From Tahibacter amnicola (lineage in GTDB: Bacteria > Pseudomonadota > Gammaproteobacteria > Xanthomonadales > Rhodanobacteraceae), in contig NZ_CP104694.1 in NCBI RefSeq assembly GCF_025398735.1, positions 4,117,001 through 4,181,000 on the forward strand: a stretch of DNA of 64,000 bases. The letters are read 5' to 3'. Numbering within the stretch: the stretch's first letter is position 1; every line of letters begins with the position of its first letter. The notes under the pieces are model-generated. The model saw only the letters and a list, made by a program, of their open reading frames with translations. It did no database searches and was not told the origin of the DNA. The translations under genes and the position numbers were made by a program. Below are positions 1-64,000 of this stretch, piece by piece.

Positions 1-1316
1 ATGACGCCGTCGGTCAGCGAACGGGGCTTCATGCGGATCGTTCCCCCGGCCGGCGTGCCGCCCACGATGAACGCGCCCCATACCACGTCGTGGTCGGAAT
101 AGCCGGTCTCCGGATGATGGAACACATAGGGCTTGGACGACGCGCACTGCTGCAGCAGCCACTGGTGATCGCCCAGCGCAGCGTCGATGCGGGCCTGCCA
201 GGTTGCGGCGTCCGAATAGCGTCCCAGCACGACACCGCGGCCACCGTAGTCGCGCGCCGGCTTCAGGACGAAGCGTTCACGCTGGCTCAGCGCGAGTTCG
301 CGCAGATCGTGCTCGGCGTCTTCGAATCGGACCGGCCCCGGCAACATCAGGCTTGTCCACGGAATCAGCGCATCAATCACGCCGATTTCGTCGCGCGTGA
401 ACCAGGCATCGTCGCGCATGGCCGTCATCAGCGCGAAGGTGCGCTTGTCGCCGGAGAAGAAACTCGTGGGACCGTCGAAGGCGACCAGATGCCCCGCCGT
501 GCAGGCAGCAAATGTCTGGCGCGACACGCCTTGCCCGTCATTCCGGACGAGCACGTGCACCGGCTGGCCATTGCAGGTCACGCCCGAGGGCCCGTAGGTC
601 AGTTCAGATTCGTCGACGATCGTCGACGTGACACATTCCATGCCCAACCGCTGCGCCGCCTCGGCAAACCATCTCGCCACGTGCACGCTGGCGAACTCCC
701 GGAACCGGGGATCGACGAGCATCGCCAGGCCAGCGCGACCACCAGCGGCAACATCGGGCTGTCGCCGGCAGATCTTCGCGACGTGGTCGAAGAGATAGCC
801 AACGGTGTCCTTGCAACGCAGGGAAAGACCCTGGCGCTCCAGGTACTGCGCCGTGACCGGCGTGTCGAGATAGATCGGCAGCCAGGCCTGCGCGTAGAAG
901 CCGCTGGCACCAGCGCCCATATTGGCTTCGAGAATCCTGAACCCGTCGTCCCCGTACATCAGGTCCAGCCGGTAGACCTCGTCGTCATAGCACGACGGCA
1001 CGTCGAGCACCTTGACCGCCGTTTCGGCATCGGTCATACCCCAGAACCGCGCCGCCAGCGATGGCGCCGCCCGGACCAGGCGCAACGGCATGCCGACGAT
1101 CAGGCGACCCGCCTGGCGCGTGACCTCTTCCAGGCGCTCCAGGAACGGCGTGCCGACCAGGAGCGGAACCGGCTGGTCCACGGACCAGTCGTGCAAATGG
1201 GGCATGCCGCGACCGGGCACCAGGGGGCCAGAGGCGAACGGCTGCTCCGCCAGATAGCGCGCGAACCGTTCGGATTCGGGCGACAGTTCGCGATGGCTGT
1301 CGAAGGCACTACTCAT
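1..1316 (-). CDS. ATP-grasp family ligase-like protein, partial (C-terminus beyond left edge)
   Basis: About 438 codons are open from an ATG at 1316 to the window edge, so the C-terminus is missing. The start overlaps the stop of the exporter-peptidase gene by 4 bases (ATGA), pointing to translational coupling in the biosynthetic operon. Two motifs fit an ATP-grasp fold: RILEANMGAGASG in the first half, and RFVLKPARDYGGRGVVLG towards the visible end, a glycine-rich ATP loop preceded by the usual Lys. The order of the blocks resembles circularly permuted ATP-grasp proteins and glutathionylspermidine-synthase-like ligases. Such enzymes join a carboxylate to an amine through an acyl-phosphate. 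Inference: it could attach an amino acid or amine to the cluster product or make an unusual precursor. The substrate cannot be read from the sequence. No signal peptide is seen, so it is probably cytoplasmic. Confidence 0.6.
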   Translation of the reverse strand, partial: MSSAFDSHRELSPESERFARYLAEQPFASGPLVPGRGMPHLHDWSVDQPVPLLVGTPFLERLEEVTRQAGRLIVGMPLRLVRAAPSLAARFWGMTDAETAVKVLDVPSCYDDEVYRLDLMYGDDGFRILEANMGAGASGFYAQAWLPIYLDTPVTAQYLERQGLSLRCKDTVGYLFDHVAKICRRQPDVAAGGRAGLAMLVDPRFREFASVHVARWFAEAAQRLGMECVTSTIVDESELTYGPSGVTCNGQPVHVLVRNDGQGVSRQTFAACTAGHLVAFDGPTSFFSGDKRTFALMTAMRDDAWFTRDEIGVIDALIPWTSLMLPGPVRFEDAEHDLRELALSQRERFVLKPARDYGGRGVVLGRYSDAATWQARIDAALGDHQWLLQQCASSKPYVFHHPETGYSDHDVVWGAFIVGGTPAGGTIRMKPRSLTDGV

Positions 1317-4300
1317 GGCGCGGTTCCTGGCAAAGGGAGAAAGCCTGTCGCGACGGTGTCGACGACAAGCACACGGTCCGGCAGATGCGACGAAGTGAAT
1401 CCGGACGGGCGCGTCGCCGCGGTGTCCACATAGGACTCAACCGCGACGTACACGTCTTCCGGCAAGGCAGCGGCACCGACGAATTCCAGCGTCAGCGTGC
1501 GGCGCACATCCAGGCCATCGCGCAGGACGAAAAGCTGGTAACCGCCCGTCTTGATGAGACCCGTCGCGTCGATCCGCTGGCCATCGTCCAGCACGATTGC
1601 GCGCAGCTGCGCCGGTGAGGGAACGGCAATCGTCAGGGAATTGGCCCCCCTGTGGGATGCGAGCGTGAGACGCAGCGTGCGCGAACGCACTTCGAACTGT
1701 CCCAGCCGCTCGATCGCGCCACAGCACTCCACACGACGGAATACCTGAGACGACTCACCGCTCCAGGGAAACAGCGCGGCGTCGCGGCGTTCAAACCCAT
1801 CGGGAATCGTCGCACTGTCACCGCGCACGGATTCATAGGCCTGGTTCGAATCACGCCGCACGATGCGATCGGTGTTGTATGTCGGCGTGTCGCGGCTATC
1901 CAGCTGACTGACGGCGAAGAACTGCACGGCGACAGCGGCAGCCAGCGCTCCCAACATCGCGAAGCCTCGGGTCGCCGGCATCGCGACGCGACCGGAACCG
2001 CTCCAGGGCAACCACACCACGAGCCAGAGCGCAGCGCCCAGGCCCGGAGCAGGAAGCCGGGAAACACCAGCCACCTGCACGATGGCATCCTGAAGCAAGG
2101 GCCAGCTGGCGACGAACGCCAACGCCGGCGCCACCAGCGGATACTGCGGCAGGTAGCGCCAGGCGAGCACGAAGAATACCGTTCCAGTCACGACCGGCAG
2201 AGCCAGTCCGGGCGCGAACCACGACAGCAGGAGTGCCACGAGCGACAGGACACAGGCGTTCGCCGGCGTGGCGTATTCCGACTGCCCGGCAAATCGCAGG
2301 GCAGCGGCCAGCGCCACGGCCGAAACAATCGGCCAGCCCATCCGAATGACAGGCGCACTGATACCGAGGGCTTGCGCTGCAGCGTCGAACGCCGCTCCCG
2401 CCACCAGCGCGACAGATACGACACCGAGCGTCCACAGTGTCCGCAGTCCCAGCGCGGCCAGCTGGTGCGGCTGCCAGCGACGAGCGGTGAATGCTATGAC
2501 TGCGATAGCGACCAGCAGCAGCCCCCACATCACGGCTACCGGCATCCACAGGTGGATACCGGCAACGCGGGCGCCAATGACGGCGGGCAACCCCGCCGGG
2601 AGAGGCGCCGAATTCCAGTACGTGTGCGCGGACGCACGCAGCACTGCGGCCAGCCGTGTGAACTGCGCTTCGTCCAGGCGCTCCAGGCGATCGCCGGACA
2701 GGTGATAGCCACCGTCGCCCACGACGTGGCCCAGGGAAACACCCGCGATTCCCGCGCGGGAATAGACGGACAGGTCGGTCGTGTTCGGCATCAGCCGGTA
2801 CAACGCGCCAATCGCCCCGCTGTAGGACAGGCCAGCCGCCGATTTCAATGCCACGGCAAACGTCGTCGCCGGGATGGCTCCCAGGTCGTAAGCCACCAGG
2901 GGGCCCGCCGCGCCGAGCGAGTCGAGGTTGACGACATAGCCCGCCCGATTCGCCAGCGGGTGCTGGTTGACGAAGGCCTTGGCGCCCCGCGCTCCCTGCT
3001 CTTCGGCATCGGTGAACAGAAGAATCAGGTTCTGCGTCACGTTCTCGCGCACAAAGCTGGACTGGGCAAATGCCATGACGGCCGCCACGCCCAGCCCGTT
3101 GTCGGCGGCGCCGGGGCCAGCCGGCGCGGAATCGTAGTGCGCACTGATAACCAGGGCCGGACGCGACGAGTCAGGCAGCCGGCTGGCGATGATGTTGCGC
3201 AGCGAGACACACTGGCGCGTGTCGCAATCGGTGGCGCGCTGATTCTCGACGGAGAAACCCGCCAGGCGCAGATCGTTCTCAAGCCGGTCTGCCATCGCGT
3301 CGTTGCGGAGGCTGCCGGTCGGGTGCGGTTGCTGCTCACCGAGCCACGTCGCCAGGTAGCGCTGGGCCGCGCGCCCGACCGCGACATCGTCCGTGCTTTC
3401 CACACCACGCGTGCCCAGGTTCGGGATCGCAGCCGCCAGTAGGACCAGGCCCATCGCCAGCACCGTTGCGACACGCCGGGAACCCGGCCGGCCCCGTAGC
3501 AGCGTCGGCAACGACGGTTCCTCCGTGGTGGAGGGAGAAGCGGCGCCCTCGGCGGGATCGATCGCAAGCGCTGCCGGAATCTGCCAGCGATCCCCTTCGG
3601 CAACCGGCGACGCCACGTCTTCCCGCGAGCGGCGGAACTGGCCGTCGGACAGTACGTACAGGTGATCGGCCGTCGCGAAGAAGGCCTCGTCGTGACTGAC
3701 GACGATGACTGCCTTGTTCTCCCGCTTGAGGGCGGGAATCACCTGCGTGTACAGAAACCGTCGGAAGTGCGGGTCCTGGTCGGCCGCCGGTTCGTCGAAG
3801 AGATAGATGTCCTTGTCTTCGGCCAGCGTCGATATCAGCGCAAGCCGCCGGCGCTGGCCGGTGGAAAGACGCGTCTGGCTCCAGCGATTGCCCTGCAGTG
3901 CTGTCTTGCCGTCTAGTCCGAAATCGGCAAGCAGTGTCTCGATCGCCGCACGCCGTCCCGGAGTCAGGTGCTCCACGGACAACGGAAGCGTAGGGAACGG
4001 GAAATAGTCGAAAAACAACGCGGCAAACCGCTCCCTCAGGTGGAGTGCCGACGCGACGGGGTTGCCATCAGCCAGCAGCTGTCCCGACTCCGGTGCGTAG
4101 AGACCACAGATCAGCTTGCACAGCGTGGACTTGCCACTGCCGTTGCCTCCGGTAATGAACGTGACTTCGCCGCGACGCACGACCAGGTCGATCGGGCCGA
4201 CCGAAAATAGCGGGCGTGCGCGTTCATCGCGGTAGCTGAAGCCCACGCCGCGCAGCTCGATGGACTCGGCGACCGGTACCGGCGTCTGCGGTGTGGTGTC

Positions 4301-5221
4301 ATCGTCCAACACGAGTTCGTCGAGGCGTCGCAAGGCCACGCGCGCATAAGTGAAGCGCTGCATCACATTGATCAGACTTCCAACCGGCCCGCGCAGGTAA
4401 AAGGTGACAAGCAACGTCTGCGCAAGCACCGCCTTGTCCAGGCCCAGCAGCGCCGACGGCAGGCTGACCATCATCACCAGCAGCAGCAACAGGAAGATCT
4501 CGGTCCACTGCCCCGAAATTTCCCAGTGCAGATCAGACCGCACCACAGCACGCCGGATAGTTTCCAGCAGGCTCTCCATGTCGCGATGCAGGAAACGCGA
4601 GCGGCGACGCTCGCTGAGCATGAACTCCTTCTTGCCGTAGGCCAGCGCTTCGTAGGCCTCGATCAGGCTGTCCTGGGTGTGGCGCTCGTCATTGAGAATC
4701 CGCGCCGCACGGCGCTGGAACACCACCGAGACGGCTACGCCGATGCCAGCGACGCCGAGCACAAACAACACCAGTTTCCATGACAGATAGGCAACGTAGC
4801 CGATCCCGCACAGCAGCAGCAGGGTGCTGAACAGAGCGATCGGAATGCTCGCGAGCGCGTGCGCCACCTGGTACGCATCGACGGTCAACGCGGAATAGAC
4901 ACGCGGCGGACCGATTTCCTCGATGCGCCGCACCGAGGCCCCCATGAACCGCGTGATCAGGTCACGCCGAATCCGCAGCGTGGCGTCCTGGGCGAGTGTG
5001 CTGAGCAGGTAGCGCGCCGACGTATTGAGGACAAGCAATCCGAGCAGCAAGAGTGCAGCGGACCAAAATCCCATGCGCGGCGCGGATGCCGAAATCGAAC
5101 GGCCGATCTCGGCGATGACGAAGATGCCAACTGCGGCCGCGACGGCGCTCAACGCCGCTGCGAACAGCATTGATGGCAGCATGTCGCGCAGCGCGAACCA
5201 TTGTGCGCTGCTGCCGGGCAT
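1313..5221 (-). CDS. Cyclic-peptide-type ABC exporter fused to a membrane M28 metallopeptidase
   Basis: A single 1302-residue frame. Residues ~1-320 are an ABC membrane domain with several hydrophobic helices. The nucleotide-binding domain follows, with Walker A GGNGSGKST (K364), signature LSTGQ near 453 and Walker B YLFDEP near 475. This layout matches the cyclic peptide exporter family of PvdE and SyrD. After a helix near 575-595 comes an M28 zinc aminopeptidase domain with HYD (H695, D697), the bridging Asp in AADNG (~706), the EE pair (E740/E741), an Asp in NLDSLG (~767) and GYH (H840), so all ligands appear present. Residues ~880-1100 hold more membrane helices, and the tail is a beta-rich domain like those of membrane-bound M28 proteases. 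The peptidase should face the periplasm. Inference: it exports the cluster peptide and trims it on arrival. It lies 88 bases after the MbtH gene and is coupled to the ATP-grasp gene by an ATGA overlap. Confidence 0.88.
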   Translation of the reverse strand: MPGSSAQWFALRDMLPSMLFAAALSAVAAAVGIFVIAEIGRSISASAPRMGFWSAALLLLGLLVLNTSARYLLSTLAQDATLRIRRDLITRFMGASVRRIEEIGPPRVYSALTVDAYQVAHALASIPIALFSTLLLLCGIGYVAYLSWKLVLFVLGVAGIGVAVSVVFQRRAARILNDERHTQDSLIEAYEALAYGKKEFMLSERRRSRFLHRDMESLLETIRRAVVRSDLHWEISGQWTEIFLLLLLVMMVSLPSALLGLDKAVLAQTLLVTFYLRGPVGSLINVMQRFTYARVALRRLDELVLDDDTTPQTPVPVAESIELRGVGFSYRDERARPLFSVGPIDLVVRRGEVTFITGGNGSGKSTLCKLICGLYAPESGQLLADGNPVASALHLRERFAALFFDYFPFPTLPLSVEHLTPGRRAAIETLLADFGLDGKTALQGNRWSQTRLSTGQRRRLALISTLAEDKDIYLFDEPAADQDPHFRRFLYTQVIPALKRENKAVIVVSHDEAFFATADHLYVLSDGQFRRSREDVASPVAEGDRWQIPAALAIDPAEGAASPSTTEEPSLPTLLRGRPGSRRVATVLAMGLVLLAAAIPNLGTRGVESTDDVAVGRAAQRYLATWLGEQQPHPTGSLRNDAMADRLENDLRLAGFSVENQRATDCDTRQCVSLRNIIASRLPDSSRPALVISAHYDSAPAGPGAADNGLGVAAVMAFAQSSFVRENVTQNLILLFTDAEEQGARGAKAFVNQHPLANRAGYVVNLDSLGAAGPLVAYDLGAIPATTFAVALKSAAGLSYSGAIGALYRLMPNTTDLSVYSRAGIAGVSLGHVVGDGGYHLSGDRLERLDEAQFTRLAAVLRASAHTYWNSAPLPAGLPAVIGARVAGIHLWMPVAVMWGLLLVAIAVIAFTARRWQPHQLAALGLRTLWTLGVVSVALVAGAAFDAAAQALGISAPVIRMGWPIVSAVALAAALRFAGQSEYATPANACVLSLVALLLSWFAPGLALPVVTGTVFFVLAWRYLPQYPLVAPALAFVASWPLLQDAIVQVAGVSRLPAPGLGAALWLVVWLPWSGSGRVAMPATRGFAMLGALAAAVAVQFFAVSQLDSRDTPTYNTDRIVRRDSNQAYESVRGDSATIPDGFERRDAALFPWSGESSQVFRRVECCGAIERLGQFEVRSRTLRLTLASHRGANSLTIAVPSPAQLRAIVLDDGQRIDATGLIKTGGYQLFVLRDGLDVRRTLTLEFVGAAALPEDVYVAVESYVDTAATRPSGFTSSHLPDRVLVVDTVATGFLPLPGTAP

Positions 5222-5309
5222 AGCTGGCGACGGCCGCCCGATGACCTCTTCGACGGTCGCACGCGACTCCCTCGCGTCAACCGCGCCCTCCCCCCGAATG
5301 ACATGCGAC

Positions 5310-5513
5310 TTACGCTTCGCCGAGCGCTTTTCGCAGGCTCAGCGGACGCATGTCTGTCCACACCTTCTCGATGTAGTCCAGGCACGCTTCGCGCGGCTGC
5401 GCCTCACCCACGGCGCTCCACCCTGACGGCAGCTCCCGGTCGGCCGGCCAGATGGAATACTGCTCTTCGTGATTGATGACGGCGAAATACAGCAAATCCG
5501 TGTTGGTATCCAT
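5310..5513 (-). CDS. MbtH family NRPS accessory protein
   Basis: A 67-residue protein with the MbtH-family core: NHEEQYSIWP near the start, LPSGW in the middle, and a C-terminal block around residues 40-60 with the family's conserved Trp (KVWTDMRP). MbtH proteins bind adenylation domains and are needed for folding or activity of many of them. Normal length is 60-75 residues, so it is complete. It sits in the same direction as the NRPS genes, between an export permease and the exporter-peptidase fusion, and is the only MbtH copy in the window. It most likely serves A1, A2 and/or A3. The start is the ATG at 5513, preceded by a purine-rich stretch. Confidence 0.93.
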   Translation of the reverse strand: MDTNTDLLYFAVINHEEQYSIWPADRELPSGWSAVGEAQPREACLDYIEKVWTDMRPLSLRKALGEA

Positions 5514-5549
5514 CGTTTCTACTCCTGATCGAAACAGTATCTCGTGTGC

Positions 5550-8030
5550 TCAGCTGTCTTTGAGGTAGCGAACCGGGCTGGCCGCCGCTACCCGGGCGGT
5601 AAACGCCAGCAACAATAGAAAGGCGCAGCACAGGCTCAGCAGGGCGCCTCCGGCAAACCAGGACCACGACACCGGCACGCGCAGGTCGAAATTCTGCAGC
5701 CAGCGCAGGATCATCCAGTACGACAAGGGCAGGCTCAGCACCACGGCGACCAGGATGTGCCGCATCTGCTGCATCGACACCAGCTGCGCAATCTGCAACG
5801 GCGATGCGCCGACCACGCGGCGCACGGCCAGCTCCTTGGCGCGGCGGCGCATGACGAACGCCGCCAGGCCCAGCACACCCAGAACGGAAATCAGCAGCGC
5901 TGCCCCCGTGAACATCAGCACCATGCGGAACTGCTGCTGCTCGCCGCGCAACTGGCCGGTCAGGCGAGTCGTCATCGGCGTGGCATCGCTGACGAAGCCG
6001 GGCACCAGACGGATCCAGAGCTGGCGCACGTTCTCCTGCAACTGCGGGTTGCCCGGATCCGTCGACGACACCAGGAAGAAACGCGGCTCGTGCCGGTTGA
6101 CGTTCCAGTCGACGCGCGCCCGGTAGACCATCGGCTGGACAGCCTCCTTCGGGCTGCCGTAGCGGATATTCTCCACTACGCCGACGATGCGCATGGCCAG
6201 GGCAGCCTGGTTCTTGTCGGCGGCACGGACAACCTGGTCCAGGGCCAAGTCGGGCGATGCAAAACCCAGTTCTGCCGCGGCGGCCTGGTTCACCACCACG
6301 TTCACCTCACGCTCCTCGTCAGCCTTGTCGGGAACGCGATAGCTGTCGGAGCCGAAGTTCGGATCGAACAGGCGTCCGGCAACCGACCTGACGCCCAATG
6401 CACTGAAGAATCCGAAGTCGATGTCGTTGATCACCACACCGCGCGCATCCGTAGGCGCCGCGCCCTGGCGCAGCAACTGCTGTGGCGAGGGCGTCTGCGT
6501 GGTGGGTAGCGCGTTGGCGATCGACACCCGCGTCACCGTGGGCAACGCCGCCAGCTGCGCGCTGATTTCGCCGAAGGCGTCGTGACTACCTTCGCCATTG
6601 ACGACGAGCTTGTCGTCCATGACAAAGCCGCGCGGCAGGTGGCGCACATAGGCAATCTGCGAATAGATCGCGAGCGAGCCCACGATCAGCGCCGTGGACA
6701 CCAGGATCTGCAGCATCACCATGATCTGGCGAAGGCGCCCGCCGGAGAGCAGGCGTCCATCGGACGTCGCACTCTCGCGCAGCAGCGCCACGGGCTCGGC
6801 GCGGGACAGCAGCAACGCCGGAACGCTGCCGGCCACCGCCGTTGCAAGCACAGCGGCAAGCACCACCTGGCCGATGACCATCGGCGCCAGAATCGTATCG
6901 ACGGCAATGGGGCGCGCCACAAATGACGCAAATGGCGAGATCAGCAAGGCCGCGACGCCAAAGCTGAGAACGAGCGCGACGGTCGCAAATGCCAGGGCTT
7001 CACCGATCAGCTGTCCGTTCACGTCGGTGCGCGTGGCGCCCAGAATCCGGCGCATTCCGACTTCCTTGGCGCGGCGGGTAGCCTCGGCCACGCTGAGGTT
7101 GGCGAAATTCACGCCCGATATCAGTAGCAATACGAAGGCGATTGCGAGGAATACGAGCAGCTGTACGCGATCGCCCTTCTTCGCGTGGTCCAGATAGGTG
7201 CGGTACTTGTTCGAGTCCAGGTACGCGTCGGTCACGTGCTGCAGAAAAAGCGGCAGTCGCGCGGCATAGTCCTCGCCCTGGTGGCGCACCAGGGTATCGC
7301 GCAGCGCGGCATCGGCTGCGGCGAACCGGTCGGCCCGGTCAAACAGCAGATACGTCGGATAGCACTGGCAATTGTCCCAGCCAGTGATGCGTTCGCGGTC
7401 GACGTTGCCGTTCTCCTTGGCCATCTGGAAGAACGATTCCAACGGCAGGAGCACATCCGGCGACAGGTGCGAGTCCGCGCGCCAGTTCGGCATAACGGCC
7501 GTGACCGTCACTTCCTGCTTGCCCCCCAGCAGCAAGCGGCTGCCCACGACATCGGTACGGCCGAAATACTTGAACGCGGCACGCCGCGACAGCACCGCCG
7601 AATAGGGGTTCTCCAGCGGATTGCTGGCACCCGCGTCGATCGTGACGTCAAACACCTGCAGAAACGCAGGGTCGACAAACAGGGCGACTTCATTGAAGCG
7701 CGCCTGTCCCTGCTGAAGCATGATGCGCAACGGCTGCATCCGCGCCGTCGCGACGACGCCGGGGATGTCCGTGCGCGCGGCGTCGGCGAAGGGGTACGGC
7801 GGGCTGACCGAGCGCTGGCCCGTTTTCACATCGCGAATCTGGATGACGCGCGCAATCCGGTCGCCCTGGCTCAGCCAGGCGTCGTAGTGCGATTCGTAGT
7901 TGACGAAGGCAAGGATCAGGATGCAACCGACAAAGCCGATCACGAACCCCACCAGTTTCAGCAGCGCGGTCCAGGGCTGCTGCAACGAAGCGCGCAGCGC
8001 CATCATGACCGGGGCCATCAATGCGGACAT
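5550..8030 (-). CDS. ABC transporter permease, FtsX/MacB type
   Basis: The frame extends up to 8105, but the start at 8030 is preferred. It lies 11 bases after the ATPase stop, and a GAGGAG ribosome-binding sequence overlaps that stop. This gives 826 residues. There is an N-terminal membrane helix, a large periplasmic domain of the MacB core type, three helices, a second periplasmic region and a final helix bundle, i.e. the two-FtsX-domain layout typical of about 800-residue permeases. Family knowledge: such permeases do not move substrate through the membrane but drive a periplasmic adaptor and outer-membrane channel by mechanotransmission. With the adjacent ATPase and HlyD-type adaptor it forms a MacAB-like pump, likely used to expel the mature cluster product from the periplasm. 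No outer-membrane TolC partner is encoded in the cluster. Confidence 0.88.
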
Positions 8031-8040
8031 GTCCGGCTCC

Positions 8041-8721
8041 TCAGCTCGACGCGTGCAGCTGCCCGTCGCGCAGACGGACGATCCGCCCTGCCCGGCTGGC
8101 ATCATCGTCAGAATGCGTGACCATCACGATGGTGGAACCCTGCGCGTTCAGCGTGGACAGGATCTCCAGCACTTCTTCGCGATTGCGCGAGTCCAGGTTG
8201 CCGGTTGGTTCGTCTGCCAGCAGGAGTTTCGGACGATTGACGATTGCGCGCGCAATGGCGGCGCGCTGTTGCTGGCCACCGGAGAGCTGTGAGGGCATGT
8301 GATCGCCGCGCGCGCTCAGGCCGAGCTTTTCGAGCGCCTCATCGGCCATGCGCGAGGCCTCCTTGCCACGGATGCCGTGGTAGTACACGCCCAGCTCGAC
8401 GTTGGCGCGAACCGTCAGTTCGTCGATCAGGTTGAAACTCTGGAAAATAAAACCAATGTACTTTTTACGCAAACCAGTGCGATGGTCTTCGCTGCCACCG
8501 ACGGTTTCATTGCCCTCCAGCTGGTAGCTGCCACCGTCGGCGCGGTCGAGCAGGCCCAGGACATTGAGCAGGGTCGACTTGCCGCAACCGGAAGGCCCCA
8601 TCACCGCGACGAACTCGCCTCGTTGGATCTCGAAAGAAACGCCTTCGAGCGCCGTTGTTTCGAGCCGGTCGGTACGGTAGCGCTTGTGCAGCGACGTGAC
8701 GCGAATGATGGGATCGGACAT
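8041..8721 (-). CDS. ABC transporter ATP-binding protein (MacB/LolD-like)
   Basis: 226 residues carrying a full nucleotide-binding domain: Walker [10 protein letters not shown] near residue 42, signature LSGGQQQR near 145, Walker [14 protein letters not shown] near 165 and the His switch VTHSD near 200. [11 protein letters not shown] is typical of the LolD/MacB/FtsE class that pairs with FtsX-type permeases, which is what the next gene encodes. The gene ends 11 bases before the permease start and begins 24 bases after the adaptor gene. Cytoplasmic motor of the tripartite pump. Confidence 0.92.
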
Positions 8722-8745
8722 GGAGAGTTCGCCGTGAGAGGAGTT

Positions 8746-9993
8746 TCAGTTCAGCACGCGGATTTCCGCGGCCTCGCCAAAGGTTTCGTAGGAGGAAGTG
8801 ATGACGTACTCGCCAGCCTTGAGACCGGAAAGTACCTCGATGGCCGATTCACTCTGCCGGCCGAGCTTGAGGTCGCGGCGTTGTGCCGTGCCGCGGCTCT
8901 CGTCGTAGACGTAGACGTAGCGACCGCCGGTCTGCGCCACGTAGGGCCCCGACGCAACCTGCAACGCAGAAGCCCCATTGGACAACTGCAGTTGCAGCGA
9001 CAAACTCTGGCCCATGCGCAGGTCAGCCGGCTTCTCGCCGACGAAATCCAGGTCAATGCGAAACTGGCCGTTGGTCACCTGGGGGTAAATACGCTTGACG
9101 GCCAGCGGGAACGACTTTCCGCCGTAGAGAACAGTCGCGTGCTGCGCCACCTGCAGCCGCGGGATATAGAACTCATCGACGTTGGCCTGGACCTTCAGCT
9201 GCGATTCGTCGTCGATCTGACCGATCACGTCGCCTTCGCGCAGGGTCGATCCGACTTCGGCCTTGAGCGAAGTCAGGCGGCCGTCGATGGGCGAGCGCAC
9301 GGCCAGGCGATCAAGCACTTGTTGGGCGATATCGATGTTCTTGTGCAGCATGGACACAGTCGACTGCAGCTCCCGCTCCTGGCGTGAACGCAAGGCCAGG
9401 TTCTCGGCCAGCGAATGCTCGACGAGCTTCTTGAGCTGCTCCTGTTGCTCGACATTGCGTTGCGCGTCTTCCAGCGTTTCCACCGATACCGCGCCGGTCT
9501 TGCGCAGTTCGGTCAAGCGTTTGAGCTGCCGCCGGTGTTTGTCGAGCTGAGTCTGCGCGGCGAGCAGTTCGCGTCCCAGTTCCAGGCGTCGCTGCTCGGA
9601 GGAGATCTGGTTTCCGAGCAGGAGGTTGGTCTGCTCGGCCAGGTCGGCCTGGCCGCGCACCACGGCCAGTTGCAGCGAGGTATTGCTGATTTCCAGCAGC
9701 AGGTCGCCCTTCTTGACCGCCGTGCCTTCCTTGATGTGGATCTTCTCCACGCGGCCGCCTTCGCTGGCACCCAGCACGACCGAGGTCTCCGGCATGATGG
9801 CGCCGCGCAGATTGACGGCGTCCTCGAAATTGGCCTGGCGCACCTGGGCGACACTGATGGAATCTTTCTGGACGCCCGGCAAACTGCGGCTGCGGATTTC
9901 GCGTACCAGCAGCAACGCCGCGAACACGCCACCGACAACCATGGCAATGCGACGCCAACGACGCGCCGGGCTCACTTCAATCGGTCTATCCAT
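8746..9993 (-). CDS. HlyD/MacA-type periplasmic efflux adaptor
   Basis: 415 residues with one N-terminal membrane anchor (hydrophobic ~17-30 after an Arg-rich start), a lipoyl/barrel-sandwich hybrid half (VEKIHIKEGTAVKKGDLLLEI, ~85-105, within a longer match), a long coiled-coil hairpin (~110-225), the second lipoyl half (RSPIDGRL near 235) and beta-barrel and membrane-proximal domains to the end. This is the adaptor layout of MacA and related RND/ABC pump subunits. It bridges the inner-membrane permease and an outer-membrane channel. The start at 9993 is 21 bases past the thioesterase stop, so it is probably co-transcribed with the biosynthetic genes. Confidence 0.88.
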   Translation of the reverse strand: MDRPIEVSPARRWRRIAMVVGGVFAALLLVREIRSRSLPGVQKDSISVAQVRQANFEDAVNLRGAIMPETSVVLGASEGGRVEKIHIKEGTAVKKGDLLLEISNTSLQLAVVRGQADLAEQTNLLLGNQISSEQRRLELGRELLAAQTQLDKHRRQLKRLTELRKTGAVSVETLEDAQRNVEQQEQLKKLVEHSLAENLALRSRQERELQSTVSMLHKNIDIAQQVLDRLAVRSPIDGRLTSLKAEVGSTLREGDVIGQIDDESQLKVQANVDEFYIPRLQVAQHATVLYGGKSFPLAVKRIYPQVTNGQFRIDLDFVGEKPADLRMGQSLSLQLQLSNGASALQVASGPYVAQTGGRYVYVYDESRGTAQRRDLKLGRQSESAIEVLSGLKAGEYVITSSYETFGEAAEIRVLN

Positions 9994-10014
9994 GGCAGAT
10001 GGCCGGAACAGTGG

Positions 10015-10809
10015 TCATACGAAATGCAACTCCGGGAGTTCCTGCGCAGCGCCAGCCAGTGGCGGACGATATTCCGCGACATGCTGGACAACCCAACGCA
10101 GGAGTTCATCGCGATGCGTGTTGATGAAGAAGTGTCCGCCGTCGAAGGCATGCTGCCGGAATGACAGGGAGGTCAGCTCGGCCCAGCGTGCAATGTCGCT
10201 TTCGGGAAAATCGCCGTCCTGCCGGCCGGCAAAGGTGACAAACGGCACCGCCAGTGGCGGTTCGATGACGTGCTGGTAGGTGTCGTTGATCGCCAGATCC
10301 GCCCGCAGCGTCGGTTCGACGAACTCCAGCAGTTCGGGCAATGCCAGCATTTCTTCGGGCATCCCCCCCATCGCCACGAGTTGCGCGAAGAACGCCGTGC
10401 GCGGCAAGTTGAAGACAGGTTCGCGCCGCATCGGCACGTGCGCCGCCGAGCGGCCCGACAGCATCAGCAGGTACGGCAATTGACCGCCTCGCCGACGCAG
10501 TTCACGCACCGTCTCATAGGCCATCAGCGCGCCGAGGCTGTGCCCGAAACACGCAACCGGACGCCGATCGGATGAGACCAGCGTATCGGCGATGTGGGAA
10601 GCCGCCCGTTGCGAATCGCGAAATGGCGCCGTATCCACGAGCGATTCGCGACCCGGCAGACGGACGATACTCAGCTCGATGTCCAGCGGCAGACGATCGA
10701 GCCAGTGATAGAACACCGCGGCGCCACCGCCGGCATAAGGAAACACGACCAGGCGGCTACGGGCTGTCGGGTTGGGTCGCGGCGTCACCAGGAATGGCGA
10801 GGAGGTCAT
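10015..10809 (-). CDS. Type II thioesterase (editing, alpha/beta hydrolase)
   Basis: 264 residues from the ATG at 10809, where the family similarity begins. The frame runs upstream to 10941, but that part overlaps the hydroxylase gene. LVVFPYAGGGA near residue 20 is the typical start of a stand-alone NRPS/PKS thioesterase. GHSLGALMAYE carries the nucleophilic Ser near residue 93. DGGHFFI near the end supplies the catalytic His. Such enzymes clear misacylated or stalled carrier domains. It is distinct from the terminal thioesterase domain of the PKS. It lies 55 bases downstream of the first hydroxylase and 21 bases upstream of the adaptor gene. Confidence 0.88.
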   Translation of the reverse strand: MTSSPFLVTPRPNPTARSRLVVFPYAGGGAAVFYHWLDRLPLDIELSIVRLPGRESLVDTAPFRDSQRAASHIADTLVSSDRRPVACFGHSLGALMAYETVRELRRRGGQLPYLLMLSGRSAAHVPMRREPVFNLPRTAFFAQLVAMGGMPEEMLALPELLEFVEPTLRADLAINDTYQHVIEPPLAVPFVTFAGRQDGDFPESDIARWAELTSLSFRQHAFDGGHFFINTHRDELLRWVVQHVAEYRPPLAGAAQELPELHFV

Positions 10810-10864
10810 GGGCTTTCCGGCCTCGCGCCGCGGACTTTGCCGCCATAGTGGTGAACCGGCACGG

Positions 10865-11581
10865 TCACTGGACCAGCGCCTGCTGCTGCGCACGCTTGGC
10901 GTAGGACGCGTGCAGGACGCGCTTGGCGATCTTGCCGCCATGGCGTCGATAGAGGCGATGCGTCAACCAGGCCACCCAGGCCGGTACCGGCCGGTAAAAA
11001 TCCACAATCAGCACAATGCGCTCAGCCTCGGCTTCCTTGGTCACGCCATGCTCGTAGGTGGCATCCATCACGAACGCCTCGCCTTTGCGCCAGTGCGCCC
11101 TTCCGTCGCCCACATCGATGTAGCACGCCCCCTCGGCAGGTACGACCAGGCCCAGGTGCATGCGCAGGGTGCCGTTCTCCGCATCGCGATGTCGCGGAAT
11201 GTGCTTCCGCTCGGGCGGAAGCCGCGAAAACATAATGCTGCACATGCCCGGTGCAATCGACTCCGCCAGCTTGACGGTTTCGGGAAAATGTTCCGCTACG
11301 TTGGGCATGCGCTCGCCGTAGACCAGCAGATGCAGCAGCTCCCAGCGATCAGTTCCGTACTGCGACGTACGGCCAGGATCGAGGTCTTCCTTGTCCGGCA
11401 TGCTCATGCCGTTGCGAAGGTAGCGCTGGAATTCCGCCAGCACCGTTTCATGGGCTTCCTCGAATTTCGACAGCCAGGGCAATGCGTCGCGACGCCACAA
11501 CGGGCCGCGTCCGATCAGCGAAAATCGCTTGAGAAGCGGGTCGACACGCCGGAAATAGGTTTGCCACAAACGAGTCGTCAC
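10865..11581 (-). CDS. Aspartyl/asparaginyl beta-hydroxylase-like Fe(II)/2-oxoglutarate oxygenase (copy 1)
   Basis: 238 residues starting at a GTG (11579-11581). This start matches the N-terminus of the paralogue next door (LKRF, IG.GP.WRRD blocks align from residue ~18). The core HRDAENGTLRMHLGL gives the metal-binding HxD and the start of the double-stranded beta-helix. A second His follows near FVMDATYEHGV, and an Arg near the end could bind 2-oxoglutarate. Family members (LpxO and Asp/Asn hydroxylase relatives) hydroxylate an unactivated carbon. Inference: it hydroxylates an amino acid or acyl unit of the product, on a carrier protein or free. The GTG overlaps the stop of a small frame at 11578-11745. 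Confidence 0.82.
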   Translation of the reverse strand: MTTRLWQTYFRRVDPLLKRFSLIGRGPLWRRDALPWLSKFEEAHETVLAEFQRYLRNGMSMPDKEDLDPGRTSQYGTDRWELLHLLVYGERMPNVAEHFPETVKLAESIAPGMCSIMFSRLPPERKHIPRHRDAENGTLRMHLGLVVPAEGACYIDVGDGRAHWRKGEAFVMDATYEHGVTKEAEAERIVLIVDFYRPVPAWVAWLTHRLYRRHGGKIAKRVLHASYAKRAQQQALVQ

Positions 11582-11745
11582 GCGTCGCGTCCTGTCAGTG
11601 GTGGAGGGAACCGCCTGCAGGGCAAACCTGTCAGGTTGTGTATCCGTGTTGAACTCTGCTGCCGGCAGGCGGGCGACTCGTGAAGTGTCGGACCAGTACT
11701 GGCAGTCGATCCATTCATCGGCATGTTCAAGCCTTCCTGGATCAT
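11578..11745 (-). CDS. Possible small ORF filling the gap between the two hydroxylases
   Basis: 55 codons. The ATG overlaps the stop of the upstream hydroxylase (ATGA), and its TGA overlaps the GTG start of the downstream one (GTGA), so it would couple both genes. The peptide has two Cys, several Ser/Thr and no recognisable domain or signal. Third-position GC is clearly lower than in the flanking genes, which argues against strong coding selection. It may only be read-through that keeps ribosomes moving between the two hydroxylase genes. Not recognised. Confidence 0.25.
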   Translation of the reverse strand: MIQEGLNMPMNGSTASTGPTLHESPACRQQSSTRIHNLTGLPCRRFPPPLTGRDA

Positions 11746-12452
11746 GCCTTGGACGCCTGGCACAGACGCGCGTAGGCCGATTGCATCATGGCCTTCGCCT
11801 GCAGGCCGACATGCACGGCATAAAAGCGGCGCTGCAGCCACGCGACCCACGAAGGCAACGGATGCAGGAAATCGACGATCAGGATGATGCGTTCCTCGTC
11901 GGCGTCCTTGCGTACTTCGTGCTCATTGGCGCCCACGTCCATCACAAACGCCTCGCCCACTTTCCACGCCAGCGGCTGGCCGGCAATCTCGATCTGGCAC
12001 ACGCCCGACGCCGGCACTTTCAGTCCCAGATGCATCCGCAGCGTGCCGGATTCGCCATCCCGGTGACGCGGAATGTGCTTGCGCTCCGGTGGAAGCCGCG
12101 AAAACATCACGGTGCGGATATCGGGAATTACCGCCAGCGCGGCCAGCGTGGCCGGAAAATGGGGAGCGACCGGTGCGATGCGCTCGCCGCACAGCATCAG
12201 GTGCAGCAGTTCCCAGCGCTCGGGACCATAGTGGGACGTGGTGCCGGGAGCGAGGTCTTCCTTGTCCGGAACGCGATGGCCGCCATCGAGCCAGCGCGCG
12301 AACTCATCGCTGATCGCACCGTGGGCCTGTTCGATACGGGCCAGCCATGCCAGCGAGTCGCGGCGCCAGACGGGCCCTGAGCCGATCGGTGAAAACCGTT
12401 TCAACCAGGGGCTGGCGTAGCTGAAATAAAGCGACGCTATACGCTGCAGCAT
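11742..12452 (-). CDS. Aspartyl/asparaginyl beta-hydroxylase-like Fe(II)/2-oxoglutarate oxygenase (copy 2)
   Basis: 236 residues and a clear paralogue of the protein encoded at 10865-11581. Both share the KRFS.IG.GP.WRRD N-terminal block, the KEDL.PG.TS.YG.(D/E)RWELLHL stretch and the core HRDGESGTLRMHLGL with the HxD metal pair. A further His lies in VGANEHEV. Both catalytic regions look intact, so neither is an obvious pseudogene. Tandem copies suggest two oxidations or two substrates. The start is the ATG at 12452. 164 bases separate it from the PKS stop at 12617, the longest gap inside the cluster, so a separate promoter is possible; minus-strand sequence near 12520 contains an AT-rich TATAGT-like element. 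Confidence 0.82.
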   Translation of the reverse strand: MLQRIASLYFSYASPWLKRFSPIGSGPVWRRDSLAWLARIEQAHGAISDEFARWLDGGHRVPDKEDLAPGTTSHYGPERWELLHLMLCGERIAPVAPHFPATLAALAVIPDIRTVMFSRLPPERKHIPRHRDGESGTLRMHLGLKVPASGVCQIEIAGQPLAWKVGEAFVMDVGANEHEVRKDADEERIILIVDFLHPLPSWVAWLQRRFYAVHVGLQAKAMMQSAYARLCQASKA

Positions 12453-12616
12453 CGACTACTTTCCCGTCTTTCGTCGAACGATGTTCCACTCAGCCGCTAG
12501 CGGCGTGAGCCAACGAACTATAGTACACGACTTCGTAAACATGATGCAGGTTGTCCTCTGCGGCAGTTTGTACCCGCGGCCCGCCGCTGCCGGCGCGATA
12601 GGGGAGCGCTTCAGCG

Positions 12617-13645
12617 TCATGCGGGCTGACCCGAAACGAATACGGCGTCGGAAATTCCGTCCATCGCCGGCACCACGTGTTGCACGTGCGCCACGATGGG
12701 CGCGATGTGTTCCGCGTCAAACAGCGTGTTGTGTTCGCCGGCCAGCCAGTGAACGCTGACCGGTCTGGCGCAGAATGCCTGCCAGCCCAGGTCGGGCACC
12801 ACGTTGCTGTCGCGGTGAAAACCCGCATCGTCGATGCGAAGCAAATCGACCTTGCACTGCAACATGGCGGACGGGCGGTAGGCATTCTTCGCGACGTTGG
12901 TCAGTATCACCTCCAGTACGGCGCGCCGCATCATCGCTTCGGTACCCGGCTCCGCGCGCGACCAGTCGATGCGTTCCGCCACGGCTGCCGCCTGTTCCTC
13001 GGGGCTCAGCGCAGCAACGGTTTCGAGCCAGTCGCTGCCGACCGTCTGCAAGCTGACCATCGACAATTGCGTTTCGATAAAATGACGCTGGTCCACAAAG
13101 CCGTCATCCACGCCCGGCGGATGACCGTCGATGATGACCAGGCGCTCCACGCGCCGGCCGGCGGCTTCCAGCTGTGTGGCCACTTCGAACGCGATCATGC
13201 CGCCGAAACAGTAGCCCAGCAGCGTCAGCGGTGCGCCCTCGTCCGCCGCACGAATGGCCGCGCAGTATTCCATGGCCATCGCTTCGACGGAGCGGTGCGG
13301 TGGCAATGCGTCAGGCGCAAAGCGGCGTGACTGCACCGCATGGATCGTGCGTCCGCCGCCCAGCGCATCCGCAAGCGAGCGATAGCACTGGATTCCCCCA
13401 CCACCCGGATGGATGCAGGCCAACACAGCCCCCCCATCGTTGCGCGCCAACGTGACCAACGGCGTCCACGAAGCGGGCCGCGCCTCCACCAGCGACACCA
13501 GATGAGCAACGGTCGGTGCGCGCACGAATTCGGCGAGGCTGACATGTCTGCCAAACCGGCTGCGCACCAGACTGACCAGCTGCACCGCCTGCAGCGAATC
13601 CCCCCAGAGCGCGGAAATCCGACGATGCCTCCACTGGTGATCCAC
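12617..13645 (-). CDS. PKS C-terminal part: carrier domain end plus terminal thioesterase (frameshifted from upstream gene)
   Basis: 342 codons are open, but the first ~13 are out of frame. The meaningful part starts at the carrier motif GDSLQAVQLV, directly continuing DFRALGG of the upstream frame across a run of six C (13600-13605, plus strand). One extra base restores the full ALGGDSL phosphopantetheine motif. The remainder is an alpha/beta hydrolase thioesterase of ~250 residues: ACIHPGGGGIQCY at the start, the nucleophile elbow GYCFGG, an Asp after VIIDG, and a His in AGEHNTLF. The nucleophile is Cys (codon 13208-13210), not Ser. It releases the finished chain by hydrolysis or lactonisation. 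Apart from the break it is complete and ends at the TGA at 12617. Confidence 0.8.
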   Translation of the reverse strand: MDHQWRHRRISALWGDSLQAVQLVSLVRSRFGRHVSLAEFVRAPTVAHLVSLVEARPASWTPLVTLARNDGGAVLACIHPGGGGIQCYRSLADALGGGRTIHAVQSRRFAPDALPPHRSVEAMAMEYCAAIRAADEGAPLTLLGYCFGGMIAFEVATQLEAAGRRVERLVIIDGHPPGVDDGFVDQRHFIETQLSMVSLQTVGSDWLETVAALSPEEQAAAVAERIDWSRAEPGTEAMMRRAVLEVILTNVAKNAYRPSAMLQCKVDLLRIDDAGFHRDSNVVPDLGWQAFCARPVSVHWLAGEHNTLFDAEHIAPIVAHVQHVVPAMDGISDAVFVSGQPA

Positions 13646-16600
13646 GTCCCAGCAGTTCGCGCCACAGCGCGATCATTTGTTGCAAGATGGATTCGTTGCC
13701 ACCCGGAGCGGCGGCCGCATCACGGTCAGTCGACGGACCGGACGTTGCTGCCCGGCCCAGCCACTGGTCCATGCGCTCGTCGAGTGAATGCCGCGATACC
13801 AGCCATTGGCCCGGTTGGCAGCGAAGTGCCGAACACAGCGCGCGCACCGCTTCGTCGCTGCCCATGCCATGCCGCGCGACGGAGGCACCAAAGGTTTTGT
13901 CCGCATCGCCCCAGGCATCCCAGTTCACCGCGAACCACCGGGTACCGGTATGCGTGGCTCGGTTGCGGCACCAAGCGTCCTGGAATCCGTTAGCCGTCGC
14001 ATAGCCAAAATGGCCAATGCCGCCCAGGATCGACGACATCGACGACATCACTGCAACAAATGCGGGCCTGAGCGCCGCACACAGCGAGTCCAGATGCACC
14101 AGGCCATCGGCCTTGATCGCCAGCTCGGCCCCCACGTGGCGCTGGTCGATGTCGTCGAGCAGCGCCATGGCCCGCATACCGGTTGTCGCCGCGTATACGA
14201 CACCGTCGAGCGCGCCGAAACGGTGCAAGAGCGCATCCTGCAGACGCCGCACGTCCTCCGGATCACTGGCATCGCCGCGGTAGTACACGACCGTCGAACC
14301 GGCATTCACCAGACGGCGCAGGTGCGCGCCGCGCTGTGCCGCCGCCTCGCTCGAGGACAGAATTGCCGCACATCGATCCGGCGGTGGAACCGCGGCGAGG
14401 ACAAGACCGTCCGCAGCTCCCTGTCGGGCAACAACACGAGAAACGGCAAACCCCATCTTTTCGAACACGTGCTGCCAGGCCGATGCCTCCAGCAGAGGAC
14501 CATCGCTACGCAGCTCGAGATCCTCGTAGCGCCACCAGTCGTCCGTCAGCCCCCAGACCAGCTCGGTCCAAGGCATCCACTGCATGGTTTCGACCAGTGC
14601 GAAGGTTCCGCCAGCGGACAACAGGGTGGACAGATTGTCGATCGCGCGCTCCAGCCGCGCCGCGATGTGTAGCACGTTGAAGCCGATGATGACGTCGAAC
14701 TCACCCGGCGAAAAACCCTGCGATGCAGGTTCACCCTCGATATCGAACACGCGCGCTGAAATCCATTCGTAGCCATTTTCCGCCGCCAGCCGTCGCCCTC
14801 CCTGCACGAAGCTCGGACCGATGTCGGTGAAACAGTAGCTGACGTTCAAGGTGTTCAGCAGCGGCGCCAGCTGGCGCGTCAGCGAGCCATTGCCGCCGCC
14901 GATCTCCAGAATGCGTAACGGCCGGCCACCGGTCGACGCCGCCAGTTCCGTGAGCGTGCGACGCAGACGATCGACCGCATCGCGAAAATCACGTTGCGCC
15001 AGGTGGCCCGGCGCGGTTGCGCGCAGGAATCGGGCTGACCCGTCCGGATAGAGCACCGAGACGCCACTCCGGCGTCCATGGAGGACGTCGTCGAAATGCG
15101 CGGCGCAATGCAGCAATCGCCTCGCTGGCCCCGCAAAATCCGGATGCGCGAGCGCCAGTTCCCGTTCGATCTGTGCGGGCGGATGGCCGTCGACGGTCGC
15201 GACCACGACCGTGTCCTCGTCGCGGATGAAGACGCCGCCATCCACGAGTACGCGCACCATCACCTGGGCGATGCGGCGCAACGGTGTCGCCGGGCACAGC
15301 GTGGCGGCGACCTCGGCAACGCGATAGCGCGCGCCCGGCGCAAACCGGGGCAGGTGTCGTGCAACATAGGCCTGTACGATGGCGACTGATAGCCGCGCGA
15401 GCGCATCATGTGCTGCCGCGATCGCCGTGTCGTCCGCTGCCGGTGCCCTCACGAACCCGGCCGCGGCCAGGACGATACGGCGCGCATCCACGCGGGGTCG
15501 CGTCAAGTCGATCTCTTCCACGCCGCTGCCGGCCGGCAAGGGATGACGTCCGAGCAGCGCCAGCTGCAACGGCATCTGCGCACTCAGCGCGGTGGTGAGA
15601 ATCTGGCCAACCTTACCTTGCCCGCCCACCACGAGGTATTTGCCGTCAGGCCTGAACGCCTGGGCGGCGGCGGTTTCCTCCGGTCGTGCCGGGATGTAGT
15701 CCCGCGCCATCCACTGCGCCGACAACCACAACTCCCGGAATGACTCGGTGCCGCCAACAGCCGCCGGAACGCAGGACAGCTCGGATGAGTTGTCCACAAC
15801 GATAAACCGCGTCCGGACGCCGGACACTTCCTGCGCGATGACGCGCAGCGCCCCCGCCAAGGCCGCGCGCGTCGGCTCGACCTCTCCGTCCTGTCCCGAA
15901 CTGAGGGCGATCACGGCCAGTACGTCGCCCGCCGGACGGTCGCCGCTTCGCAGCACGTGCCGCGACAGCCCGAGCAGGAAGGATAAGTCGCCTGCACCGC
16001 CGCGATTTTGGGCGAGGCTCCAGCCATAAAGAATGCGGTGGTTTCCGCTACCCGTTGCTGCCAGATACGTAGCAAGCCGGATGAGGTCGTCACCGCCACC
16101 TCTCATGGTGACCTTCTGGGCCAGGACGGCGAACTGGCTGCCGGGCGCAATGCGGACGACGCCATGGCCCTGGCCACGCAGGATCTCGCACAGGCCGGCA
16201 AGGCCATCCACGCTGCCGTCGTCGAAGACCAGCCAGGAGGCCGTGTCCCCACCCGGCGAGAGGCGCAGATCGCACGGCCGCCACACAGGCCGGTAGAGCC
16301 ATCCCGCGCACTCATCCTGCGGTGTCGCACACGGCGCGGCAGCCCGCTCAATCCAGTAACGGCGGCGCTCGAAGGCATACCCCGGCAGATGTATCCGTCG
16401 GCGCGACTCGCCTGAATAGAATGCTCTCCAGTTGACCTCGCCTCCGGCGCACCAGAAGCCCGCCAGGCGCCGATAGGCGACCACCGTCGTGTCGTGTGCC
16501 GCCCCCGGGATGTCGGCGATACGCAGTGGCAGATTCGCAGCCGTGGCGTGTGCCTGCGCCAGCCGCGTCAGCGTCGTTCCGGGCCCGATTTCCAGCACTG

Positions 16601-18953
16601 TCCGGATGCCCCGCGCTGCGAGCGTCTGAAGACTGTCGGCAAATCGCACGGCCTGCCGCGCATGCGCAACCCAGCAGGCAACATCCGCAAGCTCACGCCC
16701 TGTGTTCCACGCGGCATCGAGGTTACCCACCAGGGGGACCTTCAATGCACCGAAGCGCACCATCGACAGCGAGGACCGCAGCGCATCGAGTGCCGGTTCG
16801 ATCAGGTGCGAATGGAAGGCCCGGGTGACGCGCAGCCGTCGCGACTGCCATCCATCTTCCAGGGCCCACCGCTCCACATCGGCGATCTGCGTGGCGCTAC
16901 CTGCCAGAACCTGATTCATGGCGCCGTTGCAGGCGGCAATGTCGGCGCCGCTGCGCGTGGCAAATCCGATGGCGGCCGCCTCCGGACAGAACACCGCGAG
17001 CATCTCGCCCGGCGGAGTCGCCTGCATCGCGATGCCGCGCGCATGGACCAGGCGCAAGGCATCGTCCAGCGAGAACAGTCCCGCCAGGCACGCAGCGACA
17101 TATTCACCCAGGCTGTGGCCCATCACGCAAGCCGGCCGGACGCCCCAGGACTCCAGCAATCGCGCCTGGGCATAGGCGAATACGAACAACAGGGGTTGCT
17201 GGTAGTCGGTATCGTCGAACCGCGGCGGCAAGGGATCCGGCGATTGGAGCACGTCGTTCCAGAAGACGGTCTGATGGACGGCATCGATGGCCACCAGATA
17301 CTCCCGGCACTGATCCACACTTCGCCGGAACGCCTCTTCCCACTGGTAGAGCGCACGCAGGCCCGCCACGCAATTCTCACCCTGGCCCGCAATCAGAAAA
17401 GCAACCGGACCGATGCCTTCCTCTGCACACGCCGGCGCCTGCACGGCGTCGCGCAAGGACCTGCCCACCGCCGTGGCGTCCGCGCCCACAGCCGCGGACC
17501 GCCACGCATGCGTCTTCCGCCCCACCGCCAGCGTGTAGGCGATATCCGCCAATGCCCCTTGATTCCGCGTGACTTCCGGCACCAGGCGCTCGACCGTATC
17601 GCGCAGGGACGGCGCCGTGCGCGCCGACGCGACCAGTACCTGCGGACGCGCACTGGCGCGCAGCACGTGCGCTGGCGGTGCCTCTTCGACGATGACGTGG
17701 GCGTTGGTGCCGCCGATGCCGAACGAGCTGACACCCGCCAGCCGGGGTCCCGCTTCTGCCGGCCATGGCAGGGCCCTACGCGGTGCACGAAGCGGCCCCT
17801 GATCCAGGTCCACCTGCGCCGGCGAGCGAGCGAAGTTGGCCAGTGGCGGAACACACTGGTGAACGAGCGCCAATACCGTCTTGATCAGCGCCGATGCGCC
17901 GGCCGCCGCATTCAGGTGTCCGGTACTGGCCTTGAGAGCGCCCAGCATCAACGGGCGATCAGCGTGGCGCGTACCGAAAACCGCCTGAAGCGCATCCAGT
18001 TCCAGAGCGTCCCCCAGAGCGGTGCCGGTACCGTGCGTCTCCAGAAAACCAAGCTGGTCCGGCTCGACATCCGCGACGGCCAGGGCTTCCCGGATGACTT
18101 CGACCTGGCCGTCACGACTGGGCGCAGTGAAACCAACCTTGCCCGCGCCGTCGTTGTTCACGGCCGTGCCGCGAATCACCGCGTGGATCGGATCGCCATC
18201 GCGCAGTGCGTCGTCCAGGCGCTTGAGCAGCACGACCGCCGCACCGCTGCCAGGAATCGTACCGTCCGCATCAGCGTCGAACGGCCGGCAACGTCCCTGC
18301 CGGGAATTGATGCCACCGGTTTTGTGGACATAGCCAAAACGCTGCGCGAGGACCAGGGACGCACCGCCAGCCACGGCAAGGTCGCATTCGTGGCTGAGCA
18401 AGGCGTTGACGGCGGAATGAACGGCCACCAGCGAGCCGGAACACGCCGTGTTGATGTTGAGCGCCGGGCCGCGCAAGTCGAACTTGTAGGCCAGATGCGT
18501 GGCCGGGAAGTCCTGTCCATTCATCGTGCCTAGCAACATGCCGCCCAGCACATCGAAGAGATCCGGGCGTGATGCCAGGTTGAGCAGGAAGTATTCGCTC
18601 TGGTTGACGGCGACATAAGTGCCGGTCCGCGCAGCACCCGGCACCTGGCCGGCGTCCTCGAACGCCGCCCAGGCGGTTTCAAACAGCATCCGGCGCTGCG
18701 GATCCATCACTTCGGCCTCGCGTTCGCCGAAGCCGAAGAAGGCTGCGTCAAACCGATCGAAATCGACAACCGGATTGGACAGCGGAACGAAATCCTCGCG
18801 CCCGGCCAGCGGCGCGGGTACCTCCGTTTCGCGCGGCCGTGCCAGTCGCGCCGACTGGCGTCCTTCCAGCACCAGTTGCCAGAACTGGTCACGATCCGCC
18901 GCGCCGCTGCAGCGCACGGCCATTCCGATGATGGCGATACGGTCGGTGCTCAT
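13311..18953 (-). CDS. Type I polyketide synthase module KS-AT-KR with embedded C-methyltransferase-ACP (frameshifted near 3' end)
   Basis: The start at 18953 overlaps the previous stop (ATGA). KS (1-430): C171 in NTACSGS, H307 in THGTGT, H346 in GHLNAA, so it condenses. AT (515-830): GHSLGE (S614) and the RAFHSH motif, whose FHS form favours malonyl-CoA. KR structural half (~880-1095), then the NADPH loop GGQGKVG (1110-1116). A methyltransferase region (~1180-1520) with EIGGGNG (1350-1356) follows, then the rest of KR with S1638 and Y1651 13 residues apart and a following Asn. The ACP begins ~1755, and DFRALGG is reached at ~1785, where the frame breaks at 13600-13605; the codons beyond, down to the stop at 13311, are out of frame. 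Predicted unit: one C2 extension, alpha-methylated and reduced to a beta-hydroxy acyl chain. No DH or ER is seen. Confidence 0.88.
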   Translation of the reverse strand: MSTDRIAIIGMAVRCSGAADRDQFWQLVLEGRQSARLARPRETEVPAPLAGREDFVPLSNPVVDFDRFDAAFFGFGEREAEVMDPQRRMLFETAWAAFEDAGQVPGAARTGTYVAVNQSEYFLLNLASRPDLFDVLGGMLLGTMNGQDFPATHLAYKFDLRGPALNINTACSGSLVAVHSAVNALLSHECDLAVAGGASLVLAQRFGYVHKTGGINSRQGRCRPFDADADGTIPGSGAAVVLLKRLDDALRDGDPIHAVIRGTAVNNDGAGKVGFTAPSRDGQVEVIREALAVADVEPDQLGFLETHGTGTALGDALELDALQAVFGTRHADRPLMLGALKASTGHLNAAAGASALIKTVLALVHQCVPPLANFARSPAQVDLDQGPLRAPRRALPWPAEAGPRLAGVSSFGIGGTNAHVIVEEAPPAHVLRASARPQVLVASARTAPSLRDTVERLVPEVTRNQGALADIAYTLAVGRKTHAWRSAAVGADATAVGRSLRDAVQAPACAEEGIGPVAFLIAGQGENCVAGLRALYQWEEAFRRSVDQCREYLVAIDAVHQTVFWNDVLQSPDPLPPRFDDTDYQQPLLFVFAYAQARLLESWGVRPACVMGHSLGEYVAACLAGLFSLDDALRLVHARGIAMQATPPGEMLAVFCPEAAAIGFATRSGADIAACNGAMNQVLAGSATQIADVERWALEDGWQSRRLRVTRAFHSHLIEPALDALRSSLSMVRFGALKVPLVGNLDAAWNTGRELADVACWVAHARQAVRFADSLQTLAARGIRTVLEIGPGTTLTRLAQAHATAANLPLRIADIPGAAHDTTVVAYRRLAGFWCAGGEVNWRAFYSGESRRRIHLPGYAFERRRYWIERAAAPCATPQDECAGWLYRPVWRPCDLRLSPGGDTASWLVFDDGSVDGLAGLCEILRGQGHGVVRIAPGSQFAVLAQKVTMRGGGDDLIRLATYLAATGSGNHRILYGWSLAQNRGGAGDLSFLLGLSRHVLRSGDRPAGDVLAVIALSSGQDGEVEPTRAALAGALRVIAQEVSGVRTRFIVVDNSSELSCVPAAVGGTESFRELWLSAQWMARDYIPARPEETAAAQAFRPDGKYLVVGGQGKVGQILTTALSAQMPLQLALLGRHPLPAGSGVEEIDLTRPRVDARRIVLAAAGFVRAPAADDTAIAAAHDALARLSVAIVQAYVARHLPRFAPGARYRVAEVAATLCPATPLRRIAQVMVRVLVDGGVFIRDEDTVVVATVDGHPPAQIERELALAHPDFAGPARRLLHCAAHFDDVLHGRRSGVSVLYPDGSARFLRATAPGHLAQRDFRDAVDRLRRTLTELAASTGGRPLRILEIGGGNGSLTRQLAPLLNTLNVSYCFTDIGPSFVQGGRRLAAENGYEWISARVFDIEGEPASQGFSPGEFDVIIGFNVLHIAARLERAIDNLSTLLSAGGTFALVETMQWMPWTELVWGLTDDWWRYEDLELRSDGPLLEASAWQHVFEKMGFAVSRVVARQGAADGLVLAAVPPPDRCAAILSSSEAAAQRGAHLRRLVNAGSTVVYYRGDASDPEDVRRLQDALLHRFGALDGVVYAATTGMRAMALLDDIDQRHVGAELAIKADGLVHLDSLCAALRPAFVAVMSSMSSILGGIGHFGYATANGFQDAWCRNRATHTGTRWFAVNWDAWGDADKTFGASVARHGMGSDEAVRALCSALRCQPGQWLVSRHSLDERMDQWLGRAATSGPSTDRDAAAAPGGNESILQQMIALWRELLGRGSPVEASSDFRALGGFAAGGAAGQSGAQPVWQTCQPRRIRARTDRCSSGVAGGGAARFVDAVGHVGAQRWGGCVGLHPSGWWGNPVLSLACGCAGRRTHDPCGAVTPLCA

Positions 18954-21900
18954 CGATGTCCTCCCCTGCCCTGCACGCGTGACTGCCGGCGCAGTGCGGC
19001 GCGTTCCCGCGTCGGGTCGGCCACATCGGCGTTGGCCGCGGCTGGCATTTCGAACGAAGCGAGGTGTGCGGCCAGCGAACGCACGGTCGGAAAACGGAAC
19101 AGGTCGGTAATTTCCAGCGATCGACCACATCGTTCCTCGACACGCGATTTCACCTGCATCAGACGCAGCGAGCTGCCGCCGGACTCGAAGAAGTTCCGGT
19201 CGATGTCCTGTAGCGGCGCACCGATGACGTCTTGCCAGATGTCGCGCAACACCTGCTGATAGGCCAGCTGCCGCTCGGATTCCACGCCATCTTCAACCGC
19301 CCGCAGCAGCGAAATGTACGCGGCGTAGCGATTGCCAAAGGGGTCGCTGAATGCCTGGGCGGGCGCCCCCGCCTGCGGCTGCGCGACGGTCAGCTCCGCG
19401 CGAACCTGCGGATCATGCAGCGGGCCCACGAGCGTGCGCAGGACACGCAGGTGACCTGCGTCAAGCCCGATCAACAGCGAACGGCAGGTACTCGACAAGG
19501 CGCGGTGCAGAGACTGCATGGCCGCCTCGGCGTCCATCGACAGAAAGCCCCTGTTTGCACTCAGTTCCGCCAGCGCATTGCGGCGGCTGAGCCCCAGCCC
19601 CTTCCATTGCGACCAGCCCAGGTAGCGCACATCCACCGCGGAGTCGGCGCCGAGCCGGTCAGCGATCGCCGCCTGGGATGCGCACGCGGCCGCATAGGCC
19701 GCCGCGCCGGCGGCGCCGAAATGACTGTTGACGGAACCGAACAAGACCAGGACGCTGCGCGCATCGCAGCGACCGTGGCGCCGCAACAGCGCCAGCAGGT
19801 TCAGCGTCCCCTCGCGCTTGGCGCGCGTCAGGCTGCAGTAATGCGATTCGTCCAGTTCAGCCAGCGCAGCGGTACTGAATTCGCCTGCCAGATGGAACAC
19901 ACCGTCGACCGGTTCATCGTCTTCCAGGACCGGCGCCATCGCGTCGGCGAAATCCGGGCTTGCCACGTCGGCCACGATGAAACGGCAGGATTCGCTCGCC
20001 GCCCAGCTGGCAGGAATGGAACGGCCGACACCGACCACATGCGCATTCCACTCGGAGCGCAACCACTCGCAAACCAGGCGCCCCAGGTCACCGCCGGCCC
20101 CCGTAACGATGTAGCGTCCGTGCTGGCGCAGCGGCGACGGTGCCGCATTGGTGGCGAATGCCTCGACGCCCAGCCGCTGAACCGCGCGGCGCCTGTCGTG
20201 CAGGCGCACGACAGGTTCGTCGGCGCGGCTGGAAAACTCAGCGAACACCGCAGCCAGCTGCTGCTCGATGTCCGCACCTGTTGGCACATCGGTCCAGCAG
20301 ACGGGCGCCTGCGGTCGTTCCTGCCGCACCGAGCGCACGATGCCAGCGATTGCACCGCATGCGGCGGTTGTATCGAGGCAGGCATTCCCGTCCCACAGGC
20401 CGCTGCTCACGAGCAGGAGCGGCGTGTTTGCAGCCGGATCCAGCCAACCCAGCCCACGCAAGGCGTGGCGGTCCGCCGCACGCGCCGCGTCGTCGGACGG
20501 GCCAGGCAGGATGACCAGCACACCGTCCCCTGCCGAAGGCGACGCAGCCGCATCCGTCACGCAGGCACTATCACCGCGCGCCACCAGCCAGCGGCAGGCG
20601 CGATCCGCCACGTCATTGCTCGGCGCAACGACGATCCACCGGCGGGAAGGCAACGGCAAGGTGGGACGCCCCTGCTGCGCCACCCACCGCGACGCGAAGA
20701 ACCAGGGCGGCAGTGCACGAAGTGCACTTTGCGCACTATTGGCCTCCACCATCGCACCGGAAAATTCGCCCGCAGCCAGTCGCTTCTGCAACGCACCGCG
20801 CTGCGCCTTGCCGATCTGGGTCCGCGGAATATCCTGCGCCTGGACCGGAACGACCAGCGCATCCACCTGCAAAGCGTCGCGCAGGCGTTCCCGCACGGCA
20901 CGGCTCAGCGCGTCCACACTGGCGGTACCGGTCGGAACGACGAACACCGCCACCTGGTCGGATACGGCGCCAGGCGGACGGTACGTTGTCGCCGTGGTCT
21001 GTGGCGTATCGACACCGGCGATGTCACCGACGGCGTGTTCCACCGCCTGGCAGGAGATATTGCGACCGTTGACGATGACCACGTCCTTGTCGCGCCCCAC
21101 GATCGTCAGCCCGCGATCACCCCACTGCGCGAGGTCTCCGGTGCGGAACCAACCGTCCGTCGTGAACGATTCGCCGGCGTCCTCTCCCAGGTATCCCTGC
21201 AGCACGAATACGCCGCGTACTTGCAGAGCACCGGCCGTTCCCCTCGGAACCGGCACGTCGTTGACGTCAACGATTCGAACCGCCAGGCCCGGAATCGGCG
21301 TACCGACCGCCGTCATCGCCGATTCGCGGAACTGGCCGGCGTGCGTGGCGCGATGGATGACGGTCAGAGAACAAGTCTCGGACATGCCCCAGGCCGGCTT
21401 CATCACGTCGGGCGCCAGACGGAACGGCGCGCACAGGGCCAACAGCCGCTCGGTCACGTCCGGCATGACTGCTTCGCCGGCATTGATGAGGAACCGCAGG
21501 GAAGACAGGTCCCAGCGTCGTCCGGCCTGCGTGGCGAGCCGCGCATTGATCTGCGCGAAAGCGAAATTGGGCGCCCAGCTGACGCTGACGCGGTAACGCT
21601 CGATCAAGTCCAGCCATCGCAGCGGATCGGAAAGAACATGCTCCTTCGCCACGTGTATCTGCCGGCACATCAGCTGCACGTCGCGCAGGTGGAACATCAC
21701 CAGCGCGCCGACATGGTCCAGCGGCATCCAGTTGAGACTGACGTCGGCGACCCCCAGTCCGAATCCGGTTCCCGATGCATAGCCATGGCTGACCAACGCA
21801 CGATGCGATTGCGGTACCAGCTTCGGCAGGCGTGTGCTGCCCGACGTCAACATGATAAGGGCGACGGCATCGGCATCCGTTGCAACCTCTTCGTGCACGG

Positions 21901-23593
21901 CGGCGAAGGGCGTCGGCGTGCCGTCCTCCAAAGCCAGCACCAGGGCCGGCCCGACCAACGCCGGATTCTGCGGCGCTGGCGCGGTAATCACCAGGTGAGC
22001 ACTCAGGCGTTGAACCAGTCCCAGCACGCGGGACTGCTCCGATTCCTCCGCGAGCACCTGCTGCGCGGCGCCCATGCAGGGAACCGCGCGTGCGTAAACG
22101 CAAGCCCAGAACGCCCGGATGATTTCCAGCGGCTCGCGGCAGTGCACCACGACGCGCTGACCGGGGCGTATCCCAGCCTGGCACAACAACGTGGCATCAC
22201 GGCTGGCCTGCGCGTCCAGCGCGACGTAGCTCAACGCGGACTCGCCCAGCGTACTGATACACAGAAGTCCCTGTTCGGGCGCAATGGCGGCCGCGCGCTG
22301 CAACAACGCACGTAGATCCATCGGTACGGCATCGGGAACGACCAGCGTGCCCCCGTCGATCAGCGACGGCGGCGCATCCGGGCCGGGTCGCGCGATCGCG
22401 GCTTCCGCCGCCACGGGCGGCGGTGCGAGCAGTACCGGGCGCGTCGACGCCGCCGCGGGGATCACCGTCAGCGAAGCCGTACTGGCATTGCAGCGTTCCC
22501 GCAGTATCGACTGCGTACGCGAAATTTCGTGTTCATCCAGGACGGGATATTCCGAGAGGCGGTCGATATCGACTTCGCCGGCGTCGTCGCGCGGCAACCG
22601 CGGCAAGCTCACCTGCGACAGTGACAGGCCGCGTGTCTGGGCGAGGCGATCCATGGCGATTCTTACCGCAACGGTATCAACACCTTCACCCACGGCGTAA
22701 TAGACGACCAGCCGGTAGATGCCCTGGCTGTCCGCACGAGCCACTACCTGGAGTTCCCGCACGGTTGCGGCCTGGGACAGGCCAATGATCAACGCGTCGA
22801 TATCGACCAGGCCGCCATTGATGCGAGTCATCCCGCCGTGACGGGCCAGGATTTCGATACGCCCGTCCGGCAACCGGCGCGCGCGAACCGGTATCGTGGA
22901 AGTGCCGAGGACGATCAATCCCGTGACGCCGTCCGCAACCGCGGCGCCGTCCGATCCCGCCACGGCATACGGCCGCAATTCGCGGAAGCCCGCAACGGCT
23001 GGTTCATTGCCGCGCCGTTGAACGGCAAAAAGATCGACGTCCACACCGTCACTTTCTTCAATCAGCCACCACGTGCAGGCGTCACTGCCACCGGGTAAAC
23101 GTATTCCGCCCACCGCGCCGAATACCAGCACGTGCTGCGTTTGTAGAGAAGTAGCGTTCGGTACTGTACACAGAAGCACTTCCGCGTCTGTGGCAGACTC
23201 CACGAAGCAGCCACCGCACAGCAGGCTCAGTGCCACTGCCAGGTCGGCCAGGGAGGCTGCATCGGTCGAGATGCCGAATCGGCGGCCGGGGCGAACGCCG
23301 ATCAATGGCAGCAAGGCCCTGGCGCGGCGCAACGTGGCGCTGCCATCACGCTCCAGCGCCTGCTGCAAGGCAGCAGAAGCCCGCCCAGCCTTCACCGCAT
23401 CGACGAGATCGCCATACAGCACTTCGCCGGTCTCGGTGGAACAGGCGCGCAATTGCGGTACGGCACGGGCGAGCGCCTCGGCGAGCGCACGCATATCGCC
23501 CGGAGCGGCATCCGTCGTCGCCATCATTACGGCTTTCTGCAAACGGGCGCGCTCGATCAGGTCGGCCGTCATCGGCAGTTCACGGCTTGTCAT
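18950..23593 (-). CDS. NRPS-like enzyme: pseudo-adenylation, AMP-ligase/adenylation, ketoreductase, carrier
   Basis: 1547 residues; ATGA overlaps with both neighbours. Residues ~55-370 look like a shrunken adenylation domain: GVRPGRRFGIS resembles core A2 and ILARHGGMTRINGGLVDID resembles A8, but the ATP-binding core A3 is absent. Residues ~425-940 form a complete AMP-forming domain: LTSGSTRLPK (583-592), WGMSET, GWFRTGDL, and IGK with Lys ~929. MPLDHVGAL is unlike amino-acid A domains and recalls loading ligases of hybrid PKSs. Residues ~960-1390 are a KR-like reductase: TGAGGDLG (1164-1171), S1287 and Y1300 with correct spacing. A carrier with GGSSL (S1475) ends the protein. It follows C4 of the upstream gene, so the set C4-pseudoA-A-KR-PCP could load a keto acid and reduce it to a hydroxy acid, as in depsipeptide modules (inference). 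The A-domain substrate is not assigned. Confidence 0.82.
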   Translation of the reverse strand: MTSRELPMTADLIERARLQKAVMMATTDAAPGDMRALAEALARAVPQLRACSTETGEVLYGDLVDAVKAGRASAALQQALERDGSATLRRARALLPLIGVRPGRRFGISTDAASLADLAVALSLLCGGCFVESATDAEVLLCTVPNATSLQTQHVLVFGAVGGIRLPGGSDACTWWLIEESDGVDVDLFAVQRRGNEPAVAGFRELRPYAVAGSDGAAVADGVTGLIVLGTSTIPVRARRLPDGRIEILARHGGMTRINGGLVDIDALIIGLSQAATVRELQVVARADSQGIYRLVVYYAVGEGVDTVAVRIAMDRLAQTRGLSLSQVSLPRLPRDDAGEVDIDRLSEYPVLDEHEISRTQSILRERCNASTASLTVIPAAASTRPVLLAPPPVAAEAAIARPGPDAPPSLIDGGTLVVPDAVPMDLRALLQRAAAIAPEQGLLCISTLGESALSYVALDAQASRDATLLCQAGIRPGQRVVVHCREPLEIIRAFWACVYARAVPCMGAAQQVLAEESEQSRVLGLVQRLSAHLVITAPAPQNPALVGPALVLALEDGTPTPFAAVHEEVATDADAVALIMLTSGSTRLPKLVPQSHRALVSHGYASGTGFGLGVADVSLNWMPLDHVGALVMFHLRDVQLMCRQIHVAKEHVLSDPLRWLDLIERYRVSVSWAPNFAFAQINARLATQAGRRWDLSSLRFLINAGEAVMPDVTERLLALCAPFRLAPDVMKPAWGMSETCSLTVIHRATHAGQFRESAMTAVGTPIPGLAVRIVDVNDVPVPRGTAGALQVRGVFVLQGYLGEDAGESFTTDGWFRTGDLAQWGDRGLTIVGRDKDVVIVNGRNISCQAVEHAVGDIAGVDTPQTTATTYRPPGAVSDQVAVFVVPTGTASVDALSRAVRERLRDALQVDALVVPVQAQDIPRTQIGKAQRGALQKRLAAGEFSGAMVEANSAQSALRALPPWFFASRWVAQQGRPTLPLPSRRWIVVAPSNDVADRACRWLVARGDSACVTDAAASPSAGDGVLVILPGPSDDAARAADRHALRGLGWLDPAANTPLLLVSSGLWDGNACLDTTAACGAIAGIVRSVRQERPQAPVCWTDVPTGADIEQQLAAVFAEFSSRADEPVVRLHDRRRAVQRLGVEAFATNAAPSPLRQHGRYIVTGAGGDLGRLVCEWLRSEWNAHVVGVGRSIPASWAASESCRFIVADVASPDFADAMAPVLEDDEPVDGVFHLAGEFSTAALAELDESHYCSLTRAKREGTLNLLALLRRHGRCDARSVLVLFGSVNSHFGAAGAAAYAAACASQAAIADRLGADSAVDVRYLGWSQWKGLGLSRRNALAELSANRGFLSMDAEAAMQSLHRALSSTCRSLLIGLDAGHLRVLRTLVGPLHDPQVRAELTVAQPQAGAPAQAFSDPFGNRYAAYISLLRAVEDGVESERQLAYQQVLRDIWQDVIGAPLQDIDRNFFESGGSSLRLMQVKSRVEERCGRSLEITDLFRFPTVRSLAAHLASFEMPAAANADVADPTRERAALRRQSRVQGRGGHR

Positions 23594-26500
23594 GCGGATG
23601 CTTCCTCTTGACCATCCAGCAGCTTCTGCAACTCGTCCAACGTCAGGAAATCCAGGTCTTCCGGATTAGCGTCGGCGTCCGCGGTCGGGTGCGGAGCCGG
23701 TGACGACGCGACGACGTCCACCATTGGCGAGTCACCAGCGCCGCACAGCTGCGTGACGCCGTCGCGCAATGCATCCGCGAACCGTTCGACCGTCCGTGTC
23801 GCCAGTCGCCGGCGATCGAACTCGATCTCGCCAACGTACCCGTCGGGTGTCTCACGCAGCGATACGGTCAGGTCGAATTTCACGGCCGGACGCACGCTGT
23901 CCTGCTTCACCACCGTAATGCCGGGCAATTGGGCCGGCTGCGATTCGGTGTTCTGCAGCGTCAGCACGGCCTGGAACAGCGGCGTGCGTCCCAGGGGGCG
24001 CTCGATATCCAGCGACTCGACAATATCGGCCAGCGGCGCCTGCGCATGTTCGATAGCAGAAAGCAGGTCTTCCCGCAGCCGATCCAGTAGCGCATTCCGC
24101 GGCTCGGCAGCATCCAGTCGTACGCGGAGGGGCACAGTCTGGGCGAAGAATCCGATCAGCGGTTCGATATCCGGATGGGGTCTTTGGGCAACAGCGGCAC
24201 CGATGACGATGTCGGTATCGCCACTGAAGCGCTGCAGAACCATCGCATAGGCCGCCAGTACGAGGACAAATGGCGTGACGGCACGCTCGCGTGCCGTCTG
24301 TGCAATCCCTGCGGCCAGCGCGGATGACCAGCGCAGGGCCACCACGCCGGCGGCTTCGCCCGCCGCAAGGCCCACATCCCCATCGGCACGCAAAGCCAGC
24401 ACACCGCGGTGCCCCTGCAGCTGGGCGCGCCAGTAGGCCAGGTCACGAAGACGAGCTGCGCGCTGGGCCGGCTCATCCAACCACGCTGCCACGTCGGCTA
24501 CCTGGACCGGCAACGGCGACAGCACCGCCGACCGGTCACCCAGCCCAGCCCGATACTGGGTGCAGATCTCGCGAATCAGCAGGCCGATCGACCAGGCGTC
24601 ACTCGCGATGTGATGGATATCGATCTGCAGCACATGCACCTCATGCGCCTGCACACACAGCCGTGCGCGGAAAGGCGGCTCGCGGCGCAGATCAAATGGC
24701 TGATGCAGCGCTGTCCCCGGTTCGCGCAAATCCTGGTACACGACCTGCGACGCCTGTCGGTCCACCAACACCTGGCGTGGCTGTCCGTCGATGACCTCAT
24801 ACAGGCTGCGCAAGGATTCGTGCCGGTCGATGGTCGCCCGCAGAGCGCCCAGGAAGGCATCCACGTCCAGTGCGCCTCGCAGCTGCAGCGAGAAGTGCGT
24901 TCCGTAGGCGCGATTCTGTTCCGGGTCCTGGCACAGGTACCACAGGCGCAGCTGATCCGGCGTCAGCACCACACCTGCCCGGCGCTGCGCCTCGGAAAGC
25001 ACGGAGATACTGCTCTGGACGGCCCGCGCGGGCAGCGCCCGGACAAGCGCCGCCTGCCGTGCAACATTGGCATTCTTGTACAACTGCGCAAACGACAGAG
25101 AGGCGCCGTAGCGTTGCCGCAGCCGCGTTGCCACCTGCCCCAACTTGAGCGAATGCCCGCCCAGATCGAAGAAATCCACATCGGGATCGGTCACCGGCCG
25201 CCCGAGCACGTCACTCCAGACGGAGAGAATTTCCTGCTCCAGAGCATCCGTGGCGCGCATCGGCCTGGCCGACGAAGTGCTGCCAATCTCCGGCAATGCC
25301 GCCACATCCAGCTTGCCGTTGTGGTTGCGCGGAAAATCTGCGACGAAGCCGATTGACGTCGGCACCATGTGATCCGGTAGCCGTTCGGCTAGACGACGCC
25401 GCATTTCCAGCGCAAGCGCATCCTCGCCCGTCGTCCCGTGGCTGGTGATGACGTACGCCACGATCTGGCGATCTTCGCCCTGGCCGCGGATCAGCACCAC
25501 GGCTTTCTCGACCGATGCCAGCGCGCACAGTTGCGCTTCGATTTCGCCCAGCTCGATGCGGAATCCCCGCAACTTGACCTGGCGATCGGTCCGTCCCAGG
25601 CACTCCAGTTCGCCATCCTCGCGGTAGCGCCCCAGGTCACCGCTGCGGTAGTACCGCACCGGCTGCCCTTCCCACGGCCGCGTGACGAAGCGCTGCGCCG
25701 TCAACTCGGGCCGATCGTGGTAGCCCATCGCAACGCCGTCTCCGGCCACCCAGATCTCACCCGGCACGCCAACCGGCAGGTCGCGTCCAAGCGGGTCGAG
25801 GATGCGGACCTGGAGATCCCGGATCGGACGGCCGACGCGACGGCAGTCCGCGCGGATGTCATCGGCAACGACGCGATACAGCGTCGTGTGCACGGTGGTT
25901 TCGGTAATGCCGTAGAGATTCCACAGCGCGGGTGCGTCCAAACCATGGCGATCGCGCCAGGTTGCCAGCGCCGCGAAATCCAGCGCTTCGCCGGCAAAAA
26001 GGACGTGCCGGAGCGCCAGCGGCGTCACGTCGGCGCGCTGTGCCTCGGCCCGCATCAAGGCTTCGAACGCCGTCGGCGTCTGGTTGAGAACCGTTGCGCC
26101 GGTAGCGACGAGGAGATCCACGCACGCGGCAGGATCACGCGTCGTCGTCGCTGGAACCATCACGAGGCAGCCGCCGTGCAACCAGGCACCCCACACTTCC
26201 CAGACCGATACGTCGAATGCGTAAGAGTGGAAAAGCGGCCAGATGTCGCGTTCGTCAAACCCGAACGCGTCCCGCGTTGCGGCGAACAGGCGCAACACGG
26301 AGCGATGCTGCACGGCAACGCCCTTGGGAACACCTGTCGTTCCCGAGGTGTAGATGAGGTAGGCCGCCTCGGCCCGTTCGGTGCAAACCGGGGGCGCGTC
26401 TGCTTCGTCCGCCGCATCGGTGCTGTCCATCCGTACGCAGGACACATCGGCCCCCAGGGCCTCGATGTGGGCGCCCTCGGAAATGACGCACCGGCACTGC

Positions 26501-29500
26501 GCATCAGCAACGATCAGGCGTCGGCGCTCCGGCGGTGTCGCAGGATCCAGCGGCACGTACGTTGCCCCAGCCTTCACGGTGCCCAGCAGCGCAATCGCGA
26601 GCGACACGGTACGGTCCAGGCAGATGGCGACGCGCTGCCCGCTGGCACCCACGGCGCACAGGCGATGAGCCAGCGCATTGGCGCGGCGGTCAATCTGGGC
26701 ATAGGTGTAAAACTTGTCGCCACACCGGACTGCCGGGCGCCCGGCGTGGCGCGCGACCGTCGCCGAGAAGGCGTCGGAAAGATGATTCACCGCCAATGGA
26801 ATGGGATCGAAACGCAGACGTTCGTGCAGGTCAGCCAGTTCCGTTCTCGTCAGCAGATCAATGTCCGACTGGCGCTGCCGCGGCAACGCTGCGATGCATT
26901 CGAGAACCTGGCGCCAATGCCTGGCAATCCGCTCGACGTCGGCCGGAAGAAAACGGTCCGCACGGCCCCGCACGCGCAGTCGCAGCGACTGGCCAGGAAT
27001 GGCCAGCGCCGTCAGTGGGTAGTGTGTTCCTTCATCGCTGGAGACGCTCTCAACCTGCCACGCCGAGGTTTCCGGGGCACTGACGCCGTCGACGCGGTAG
27101 TTCTCGAATACGACAACGGAATCAAACAGCGACGTGCCCGGGCCGAAAGGACTCTCCGCCTGGATCTGCGCCAGCGGCACGTAGGCGTGATCGACGCTGC
27201 GAGCCTGCTGCGCGAACAGGCTGGCTGCCAGCTCAATCGCCGGCCGCTCGTGCGCGATACGAACACGGACCGGTATCGTGTTAATGAACAACCCCACCAT
27301 GCGCTCGCTGCCCGGCAACTCTGGCGGACGCCCCGCCTGCGTGGCACCAAACACGACCTCATCGCAACCGGTGTAGCGGTGCAGGACATAGGCCCAGGCC
27401 GCCTGCACCAGGGCGTTCACCGTGACATGGGACCCGCCGGCAACAGTCTTTAACATCGTCGTCGCCGCTTCATCCAACGCCACGGTCACCGTTGACGTGG
27501 CGTCCTCCGGCACCGACGGCGTACGCAGCGGCAGGCGCGTCGGTTCGTCCAGCCCGGCCAGGAGGTCGCGCCAGTAGGTACGCGACGCCTCGTGGTCGCG
27601 CGACTGCAACCACCTCGCGTACGTTGCAATTTGTGGCGGCGCATCGAGGTTTTCGTGCGGCGATGCATAGCTGCGCAGCACATCGCCCAGCACCAGCGGA
27701 AGGCTCCACCCGTCGAGCAGAACGTGGTGATAGGTCCAGACCAACTCCACCGTCTGCGCGGGCAACTGCACGACCGTCAACCGCATCAGTGGCGATGCCG
27801 CGAGGTCAAAACCGGCGACGCGACCCGCCTCTCGCACAGCTTGCAGGCGCGACTCCGTCGTCCCGGCCGGCTCGCCGCGGAGGTCAATCCGATGCCACGG
27901 CAACGTCACGTCGGCGTATGCGACGCACAGGGGCTGGTCTTGGTCGAGGTCGGAAAATGCCGTGCGCAACGCATCGTGCCGCAGCAGCGTCCGCTGCCAC
28001 GCCAGACGCATGGCCTCCAGGTCGACATCACCCTTCAGGCGTAGAATGAGCTGGTTGACATAGACACCACGCCGCGTCTCGAGCTGGCTGTGCAGCAGCA
28101 TGCCGCGCTGTGTGGGCGTCGCCGGCCACGCCGCTTCCACCCGGTGTGACGGCACCTGCGCGATCGCATCCAGCAGGTCTTCGAGCAGGGCGACGATGTC
28201 GTCGGCCATCGCCGCGGCCGCGGGTTCGTCCATGACGCCCGTCGCGTAGTCGAGTCCGAGTTGCAGACCCTCGCGCGTACCGGCGGCGCTGATCAGCACG
28301 TCGCAGTCGCGCGCGTTGAGCGGATCCACTTTCACGCCACTGGAACCCGGACACACACGCAGCAGCCCGGCCGCGGCATCCTGGCGTCCGAATTCGCCGA
28401 AGTAGTTGAATGCAATACGCGGTTCGGCCGCACACAGCTCCGGCCTGCCGGCCAAGTAGCGCAGCACGCCGTACCCGACGCCGCCATGCGGCACGTTGCG
28501 CCACTGCGTCGCGATCGCCCGGGCGACCGCGATCGCGTCGTCCCCCACCGCGTCAAGACGAAGGGGAAACAAGGCCGTGAACCATCCTGGCGCGGACGCC
28601 AGATCGATCGATTCGACGTCTCGTCCGTGGGATTCCATCCGCAAAGTGACTTCCTGGCACCCGGTCCTGCGCCGCTGCGCGAGGTAGATGGCGGCAAGCA
28701 GGACCTCGTGACGACTCAGGTCCGCAGCGACGAACGACGCGTCGTCCGCCTGGACCCAACGCACGCAGGTGACACTGCGGTGCGCCGAGTCGCGGCGCAG
28801 GGGACTCGTGCTCGCAGCGGCCGCTGGTAGCCCTTCCAACTGCGCGCGCCAATAGCCCAGCTCGGAAAGATGGCGGCCATCGGCTGCCGCCGCATGCAGC
28901 TGTTGAGCCCTCGCCTTGACCAGACCAGCAGAGCCGCTCACCGGTGCCGGAAGGCCCGCGCCAGTGGCTCGGAAGGACGCTTCCAGATCCCGCAGCAAGC
29001 CCTCCCACGACACCGCATCAATGACCAGGTGATGAGCCACCAGGACGAGGCGGCCGGGCGCCGTACCGCAATCCAGATAACCCGAGCGGAACGTCACGCC
29101 GCGCGCGAGATCCAGCGAGGTGTGCAGACGAAGCGCCAGCTCCGCCAGCGCTTCGTCCCGCCCGTCGGCATTCGCGGCCTGGACGACAAGCATGCGCTCG
29201 TCCGGCGCGACGATTTCCGCTTCATAGTACGCAGCCGGCGCGTCGCTGCGGGTGTCGAAACGCAGGCGGAACACGTCGTGCGCGGCCAGTACGGATACCA
29301 GCGTCTTCTGCCAGACCGCCGCATCGAAGCCGGCGGGAACCTCCAGCAACAACGACTGATTGTAGTGCTGCGGATTGTGCAGCGCCTGGGCGAACAGCCA
29401 GGCCTGTGCCGGCAGCAGGGGCTGCGTGCCATCCGCGCGACGCAGGGTTTGCAGCTTGCCGGTTTGCTGCGCCATCTCGGCAATGGTGGGCCCGCGATAG

Positions 29501-29868
29501 AAATCCCGCAGCGTGGCCGCAAATCCCGCCTGCCCGCTCTGCGCAATGACGCGCAGGGCCAGGATCGAATCCCCACCCAGTTCGAAGAAGTTATCGTTGA
29601 CGCCGATGCCCTCGCGCCGAAGTGCAGTCTCCCAGATCGACGTCAACACCTGCTCGGCCGCCGTGCGCGGCGCGACGAACGCCATGCGTGCAAAGTCGTT
29701 CTCACCGGGTGCCGGCAACCGGGCTCGATCGAGCTTGCCGTTGGATCCGGTCGGCATCCGCTCCAGGTGCACATAAGCCTGCGGAACCATGTAGGCAGGA
29801 ACCAGGAGGCTCACGTGCTGCCGCAGGGCGGCCGGCGAGAGATCCGTCGCCGCGACGTAGTACGCCAC
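23590..29868 (-). CDS. NRPS: end of A2-PCP2-E-C3-A3-PCP3-C4
   Basis: 2092 codons from a GTG at 29868. This is not a true gene start but the continuation of the A2 domain after a one-base break at 29891-29896. Domains: A2 tail with MPTGSNGKLDR (1-52); PCP2 with FFELGGDS (94-101); epimerase (145-565) with HHLVIDAVSW (279-288); C3 (575-1000) with HHVLLDGWS (714-722); A3 (1035-1530) with YTSGTTGVPKG (1173-1183), YGITE (1319) and core Lys 1519; PCP3 with FFDLGGHSL (1566-1574); C4 (1630-2050) with HHIASDAWS (1752-1760). A3 pocket residues by alignment to GrsA read DVWNLALVHK, closest to Ser/Thr-type codes but not a standard match. The protein ends in an acidic helix (ESA-type docking-like tail), so C4 acts on PCP4 of the next protein. 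Confidence 0.88.
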   Translation of the reverse strand: MAYYVAATDLSPAALRQHVSLLVPAYMVPQAYVHLERMPTGSNGKLDRARLPAPGENDFARMAFVAPRTAAEQVLTSIWETALRREGIGVNDNFFELGGDSILALRVIAQSGQAGFAATLRDFYRGPTIAEMAQQTGKLQTLRRADGTQPLLPAQAWLFAQALHNPQHYNQSLLLEVPAGFDAAVWQKTLVSVLAAHDVFRLRFDTRSDAPAAYYEAEIVAPDERMLVVQAANADGRDEALAELALRLHTSLDLARGVTFRSGYLDCGTAPGRLVLVAHHLVIDAVSWEGLLRDLEASFRATGAGLPAPVSGSAGLVKARAQQLHAAAADGRHLSELGYWRAQLEGLPAAAASTSPLRRDSAHRSVTCVRWVQADDASFVAADLSRHEVLLAAIYLAQRRRTGCQEVTLRMESHGRDVESIDLASAPGWFTALFPLRLDAVGDDAIAVARAIATQWRNVPHGGVGYGVLRYLAGRPELCAAEPRIAFNYFGEFGRQDAAAGLLRVCPGSSGVKVDPLNARDCDVLISAAGTREGLQLGLDYATGVMDEPAAAAMADDIVALLEDLLDAIAQVPSHRVEAAWPATPTQRGMLLHSQLETRRGVYVNQLILRLKGDVDLEAMRLAWQRTLLRHDALRTAFSDLDQDQPLCVAYADVTLPWHRIDLRGEPAGTTESRLQAVREAGRVAGFDLAASPLMRLTVVQLPAQTVELVWTYHHVLLDGWSLPLVLGDVLRSYASPHENLDAPPQIATYARWLQSRDHEASRTYWRDLLAGLDEPTRLPLRTPSVPEDATSTVTVALDEAATTMLKTVAGGSHVTVNALVQAAWAYVLHRYTGCDEVVFGATQAGRPPELPGSERMVGLFINTIPVRVRIAHERPAIELAASLFAQQARSVDHAYVPLAQIQAESPFGPGTSLFDSVVVFENYRVDGVSAPETSAWQVESVSSDEGTHYPLTALAIPGQSLRLRVRGRADRFLPADVERIARHWRQVLECIAALPRQRQSDIDLLTRTELADLHERLRFDPIPLAVNHLSDAFSATVARHAGRPAVRCGDKFYTYAQIDRRANALAHRLCAVGASGQRVAICLDRTVSLAIALLGTVKAGATYVPLDPATPPERRRLIVADAQCRCVISEGAHIEALGADVSCVRMDSTDAADEADAPPVCTERAEAAYLIYTSGTTGVPKGVAVQHRSVLRLFAATRDAFGFDERDIWPLFHSYAFDVSVWEVWGAWLHGGCLVMVPATTTRDPAACVDLLVATGATVLNQTPTAFEALMRAEAQRADVTPLALRHVLFAGEALDFAALATWRDRHGLDAPALWNLYGITETTVHTTLYRVVADDIRADCRRVGRPIRDLQVRILDPLGRDLPVGVPGEIWVAGDGVAMGYHDRPELTAQRFVTRPWEGQPVRYYRSGDLGRYREDGELECLGRTDRQVKLRGFRIELGEIEAQLCALASVEKAVVLIRGQGEDRQIVAYVITSHGTTGEDALALEMRRRLAERLPDHMVPTSIGFVADFPRNHNGKLDVAALPEIGSTSSARPMRATDALEQEILSVWSDVLGRPVTDPDVDFFDLGGHSLKLGQVATRLRQRYGASLSFAQLYKNANVARQAALVRALPARAVQSSISVLSEAQRRAGVVLTPDQLRLWYLCQDPEQNRAYGTHFSLQLRGALDVDAFLGALRATIDRHESLRSLYEVIDGQPRQVLVDRQASQVVYQDLREPGTALHQPFDLRREPPFRARLCVQAHEVHVLQIDIHHIASDAWSIGLLIREICTQYRAGLGDRSAVLSPLPVQVADVAAWLDEPAQRAARLRDLAYWRAQLQGHRGVLALRADGDVGLAAGEAAGVVALRWSSALAAGIAQTARERAVTPFVLVLAAYAMVLQRFSGDTDIVIGAAVAQRPHPDIEPLIGFFAQTVPLRVRLDAAEPRNALLDRLREDLLSAIEHAQAPLADIVESLDIERPLGRTPLFQAVLTLQNTESQPAQLPGITVVKQDSVRPAVKFDLTVSLRETPDGYVGEIEFDRRRLATRTVERFADALRDGVTQLCGAGDSPMVDVVASSPAPHPTADADANPEDLDFLTLDELQKLLDGQEEASA

Positions 29869-29878
29869 CAGGCGCGGT

Positions 29879-32800
29879 TCACCACCGTCCGGGGGGCTGC
29901 AGAACGACGACGCAATCGGTCACGCCGGCATGCGCGGCAACAGCGGCTTCAATATCACCCAGTTCGACGCGGTAACCCCGGATCTTCACCTGGTTGTCGA
30001 TGCGTCCCAGGATCTCGATAGTGCCGTCGGGAAGGAACCTTGCTGCATCGCCCGTGCGGTAGAGGCGCGTATCCAGGCCGGCGTGATGGAAAAACTGTCG
30101 CGCGGTTCGTTCCGGATCACCGCGATATCCCCGCGACAGGCCAACGCCGCCGATGTGCAGCTGTCCCGTGACGCCGGGCGGCACCAGGCGATCGGACGCA
30201 TCCAGTATGTACATCGTCTGGTTGGCCATGGGACGGCCGTACGGCACGCCACGCCAGCCGGACGTATCGACGCTGACCGGATGCAGGACGGACCAGATCG
30301 CCGCCTCCGTGGCGCCGCCCAGGCTGGTCACTGCAGCGCCCGCAAACCGCTGTTTCAGGCGTTCCGGCAAGACCGGAGGAATCCGGTCGCCCGAGAGCAG
30401 GAAATGACGCACCGGAAGGATGTCATCCGCGTCGTTTCCAGCAGCGTCGAGCAGGATCTGCGCGGCCATCGGCACACCGTTCCAGATCGTTACGCCGTGC
30501 CTGCGGATGCAGTCCAGCCACTGGGCAGGATCACCCGACGACGCATCGGACAACATGACGACACACGCACCCGCCGCCAGCGCTCCGAAGATGTCGTACA
30601 CGGACAGATCGAAGGTCAGCGACGACACCGAAAGAACGCGATCCGCGGGGCACAGACCAATCCGCGCGTTGATGTCGATCAACGTGTTCACGACCGCGGC
30701 GTGGGTCATCTCCACACCCTTCGGGCGGCCGGTCGATCCGGATGTGTAGATCACGTACGCCAGCTGGTCGGGGCCCTGGCGCCGCTGGGCGAGGACCGCT
30801 TCGGCATTGACGCTCGCGACTTCCTGCGACGCTCGACTTACCCGGAAGACCTGCGGCACATCCGGGAGCAGAGCAGGGTCGCCTATGGCATAGCGTATCT
30901 GCGCCTCGTCCACGACAGCATCACGCCGTGCTGCCGGCCAAGCCGGTTCCATCGGCACGTACGCACCGCCGGCCAGCAGAATCGCCAGCGCCGCGATGAC
31001 CTGGTCACGTCCGCGCGGCAGACACACCGCAACCAACACCTCGGGACCAACGCCGGCCGCCACCAGCGCCTCGGCCAGTGTGCTGGACTGTGCCAGGAGA
31101 CCGGCATAGTCGAGCGTACCGCGTTCATCAATGACGGCGGGCGCGCCGGGCGTGGCTGCCGCCTGACGCAGGAAGGAATCCTGCATGCAGCAATGGAAGT
31201 CCCACGCTTGCGCCGTGGCGTTCCATTCATCGACGATGCGCGCGCGCAACGCATCGCGGACGAGGTCGACCGGTGCATCGAGGCTGAGCATGCCGTGCAA
31301 TGCCAGCTGCATCAGTTCACCGACGGAAGCCGCCTGCTCGGCCGCAAAACGCGACGGATCGTATGCCAGGTGCAAGCTCGCACCACGGCCGGGACGATCC
31401 AGCAACACGTTGACGGTCAATGCGAATTCGTTGAGGTTGTACAAGGTCGGCCGGCTGCCCGGAATCGCGTCACCGACAGCACCGACCGCGTCAGTAAAAT
31501 CGTTGAAATTGAAAAAATGATCAAAAAGCGACGCGCCTTCCGCCAACCGTTGCACCTGGACCAGGGGCGTGTGCCGGTGCGGCCAGAGGGTCAATTCCAC
31601 GGAATGGGCAGCGTCGATCAACGCGCCCCAGTTGGACACCGCAGTATCGATGCAGACAGGAAGCGTCGTGACATACAGCCCCAGCGCCTGCGTCGCGACA
31701 GTTTGCGCATCACGACGGTGCGTACAGTAGCCGGTATGGAGTACCTCGCGACCGCACAGCCTGGCGAGGACGATCGCGTAGGCTGCGAAGAAGATGGCCT
31801 TGGCCGGCACCCGCCGGATGCTCGCGACGCTGCGCACGCTATCGATCAACGCCGCGTCCAGATCGATGCGCAGCATCGGCACAGATGCGATACCAGCCTC
31901 TCGACGAACACCGCCATCCGGCAAGGTCGGCAGGTGGCACGCGACATGGTCGGCAACGTAGGCAGCCCAGTAGCGCTGCGTGTGGGGATTTTCCAGCGCG
32001 GAGCGCTCGGTCATCACCAGTGGCGCCATGTTCGGCGTGGGCTGCGTGCTGGCGTGCGCAGAATCGGAAGCAACGGCGCCGCCACTGGAAATTCCGGCCT
32101 GCGCGAACAGTGTCGCTACGCTCCATCCGTCGAGAATGGCGTGGTGGGCGGTCCAGATGATTTCCGTCAGCGCCTCATCGAGACGCACGATATCGATGCG
32201 AAACAGCGGCGCCGTATCCAGCACCAGGGGCGTGCGACGCCGTGAGGCCAGCAGACTGTCGCGCTGCCGCTCACGTTCCTCGCGCGTCCGATCGCGCCAG
32301 TCGTGACGGATCACGGGCGCGTCGATGCGCGAATGGACGACCTGGTGCTTGGCCAGTGGGCCATCCCAGTGCAGGCTGGTGCGCAATACCGGGTGGCGGG
32401 CGATCAGACGATCGATGACCTCGCGCAGCCGTGTTTCGTCAAATTCACCGGGAATCTGCCGCGAGCGGACGATCAGGTAGCGCGGCATCCCGCTATCCAG
32501 CAGGGAGCTGGCAATCATCGCCTCCTGCATGGCCGTTAGCGGATAGGCATCTTCCGCGCCGGCCGGCCAGCCCCCGGTTGGCGCGATCGTGGCGAGGGCG
32601 AAGGGGGCAGGCATTTCCAGGGTGCTGTCGCCCGTCAACGCGCCACCGTCGATGGCCGCGGCCAGGTCGGCCAGGCGCGGCGTCTTCATCAGTTGCGCGG
32701 CCCCCAGTGACAGCCCCTGCTTCGTCGCCGCGGCCGCCACGACGATCGTACGCAGGGAATTTCCGCCGAGCGCGAAGAAGTCAGCGTCACGGCCAACGGA

Positions 32801-33505
32801 CGCTACCCCCAGTACATCACCCCAGATCGCCGCGAGAGCCGATTCTGTGGCGGTACGCGGCGGATCGTGCGCAGCGATGGCCCTATCGCTGGGCCAGGGC
32901 AACGCGCCTCGGTCGACCTTGCCGTTGGGTTTGAGTGGAATCGCATCGACGCGGACAACGCGAAACGGAACCATGTGTTGCGGAAGTTTGTCGCGGAGCG
33001 CGCGAAGGATCGTCGATTCGTCAATCAGCTGTGTATCGGTGACGACAAATGCACACAGCTGAGTGTCACCGGACGGCCGGTCCATCGCGCGGACGGCGGC
33101 CTGGCTCACGCCGGGAACACAGCGCAGCGCGACATCGATCTCGGCCAGCTCGACGCGATAGCCCAGCACCTTGACCTGGTCGTCGATGCGGCCGAGAAAT
33201 TCCAGCAAACCATCGACACGCCGGCGCACACGGTCGCCCGTGCGATAGGCGCGCGTGCCGCCTGATACGTATCCCCCCTGTCCGACATCACCGCAGTAGC
33301 CGTGACCTACAGTCGGTCCTTCGATCACCAGCTCGCCGACAGCACCCGGCGGTTGCTCAACTCCCCCTGCCCCATCACGCGCAGCCGTACCCCGGGCAAC
33401 GCCATGCCAATGGGAACGCGCGCACCGGCAACCGGTGCGTCGATCTCGTGCACGCAGCACGACACGCTGCATTCGCTCGGACCGTAGGAGTTGACGATGC
33501 GGCAT
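29879..33505 (-). CDS. NRPS: end of A1-PCP1-C2-A2 (frameshifted at both ends)
   Basis: 1208 codons are open, but the first ~46 are an out-of-frame shadow; real coding begins at about 33367, continuing A1 after a break at 33363-33367. Numbers count from 33505. A1 tail: YRTGD, GRIDDQVKVLGYRVEL (104-119) and PLKPNGKVDR (190-199). PCP1: DFFALGGNSL (242-251). C2 (~320-745): HHAILDGWS (454-462). A2 (~770 on): YTSGSTGRPKG (920-930), GGATEAA (1063). Pocket residues by alignment to GrsA are D-L-Y-N-L-S-L-I-W plus the invariant Lys, identical to the published Cys(2) code DLYNLSLIWK. C2 has the HHxxxDG condensation motif, not the DxxxxDxxS of heterocyclisation domains, so Cys is condensed rather than made into thiazoline. 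The frame stops at 29879 after QPPGRW, inside A2. Confidence 0.87.
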   Translation of the reverse strand: MPHRQLLRSERMQRVVLRARDRRTGCRCARSHWHGVARGTAARDGAGGVEQPPGAVGELVIEGPTVGHGYCGDVGQGGYVSGGTRAYRTGDRVRRRVDGLLEFLGRIDDQVKVLGYRVELAEIDVALRCVPGVSQAAVRAMDRPSGDTQLCAFVVTDTQLIDESTILRALRDKLPQHMVPFRVVRVDAIPLKPNGKVDRGALPWPSDRAIAAHDPPRTATESALAAIWGDVLGVASVGRDADFFALGGNSLRTIVVAAAATKQGLSLGAAQLMKTPRLADLAAAIDGGALTGDSTLEMPAPFALATIAPTGGWPAGAEDAYPLTAMQEAMIASSLLDSGMPRYLIVRSRQIPGEFDETRLREVIDRLIARHPVLRTSLHWDGPLAKHQVVHSRIDAPVIRHDWRDRTREERERQRDSLLASRRRTPLVLDTAPLFRIDIVRLDEALTEIIWTAHHAILDGWSVATLFAQAGISSGGAVASDSAHASTQPTPNMAPLVMTERSALENPHTQRYWAAYVADHVACHLPTLPDGGVRREAGIASVPMLRIDLDAALIDSVRSVASIRRVPAKAIFFAAYAIVLARLCGREVLHTGYCTHRRDAQTVATQALGLYVTTLPVCIDTAVSNWGALIDAAHSVELTLWPHRHTPLVQVQRLAEGASLFDHFFNFNDFTDAVGAVGDAIPGSRPTLYNLNEFALTVNVLLDRPGRGASLHLAYDPSRFAAEQAASVGELMQLALHGMLSLDAPVDLVRDALRARIVDEWNATAQAWDFHCCMQDSFLRQAAATPGAPAVIDERGTLDYAGLLAQSSTLAEALVAAGVGPEVLVAVCLPRGRDQVIAALAILLAGGAYVPMEPAWPAARRDAVVDEAQIRYAIGDPALLPDVPQVFRVSRASQEVASVNAEAVLAQRRQGPDQLAYVIYTSGSTGRPKGVEMTHAAVVNTLIDINARIGLCPADRVLSVSSLTFDLSVYDIFGALAAGACVVMLSDASSGDPAQWLDCIRRHGVTIWNGVPMAAQILLDAAGNDADDILPVRHFLLSGDRIPPVLPERLKQRFAGAAVTSLGGATEAAIWSVLHPVSVDTSGWRGVPYGRPMANQTMYILDASDRLVPPGVTGQLHIGGVGLSRGYRGDPERTARQFFHHAGLDTRLYRTGDAARFLPDGTIEILGRIDNQVKIRGYRVELGDIEAAVAAHAGVTDCVVVLQPPGRW

Positions 33506-35796
33506 TTTCCAAAATGATCAGCCAGCGAGCTGATGATTGCCGGCGCCAGCGCTTCGCCGGCAAGAATCACCATCTGGCGCGGCTGCGCCGTGCCGAATGT
33601 TCCGGGCTGGTACAGCGAGAGGTAGTGACTAGGCGTGAACTTCGCCACGTCAATCGGATTCTCCTGCACGTAACGGGCGTATTTTGCCGCGTCGCGGCTG
33701 GTTTCGCGGTCGATCAGGTGCAGTGTGCCGCCCGTGGCCAGTGCGAGAAACACATTGCCCAGTCCGATGTCGGTGGACGGATGGGTTGCAATGCCATACG
33801 TCCAGCCCGGCGCCAAGGGGAATCGACGCGTCATGGCGTCAATAAAGAACGCCAGGTTGGCGTGGCCGATCATGACGCCCTTGGGGACGCCGGTTGATCC
33901 CGACGTGTGCACGATGTACGCGACGTCGTCACCGGTCACGATGGTCGCAGACGCGGGCTCACGCAGCTGCGCGAATCCGCCGGCGCGGATGTCGACAGTC
34001 GCACAGCCGTCGGGAACGCCCGTGGTATCGACTCCATCCGTCACGACGCAAAGGGCAGCACATCCGCGGATGATCTGCTGCAGACGGGAAACCGGCACTT
34101 CCGGATCCACCGGCACGAATACCGCGCCTCGGCGCCATATCGCCAGCATGGTTGCGACGAGCGGCGCGCCACTGCGCAACGCCACCACGACGCATGCACC
34201 GGCTGCCACGCCATGCAGCGCCAGCACCTGCGCCGTGTGCGCGGACTGCCTGTGCAGCTCCGCGTACGTCCACCGGTGTGTGCTATCAACGACCGCCAGG
34301 CAATCCGGCCTCGACGCTACGTGCCGTGCAACCAGGTCATGCAGGAAATGCGGAAGGCCCTTGGCCAACGGCTGGACTTCCGTGCGCTCGGCCGGCAGCA
34401 GTGCAACCGTGGCTGTCGGCAAGGCCGGATCACCGATGGTAGCAAGCTGCATTATTGCGTCGGCGATGGTTTCGACGGACGACGCATCGAACAGGCGCAC
34501 GTCGTAATCCCAGCACAATTCGATGCCGTGCTCGTCGCGGCGTGCGACCAGGGAGAGGTCGAACTTCGGCGCACGCCGCGGCAGCAGGTCCGCCGGCAGT
34601 GGCGACAGCTTCGCCTGCGCCAGCTGCAAGACCTGCGCGCCGCCTTCCTGGTACGAGAAAAACAATTGGAACAAAGGATGGATCTGAGGTGCCCTGGCGA
34701 TTCCGAGGCGATCGACGATGACGTCAAGCGGCACATCCTGGTTCGCCATCGCCCCTACAACGACCGATCGAACCTGCGCAATTGTGTCGTGGAGGGTGGC
34801 GCGGTCGGACAGGGCAATACGCGCCGGCAAGGCGGTGACCAGGTAACCGATCAGTCCCTGCAGTTCTGGCCGTTGACGGTTTGCGCTGGCAAAACCGATC
34901 GTCACATCATCCGTATCACCGAAGCGCGCCACGGCAGTGGCGTAGAGCGCCAACAGCGCGTGGAACACCGTTGCATTGGCTGCCCGTGCGATCTCCTGCA
35001 GACGCAGCACCGGCGCCGTGGGGAGCCGGCGGATAACACGCCCCGTCTCGGCGGGAATAGCCGACTGTCGCGGCCGGTCGGTCGGTAGTCCGTGAAGCAG
35101 TGGCAATCGGTCAAGCGCCTGGCGCCAGTAAGCCACCTGGCGTTCCCCTTCAGCCCCCCGCAGGATGGCCTGCTGCCACCGGCTGAAGTCCGAATACTGA
35201 ACGGGAAGCGGCGGCACATCGGACGAATCACCGCGCAGCGCGCGCGCGTAGGCGGCGCCGAGTTCCGTTGCGACGACATTTTGCGACCATGCATCCCCCA
35301 TGGCGTGATGCATTACCGCCAGCGCGACGTGGGATTCCGCATGGAGTTTCACGACGATTGCCCGCGCCAGCGGCGCGCAGGCGAGGTCAAACGCGCGACC
35401 GCATTCGTCGGCGACCAGTGCGCGGAGCGCGCCGTCGCTGTCATCCGACTGCGACAGATCGGCGACAAGCAGCGGTATTTCAACCGTTGGGAGGATGCGC
35501 TGCACAAGTGCGCCGGCCTCTTCGACCAGCTGCGTTCGCACAATCTCGTGCCGGTCAGCCAGGAAGGCCAGTGCAGACTGGAATGCGGGGACCGAAAACG
35601 CACCGTCGATGCGAAATCCGGTCACGATGTTGTATGCCGGCGTCTGCGCGACCGCCTGGGCAAACCACAACGCGCGCTGACCTTCAGAGGCCGGACACTC
35701 GCTGACCGGATCGCGCACAAGACGCTCACCCGCGACACTGCGCTGGCGCAGCAGTGCTTGAATCTGTTGTCTGGTATCAGTCGACACGGCAGTCAC
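33325..35796 (-). CDS. NRPS, first module: C1-A1 (frameshifted in A1)
   Basis: 823 codons. C1 spans ~35-450 with the active-site motif HHAMGDAWS (163-171). There is no carrier or loading domain before it, so it may acylate the first amino acid (starter condensation) or receive a chain from another protein. A1 starts ~480: HTSGSTGVPKG (630-640), YGPSE (771-775). Pocket residues by alignment read D-I-G-K-I-A-S-V-S-K, which I cannot match to a standard amino acid; Lys at the fourth position recalls acidic-substrate codes (Asp, Asn). Near residue 810, at a run of five C (33363-33367, plus strand), the frame runs off to a stop; one added base joins it to the next frame as MGQGGVEQPPGAVGEL, a normal A-domain sequence. 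The ATG at 35796 is the first gene start of the operon. Confidence 0.87.
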   Translation of the reverse strand: MTAVSTDTRQQIQALLRQRSVAGERLVRDPVSECPASEGQRALWFAQAVAQTPAYNIVTGFRIDGAFSVPAFQSALAFLADRHEIVRTQLVEEAGALVQRILPTVEIPLLVADLSQSDDSDGALRALVADECGRAFDLACAPLARAIVVKLHAESHVALAVMHHAMGDAWSQNVVATELGAAYARALRGDSSDVPPLPVQYSDFSRWQQAILRGAEGERQVAYWRQALDRLPLLHGLPTDRPRQSAIPAETGRVIRRLPTAPVLRLQEIARAANATVFHALLALYATAVARFGDTDDVTIGFASANRQRPELQGLIGYLVTALPARIALSDRATLHDTIAQVRSVVVGAMANQDVPLDVIVDRLGIARAPQIHPLFQLFFSYQEGGAQVLQLAQAKLSPLPADLLPRRAPKFDLSLVARRDEHGIELCWDYDVRLFDASSVETIADAIMQLATIGDPALPTATVALLPAERTEVQPLAKGLPHFLHDLVARHVASRPDCLAVVDSTHRWTYAELHRQSAHTAQVLALHGVAAGACVVVALRSGAPLVATMLAIWRRGAVFVPVDPEVPVSRLQQIIRGCAALCVVTDGVDTTGVPDGCATVDIRAGGFAQLREPASATIVTGDDVAYIVHTSGSTGVPKGVMIGHANLAFFIDAMTRRFPLAPGWTYGIATHPSTDIGLGNVFLALATGGTLHLIDRETSRDAAKYARYVQENPIDVAKFTPSHYLSLYQPGTFGTAQPRQMVILAGEALAPAIISSLADHFGKCRIVNSYGPSECSVSCCVHEIDAPVAGARVPIGMALPGVRLRVMGQGELSNRRVLSASW

Positions 35797-36698
35797 TCGC
35801 AGGGCGCCCGCGTAGCGGCGCTACGTCCGAAATGGAGTTACTTCCGGACGCACGAGAATCAGATCGGCTGACGCCGAAATACGCGAGAACGTGCTGCAAT
35901 GCACCAGAAGCCTGGACGCGCTGGCGCACCGATGGGTGCCTGCGCCAGGTCGTGTCCACACCTGCAGAACGCCGGAAAGGCCGACGTCGCTGCTACTGGA
36001 TCAGGTGGCCATCGGCCACTATGCACTGCGGAATGCGGGGCAGATTCCAGGAACTGCCTTCGACGCGCTCTCGCCTCCTGCTACGCGATTTCACCAGCCA
36101 TTCCCCTGAAAATCGCCGGGTTACGTACTGGCGTAATACGCGTCACATCGATTTCCGTTACCCCCGAACGACCTACTATACCATCGGCATCCGGGGATTA
36201 TCTAACGTCGTACCCATATGCCGGGGTACGCGCTTGCGACTATGGGAAGACCTGGACATGTGGCGGCACGCAATACCTTTTCATGTCAATTCGTTGCCGA
36301 ATTTCCGTTGTATTCCGGCCGCTTGCGGCATTCCGGCCGGTGCTGGCCCGCGGTTCGCCGGCAGTCCGTGGTCGATTCGACGGCAGCAGCTCCATCCAGT
36401 CGGATTATTCCTGGCGCAGAGACTTTAAAGAACGATTTTCCGGGCGCCCGCCCATAATCGCCATGAGTGCTATCTATCCGTCGCAGTCTGGTGCTCTGCC
36501 GAAAACACGCCATGACGGTAATCCGCGACGTATTTTCCATACGCCACCGAAATGGTTTTCCGGATTCAGGAAACCGTTGCAGGTAATTCCCGACCGATCA
36601 GAACTCGGCCGCGCTGGCGCGGAGCACCGTCACCTGCGGCGGGCTGTCGAACGGAGAACCGGGCTGCGCGTCGTACGAGGCAGCCACGGTTGTTCACA
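35797..36698 (-). other. Long leader/promoter region upstream of the NRPS operon
   Basis: About 900 bases with no convincing gene on either strand, and lower GC than the surroundings between about 36100 and 36560. It must contain the promoter of the minus-strand biosynthetic operon. Two points stand out. One is an extended -10-like element at 36175-36183. The other is an inverted repeat, CGTACCC / GGGTACG with an 8-base loop, at 36209-36230, which could be an operator or hairpin. A smaller repeat, TTACG..CGTAA, lies near 36121-36136. None is proven. Confidence 0.4.
36175..36183 (-). promoter_or_regulatory. Candidate extended -10 promoter element for the NRPS operon
   Basis: On the minus strand the sequence reads TGG TATAGT, a TGn plus near-consensus -10 hexamer. 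No good -35 is found at 17 bases, which is tolerable for extended -10 promoters. It would give a leader of about 370 bases before the ATG at 35796. Weak evidence. Confidence 0.22.
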
Positions 36699-36746
36699 GT
36701 GCCGCTTTGTGTAGCGGCACCGTCCGCGCCGTTGCAGCGCGGACGG
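36699..36746 (-). terminator. Double hairpin downstream of gcvP
   Basis: Two adjacent perfect inverted repeats follow the gcvP stop: a 10-base stem CCGTCCGCGC / GCGCGGACGG with a 7-base loop (36720-36746) and an 8-base stem GTGCCGCT / AGCGGCAC with a 6-base loop (36699-36720). There is no clear U-run, so it is either a GC-rich intrinsic terminator or an mRNA 3' stabiliser. It would insulate gcvP from the NRPS operon. Confidence 0.55.
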
Positions 36747-36765
36747 GTGTTGCAGGGCCTCCGGA

Positions 36766-39636
<2,871 letters not shown>

Positions 39637-39677
39637 GGTGGGGACGTCCGAAAATGACGCGCAGGCCGCACGTCGGG

Positions 39678-39853
39678 CGCCCCTCTGTCCTTTTGCCTGA
39701 GAGTTTGGAAGCACGGGTTGACCATGACTTCGTGCCCCTTCGGCGCCGGATTGAACCGGTCTCTCCAGAGTGTTTCGCAGGCGGTGGTATGGGGGCCTGA
39801 GCGATTACGGGCGTTGCGCCTTCGGCAGCGGGTTTCCCCGCTTCTCCCACCGT
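39678..39853 (-). promoter_or_regulatory. Tandem glycine riboswitch
   Basis: On the minus strand, two similar aptamers lie in series between the promoter and gcvP. The first has GGGAGAAGCGGGG, GCCGAAGGCGCAA and CUCAGGCCCCCAUACCA. The second has CUGGAGAGACCGG, GCGCCGAAGGGGCA and CUCAGGCAAAAGGACAGAG. These conserved blocks and their order are the hallmark of the glycine riboswitch, whose usual target is the glycine cleavage operon. The 3' edge is about 40 bases before the gcvP start. It is expected to switch gcvP on when glycine is high. The exact ends are estimates. Confidence 0.93.
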
Positions 39854-39867
39854 TTGCGTAGCCCGAC

Positions 39868-39873
39868 ATTATA
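39868..39873 (-). promoter_or_regulatory. gcvP: -10 box of the gcvP promoter
   Basis: A consensus TATAAT on the minus strand, placed so that transcription would start near 39861, a few bases before the first riboswitch aptamer. The -35 region is poor (no TTGACA-like hexamer at 16-18 bases). Placement relative to the riboswitch is the main support. Confidence 0.55.
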
Positions 39874-40020
39874 CCGACAGGATTGGCCGGCGGGAGTACC
39901 GCGAAGTCATATCGGAACTGGCCGCCCGGCTTTGCCCTGCGCCCGTCGAGGGAACTTCCCTCGCGACGCGTGCTCGATCACACCCGGCCGATGGCGGCCA
40001 GGACTACTGGGAGTTTTCCG

Positions 40021-40881
40021 ATGCGACGGTCGTTCCGCGGGTGGTTGGGGTTGGCAGTGCTGGTGCTGGCCGTCGCCGGCATCGCGCCGGCGAAGAACCC
40101 GCCACCGCCAAACTCACAGACGGTTTCCGACGCGGCCCTCCACCGACTGGCCGAGCTTGCCGCCCGCCATCCGCTGCTGGTGATCGGGGAAATCCACGGA
40201 ACGACGGAAGCCCCGGCGGTGGTGCAGCAACTGGCCGCGCGCCTCAGTGCACGCCAGCCGCTGCTCGTGGCGCTGGAATGGCCCGAGACCGAGCAGGAGC
40301 GCGTCGATCACTTTCTCGCCAGTGCCGGCGATGCGGACGCCGTCCAGCAACTCACCCGCTCCTGGTTCTGGCAGGAAAGCACGCGCGACGGCCGCACCAG
40401 CCAGGCCATGCTCGCCCTCCTCGACGACCTGCGCCGGCGGGCGCAACAGGGCGCCAAGGTGCGGGTCGTGTGTTTCGACTGGAACTGGCAGGCACAGCCC
40501 GAGGGCGACCGCGACGCCGCGCTCGCCGAACGGTTGCGCAAGGCCTTCGCCGATCGCGGCAAGGCCACCATGCTGGTGCTGACCGGCAACTACCACGCGC
40601 GGATGAGCCGTGGCGCACCCTGGAATCCGGAACAGGAATTTGCCGCCTACCACCTGCGCGACCTTTCACCGTACAACGTCGATATCCGGGCGCGGAGCGG
40701 CAGCGCCTGGGTCTGCCTTGCGGGCGAGCCGTGCGGCGCACGCGCGTTGGGCGGCACGCCGGACGCCCCGCTGGGCCTGACCGAATCGGCAGAACTCGAC
40801 GCTGACGGGTATCGCGCCCGCTTGACGCTCCCCGTCTTCACGGCATCTGCGCCAGCCGTGCCCGCACCGGGTGCGCCGTGA
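40021..40881 (+). CDS. ChaN/Tiki-superfamily putative lipoprotein or periplasmic protein
   Basis: 286 residues from the ATG at 40021, the first Met followed by a signal-peptide-like hydrophobic run (WLGLAVLVLAVAGIAPA). The frame extends upstream to 39883, but that part lacks any signal. LLVIGEIHGTTEAP near residue 50 and VLTGNYHARM near residue 190 match the ChaN-like haem-binding/Tiki fold, where paired Glu/His residues sit at the start and end of the core. The biochemical role in this family is poorly defined, with haem binding or protease-like activity proposed. The gene is divergent from gcvP and shares the 39854-40020 intergenic region. Confidence 0.7.
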   Translation: MRRSFRGWLGLAVLVLAVAGIAPAKNPPPPNSQTVSDAALHRLAELAARHPLLVIGEIHGTTEAPAVVQQLAARLSARQPLLVALEWPETEQERVDHFLASAGDADAVQQLTRSWFWQESTRDGRTSQAMLALLDDLRRRAQQGAKVRVVCFDWNWQAQPEGDRDAALAERLRKAFADRGKATMLVLTGNYHARMSRGAPWNPEQEFAAYHLRDLSPYNVDIRARSGSAWVCLAGEPCGARALGGTPDAPLGLTESAELDADGYRARLTLPVFTASAPAVPAPGAP

Positions 40882-40933
40882 CATCACGCACCGTCTCATG
40901 CCATGCGACACCGGATGACAACGATTCCGGCGC

Positions 40934-41344
40934 ATGGCGACCTCTCCACATCTTCCGCTGATCATCGCGCTGTGCCGGGTCATGGGCGTACTGGCGCTGC
41001 GCCTGATCGAGATCCGCATGACACGGCACGAAATGGGCACCATCAGCGACCTGCCGCAACGGCATGAACTGCTGGAAGGGTTGCCGACCAATACGTCGGC
41101 ATCCGGCGCACTGATCCGTGTCCTCACCGTACAACGCCGCCTGCTGCAACTGGCCAATGCGGACGGGCCGCTCGATCACCTGCAGGTCTGCGTGGCCCTG
41201 CAGGAGCTGGCCGGCGGTCCGCACCTGCTGGACTGGTCACGGATCGTCGTGCGCCTGGCCGCGAAGCTCGAATGTCCGTTGCCCGAATCGCCACGCCACA
41301 TCTGTGGCCCCGGACTGATGGGCGGGCGGCACTCCCGTGGCTGA
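40934..41344 (+). CDS. Hypothetical protein
   Basis: 136 residues, not recognised. The codons show the high third-position GC seen in neighbouring genes, and an amphipathic helical stretch runs through the middle (GALIRVLTVQRRLLQLA). An opposing minus-strand frame (40838-41224) has no protein-like character, so the plus strand is chosen. The first ~25 residues are hydrophobic and the true start could be the Met at residue 29. It ends 14 bases before the convergent serine hydrolase gene. Confidence 0.45.
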   Translation: MATSPHLPLIIALCRVMGVLALRLIEIRMTRHEMGTISDLPQRHELLEGLPTNTSASGALIRVLTVQRRLLQLANADGPLDHLQVCVALQELAGGPHLLDWSRIVVRLAAKLECPLPESPRHICGPGLMGGRHSRG

Positions 41345-41358
41345 AGGCCGTCGACTTT

Positions 41359-42759
41359 CTACGACCGGGTCGGCATGCGCGCCTCCAGAAAGTCCACCGG
41401 ACGATGCGCGGCCGGTGGATCCAGGTTGGCCAGCACGATAACGACGGTGTCCAGGGCCGGATAGACGCGAAACTCGGTACTCATGCCCTCGGCGCCACCG
41501 CTGTGGCCAAAAAAGCGCAGCGAGGCTTCGCCCCGCACCATGAATCCGAGGCCATACCAGGGGTTGTGCTGGCGCGTGGCCTCGGCCAGCAGCGCCTTGG
41601 AAACCAGCTTTCCGGCCTGCAGGGCACGTGCGAAGCGCAGGAGGTCGTCGGCCGTCGCATAGCCGCCGCCGGCGGCCATTCCGCGGTACGGCAGCAGCGC
41701 CGTGTTGGGAACCCACTGGCCATTCTGCCAGGTGTAGCCGATCGCATACCTGGCGGATGCCTCGGTCTTCAGCGGGAATCCGCTGGAAGCCATTCCGGCC
41801 GGCGCGAAAACATGCTGCTGGATGTAGTCGTAGTACGACAGCCCGCTCACCTTCTCGATCAGCGCACCGAGCAGGACATAGCCGTAGTTCGAATACTGGT
41901 ACTCCGCGCCCGGCTCGTGCACCGGATCACGTGCGCCAAACGCCGCCACGTAATCGCCCTGCTCCTTGATCCTCGCACGATTGCCGGCCGCTTCCGGGCC
42001 GAAGATGTCGATATCGCCGGTACCGCCGGCATGCGTGAGCAGGTGCCGCACCGTGACTTTGCGCGCGATCGCCGTGTTCGGGTAGTCCGTCAGGTGCTTG
42101 CCGACGGTATCGTCCAAGGACATCTTGCCGGCCTCGATCAACTGCAGCGCAGCGATCGCCGTGAACATCTTTCCCTGCGACGCCAGGTCAAATTGTATCG
42201 TCGGATCGACCGCCCGTTTCGCATCGCGGTCGGCCATGCCCCAGCTCTTGCGATACAGCACCTGGTCGCCCTGGGCCACGAGCATCACGCCGGAGAACTT
42301 GCCGGCTTTCGCCAGGTCGTCCACACGTGCCGTCAGCGCTTTGAGCGCCTGCGGCATCGGCATACGCGCCGGAGCGAGATCAGGCGGCAACGACACCGGT
42401 TCAAATTGGACGTTCACGATTTCCGCCGGCGTCCCCTCGCGCACGGTGATCGCCATGCGCGCCGCGGCATCGGACTCCTTTTCCTTGAGCAGCACGCCGA
42501 TCTCCAGCGGCTCGTTCTTCTCGATGCGCAGCAGCGAATAGCCACCTGTTTCCTGCTGCAGCGCGAGGTATTCCTCCACGGTCGTCTCGCGCTTGTAGGT
42601 GTCCTTGAAGGCCTTGAGCTTCGCCGGGTCAGCGGTGTTCAGCGACACCAGCCATTCGCCGAAGACCCGGCCCGCGGGTGTCGCGGGAACATTCGGCTCA
42701 GCGGCGGAAACAGCCGCGGCGGCACACCACAAACCACTGAAAAACCATGCACGTATCAT
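41359..42759 (-). CDS. Secreted serine hydrolase, class C beta-lactamase / S12 family
   Basis: 466 residues with a signal peptide ending at VSAAEP, so the ATG at 42759 is preferred over 42810. Residues ~25-130 are an extra N-terminal domain of unknown role. The beta-lactamase fold follows: LASQGK gives SxxK (Ser ~193), YSN (~288) is the second motif and HSGG (~421) replaces KTG, as in many esterase/DD-peptidase-like members. LLTHAGGTGD is also typical. Likely a periplasmic or secreted esterase, peptidase or amidase. It lies outside the NRPS operon and faces the opposite way to its neighbours. ClbP-type prodrug peptidases belong to the same clan but carry C-terminal membrane helices, which are absent here. 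Confidence 0.85.
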   Translation of the reverse strand: MIRAWFFSGLWCAAAAVSAAEPNVPATPAGRVFGEWLVSLNTADPAKLKAFKDTYKRETTVEEYLALQQETGGYSLLRIEKNEPLEIGVLLKEKESDAAARMAITVREGTPAEIVNVQFEPVSLPPDLAPARMPMPQALKALTARVDDLAKAGKFSGVMLVAQGDQVLYRKSWGMADRDAKRAVDPTIQFDLASQGKMFTAIAALQLIEAGKMSLDDTVGKHLTDYPNTAIARKVTVRHLLTHAGGTGDIDIFGPEAAGNRARIKEQGDYVAAFGARDPVHEPGAEYQYSNYGYVLLGALIEKVSGLSYYDYIQQHVFAPAGMASSGFPLKTEASARYAIGYTWQNGQWVPNTALLPYRGMAAGGGYATADDLLRFARALQAGKLVSKALLAEATRQHNPWYGLGFMVRGEASLRFFGHSGGAEGMSTEFRVYPALDTVVIVLANLDPPAAHRPVDFLEARMPTRS

Positions 42760-43078
42760 TCGCTCCCTCCAATGGTGTCGGGCGGGCACGTCGGCCCGAC
42801 GGAATACCAATCTATAGCGCGGCCGTAGAACGCATGCCGCACGCCGCCCCTCCGGGCCGCGGAAAACCGACAGCGCCCGGCCCCAAAACCAGGGATTCGG
42901 AATCGGATCGCCAGAATGATCACGCGACCAGGTCCCGTGCCGGAATTGCCGCCGGCGTCGTCATTTTCCGTTACAGACTGTCAACCGGGCCCTCGAAATA
43001 AACCCGGTGTCTGTCTGTGCTGGCCCGCGGGCTCTATCCTGCGCGCCCAACCGAAACCCCGATCTGGTGGAGTTCCGC
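42760..43078. other. Divergent intergenic region
   Basis: 319 bases between the minus-strand serine hydrolase and the plus-strand Delta-60 protein. It should hold both promoters. I see no gene, no clear -10/-35 pair and no long repeat. Confidence 0.5.
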
Positions 43079-44455
43079 ATGCATCGTCGCCTCGTCGCCC
43101 TCGCGCTTCTGCCCCTTTCCGGCCTGGCTCTGGCCGACGGAGGGCTGGATCCCAATTTCGGCATCCAGGGTCGATTCGCCATCAGTGATGGCAACTTCTA
43201 CGTTCCCGGCGGCCTGGTGGTCCAGCCAGACGGAAGGCCTGTGATCTGGGCGAGCGTCGGTGTCGGCGACGACTGCCGCGGTATCGGGGGCCGTCGGCTG
43301 ACTGCGAACGGCACCGCCGTGGATCCGACTTTCGGCAATGGCGGCACGGCCCAGGCCTGTTTCAAGCCGCTGCTGCCGCCAACGGCGACTTCTGCGCTGA
43401 CGTACAACATCACCGCGGTCAACGTACCCGGCGGCATCGTGGCCGTCGGCTACGGCGGCGGTAGCGGGAACGCCTATCACCTCCAACTGGCCAAGTTCAC
43501 CACCAACGGCATGCTGGATCCCGGCTTCGGCACGGGCGGGCTGGTGTGCCGCAACTGCAACCCCGCATCCAGCGTAACCGAGTACGCCGCCGAGGCGGTT
43601 TATCACGCCGCCGCTGATGCCATCGTCATGGCCGGCCACTCCTACAGCTCCGTCAGCGGCCCCAAATCCGCACGCATGTGGGTCTATTCGGCAAATGGCA
43701 CCCCGATCACCCAGTTCCTGGACGGCGGGCTCGGCGACGCCTCTCTCAGTGCCGTGGCGATCCAACCGGACGGCAAGATACTCGCCGCCGGTTATGCGGT
43801 GAATCCGACGAGTGGCAATGAGGATTGCGTCGTCGAGCGGTTCATTCTCCAGGGCAATCTCATGGCGCTGGACACGACCTTCAATGGCACCGGCCGTCTG
43901 CTGATTCCCTACGACACGGGCGGCACGAACATGGACCGCTGCGAATCGTTGCTGGTCGGCCAGGACGGTCTGATCTTCGCGGGCGGCTGGGCCGAAATCT
44001 CCGGCTACTTCCACACGTATGCCACCCTCTCACGCATCACGCCATCCGGTGTGCTGGATACGCAGTTCTCCGGCGACGGCAAGCACACGACCTACTTCGA
44101 GACATCGGCGAAGATCAACGTCATCACGGATATGGCTTTCCATGATGACGGCAAGATCCTGCTGGCCGGCTACGGTGGTGCGCCTGACAACAGTGGTCGT
44201 GGTGATGAGTTCGGCGTGATGCGCATTTCCCCGGCGGGCGCTTTCGACGCCACCTTCACCGCCACCACACCGGGCTCCGGGTTTGCGACTGTGATGGTCG
44301 GATTTGAGCCTGTCACCGGTTCCGGCAGTTTCGACCGGCTGCGGAGCATGGCGCTGCAGGCCGGCAACATCGTCCTGTACGGCACGGGCGCCGTCGACAT
44401 GCCGGCCGTGGCTCGCCTGATCGGCGACAAGCTCTTCAAGAACGGATTCCAGTAA
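43079..44455 (+). CDS. Secreted Delta-60 repeat protein
   Basis: 458 residues from the ATG at 43079, which precedes a short signal peptide (ALALLPLSGLALA). The rest is repeated units of the Delta-60 type: LDPNFGIQGRF, DPTFGNGGTA, DPGFGTGGLV, LDTTFNGTGRL, LDTQFSGDGKH, each followed by PDGKI-like strands. They probably form a beta-propeller or beta-solenoid outside the inner membrane. No catalytic motif is seen. The last residues KLFKNGFQ match the tail shared with the next two secreted proteins. Function unknown. Confidence 0.8.
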   Translation: MHRRLVALALLPLSGLALADGGLDPNFGIQGRFAISDGNFYVPGGLVVQPDGRPVIWASVGVGDDCRGIGGRRLTANGTAVDPTFGNGGTAQACFKPLLPPTATSALTYNITAVNVPGGIVAVGYGGGSGNAYHLQLAKFTTNGMLDPGFGTGGLVCRNCNPASSVTEYAAEAVYHAAADAIVMAGHSYSSVSGPKSARMWVYSANGTPITQFLDGGLGDASLSAVAIQPDGKILAAGYAVNPTSGNEDCVVERFILQGNLMALDTTFNGTGRLLIPYDTGGTNMDRCESLLVGQDGLIFAGGWAEISGYFHTYATLSRITPSGVLDTQFSGDGKHTTYFETSAKINVITDMAFHDDGKILLAGYGGAPDNSGRGDEFGVMRISPAGAFDATFTATTPGSGFATVMVGFEPVTGSGSFDRLRSMALQAGNIVLYGTGAVDMPAVARLIGDKLFKNGFQ

Positions 44456-44548
44456 TCCCGCAGCATTCACGGGCCTGCATCGGCGGCCCTTTCCATCGGT
44501 TTGTTGCCGCGCCTGCGCGCGCGGCTGACGGTAATTGCCCACCTGTGC

Positions 44549-44575
44549 GAACCCCGGCACTGAAGGCCGGGGTTC
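44549..44575 (+). terminator. Hairpin downstream of the Delta-60 gene
   Basis: A perfect 10-base stem GAACCCCGGC / GCCGGGGTTC with a 7-base loop, about 95 bases after the stop. There is no strong U-run. Probable intrinsic terminator or mRNA end. Confidence 0.5.
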
Positions 44576-44659
44576 ACCGAGGAGCACGAAGACGACGCAC
44601 TGCCTGGGGAAATGGCGGCGCGCCGCAGCAGCACTTCGTGCATCTCTCGGGAGGAATTC

Positions 44660-47187
44660 ATGCGATTGCCGTTGATCATCCTGTTTCTCGTACTGGGGTA
44701 CGGCTCCGGCTGGCCCCCTGCCGCCGTCGCAGACGCGCCGGCTGCCTGGCGCGATGCGCCACAGGTGCGCCGCGATCAGCACCTCGCGGCGCTACGCCGG
44801 GGTCCTGCCGGCTCGCCACTGGTTCCGGCTGCCGCGCGGGTGCACGCGCTGGAGGCCACCCGCGCCGCACGCGCGGTGCGTCCCCCTTGCGCGCGCTGGC
44901 GCGCACGGAACGCTGGGAACCCGTCGGCCCGGCGCCGGTGCTCAATGGCCAGACGCCCCAGGCGTTCACCCTGCCCAGTCCCGTCTCGGGGCGCGTATCA
45001 GCGCTGGCCTTCGATCCCATCGACAACGCTGCCTACGTCGGCGCGGCCCTCGGCGGACTGTGGCGCTCGACCGATGGCGGCGCGAGCTGGCGGCCACTCA
45101 CGGACGGCCTCGCATCACTGGCGATCGGCTCGATCGCGGTGGCGCCGGGCCCGCATGCCGTCAATCACGGCACGATCTACATCGGCACCGGCGAGGGCAA
45201 TGTCTCCGGCGATTCCTATGGCGGTGTCGGCGTATACAAATCAACGGACTCCGGCCGCACCTGGCAAGGTCCGTTCGGACAGGAGCACTTTCTGGCCAGC
45301 GCGATCAGCGCCATCGTGATCGATCGGGCAAATCCACAGCACCTCATCGCCGGCACGACCTTCGGACAGTTCGGCGGGCTGGCCACCTTTTCGCCCTATT
45401 TCCTGGCCCCCGGCCTGTTTGCCTCGCACGACGGCGGCATCACCTGGCAACGCCTGCCGACACAGGCGCCGTTTGATGACGTCTCCACGCTGATCCAGGA
45501 TCCGGTCACACCGACCACCTGGTGGATCGCCAACATGGGATTCGGCCAGCCAGACACGGGCGGCCTGCAACGCTCCACGGACAACGGCGTCACCTGGCAC
45601 CAGGTCTTCGGCAAGGCGCAGGGGCTGCCGACACTGGCCGAGGTGTCGCCGGGGCGGATCTGGATCACCGGCAGCGATCCGGGCAACGCCCAACCTTCCG
45701 TGCTCTACGTGGCCACCTCCGAATTCAATGACGATCCGGAGAACCTCGGTCCATTCGGCCGCGTGTACCGTTCGGCCGACGGCGGTACCACCTGGCAGGA
45801 GCTGCCCGGCGCACGCCGCTTCTGCCAGTTCAGCTGTTTCTACGACATGCCGATCCTGGCCGAGCCGGGCAGCGCCTCCGTGCTTTACACGGGCGGGCAG
45901 CAACGGGTGACCCAACCGGAAACGACACCCAGTCTCTTCATGCGGTCCACGGACGGCGGTGCGACCTTTGTCAGCCGTGTGCGCAGCGAATCAACGCACA
46001 CCGCGCTTCACGCCTATGTGCACACCATCGCAAGCGTGCCGGGGCGCCCCAACGAGATATGGGTCGGCACCGATGGCGGCGTGTGGAAATCCGTCGATCG
46101 CGGCGATAGCTGGATCAACGTCAACACGAACCTGCAGATCACGCCGATGGTCAACTGCGACCTGCATCCGACGGATCCCGCCAAGGCATACGGTGCCAGC
46201 CAGGCCGTCGGAACCCTGGGCTGGACCGGTGGCGCGGAATGGCTGCACCTGGACTCCGGCGACGGCGGCTGGGGCCTGATCGACCCGTCACATCCACAAA
46301 ACCTGGTGCATACCAACTTCAACCAGAACGCCTACGTGGTGGGACTGGCCTACACGACGGCCGGGTTTGCCGCCGGTCCCGGCGATTACCAGTACTCGCT
46401 GGCACATACGGATCCGACGATAGGCAACGGCATCAATCCCTTCGACCGCCAGCTGTATTACGTACCAATCCATCTCGACCGCGGCGTATCCGACACCATC
46501 TACTACGGCAGTGACCACCTGTATCGCGCCAACACGTTCTTTGCCCACCCTCCGCAGACAGCCGGCATTTTCACGGCGCTCGGCGCAGGCGCGGGTGGCC
46601 AGCTGCTGGCATCACCCGATGTGTTCGATGGCTTGAGCGCTATCGAAACTGTGGCAAACAGCGTGCCCGGCCTCGACGCGCAAATGCTCTTTACCGGATC
46701 GCGTGCAGGCTACGTATACCGGTCAACCAACGGTGGCGCGAGCTTCCAGCAGGTCGATGCGTTTCCGACGGTCATCGCCCAGCCGGTGTCGGATATCCGT
46801 GTCGACCCGCGCGATCCTCGTGTCGTCTACCAGTCGCGTGCGGGATTCACCGCAGCGCTGCCCGCACACAATGTGCGCAAGTCCACCGACGCCGGTCTGA
46901 CCTGGGCGGACGCATCGACCGGCCTGCCGGATGTGCCGGTCAATGCGCTGGTCCTGGATCCCGTCATCGCGAACACCGTGTGGATCGGTACCGACGCCGG
47001 GGTGTTCGTCAGCACGGATGGCGCGGCCAGCTGGCAACCCTACACCGACGGCATGCCCGCCGCCCCGGTGTTCGACATGGCCGCCAGCCGTGCGACGGGC
47101 CAGATCCTGGCCTGCACGCATGGCCGTGGCGTCTTCCGGCTCACCCTCGACGCCATTTTCGTGGACGGATTCGGACAGCCCGACTGA
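44660..47187 (+). CDS. Secreted BNR/sortilin-like repeat protein (one frameshift near the N-terminus)
   Basis: The true start is the ATG at 44660, with a strong GGGAGG site 8 bases before it and a signal peptide (LPLIILFLVLGYGSG). The signal frame and the body frame differ. The shift falls at a run of five C (44882-44886), where one extra C joins ATRAARAVRPP to LRALARTERWEPVG. The body (~790 residues) is a series of Asp-box/BNR repeats: STDGGASWRPL, SHDGGITWQRL, STDNGVTWHQV, SADGGTTWQEL, SVDRGDSWINV, STDAGLTWADA, STDGAASWQPY. They predict beta-propellers as in sortilin and sialidase-like proteins; no glycosidase catalytic residues are evident. It ends IFVDGFGQPD, the shared tail with four extra residues. 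Secreted, function unknown. Confidence 0.8.
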
Positions 47188-47306
47188 TCCGGAGGCAGGA
47201 CGGTTGCTCCGGCGCCTGTCCTGCTTCGCCGGAATTGGACCGTTCGTCGCCCACGCAGCGCACCACTGGCCCTCAAGCGATCGTTTCGACGAAAGGAGGC
47301 TGAAAC

Positions 47307-47338
47307 GGGCACCGGCTCGCCACGTCCGGCCGGTGCCC
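47307..47338 (+). terminator. Hairpin between the BNR and beta-helix genes
   Basis: A perfect 10-base stem GGGCACCGGC / GCCGGTGCCC with a 12-base loop, ending 27 bases before the next start codon. It may end the BNR transcript or act as attenuator-like structure in the leader of the next gene. No U-run. Confidence 0.4.
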
Positions 47339-47365
47339 ACTGACCTCCCCTTGCCGGAGCTTGCC

Positions 47366-49012
47366 ATGGTTCTGCGCCTGTCGTGCCTTGCTGTTGTGCT
47401 GTTCTGTGGCGCCGCGTCCGCGGCGCGCCCGGATGCCTCTGTCGTCGCCGGTGCACGTGCCCTGCCCGACCTGCGCTTCCTGCAACACGAAGCGCAAGCG
47501 TGTACGCACTTCGTCGCCACGAATGGCAACGACACCGCCGACGGGCTCGCGGGCCGTCCGTGGAAGACCATCGGAAAGGCATTGCGCACGCTGTCCGCCG
47601 GACAGGTGGGCTGCGTCGCCTCCGGCACCTATCTGGAAAATGCCGCCCAACCGACCCATTCGGGCCAGCTCACCGCACCCATCGTGCTCAAGCGCCAGCC
47701 GGGATCAGCGACGCGCCCGATCGTTCGTCCAAACGGCAACGTCGCGGTGTTTCACATGGACAAGGACTACTGGATCGTCGATGGTTTCGAAGTCGACGTG
47801 GCGCAACAGACGGTGACCGGGTTCCGCTGGTGGAGCAGCGCAGACTTCGGCGTACTGCGCAACAGCGTTCTGCACGGGACACGCGCAGGTGCCAACGTCT
47901 ACGTCAGCGGCCGCGACTTCCTGCTCGAAGACAGCGAGATCTACGACAACTACCGCGCCGACGGCGAAGACAGCCATGGTGTGCTGGTTCCGGCCGAGTC
48001 CACCAACGCCGCGCGCATCCTGATTCGTCGCAATACGATCCACGACAACGGCGGTGACAGCTTCCAGTGCGAGCATGCCAGCAGCGGTAACGATCCCACG
48101 ACACCGCGCGATATCACGCTGGAAGACAACCGCTATTACAACTCGCCGCAAAATTACGGACGCGGCGAACAGGGCATCGACATCAAGAGCTGCCGCCAGA
48201 TCACCATCCGCGGAAGCGTTCCGCCCGACACGGACCACCCGAACGTTGCAGGCAGCAAGTTCTATGGGTTCCGCGAAGTCGATGGCAGCACGGGGCGAGG
48301 CGGCGGCGCGATCGTGGTGCATTTCGGCGCGAAGGAAATCCTGATCGAGAATTCCCGCTTCTGGGAGAGCTGCAATGCGCTGGGCGTCGGCCGCGGCGAT
48401 GATTCCAGTTATCTGACTGCCAATGTCGTGTTCCGCCGCAACGTCGTGTTCAACCTGTGGAAGAACAGCGTGTCCGGCACCCGGTGCAAGGGGTACGGCA
48501 TCCAGCTCAATCGCGTGGACAACGTCGACGTCTACCACAATACCTTCGACAATCTGCCGGGAACCGCCTTCTACGCCACGGACTACAACGTGCTGGGCGT
48601 ACCCAACCGCAATATCGACTTCTGGAACAACATCGTGCGCAACGCCGAGGCTTTCCTCAGCACGCCGACCAGCACCTCGCAGATCGAGGCCTTCGTCAGC
48701 GATCGCAATCTGTTCTGGAACGGATCGTCCACCACCGCGGGCATACGCGTGGGTGGCTCGATGAAGACGCTGGCGCAGTGGCGCGGCTATGGCGGCAGTG
48801 GCGCCATTGCGATGGCGGACCCGACGGGCAATGTGACCGACCCCCAGTTCGTTGCCGACCCGGTCAATGCCGACTACCACCTGCTGGAAACATCGCCCGG
48901 ACGCGACGCAGCAATTGCCAACACGGGCTCCGCCTATGCGGATGGCGGCCCGGATATCGGCTTCCTCGAAAACTATCCAACGGATCGGTTGTTCCAGGAC
49001 GGCTTCGAGTAG
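47366..49012 (+). CDS. Secreted parallel beta-helix protein
   Basis: 548 residues from the ATG at 47366, which precedes a signal peptide (LSCLAVVLFCGAASAARP). FVATNGNDTADGLAGRPWKTIGKAL is split here into its conserved parts: NGND..DG near residue 50 and PWKTI near 62, the usual start of polysaccharide-lyase-like or DUF1565 beta-helices. Many short coils follow (IYDNYRADGEDSHGV, RNTIHDNGGDSF, NVVFRRNVVFN, VYHNTFDNLPG), as expected for a right-handed parallel beta-helix. No certain catalytic set was identified, so substrate and activity are open; carbohydrate binding or lyase action is possible. It ends RLFQDGFE, the shared C-terminal tail. Confidence 0.82.
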   Translation: MVLRLSCLAVVLFCGAASAARPDASVVAGARALPDLRFLQHEAQACTHFVATNGNDTADGLAGRPWKTIGKALRTLSAGQVGCVASGTYLENAAQPTHSGQLTAPIVLKRQPGSATRPIVRPNGNVAVFHMDKDYWIVDGFEVDVAQQTVTGFRWWSSADFGVLRNSVLHGTRAGANVYVSGRDFLLEDSEIYDNYRADGEDSHGVLVPAESTNAARILIRRNTIHDNGGDSFQCEHASSGNDPTTPRDITLEDNRYYNSPQNYGRGEQGIDIKSCRQITIRGSVPPDTDHPNVAGSKFYGFREVDGSTGRGGGAIVVHFGAKEILIENSRFWESCNALGVGRGDDSSYLTANVVFRRNVVFNLWKNSVSGTRCKGYGIQLNRVDNVDVYHNTFDNLPGTAFYATDYNVLGVPNRNIDFWNNIVRNAEAFLSTPTSTSQIEAFVSDRNLFWNGSSTTAGIRVGGSMKTLAQWRGYGGSGAIAMADPTGNVTDPQFVADPVNADYHLLETSPGRDAAIANTGSAYADGGPDIGFLENYPTDRLFQDGFE

Positions 49013-49064
49013 CCCGATACCGCGCTGCGCAACCGCGAGAGCACTGCGCATGCCGTACTGCCGG

Positions 49065-50615
49065 CTACATCGGACTGATGGCCCGCGGACGTGACGGTGT
49101 CTGCGCTGCCAGCACCGGCAGCCGTAGCTGCAACTGGTCGTAGTCGATCGGCTTGACGGCGTGGAGATCGAAGCCCGCCTCAAGGGCGGTGCGGCGATCC
49201 TCCTCGGTGCCATAGCCGGTAATGGCCACGAGCGTGACGCCTTCGAGCTCCGGAATTCGCCGGACCTGCCGGGCCAGCTCATAGCCATTCATGCGTGGCA
49301 GACCGATGTCCAGAATGATCACGTCGGGCAGATGATTGCGCGCCATCGCCAAGCCCGTCTCGCCATCGTACGCGGCGATCACGCGGTGACCGCTACTTTC
49401 CAGCATCGCCTTGGCCACCTGGGCGGCGTCGATATTATCGTCGACGACCAGCACCGTGAGCTGATCGGCGAACGGACTTTCCGTCTCGGTTTCCCCCGGA
49501 CAGGCAAATACCGGCAGGGTCACGACAAATTCGCTGCCGCAACCCGGGCCGGCGCTACGCACCGCCAGGTGGCCACCGTGCATGTCAACCAGCCGCTTGG
49601 CGATCGCAAGCCCCAGGCCAAGCCCGCCCGCCTTGCGGTCGAGCCCCCTGTCACCTTGTGTAAAAATATCGAATATTCGCGGCAGCAGATCCGGTGCGAT
49701 GCCAATGCCGGTATCGCAGATCGACAGCCGGGCCTGCTCGTTCTCGACCGTCAGCGTGACGGAGATCCGGCCACCATCCGGCGTGTACTTGCTCGCGTTC
49801 ACCAGCAGGTTGGTGATGATCTGGGTCAGGCGAACACCATCGCCACGCACCAGAACCCGGGAATCGATGTTGACGTCCAGCTGGTGGCCACGCTGCTCGC
49901 AATCGGGACGGACCGCCTCCACGGCACGTTCGATCGCCTCGCGGAAAATCAGCCGACGACGCTCCAGACGCACCTGGCCGCGGCTGATACGGCTCATGTC
50001 GAGCAGGTCATCCACCAGCCGTGTCATGTGCGCGGCCTGCCTGCCGATGACGCCCAACGCCCAGCTCACGCGTTCGCCGTCGCCAAGACTGCGCTGCGCC
50101 AGGGTGACGGCACTGGTAATGGGCGCCAGAGGGTTACGCAGCTCGTGGCCGAGCATCGCCAGGAATTCGCTCATCTGGCGGGCATCGGCCTCCAGGCGCT
50201 CGGCGCGCCGGCGCTCGGTAAGGTCGCGGGTGACCTTGGCGAATCCGCGCAGGGTGCCATCTTCCCGGTACAGGGCCGTAATGATGACGTTCGCCCAGAA
50301 CCGGGTACCGTCCTTGCGCAGCCGCCAGCCTTCGTCTTCGAACCGTCCGTCGCGCCGTGCCGAATCCAGCTCGGTCTGCGGCCAACCGGAGCGGATCGCT
50401 TCTTCCGGATAGAAGCGCGAAAAGTGATGACCGATGATCTCCCCGGCCTTGTAGCCCTTGATACGTTCCGCGCCGGCATTCCAGCTGATCACGATGCCGT
50501 TGGTATCGAGCACGAAGATGGCGTAGTCCCTGACCTGCCCTACCAGCAGCCGGAACAGATCGGCCGCTTCCGCCGGGGAAACGACATTTTCAGCCACTTG
50601 TGGGTAAACCGCCAT
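49065..50615 (-). CDS. PAS hybrid sensor histidine kinase with C-terminal receiver
   Basis: 516 residues, no membrane helix, so cytoplasmic. PAS/PAC (~20-140): YAIFVLDTNGIVISWNAGAERIKGY is cut here to ISWNAGAERIKGY; a PAC block GFAKVTRDLTERR follows. HisKA box LGHELRNP (His ~156). HATPase N-box NLLVNASKY (~270) and G-box GGLGLGLAIAKRLV (~335). Receiver (~385-500) with DDN at its start, Asp in LDIGLPRMNG (~435) and Lys in VKPIDY. It should autophosphorylate and pass phosphate to its own receiver. No partner regulator is adjacent. It is convergent with the beta-helix gene, 52 bases apart. Confidence 0.93.
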   Translation of the reverse strand: MAVYPQVAENVVSPAEAADLFRLLVGQVRDYAIFVLDTNGIVISWNAGAERIKGYKAGEIIGHHFSRFYPEEAIRSGWPQTELDSARRDGRFEDEGWRLRKDGTRFWANVIITALYREDGTLRGFAKVTRDLTERRRAERLEADARQMSEFLAMLGHELRNPLAPITSAVTLAQRSLGDGERVSWALGVIGRQAAHMTRLVDDLLDMSRISRGQVRLERRRLIFREAIERAVEAVRPDCEQRGHQLDVNIDSRVLVRGDGVRLTQIITNLLVNASKYTPDGGRISVTLTVENEQARLSICDTGIGIAPDLLPRIFDIFTQGDRGLDRKAGGLGLGLAIAKRLVDMHGGHLAVRSAGPGCGSEFVVTLPVFACPGETETESPFADQLTVLVVDDNIDAAQVAKAMLESSGHRVIAAYDGETGLAMARNHLPDVIILDIGLPRMNGYELARQVRRIPELEGVTLVAITGYGTEEDRRTALEAGFDLHAVKPIDYDQLQLRLPVLAAQTPSRPRAISPM

Positions 50616-50805
50616 CCGTCCTGCCTTTCACCTGCGTCGACCACGATCCGGAAATTCCTGGCGGAATGTGAAATCCGGCAGGGGCCGCGTGAACCGCCTG
50701 GACGAATGCCATGCCACGGCAAGGCACGTTAGCGCGTACCGGTGTGAAGAAACCGTCACGTGACAGATTGCGAAGGCGCCACGACACCTGACGCGCCACC
50801 CCGCA

Positions 50806-51951
50806 CTATCCCCAGATTTCGCGCATGACCCGCGCGAAATTGCCGCCGAGTATCTTTGCAATACGCGAGTCCGGATGACCACGCCGGGAGAGCATAGCCG
50901 CCAGCACTTCAAAGCGGTTGGCCATGTTGAGATCGGGAATGAACGTATACAGGTCCGCCGGTCGACCGCGTTCGAAGATGCCATCCTCGACCATGGCTTT
51001 CATGAATTCGCGGTTCTCCTTTTCGAAATCCGGCGTGCGGTCCACCGGGCGGACGGAAATGTCCGTGCCGATGCCGACGTGATCCTCGCCGCAGACTTTC
51101 AGCGCGTGCTCGATATGCGCGATGACGTCGACCGCCATGGGCTGTGTGTCCTTGCGCAGGTATGGCCAGAAGATGATGCCGGCGACGCCGCCGCGCCCGG
51201 CCATGGCGCGCAACTGCGCATCGCTCACGTTTCGCGGCAGGTCGGCCAGGGCGCGGCACCCCGTATGACTGATCAGCATCGGCGCCTTCGCGGCACGGAT
51301 CGCGTCCTCGATGGTGCGCGGCGCGCCGTGCGCCAGATCCATCACGACACGCTCGGCATTGAGACGTTCGACCACCTCGTGCCCAAATCGGCTCAATCCC
51401 GCATTGCCGGGTTCCATGCAGCCGTCACCGACCAGGTTGCGCCGGTTATGGGTGAGCTGGATCACGCGGACGCCGGCCTTGCGATAGCTGGCTATGCGGT
51501 CCGGGTTCTCACCGAGCGGCTCCGTACCCTGGAAACCCAGGATAATGCCGGTCCGCCCGCGGCGGCCGTCGGGCGTCAGGTCCGCACCTTTCTCTACAAT
51601 GAAAATATGCTCCGGATGGCGCGCCGCGATGGCGTGCCACTGGTCTACCGTCTTGCCGGCCCGGGCAATGGCCTCGTCGTCGAGCCAGTAGCGCCCGTTG
51701 GGACCTGCCGTGGTCAACACGGCGCCCATGCCTGCCGCGCGCACGATTTCCAGTTCCTTGCGGATTTCCGCCTCCGTTTCAAGAAACAGGAAATCAAAGC
51801 CGGAAGCGCCATCGATGGGAAGAGACTGCTTGTACCCCGTCCATGTGGCAGCACCATCGGCTGCCGGTTCCGCCGCGCGCACCGCACCTCCCAGCGCTGC
51901 GTGGAGTGTCGCCATTCCCGCTCCCACCAGCCACTCCCGTCGATTAAGCAC
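50806..51951 (-). CDS. Membrane dipeptidase (M19) homologue with atypical metal site
   Basis: 381 residues from a GTG at 51951, chosen because NRREWLVGAGMATL then forms a twin-arginine-like signal peptide ending near VRAAEP and GGGAGA-like purines precede it. The family blocks VMDLAHGAP, MLISHTGCRAL, LPRNVSDAQLRAMAGRGGVAGI, GIGTDIS and ILGGNFARVM are clear. The usual zinc ligands H-x-D after the first strand (IDGHND in relatives) read IDGASGFD here, and the bridging Glu block (LGIEGG) reads LGFQGT. The two later His and the Asp are kept. It may therefore bind one metal, use other ligands or be inactive. Periplasmic location is predicted. Confidence 0.82.
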   Translation of the reverse strand: MLNRREWLVGAGMATLHAALGGAVRAAEPAADGAATWTGYKQSLPIDGASGFDFLFLETEAEIRKELEIVRAAGMGAVLTTAGPNGRYWLDDEAIARAGKTVDQWHAIAARHPEHIFIVEKGADLTPDGRRGRTGIILGFQGTEPLGENPDRIASYRKAGVRVIQLTHNRRNLVGDGCMEPGNAGLSRFGHEVVERLNAERVVMDLAHGAPRTIEDAIRAAKAPMLISHTGCRALADLPRNVSDAQLRAMAGRGGVAGIIFWPYLRKDTQPMAVDVIAHIEHALKVCGEDHVGIGTDISVRPVDRTPDFEKENREFMKAMVEDGIFERGRPADLYTFIPDLNMANRFEVLAAMLSRRGHPDSRIAKILGGNFARVMREIWG

Positions 51952-52151
51952 GCCGCATCTCCCTGTCCGTTGGATTGCCAAAAGCACACCCGGGTCCAGC
52001 GCCCGGTAGTCGCCGCGCGCTAAAATACGAAGCGTGACGTAGATTGGCAAGCCACCCTTCGTCGAAGACCCGCCGTCGGGCCGCACACGATTCCTTCGCG
52101 ACCGGCACGTCACGATGCATCCAGCCTCGGCCAAAAGACACGGAGTCGTCG

Positions 52152-53243
52152 ATGCCCCTCACACGCCTGCCATTGGAAGTCGAACGCCGTCTCGCACTGC
52201 GCCTGCCGTTGCCAGGACACGGCGCGCCGCTCCTGCCGGACGTCCTGGTGGAAAGTTATACCGTCGCGTTCCAGCAGAAGGGCCGGTTCATCGGTGATCA
52301 GGCGGCACGCCGCGTCTTTTTCGAGCGGATTGACGCCTGGCGCGCGACAGTCCGTCGTCGCGGCGACGATCCGTTCGGAGATACACCGACCGAATCGCTG
52401 TCGAAGAAGAACCTCGACAAGGTGCTGCGCCGCGGCGACCCCGCCGCGGCAGGCATCATCCAGGCCGCCATTGACGACTTTGCCCGCGCCCTGGTCACGG
52501 TGATCCGGGTCTTTCACCGCCGCGCCTGGAAGCGCGTCACCCACATTGTCGTGGGCGGCGGATTCCGCGGATCGCGTATCGGCGAGCTGGCCATCGGCCG
52601 GGCCCAGGTGATGCTGCACGATGCGGGAATGCCGATTGCGCTCGAGCCTATCCGCCACGATCCGGACGAAGCCGGGCTTGTCGGCGCCGCCTACCTGATG
52701 CCACGCTGGATGTTTGGCAATTTCGATGCGCTGCTGGCGATCGACATCGGCGGCACGAATGTGCGCTGCGGCATCGTGTGCTGGGAGGAGAACACGGAAT
52801 CCCCGAGTGTGGACGCCAGCTTGCTGTGGCGACACAGCGACGACGATGCCACCCGCGAGAGTGTTCTGGACGAAACCATCGGCATGCTCAAGCGCCTGAT
52901 CCGCACGGCAGCACGTCGCCATCGACGCCTGGCGCCCTTCGTCGGCATCGGCTGCCCTGGCCGGATTCGACTCGACGGCAGTATCGAGCGCGGCACCGGC
53001 AACCTTCCCGGAAACTGGCAATCCAGCCGTTTCCACCTGCCGACGGCAATTCACAAGGCCCTGCCGGCCATACACGGCTTTGCGCCGGTCGTCGTGCTTC
53101 ACAACGACGCCGTGGTGCAGGGACTGAGCATGGTGCCCGCCATGCGCGAGGTCGAGCGCTGGGCGGTGCTGACGATCGGTACGGGGCTGGGAAACGCGCA
53201 ATTCTGCAACACTATAACGTCGCCATCGCGTAAACATCGGTAG
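52152..53243 (+). CDS. ROK-family sugar kinase-like protein, apparently circularly permuted
   Basis: 363 residues from the ATG at 52152. The second half has the normal start of an ROK/ASKHA domain: LLAIDIGGTNVR (phosphate 1), GIGCPGRI, LHNDAVVQG (catalytic Asp) and LTIGTGLGNAQF (phosphate 2), then it stops. The first half has what is normally the C-terminal lobe: GDPAAAGIIQAAIDDFARAL, HIVVGGGFRGSR (adenosine loop) and PDEAGLVGAAYLMP. So the two halves occur in reversed order within one frame. The HCGxxGC-type zinc motif is not seen. It likely phosphorylates a sugar, or was derived from such a kinase. It is divergent from the M19 gene. Confidence 0.78.
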   Translation: MPLTRLPLEVERRLALRLPLPGHGAPLLPDVLVESYTVAFQQKGRFIGDQAARRVFFERIDAWRATVRRRGDDPFGDTPTESLSKKNLDKVLRRGDPAAAGIIQAAIDDFARALVTVIRVFHRRAWKRVTHIVVGGGFRGSRIGELAIGRAQVMLHDAGMPIALEPIRHDPDEAGLVGAAYLMPRWMFGNFDALLAIDIGGTNVRCGIVCWEENTESPSVDASLLWRHSDDDATRESVLDETIGMLKRLIRTAARRHRRLAPFVGIGCPGRIRLDGSIERGTGNLPGNWQSSRFHLPTAIHKALPAIHGFAPVVVLHNDAVVQGLSMVPAMREVERWAVLTIGTGLGNAQFCNTITSPSRKHR

Positions 53244-53338
53244 AAACACCGCGACTACGCTATTCGTAGCGCGTGGAAGGGTGGAAATTCCCGCCACGTC
53301 CGCTAGCATTCCGCCCCTCGAAACAGGCGGAGTCGATC

Positions 53339-53692
53339 ATGCCGGCAGGCCAACGACGCAAGGCCGCAGTGGCGGCGGAACTGGCCGCTGCACGACAGGC
53401 AATCGCGCAGGCGCGCCACCAGGACGCATTCCGGCACCTGGAACGCGCGCACGTGCTGGGACAATCGCGAACCGGCACCCACGTGGCCTCGCACTGGGCG
53501 ATGCTGCAGTGGGCCTGGCGCAACCGGGATCTTCGCGAAGGCGTGGGTCAGGTGATGCGGCTCATTGCCGCAGTGCTGATCACCCGGGTATGGGTTCCCC
53601 TGGGAAATACCGGTGGTGCGAATGTCTCGGCGATACGGCCGATGCCGGTTCCCGTGGACCTTCAGGCCTTGCTTGTCACGTTCGACGACTAG
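53339..53692 (+). CDS. DUF3703 family protein
   Basis: 117 residues from the ATG at 53339. HLERAHVLGQSRTGTHVASH, RNRDLREGVGQVMRL and VPLGNTGGANVSAIRPMPVP are the conserved blocks of DUF3703. The His and Asn/Gly-rich C-terminal block is invariant-looking. Function is unknown. In many proteobacteria this family sits beside Czc-type metal efflux genes, and the same is true here (CzcCBA homologues 500 bases on). No membrane segment is strong enough to call. Inference: an accessory to metal resistance. Confidence 0.85.
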   Translation: MPAGQRRKAAVAAELAAARQAIAQARHQDAFRHLERAHVLGQSRTGTHVASHWAMLQWAWRNRDLREGVGQVMRLIAAVLITRVWVPLGNTGGANVSAIRPMPVPVDLQALLVTFDD

Positions 53693-53768
53693 GGCCTGAT
53701 CACCTGCCGGGCGAGCCGGGCCGCACGCTGCGGTTTCTCGGATCGCAGGCCTCGCATACACTTCTCCG

Positions 53769-54164
53769 ATGCCTCCACGCCCCTGCCATCGCCGACTCCT
53801 CCGAACACTGCACCTGGCACTGGTGCTGTTGTTCGCCATCGGCCTGGTCGTGCAGCCGGTGCTGGATGCGCTGAGCGAGTACCACGAGCTCACGGCGCAC
53901 GCCGCTTCTCCCCATGGCCATGCCGACGACCATCACGACGAAGATGCCTCATCCCTGCGGGGCGAAGAGCCGGAAGATCACGACGGACCCGTTCACGGGC
54001 TGCTCCATCATTCGCATTGCTGCGGCCACACCGTCGGGCTGAACAATGCCGACCTGCCGCTGCCCGACTTTCACTGGCCTGCCCACGTCCCTGTCGATGC
54101 GGCGCCAACGCCAGTAGCTGCCTCGCACGCGGCAACCCCTTTCCGTCCTCCGATTTCGGCCTGA
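53769..54164 (+). CDS. Histidine-rich periplasmic protein of a metal-efflux operon (CzcI/CopL-like)
   Basis: 131 residues: a signal peptide-like helix (~12-30), then a region rich in His and Asp/Glu (HGHADDHHDED ... HHSHCCGH) and a Pro-rich end PFRPPIS. Short His-rich proteins of this form stand before RND metal pumps and copper genes and are thought to bind or sense metal in the periplasm. It is encoded just ahead of the CzcC homologue (60 bases). Exact family membership is uncertain; the metal-binding role is inferred from composition and place. Confidence 0.7.
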   Translation: MPPRPCHRRLLRTLHLALVLLFAIGLVVQPVLDALSEYHELTAHAASPHGHADDHHDEDASSLRGEEPEDHDGPVHGLLHHSHCCGHTVGLNNADLPLPDFHWPAHVPVDAAPTPVAASHAATPFRPPISA

Positions 54165-54224
54165 GTTCACGCCGGCTCGCGTGCCGGCCTGCTGACCAGT
54201 TCCCGAACCCCTCGGAGTATCTCC

Positions 54225-55513
54225 ATGCATGTGCATTTCGCGGCCGTGGCCGCGTGGATCACGGCGTTTGCCCTGCCCTTGGCAGCCGCCGCCGTCGAAC
54301 CTGTTGACGCTGTACAACCCTTGACCCTGGATGACGCGATCGCCCGGGTCGTCGAGAAACACCCGGACCTGCGCCTGATTGACAGCCGGGCCGAGTCGCT
54401 CGCCGCCGAACGCGACCGTGTGTCCCTGCGCCCGCCGCTGGTGGCCGGTGCGCAGGTCGAAAACACACCCGGCACGGGCGAGTACGCCGGCGTGGGCGGC
54501 GCCGAAGTCACCCTCACCCTGGCCTCGGTGCTGGAACGTGGCGGCAAGCGGGACGCACGCCACGCGCTGGCGCAGCGCCGTATTGACGCCCTGATACTGG
54601 AACGCGAAGCGCGCCGCCTGGATCTGCTTGCAGAGGTGGCGCGACGCTTCCTGGCGGTGAATGCGGCGCGCCACCAGCGCGACATCGCCGCGTTCGACAT
54701 CGACCAGCGGCAGCGGGCGGTTGCCGGCGCACGCCGGCGGCTGGCGGCCGGTGCGTCACCGGAGTCGGTCGTGCTGACTGCCGAGGCGGCGCTGGCGCGC
54801 GCCGAACTGGCGCGCGATCGTGCCGGCGAACAGGAACGCGCGGCACGCCAGCATCTGGCCGCCCTCTGGGGTGAGAAGGCGCCGGCCTTCGACGTCGCCG
54901 CGGTGGACCCGCTGCGCCTGCCAGAACTGGACGATGCGGCGACGTTGGCCGCGTTGCTGGAAAACACGCCGGAACTGGCTCAGTTCGCCGACGAGCGGCG
55001 TATCCGCGAAGCACGGCTGCACCTGGCACGAACCGCGGGAACCGCTGACCTGGAGTGGCAGGTCGGCGCCCGGCGCCTGCAGGCCAGCCGTGACACGGCC
55101 CTGGTCGCCAGCCTGTCTCTGCCACTGGGGGCACGTCCCCGCGCAACTGCGGAAATCCGTGCCGCCGAGTCGGAACTGGCTGCGCTGGAGATCGAACGCG
55201 AGGCGAAGGATCTCTCGCTGTACTCGACGCTGACCGAAGCCCATGGCCGCTACCGCGTGGCACAACAGGAGGTCCGACGTCTGCGCGAGGAAGTGCTGCC
55301 CCGCCTGGCGCGTGCCGAAACGGCAGCCGGACGCGCGTACGCCGCAGGCGCCATCAGTTACATGGAATGGGCGCAACTGCAATCCGAGCACACGGCGATG
55401 CGTCAGCAGCAGCTCGACACCGCCTTCGACGCGCTGCGCGCCCTGATCGAAATACAGCGTCTCACCGGCCAGGCGTTCGTCGCGGGCCCCGCAACGACAC
55501 ACGGTGAATCCCC

Positions 55514-55517
<4 letters not shown>
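54225..55517 (+). CDS. czcC: Outer-membrane channel of a heavy-metal efflux RND pump (CzcC/TolC family)
   Basis: 430 residues with a signal peptide (~1-23, cleaving near AAAVEP). Two outer-membrane efflux protein repeats with long helices: LTLDDAIARVVEKHPDL near residue 30 and a matching second repeat from ~245 (ELAQFADERRIREA). It forms the outer-membrane exit duct. The stop overlaps the CzcB start by 4 bases (ATGA), so the operon is tightly coupled. The metal specificity cannot be read from this subunit. The gene name follows family and context. Confidence 0.85.
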
Positions 55518-59969
<4,452 letters not shown>

Positions 59970-59975
59970 CAGTCA

Positions 59976-60002
59976 GCCGCCGGCGTATGTAGCGCCGGCG
60001 GC
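59976..60002. terminator. Bidirectional terminator between czcA and the TonB-dependent receptor
   Basis: A perfect 10-base stem GCCGCCGGCG / CGCCGGCGGC with a 7-base loop, 7 bases after the czcA stop and 8 bases from the stop of the convergent receptor gene. Position and symmetry suit transcripts from both sides. Confidence 0.6.
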
Positions 60003-60010
60003 GTACAGCG

Positions 60011-61933
60011 CTAGCGCCGCCAGGCCAGTTCGACAGACCAGATGCGGTATCCGTAGTCGAGCACCAGCGGTGTTTGTGGCGGCGCCCGATTGACGACATA
60101 CGTGATGTCGGCGTCTGTCGCATTGCGCACGGCCAGGCGCAGGCTCAAGCCCGGCACCCGCGAAAAAGCATGTTCGGCAGACAGGTTCAGCGCGCTGTAG
60201 CCGCGCGCGCTCGACGCCGGCGAAAGGCTGCGCGCGCCGACCCGGTGCCAGTTCGCGCCCAGTGTCCATTGGTCATTCGGCTGCGCAATCAAGCCCAGGT
60301 TGGCCAGGATCTCGGGCGTACCGAATGCGCGTCCCGGCGTCGGATTGATGTTTGCCGGCGAAGGCACTTGCCGACGCGTGTAGATCTTGGAGACGTTGCC
60401 GTTGAGCCGCAGGTGGTCGGTCAGGCGGACATTGGCCTCCAGCTCGACGCCGCGGGAACGCACCTGGCCGGCATTGCGGAAGCCGGCACCGGGCGGCCCG
60501 GCCGGGCCGAGCACATCGTCCACCACCTGGTGGTAGAGCGTGGCGCGGTAAACGCTGTCGTGGCTGCGGTGAATCCACGCCAGCTCGCTGGTGTGGACGG
60601 TTTCGAAGTCCAGCCGGGTGTTGCGCTGGCCCGAGTCATAGAGCTCCACGCCGACCGGCGTGCGGAAGCCCTCACCGTATTGCGCCTTGAGCGTGTCGTT
60701 GCTGCCGGCCCGCCAGACCGCCGCCAACCGCGGCGTCACGCGCGATGTCACGTTGGAGAACACGTCGTAGCGCAGGCCCGCGGTCAGGCTGAGGCGCTCG
60801 TTGGCGTCGAATTGGTCCTGTACCAGTACCGAGTGCGAGGTCAGGCTGTCGCTCACACGGGCTGGCCGGTTGGTCGGCATCGGCGGTGCATTCGGCGGCG
60901 GCGGCGGTGCCGGTGGCAGGTTCGCCCGGTCGATATCCAGGGTGCCGGCAGCGACTTCGGCGAGGAAGCGATGGCGCCCCCACTGCCAATTCACGTCGGA
61001 GCCGACCTGCCGGCGGTCGCCGATGAATCCGGCAGGCGCGGCGGCGTAGTGCGCGTCGGAGTATCGCGTCCAGACGCCAACGCGGTTGTCGTTGCCGAAG
61101 CGCCAGTCGTAGCGCGCGTCGAACGCCTTGATGTGTTCGTCCACATCGCGCACCGTCGCCGGATTGGCGCCCTGGCCCGGTACAAGGCGCTGGTGATTGC
61201 GCGCAATGCTGGCCGCCTTGATGGTGAGGCCGCCGTGCACCACGCGAACGTCGGCGTAGGTCCGGTCTTCGTCGGCCGGCGTGCTCGCCGGAACATCGTA
61301 GCGATCGCTCGTTTCGCGACCGACATTCAATTGCCATTCCCACGCGCCTTTGGCAGACAGCGTCGCGCCGCCCAGGCGTTCGCCACCGGCCCCGAATCCG
61401 GCAAAGGCGCCGTTCCGGTCCTGGTGCGTGACGATGTTGACCAGGCCGTTCAGCGCGAAATCGCCAAAGACAACCGAGCCGGGCCCACGAATCACTTCGA
61501 TCCGGTTGACCAGCGCCAGCGGCATCAGCATGGCGGAGGAATTCTGCGCGGCGACGGTATAGGAGGTGTCCATCCCGTCGACCAGGACTTTCACATTGCC
61601 CGAATTGAAAAAGGCGTCAATGCCACGCACACGCAGCGTGGCATAACCGTTCGGATCGCGATTGACCTCGATGCCCGGCAGCAGGGCTATCGCATCCAGG
61701 ACGGAACGCGCGCCGAGGGCCCGGGCCTGATCCGCGGTCAACACGCTCACAATGCCGGGCACGAAGTCCGCATTCTCGCGCGTGCGGGTGGCCACTTCGG
61801 TTTCTTCGGCCAACAGCTGCAGCAGGGCCTCGCGCTCGGCCTCGTCAGTGGTTTCCTCGGTGCCAGTCGGGCTCTGCGCCAACGCGGACGCGGCCACGAC
61901 CACACCACTGCAGAGTATGCAGCGCCGGATCAT
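60011..61933 (-). CDS. TonB-dependent outer-membrane receptor
   Basis: 640 residues. The ATG at 61933 overlaps the stop of the GGDEF gene (ATGA) and precedes a signal peptide (CILCSGVVVAASALAQ). Plug domain (~45-165): VPGIVSVLTADQARALGARSV in shortened form VSVLTADQA, LPGIEV, LRVRGIDAFFNSGNVKVLVDG (here VRGI..VLVDG) and RIEVIRGPGSVVFG. The rest is a beta-barrel with aromatic strand ends, finishing VELAWRR rather than in Phe. Such receptors import siderophores, vitamins, metals or sugars. The ligand is not readable. Tight coupling to a c-di-GMP enzyme is unusual and suggests it is made, or acts, as part of a signalling unit. Confidence 0.9.
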   Translation of the reverse strand: MIRRCILCSGVVVAASALAQSPTGTEETTDEAEREALLQLLAEETEVATRTRENADFVPGIVSVLTADQARALGARSVLDAIALLPGIEVNRDPNGYATLRVRGIDAFFNSGNVKVLVDGMDTSYTVAAQNSSAMLMPLALVNRIEVIRGPGSVVFGDFALNGLVNIVTHQDRNGAFAGFGAGGERLGGATLSAKGAWEWQLNVGRETSDRYDVPASTPADEDRTYADVRVVHGGLTIKAASIARNHQRLVPGQGANPATVRDVDEHIKAFDARYDWRFGNDNRVGVWTRYSDAHYAAAPAGFIGDRRQVGSDVNWQWGRHRFLAEVAAGTLDIDRANLPPAPPPPPNAPPMPTNRPARVSDSLTSHSVLVQDQFDANERLSLTAGLRYDVFSNVTSRVTPRLAAVWRAGSNDTLKAQYGEGFRTPVGVELYDSGQRNTRLDFETVHTSELAWIHRSHDSVYRATLYHQVVDDVLGPAGPPGAGFRNAGQVRSRGVELEANVRLTDHLRLNGNVSKIYTRRQVPSPANINPTPGRAFGTPEILANLGLIAQPNDQWTLGANWHRVGARSLSPASSARGYSALNLSAEHAFSRVPGLSLRLAVRNATDADITYVVNRAPPQTPLVLDYGYRIWSVELAWRR

Positions 61934-62880
61934 GGTGTCTCCTCCCCCTGCAGTACCCGGGTTGCCGTGATGTCGGCCCCCGCCAGGACGCACCGATTGC
62001 GCCCCCTGCGCTTGGCTTCATACAGCAATCGATCGGCGTTTTCCAAGAGGTCGCGGCCATCGCCCAGGTCAGGGACGCGCTCGACCGCGCCAATGCTGAT
62101 GCTGACCCGCGGTCCGGTGCTGGATTTCACGTGCGGCAGGTCAAGCCGCCGCACGGCCTGCAGCAGCTGGCTGGCATGGCTATCCATCTCACCGGTGCTG
62201 CCGGCTGCACGGACGATGACAAATTCCTCGCCGCCGTAGCGGGCGGCCAGGTCGCCCGCGCGCTGACAGGATTCCTGCAGGGCCGTCGCCACCCGGCGCA
62301 GGCAGTCGTCGCCCGGTCCATGGCCGTAGTGGTCGTTGTATTGCTTGAAGTGATCGATATCGACCAGGAGCACGCCCACTGGCAGGCGCTGTTCGAAGGC
62401 CGCGGCGGCGCGCCGCGCCCACTCCTCGTCGAACCGGCGACGGTTGGCGATGCCCGTCAGCCCGTCGATCAGCGCGCGTTGTTCCAGCAGATCGCGCTGC
62501 CGCTTGAGCTCCAGGTGCGTGCGCACCCGCGCCCGCACGATGGGCGGGCTGATCGGCTTGGTAATGTAGTCGACCGCGCCAGCGGCAAAACCGCGCTCCT
62601 CCTCGCCGACTTCGCTGAGCGCGGTGACGAAGATGACGGGCACATCGCGCGTGGCCGGCTGCGCCTTGAGCCGGCGCAGCAGCTCAAAGCCATCCAGCCC
62701 CGGCATCACGACATCAAGCAGGATCAGGTCGGCCGGCAACGCCATGGCAAGACCAAGAGCACGCTCGCCGTCGGTCGCAAAACGCAGGTCGTAAGCCCCC
62801 TGCAGCGCTTCCGCCAGCACCCGCACATTCGCCGGTTCGTCGTCGACGATGAGGACTCGCGGAACGCTGCCCGGATTCAC
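61930..62880 (-). CDS. Response regulator with GGDEF (diguanylate cyclase) domain
   Basis: 316 residues from a GTG at 62880 that overlaps the stop of the kinase gene (GTGA) and puts MNPGSVPRVLIVDDE at the start; an ATG at 62913 is the alternative. Receiver (~8-125): VDDE, Asp in LLDVVMPG (~55), VTALS and Lys in ITKPI. GGDEF domain (~155-310) with YGGEEF at ~213-218, the active signature, so c-di-GMP synthesis is likely. It is a PleD-like one-receiver form. It should take phosphate from the hybrid kinase encoded directly upstream. Confidence 0.92.
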   Translation of the reverse strand: MNPGSVPRVLIVDDEPANVRVLAEALQGAYDLRFATDGERALGLAMALPADLILLDVVMPGLDGFELLRRLKAQPATRDVPVIFVTALSEVGEEERGFAAGAVDYITKPISPPIVRARVRTHLELKRQRDLLEQRALIDGLTGIANRRRFDEEWARRAAAAFEQRLPVGVLLVDIDHFKQYNDHYGHGPGDDCLRRVATALQESCQRAGDLAARYGGEEFVIVRAAGSTGEMDSHASQLLQAVRRLDLPHVKSSTGPRVSISIGAVERVPDLGDGRDLLENADRLLYEAKRRGRNRCVLAGADITATRVLQGEETP

Positions 62881-64000
62881 GACCCGACTCCGGCGGGCGC
62901 CACGGATTTCCACGCGCGCAGCGCGGCGGCGTAATCGAGTTGATCGATGGCAGACTGCAGCGGCGCCAGCTGCACGCGCTCGGCCGCATCGAGGTGCTGC
63001 AGCAGCCGCGCGAGCGTGGTGCCCGCCTCCAGGCTGCTGCCCTCCAGCTCGCCGGCGAGCTGCTGCCAGAGCAGCGCGGTCGTCGCCATATCGCCGGTGG
63101 ATATCGGTGCGGCCTGCTCCGGTCCCGGCAAGGTGGCAGCAGCCAGCTCGGCCAGCGCGCTGCCCAGTTCGCGCAGCGAGGATTCACTGGGGGTGGCGTG
63201 ACGCAGCGCCGCTTCCACGCTGGCCGCCGCCGACGCCACCCGCTGCGCACACAGGGTGGCCGCGGCGCCCTTTACCGTGTGCGCCAGGTCCTGTGCGACG
63301 GTGAGATGCCCCTGGGCCAGCGCCTGGCCGATCTTGTCGGCGGTGTCGGCGTGGCGCGCACGAAAATCTGCCAGCAGCCGCCAGAGCAGGTCGCGCTTGC
63401 CATTGACCCTGTCCAGCGCCGCCGCCAGGTCGACGCCGGCCACGGCCGTCAGCGGTGCCGCATCGTCTGCCGGGCGTGCCGCGGAGGCGACTGACATCTC
63501 GTGCGGCAACCAGCGCGCCAGCGTGCGCAGGAGACGCGACTCTTCGATTGGCTTGGAGAGATAGTCATCCATGCCGGCGTCGAGGAATCGCTTACGGTCG
63601 CTGGCCAGCGCGTGGGCCGTCAGCGCAATGACGGGAATCGTGGCAAGCCGCGCGTCGCGCTTGAGTCGTCGTGTGGTTTCCATGCCGTCCATCTCGGGCA
63701 TCTGCACGTCCATCAACACGACGTCATACGGGGAAAGCTCAAGCCGTTGCAAGGCCTCCAGGCCGTTGCCGGCGCAGTCGACGGCGAGTCCTGCATCGCG
63801 CAGCAGCTCCTGCGCGACCTGGCGATTGATCGGGTTGTCTTCCACGAGCAGCACGCGGCCGCCCTGTGGAAAACGATACGTCGCGCCCGGCGCCTCGCCG
63901 GAGGCACTCATGCGCAAGCCACCGGCGGTGCCCAGCGCCTGGAGCGCGGCGTCGTGCAGCGTGGAGGGGCTGATGGGTTTGTGCAGGAAAACATCCACGC
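62877..64000 (-). CDS. Hybrid sensor kinase C-terminal part: two receivers and an HPt domain, partial
   Basis: The N-terminus lies beyond the right edge; 374 codons are visible. They begin in the end of a first receiver (FLHKPISPSTLHDA, with its conserved Lys), then a second receiver from about residue 47 (VEDN, Asp in LMDVQMPEMDG near 96, TAHAL, SKPIE), and an HPt domain (~190-290) with the phospho-accepting His in AHTVKGAA near 238. This is the layout of multi-step phosphorelay kinases such as BarA/TorS types, though the kinase core is not in view. Overlaps the GGDEF gene by 4 bases. Confidence 0.88.
   Translation of the reverse strand, partial: VDVFLHKPISPSTLHDAALQALGTAGGLRMSASGEAPGATYRFPQGGRVLLVEDNPINRQVAQELLRDAGLAVDCAGNGLEALQRLELSPYDVVLMDVQMPEMDGMETTRRLKRDARLATIPVIALTAHALASDRKRFLDAGMDDYLSKPIEESRLLRTLARWLPHEMSVASAARPADDAAPLTAVAGVDLAAALDRVNGKRDLLWRLLADFRARHADTADKIGQALAQGHLTVAQDLAHTVKGAAATLCAQRVASAAASVEAALRHATPSESSLRELGSALAELAAATLPGPEQAAPISTGDMATTALLWQQLAGELEGSSLEAGTTLARLLQHLDAAERVQLAPLQSAIDQLDYAAALRAWKSVAPAGVGS

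Follow-up and report, generated by a model that had tools for sequence, protein, structure and literature searches.

The window, the whole stretch of 64,000 nucleotides analysed, contains a gene that joins a cyclic-peptide ABC exporter to a membrane M28 peptidase in one protein. Judged from sequence and gene context, this fusion has about an even chance of being an exporter-coupled deacylating prodrug peptidase, a zinc counterpart of the serine-type ZmaM fusions. The gene is a single open frame with an ATG start and encodes 1302 residues, which form an exporter, a linker, an anchor helix, an M28 domain, a set of helices, and a β region in that order:

1313..5221, minus strand: fused gene, cyclic-peptide ABC exporter plus membrane M28 peptidase (profile matches, frame reading)
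3602..5221, minus strand: exporter part, residues 1–540 (TIGR01194 at 24–529; Walker A 358, signature 452, Walker B 472)
3473..3601, minus strand: linker, residues 541–583 (frame reading, alignment)
3416..3472, minus strand: hydrophobic helix 584–602, putative M28 anchor (hydropathy; helix also in structure models)
2633..3196, minus strand: M28 catalytic domain, residues 676–863, with the full metal ligand set (Pfam match, alignment)
1910..2584, minus strand: C-terminal membrane region, residues 880–1104 (hydropathy, model; eight helices in the model of a relative)
1316..1909, minus strand: C-terminal β region, residues 1105–1302 (models; low confidence in the fusion's own model)

A preliminary description of the window had a PvdE/SyrD-like exporter running into an M28 peptidase, and both profiles indeed score above their cut-offs within the one frame. 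The NCBIfam profile TIGR01194 (cyc_pep_trnsptr) matches residues 24–529 with 304.1 bits against a cut-off of 286.2, and Pfam M28 (PF04389) matches residues 676–863 with 107.7 bits against a gathering cut-off of 21.3. Alignment locates Walker A at 358, the signature LSTGQ at 452, Walker B at 472, and the H-loop motif SHD at 509. This motif set and the score place the exporter part in the family of PvdE and SyrD. Pfam gives no match to an N-terminal C39 domain in the fusion, which is therefore not a peptidase-containing ABC exporter of that class, and no match to the beta-lactamase family (S12).

Hydropathy places one helix (584–602) N-terminal to the M28 domain and several (880–1104) C-terminal to it, and the models fold residues 1105–1302 as a β region, which agrees with the further helices and beta domain described earlier. 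Four Lys/Arg residues lie within the 15 residues preceding helix 584–602 in a hydropathy and charge scan, a pattern that would place the M28 domain outside the cytoplasm.

The metal ligands and catalytic Glu of the M28 domain are H695, D707, E740/E741, D767, and H840 by alignment. The preliminary description had named all of these, D707 as an Asp near 706, but had also counted D697; this is the invariant Asp two residues after the His, which, from M28 structures, we take not to be a metal ligand itself. In the alignment of 56 relatives (59 less L064, L065, and L066, which are short or remote), the ligand residue is the most frequent one at every position but D767, where 50 of the 56 have Glu and 6 have Asp. 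The Pfam score, the co-catalytic ligands, and the catalytic Glu together assign the domain to M28. The fused domain has lost 9 of the 31 positions conserved at at least 90% in the 56 relatives, including R769 of the NxEARG motif, and forms a long branch (2.45) in a 60-row tree. Its specificity may thus differ, or its activity may be reduced.

Profile matches show that the fusion sits in an NRPS-PKS cluster, the setting given for it earlier. Its neighbours in the window are the following:

1..1316, minus strand: 454-residue gene, overlapping the fusion by 4 bp and running past the left end of the window (ORF, comparison)
5310..5513, minus strand: MbtH-like gene, 67 residues (PF03621, 76.6 bits)
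5550..8030, minus strand: FtsX-type permease, probable member of a tripartite efflux system (profile match)
8041..8721, minus strand: ABC ATPase of the putative tripartite efflux system (profile match)
8746..9993, minus strand: HlyD-type adaptor of the putative tripartite efflux system (profile match)
10015..10809, minus strand: thioesterase, type II by context (profile match)
10865..11581, minus strand: aspartyl/asparaginyl beta-hydroxylase (PF05118, 127.9 bits)
11742..12452, minus strand: second aspartyl/asparaginyl beta-hydroxylase (profile match)
12617..13645, minus strand: carrier protein plus thioesterase (profile match)
13311..18953, minus strand: PKS module KS-AT-MT-KR (profile match)
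18950..23593, minus strand: A-KR-PCP module (profile match)
23590..35787, minus strand: NRPS genes in three frames (adenylation domains interrupted by frame breaks near 29.89 and 33.37 kb)

The 454-residue gene is 25% identical to the gene adjoining a second exporter of this genome, and that neighbour has a weak, below-cut-off match to circularly permuted ATP-grasp. Both NRPS frame breaks lie at G/C runs, so either the cluster is disrupted or there are sequence errors. The assembly line begins with a fatty-acyl-AMP-ligase (FAAL)-type domain, in the second gene downstream of the fusion (L038:6935-11959). No product could be named from a rough reading of the adenylation codes, and no homologue of SfmD, of the tetrahydroisoquinoline (THIQ) pathway, was found in the window or in stretches L038 and L047.

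The same two genes recur unfused. Two family members, G050 and G132, each carry a separate TIGR01194 exporter and an M28 gene in one NRPS cluster, and so does a plasmid of Janthinobacterium lividum, whose cluster shares DUF6817, HlyD, ATPase, permease, and FAAL genes with the fusion cluster. Neither G050 nor G132 shows a FAAL match in the stretch read around its pair. A scan of 197 family genomes gave three other genomes with a relative of the M28 part (E ≤ 1e-10), namely G050, G132, and G052, and each relative lies within or next to an NRPS cluster; in G052 a carrier-thioesterase gene, TauD, and two FtsX genes precede the M28 gene at the contig end. This recurrence supports the reading as an export-coupled prodrug peptidase. 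An Alteromonas M28 gene and exporter were rejected as a further pair, lying 84 kb apart with a stretch free of NRPS matches between them.

A different hydrolase appears to fill the same slot elsewhere. In the second cluster of this genome, a penicillin-amidase-type gene, a TIGR01194 exporter, and the relative of the 454-residue gene follow one another with 4-bp overlaps, and G036 has a penicillin-amidase gene that shares 4 bp with an exporter-FAAL fusion. These acylase-exporter operons of the same genus, together with the FAAL-type start, point to deacylation as the reaction.

In the proposed pathway, an N-acylated NRPS-PKS (depsi)peptide would leave the cytoplasm through the ABC half and emerge on the outer side of the inner membrane. 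There the two-zinc M28 domain, tethered to the exporter, would hydrolyse the N-terminal amide, removing a fatty acid, or a fatty acid with a residue, and the acid released would be the one with which the FAAL had primed the assembly line. The finished product would be taken onward by the HlyD/ATPase/FtsX pump, and the inactive acylated form would protect the producer. The earlier proposal of cleavage at the product's N terminus is retained as to its site, which the charge pattern would put outside the cytoplasm, and sharpened as to the group removed, since a FAAL-type start makes an N-acyl group likelier than a single free N-terminal residue.

A single NRPS-specific M28 clade was considered and rejected: the NRPS label changes 12 times on the 60-row tree, where shuffled labels give a mean of 13.4 changes and 108 of 500 shuffles are equally low. 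Labels are taken from matches in the fetched stretch, often 20 kb long; rows L045, L071, and L093 are also hand-labelled from neighbouring stretches, and contig-end rows such as L055 are possibly mislabelled "no". No NRPS/PKS match is present in the stretch read for 45 of the 60 rows. In two broad scans, 5 of 35 relatives were NRPS-linked versus 0 of 20 control stretches (Fisher p = 0.09); a general M28-NRPS link is thus weak outside the fusion's family. A genome-wide profile search of the fusion's genome found M28 above the cut-off at 7 places, the fusion included; the flanks of two others, L095 and L096, contain no NRPS match.

The many tree rows without NRPS context, like the loss of R769 and eight other conserved positions, would suit a real fusion whose peptidase does other work, whether inactivating re-entering product as self-resistance, trimming a different end, or acting on other peptides. 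We consider this unlikely, because the FAAL start and the same-genus acylase-exporter operons favour deacylation, and because THIQ clusters, in the available text on them, employ a membrane peptidase for N-acyl removal.

The joined form was found once within the sampled genomes, in this genome only. No second exporter-M28 fusion was detected in 8 genus genomes with all candidates scored, nor in 197 family, 369 class, and 398 phylum genomes with the best two or three candidates per genome scored within the E limits listed; the four sets overlap and include the fusion's own genome. The fused form is likewise absent from the 16 loci of one genome-collection scan, and among the 5000 best plasmid records none covers 80% of the fusion query. 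In the selection of long frames opened from the scan lists, those resembling fusions in G068, G079, G736, G871, and G942 are ordinary exporters of 546–580 residues, and that of G036 is the exporter-FAAL fusion rather than an exporter-M28 one. The search for two-domain proteins suggested in the preliminary description thus yields one case, in an NRPS-PKS cluster, beside the unfused pairs in NRPS clusters of G050, G132, and J. lividum, and a wide occurrence of the fusion without NRPS context is not borne out. The best-matching open-licence titles and abstracts mention neither an exporter-M28 fusion nor M28 in NRPS maturation, and the matched passages of PMC8648761 and PMC4219678 contain nothing on the peptidase. 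A few papers combine "nonribosomal peptide synthetase" with an M28 term, and their titles point to fungal genomics.

A fusion seen once could also be two neighbouring genes, either because an assembly base error removed the stop between them or because M28 is made mainly from an internal start, with the biology of the unfused pairs. The candidate start and its motif are:

3509..3511, minus strand: TTG codon 571, candidate internal peptidase start (alignment, sequence context)
3520..3524, minus strand: GGAGG, Shine-Dalgarno-like, 8 nt upstream of TTG571 (motif)

We rate this account as slightly less probable still. In its favour, closing the end gap left by the aligner would bring Met1 of the G050, G132, and Azospirillum M28 proteins, all unfused, to 571; the J. 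lividum Met1 would lie at 593. The five unfused exporters in the alignment end before or inside linker 541–583, the aligner putting the final three residues of two of them beyond it. Across 12 cluster genes, a GGAGG or AGGAG at this spacing precedes 8 of 787 internal in-frame start codons. Of 186 TTG codons only TTG571 has one, and of the 12 called gene starts (two of them at the frame breaks) only 1 does; the motif is therefore no habit of the cluster and may be chance. The peptidase alone may also be made from TTG571 besides the fusion.

Codon scores bear on the same account. The fusion frame scores best in 25 of 28 overlapping 15-codon segments starting at residues 501–636. Only the segments starting at 556, 561, and 571, all within the linker, deviate; every frame scores weakly there, with frame 2 slightly ahead, and these three segments favour two genes, as do the two frame breaks at G/C runs in the same cluster. 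Against this, the other two frames contain a single stop over codons 501–640, at codon 628 of frame 2 within the peptidase part; with none at the linker, one inserted or deleted base could not split the genes there, which excludes a single-indel error. A stop between the exporter and M28 parts may instead have been lost by base substitution. That the M28 domain is a catalytically dead or slow periplasmic adaptor docking the exporter to the HlyD/FtsX pump is very improbable, since the domain retains its catalytic Glu and its complete set of zinc ligands, even though its long branch, its lost conserved positions, and the adjoining HlyD, ATPase, and permease genes would agree with it.

The deacylating peptidase reading has parallels in saframycin- and safracin-type clusters. 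Two such THIQ-type clusters contain an M28 gene and an SfmD homologue, the M28 gene directly after it in G1149 and a few genes on in G829. In the text available, SfmE of the saframycin pathway is reported to be a membrane peptidase that excises an N-terminal fatty acid, and the safracin peptidase XscK is a handle used to control prodrug/drug formation. The gene order, rather than their own sequences, suggests that SfmE and XscK belong to M28. An M28-type peptidase is thus probably not new to NRPS biology, and the earlier view of M28 as a separate invention for export-coupled cleavage is probably wrong. The fusion has the layout of this type, an anchor helix, M28, and several helices, and its FAAL-type domain corresponds to the acylated starter; the G1149 M28 copy shows only two hydrophobic segments in the same crude scan.

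Somewhat more tentatively than in the reading of the fusion itself, export-coupled prodrug peptidases may have been built twice on one exporter family, with a serine S12 peptidase in the ZmaM type and with zinc M28 here. M28 membrane peptidases would then be a widespread NRPS maturation class drawn into clusters several times, and the fusion would be direct proof of their action at the exporter. The fused protein joins two functions otherwise tied by gene neighbourhood alone. It opens to test what M28 membrane peptidases do in NRPS clusters and provides a search key for hidden acylated prodrugs. If the reading is true, cleavage has been wired to export convergently, and the starter acid has to be subtracted from the product mass predicted from such a cluster.

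SfmE, XscK, NapG, and DinC (saframycin, safracin, naphthyridinomycin, and dnacin) resemble the fusion as NRPS-pathway membrane peptidases with an acylated starter, and the 741 residues given for DinC in the text available are the size of most M28 proteins compared here. They differ in that the available descriptions mention no exporter fusion and their M28 membership is suggested by gene order. DidK of the didemnin pathway, as far as described in the available text, is a membrane hydrolase that cleaves off the N-acyl portion of a prodrug and is important for export; unlike the fusion, it is a CAAX-protease homologue that favours an ester, with no ABC exporter fusion described (PMC10811503). 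GPAA1 shares an M28 domain and several helices with the fusion but is eukaryotic with other substrates, and its chain 8imy_G aligns with the model of a relative over 620 columns with TM-scores of only 0.26/0.34. ERMP1-type membrane proteins, also with an M28 domain followed by several helices, are likewise eukaryotic and act on other substrates.

In pyoverdine maturation, the exporter PvdE is paired with deacylation outside the cytoplasm by PvdQ, and PvdQ-type enzymes are penicillin-amidase-like. PvdE and the exporter part of the fusion are both of the TIGR01194 family; a PvdE/PvdQ-like pair is present in the second cluster of this genome and not at the fusion. An N-acyl-D-Asn starter is a defining trait of the ZmaM-type fusions. 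ZmaM, EdeA, and PamJ, in the text available, carry a ClbP-like S12 peptidase fused to an ABC "cyclic peptide transporter" domain (PMC9889268), and thus, like the fusion, combine a prodrug peptidase and a cyclic-peptide-type ABC domain in one protein of an NRPS cluster. In the ZmaM type a serine peptidase of beta-lactamase fold lies N-terminal to the ABC part, whereas in the fusion a zinc M28 peptidase lies C-terminal to the exporter.

The window comes from a one-contig genome of 6,458,662 bases (positions 4,117,001-4,181,000). The fusion of a cyclic-peptide exporter with an M28 peptidase proposed in the preliminary description is real at the sequence level, as one open frame contains both domains and each scores above its cut-off.

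1313-5221, minus strand: fusion gene, a single open frame of 1302 codons
Residues 24-529: exporter domain, TIGR01194 (cyclic peptide export ABC transporter), 304.1 bits (cut-off 286.2)
Residues 676-863: peptidase domain, Peptidase_M28, 107.7 bits (cut-off 21.3)

The M28 metal ligands are H695, D707, E740/E741, D767, and H840, and 9 of 31 near-invariant positions are lost in the M28 part.

The cluster is encoded on the minus strand and is sequentially composed of NRPS genes (35.8-23.6 kb), A-KR-PCP, PKS, and carrier-thioesterase genes, two Asp hydroxylases, a thioesterase, HlyD, an ATPase, an FtsX permease, MbtH, the fusion, and a 454-aa gene (window 1-1316, minus strand) overlapping the fusion by 4 bp. 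Beyond the window, read leftward as far as stretch L047, lie an NRPS gene with a fatty-acyl-AMP ligase (FAAL)-type N-terminus, further NRPS genes, TauD domains, and a DUF6817 gene. An NRPS started by a FAAL yields an N-acylated product. The FAAL-type domain is present in the sequence and points to a product that would be N-acylated, the acyl start being its expected chemistry. The 454-aa protein has no Pfam match at E 0.1 and is perhaps an amide ligase acting on the product.

Two frame breaks, both at G/C runs, interrupt NRPS adenylation domains at about 29.89 (29.88-29.90) and 33.37 (33.30-33.40) kb, which means that the sequence has errors there or that the cluster is broken. Stops in the two other frames of the fusion therefore matter. 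Across codons 501-640, these frames contain a single stop, codon 628 of frame 2. Inserting or deleting one base could thus not yield two genes at the linker. A stop codon lost by substitution error, which would mean two genes, is a possible alternative. The fusion's frame has the top codon score in 25 of 28 windows starting at residues 501-636; at about residues 551-575 of the linker, scores are near or below zero in all frames, with frame 2 slightly ahead in three windows. When aligned with the fusion, unfused exporters (family members G050 and G132, Janthinobacterium lividum, G079, and a second cluster of the same genome) stop before or within the linker, except that two of the proteins have their last three residues placed elsewhere. 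If the end gap left by the aligner were closed, residue 571 would align with Met1 of the unfused M28 proteins from G050, G132, and Azospirillum, and residue 593 with that of J. lividum. Residue 571 is a TTG codon with GGAGG 8 nt upstream. GGAGG or AGGAG lies 6-17 nt upstream of 8 of 787 internal in-frame ATG, GTG, or TTG codons in 12 genes; among the TTG codons, TTG571 is the single case (1/186). Since just one of 12 called gene starts has such a motif, that at TTG571 may be due to chance. The peptidase part of the fused protein may also be produced separately from TTG571, a relic of two older genes.

No second exporter-M28 fusion was found beyond the window's genome in scans of 197 family, 8 genus, 369 class, and 398 phylum genomes; these sets overlap and include the window's own genome. 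All candidates were scored in the genus set, and the best two or three per genome, among matches within the E limits, in the family, class, and phylum sets. With at most five candidates of each genome scored, four of the 197 family genomes match the M28 part at E <= 1e-10: the window's own and three others. In G050 and G132, the M28 gene and a TIGR01194 exporter (389.6 and 381.6 bits) share cluster and strand, and no FAAL match was found in the stretches read around these pairs. Both clusters also contain a nicotianamine-synthase-like gene (L042:16947-17831 and L045:4454-5341), hinting at a metallophore product. In G052, also of this family, the M28 gene lies at a contig end, preceded by the end of a gene for a carrier-thioesterase, then by TauD and two FtsX genes; A, C, or KS domains were not found in the surrounding stretch, and a TIGR01194 exporter is on a separate short contig. 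The J. lividum plasmid NZ_CP049829.1 carries a single-strand run of exporter (449.6 bits), DUF6817, HlyD, ATPase, permease, and M28 peptidase. Nine more genes follow, ending with those for a FAAL and an acyl carrier protein, before the NRPS/PKS part begins. Judged by gene content, this run is much of the window's gene set, unfused. In Alteromonas sp. a30, an NRPS cluster contains four Asp-hydroxylase-like genes (L191:3263-7111) as well as an exporter. Genes for HlyD, an ATPase, and FtsX lie nearby; the stretches read contain no M28 match.

Other hydrolases occupy the same slot in the genus.

L097:16334-19461 and L098:458-2989: second NRPS cluster of the same genome, with acylase-exporter overlaps
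L041:2340-5753: exporter-AMP-binding fusion of G036 (same genus), 1137 aa, with a FAAL-type C-terminal part, behind a penicillin-amidase gene

According to gene calls made in this analysis, 4-bp overlaps connect three genes of the second cluster: one of the penicillin-amidase family (711.7 bits), a TIGR01194 exporter (382.4 bits), and one related to the 454-aa gene. The last of these, adjoining the exporter, is ATP-grasp-like and shares 25% identity with the 454-aa protein. In G036, the penicillin-amidase gene overlaps the exporter fusion by 4 bp, and the AMP-binding domain matches the FAAL of the window's cluster (39% identity). The G036 protein is a second unusual exporter fusion in the genus. 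Thus, a single genus shows one exporter-hydrolase fusion and two cases in which the exporter gene overlaps that of a likely acylase.

M28 genes also lie near homologs of a tetrahydroisoquinoline enzyme. In genome G1149 (L180), one directly follows a gene matching 6vdp, a solved 3-methyl-L-tyrosine peroxygenase (E 5.2e-71), an activity that a published passage ascribes to SfmD. In genome G829 (L137), the M28 gene neighbors a second 6vdp homolog (E 1.3e-58), an MbtH-like frame, two O-methyltransferase-family genes, and a RibD_C-family gene (179 aa). We take these clusters to be saframycin- and safracin-type, presuming a fit to the safracin gene list. SfmE of the saframycin pathway is described as excising an N-terminal fatty acid (PMC9570651), and promoter replacement of the safracin peptidase gene xscK as a means of controlling prodrug and drug formation (PMC10983751). 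NapG and the 741-aa DinC are regarded as membrane peptidases (PMC9854587, PMC7570522). The cited passages name a peptidase family for none of the four; gene order suggests that SfmE and XscK are M28. The preliminary description proposed that an M28 version of such cleavage would be a separate invention, but the gene order beside SfmD homologs indicates that M28 in NRPS maturation is probably already known under other names.

Relatives of the M28 membrane part are present in many genomes. One common criterion, an NRPS/PKS match within the stretch fetched, applies to 1 of 17 phylum-scan relatives, 4 of 18 relatives in the class of Micromonospora, 3 of the 16 genome-collection loci, and 3 of 6 plasmid records opened out of 13 found. 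None of 20 control stretches, taken from 12 of those genomes, has such a match. The two broad scans, whose profile was built using three rows of the collection scan, together give 5 of 35 against 0 of 20 controls (p = 0.09), making a general link to NRPS clusters suggestive, not firm. In an M28 tree of 60 rows (15 NRPS-linked, 45 not), the label changes 12 times against a shuffled mean of 13.4. Such scatter would mean that M28 peptidases were drawn into NRPS clusters repeatedly. The fusion forms a long branch of unsure placement.

In the proposed mechanism, the ABC half would export an acylated precursor for deacylation by the M28 half on the outer side of the membrane, a location suggested by charge and ABC architecture. 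Deacylation by M28 is proposed by analogy with the tetrahydroisoquinoline pathways and the acylase-exporter overlaps. Several points weigh against this reading: the fusion was found once, near-invariant positions are lost, the NRPS genes carry frame breaks, NRPS linkage is scattered on the tree, and the stretches read around the G050 and G132 pairs contain no FAAL match. The export-coupled cleavage of the preliminary description is plausible. The new part is M28 fused to a cyclic-peptide exporter. Compared with ZmaM, the fusion is a zinc counterpart in reverse domain order.
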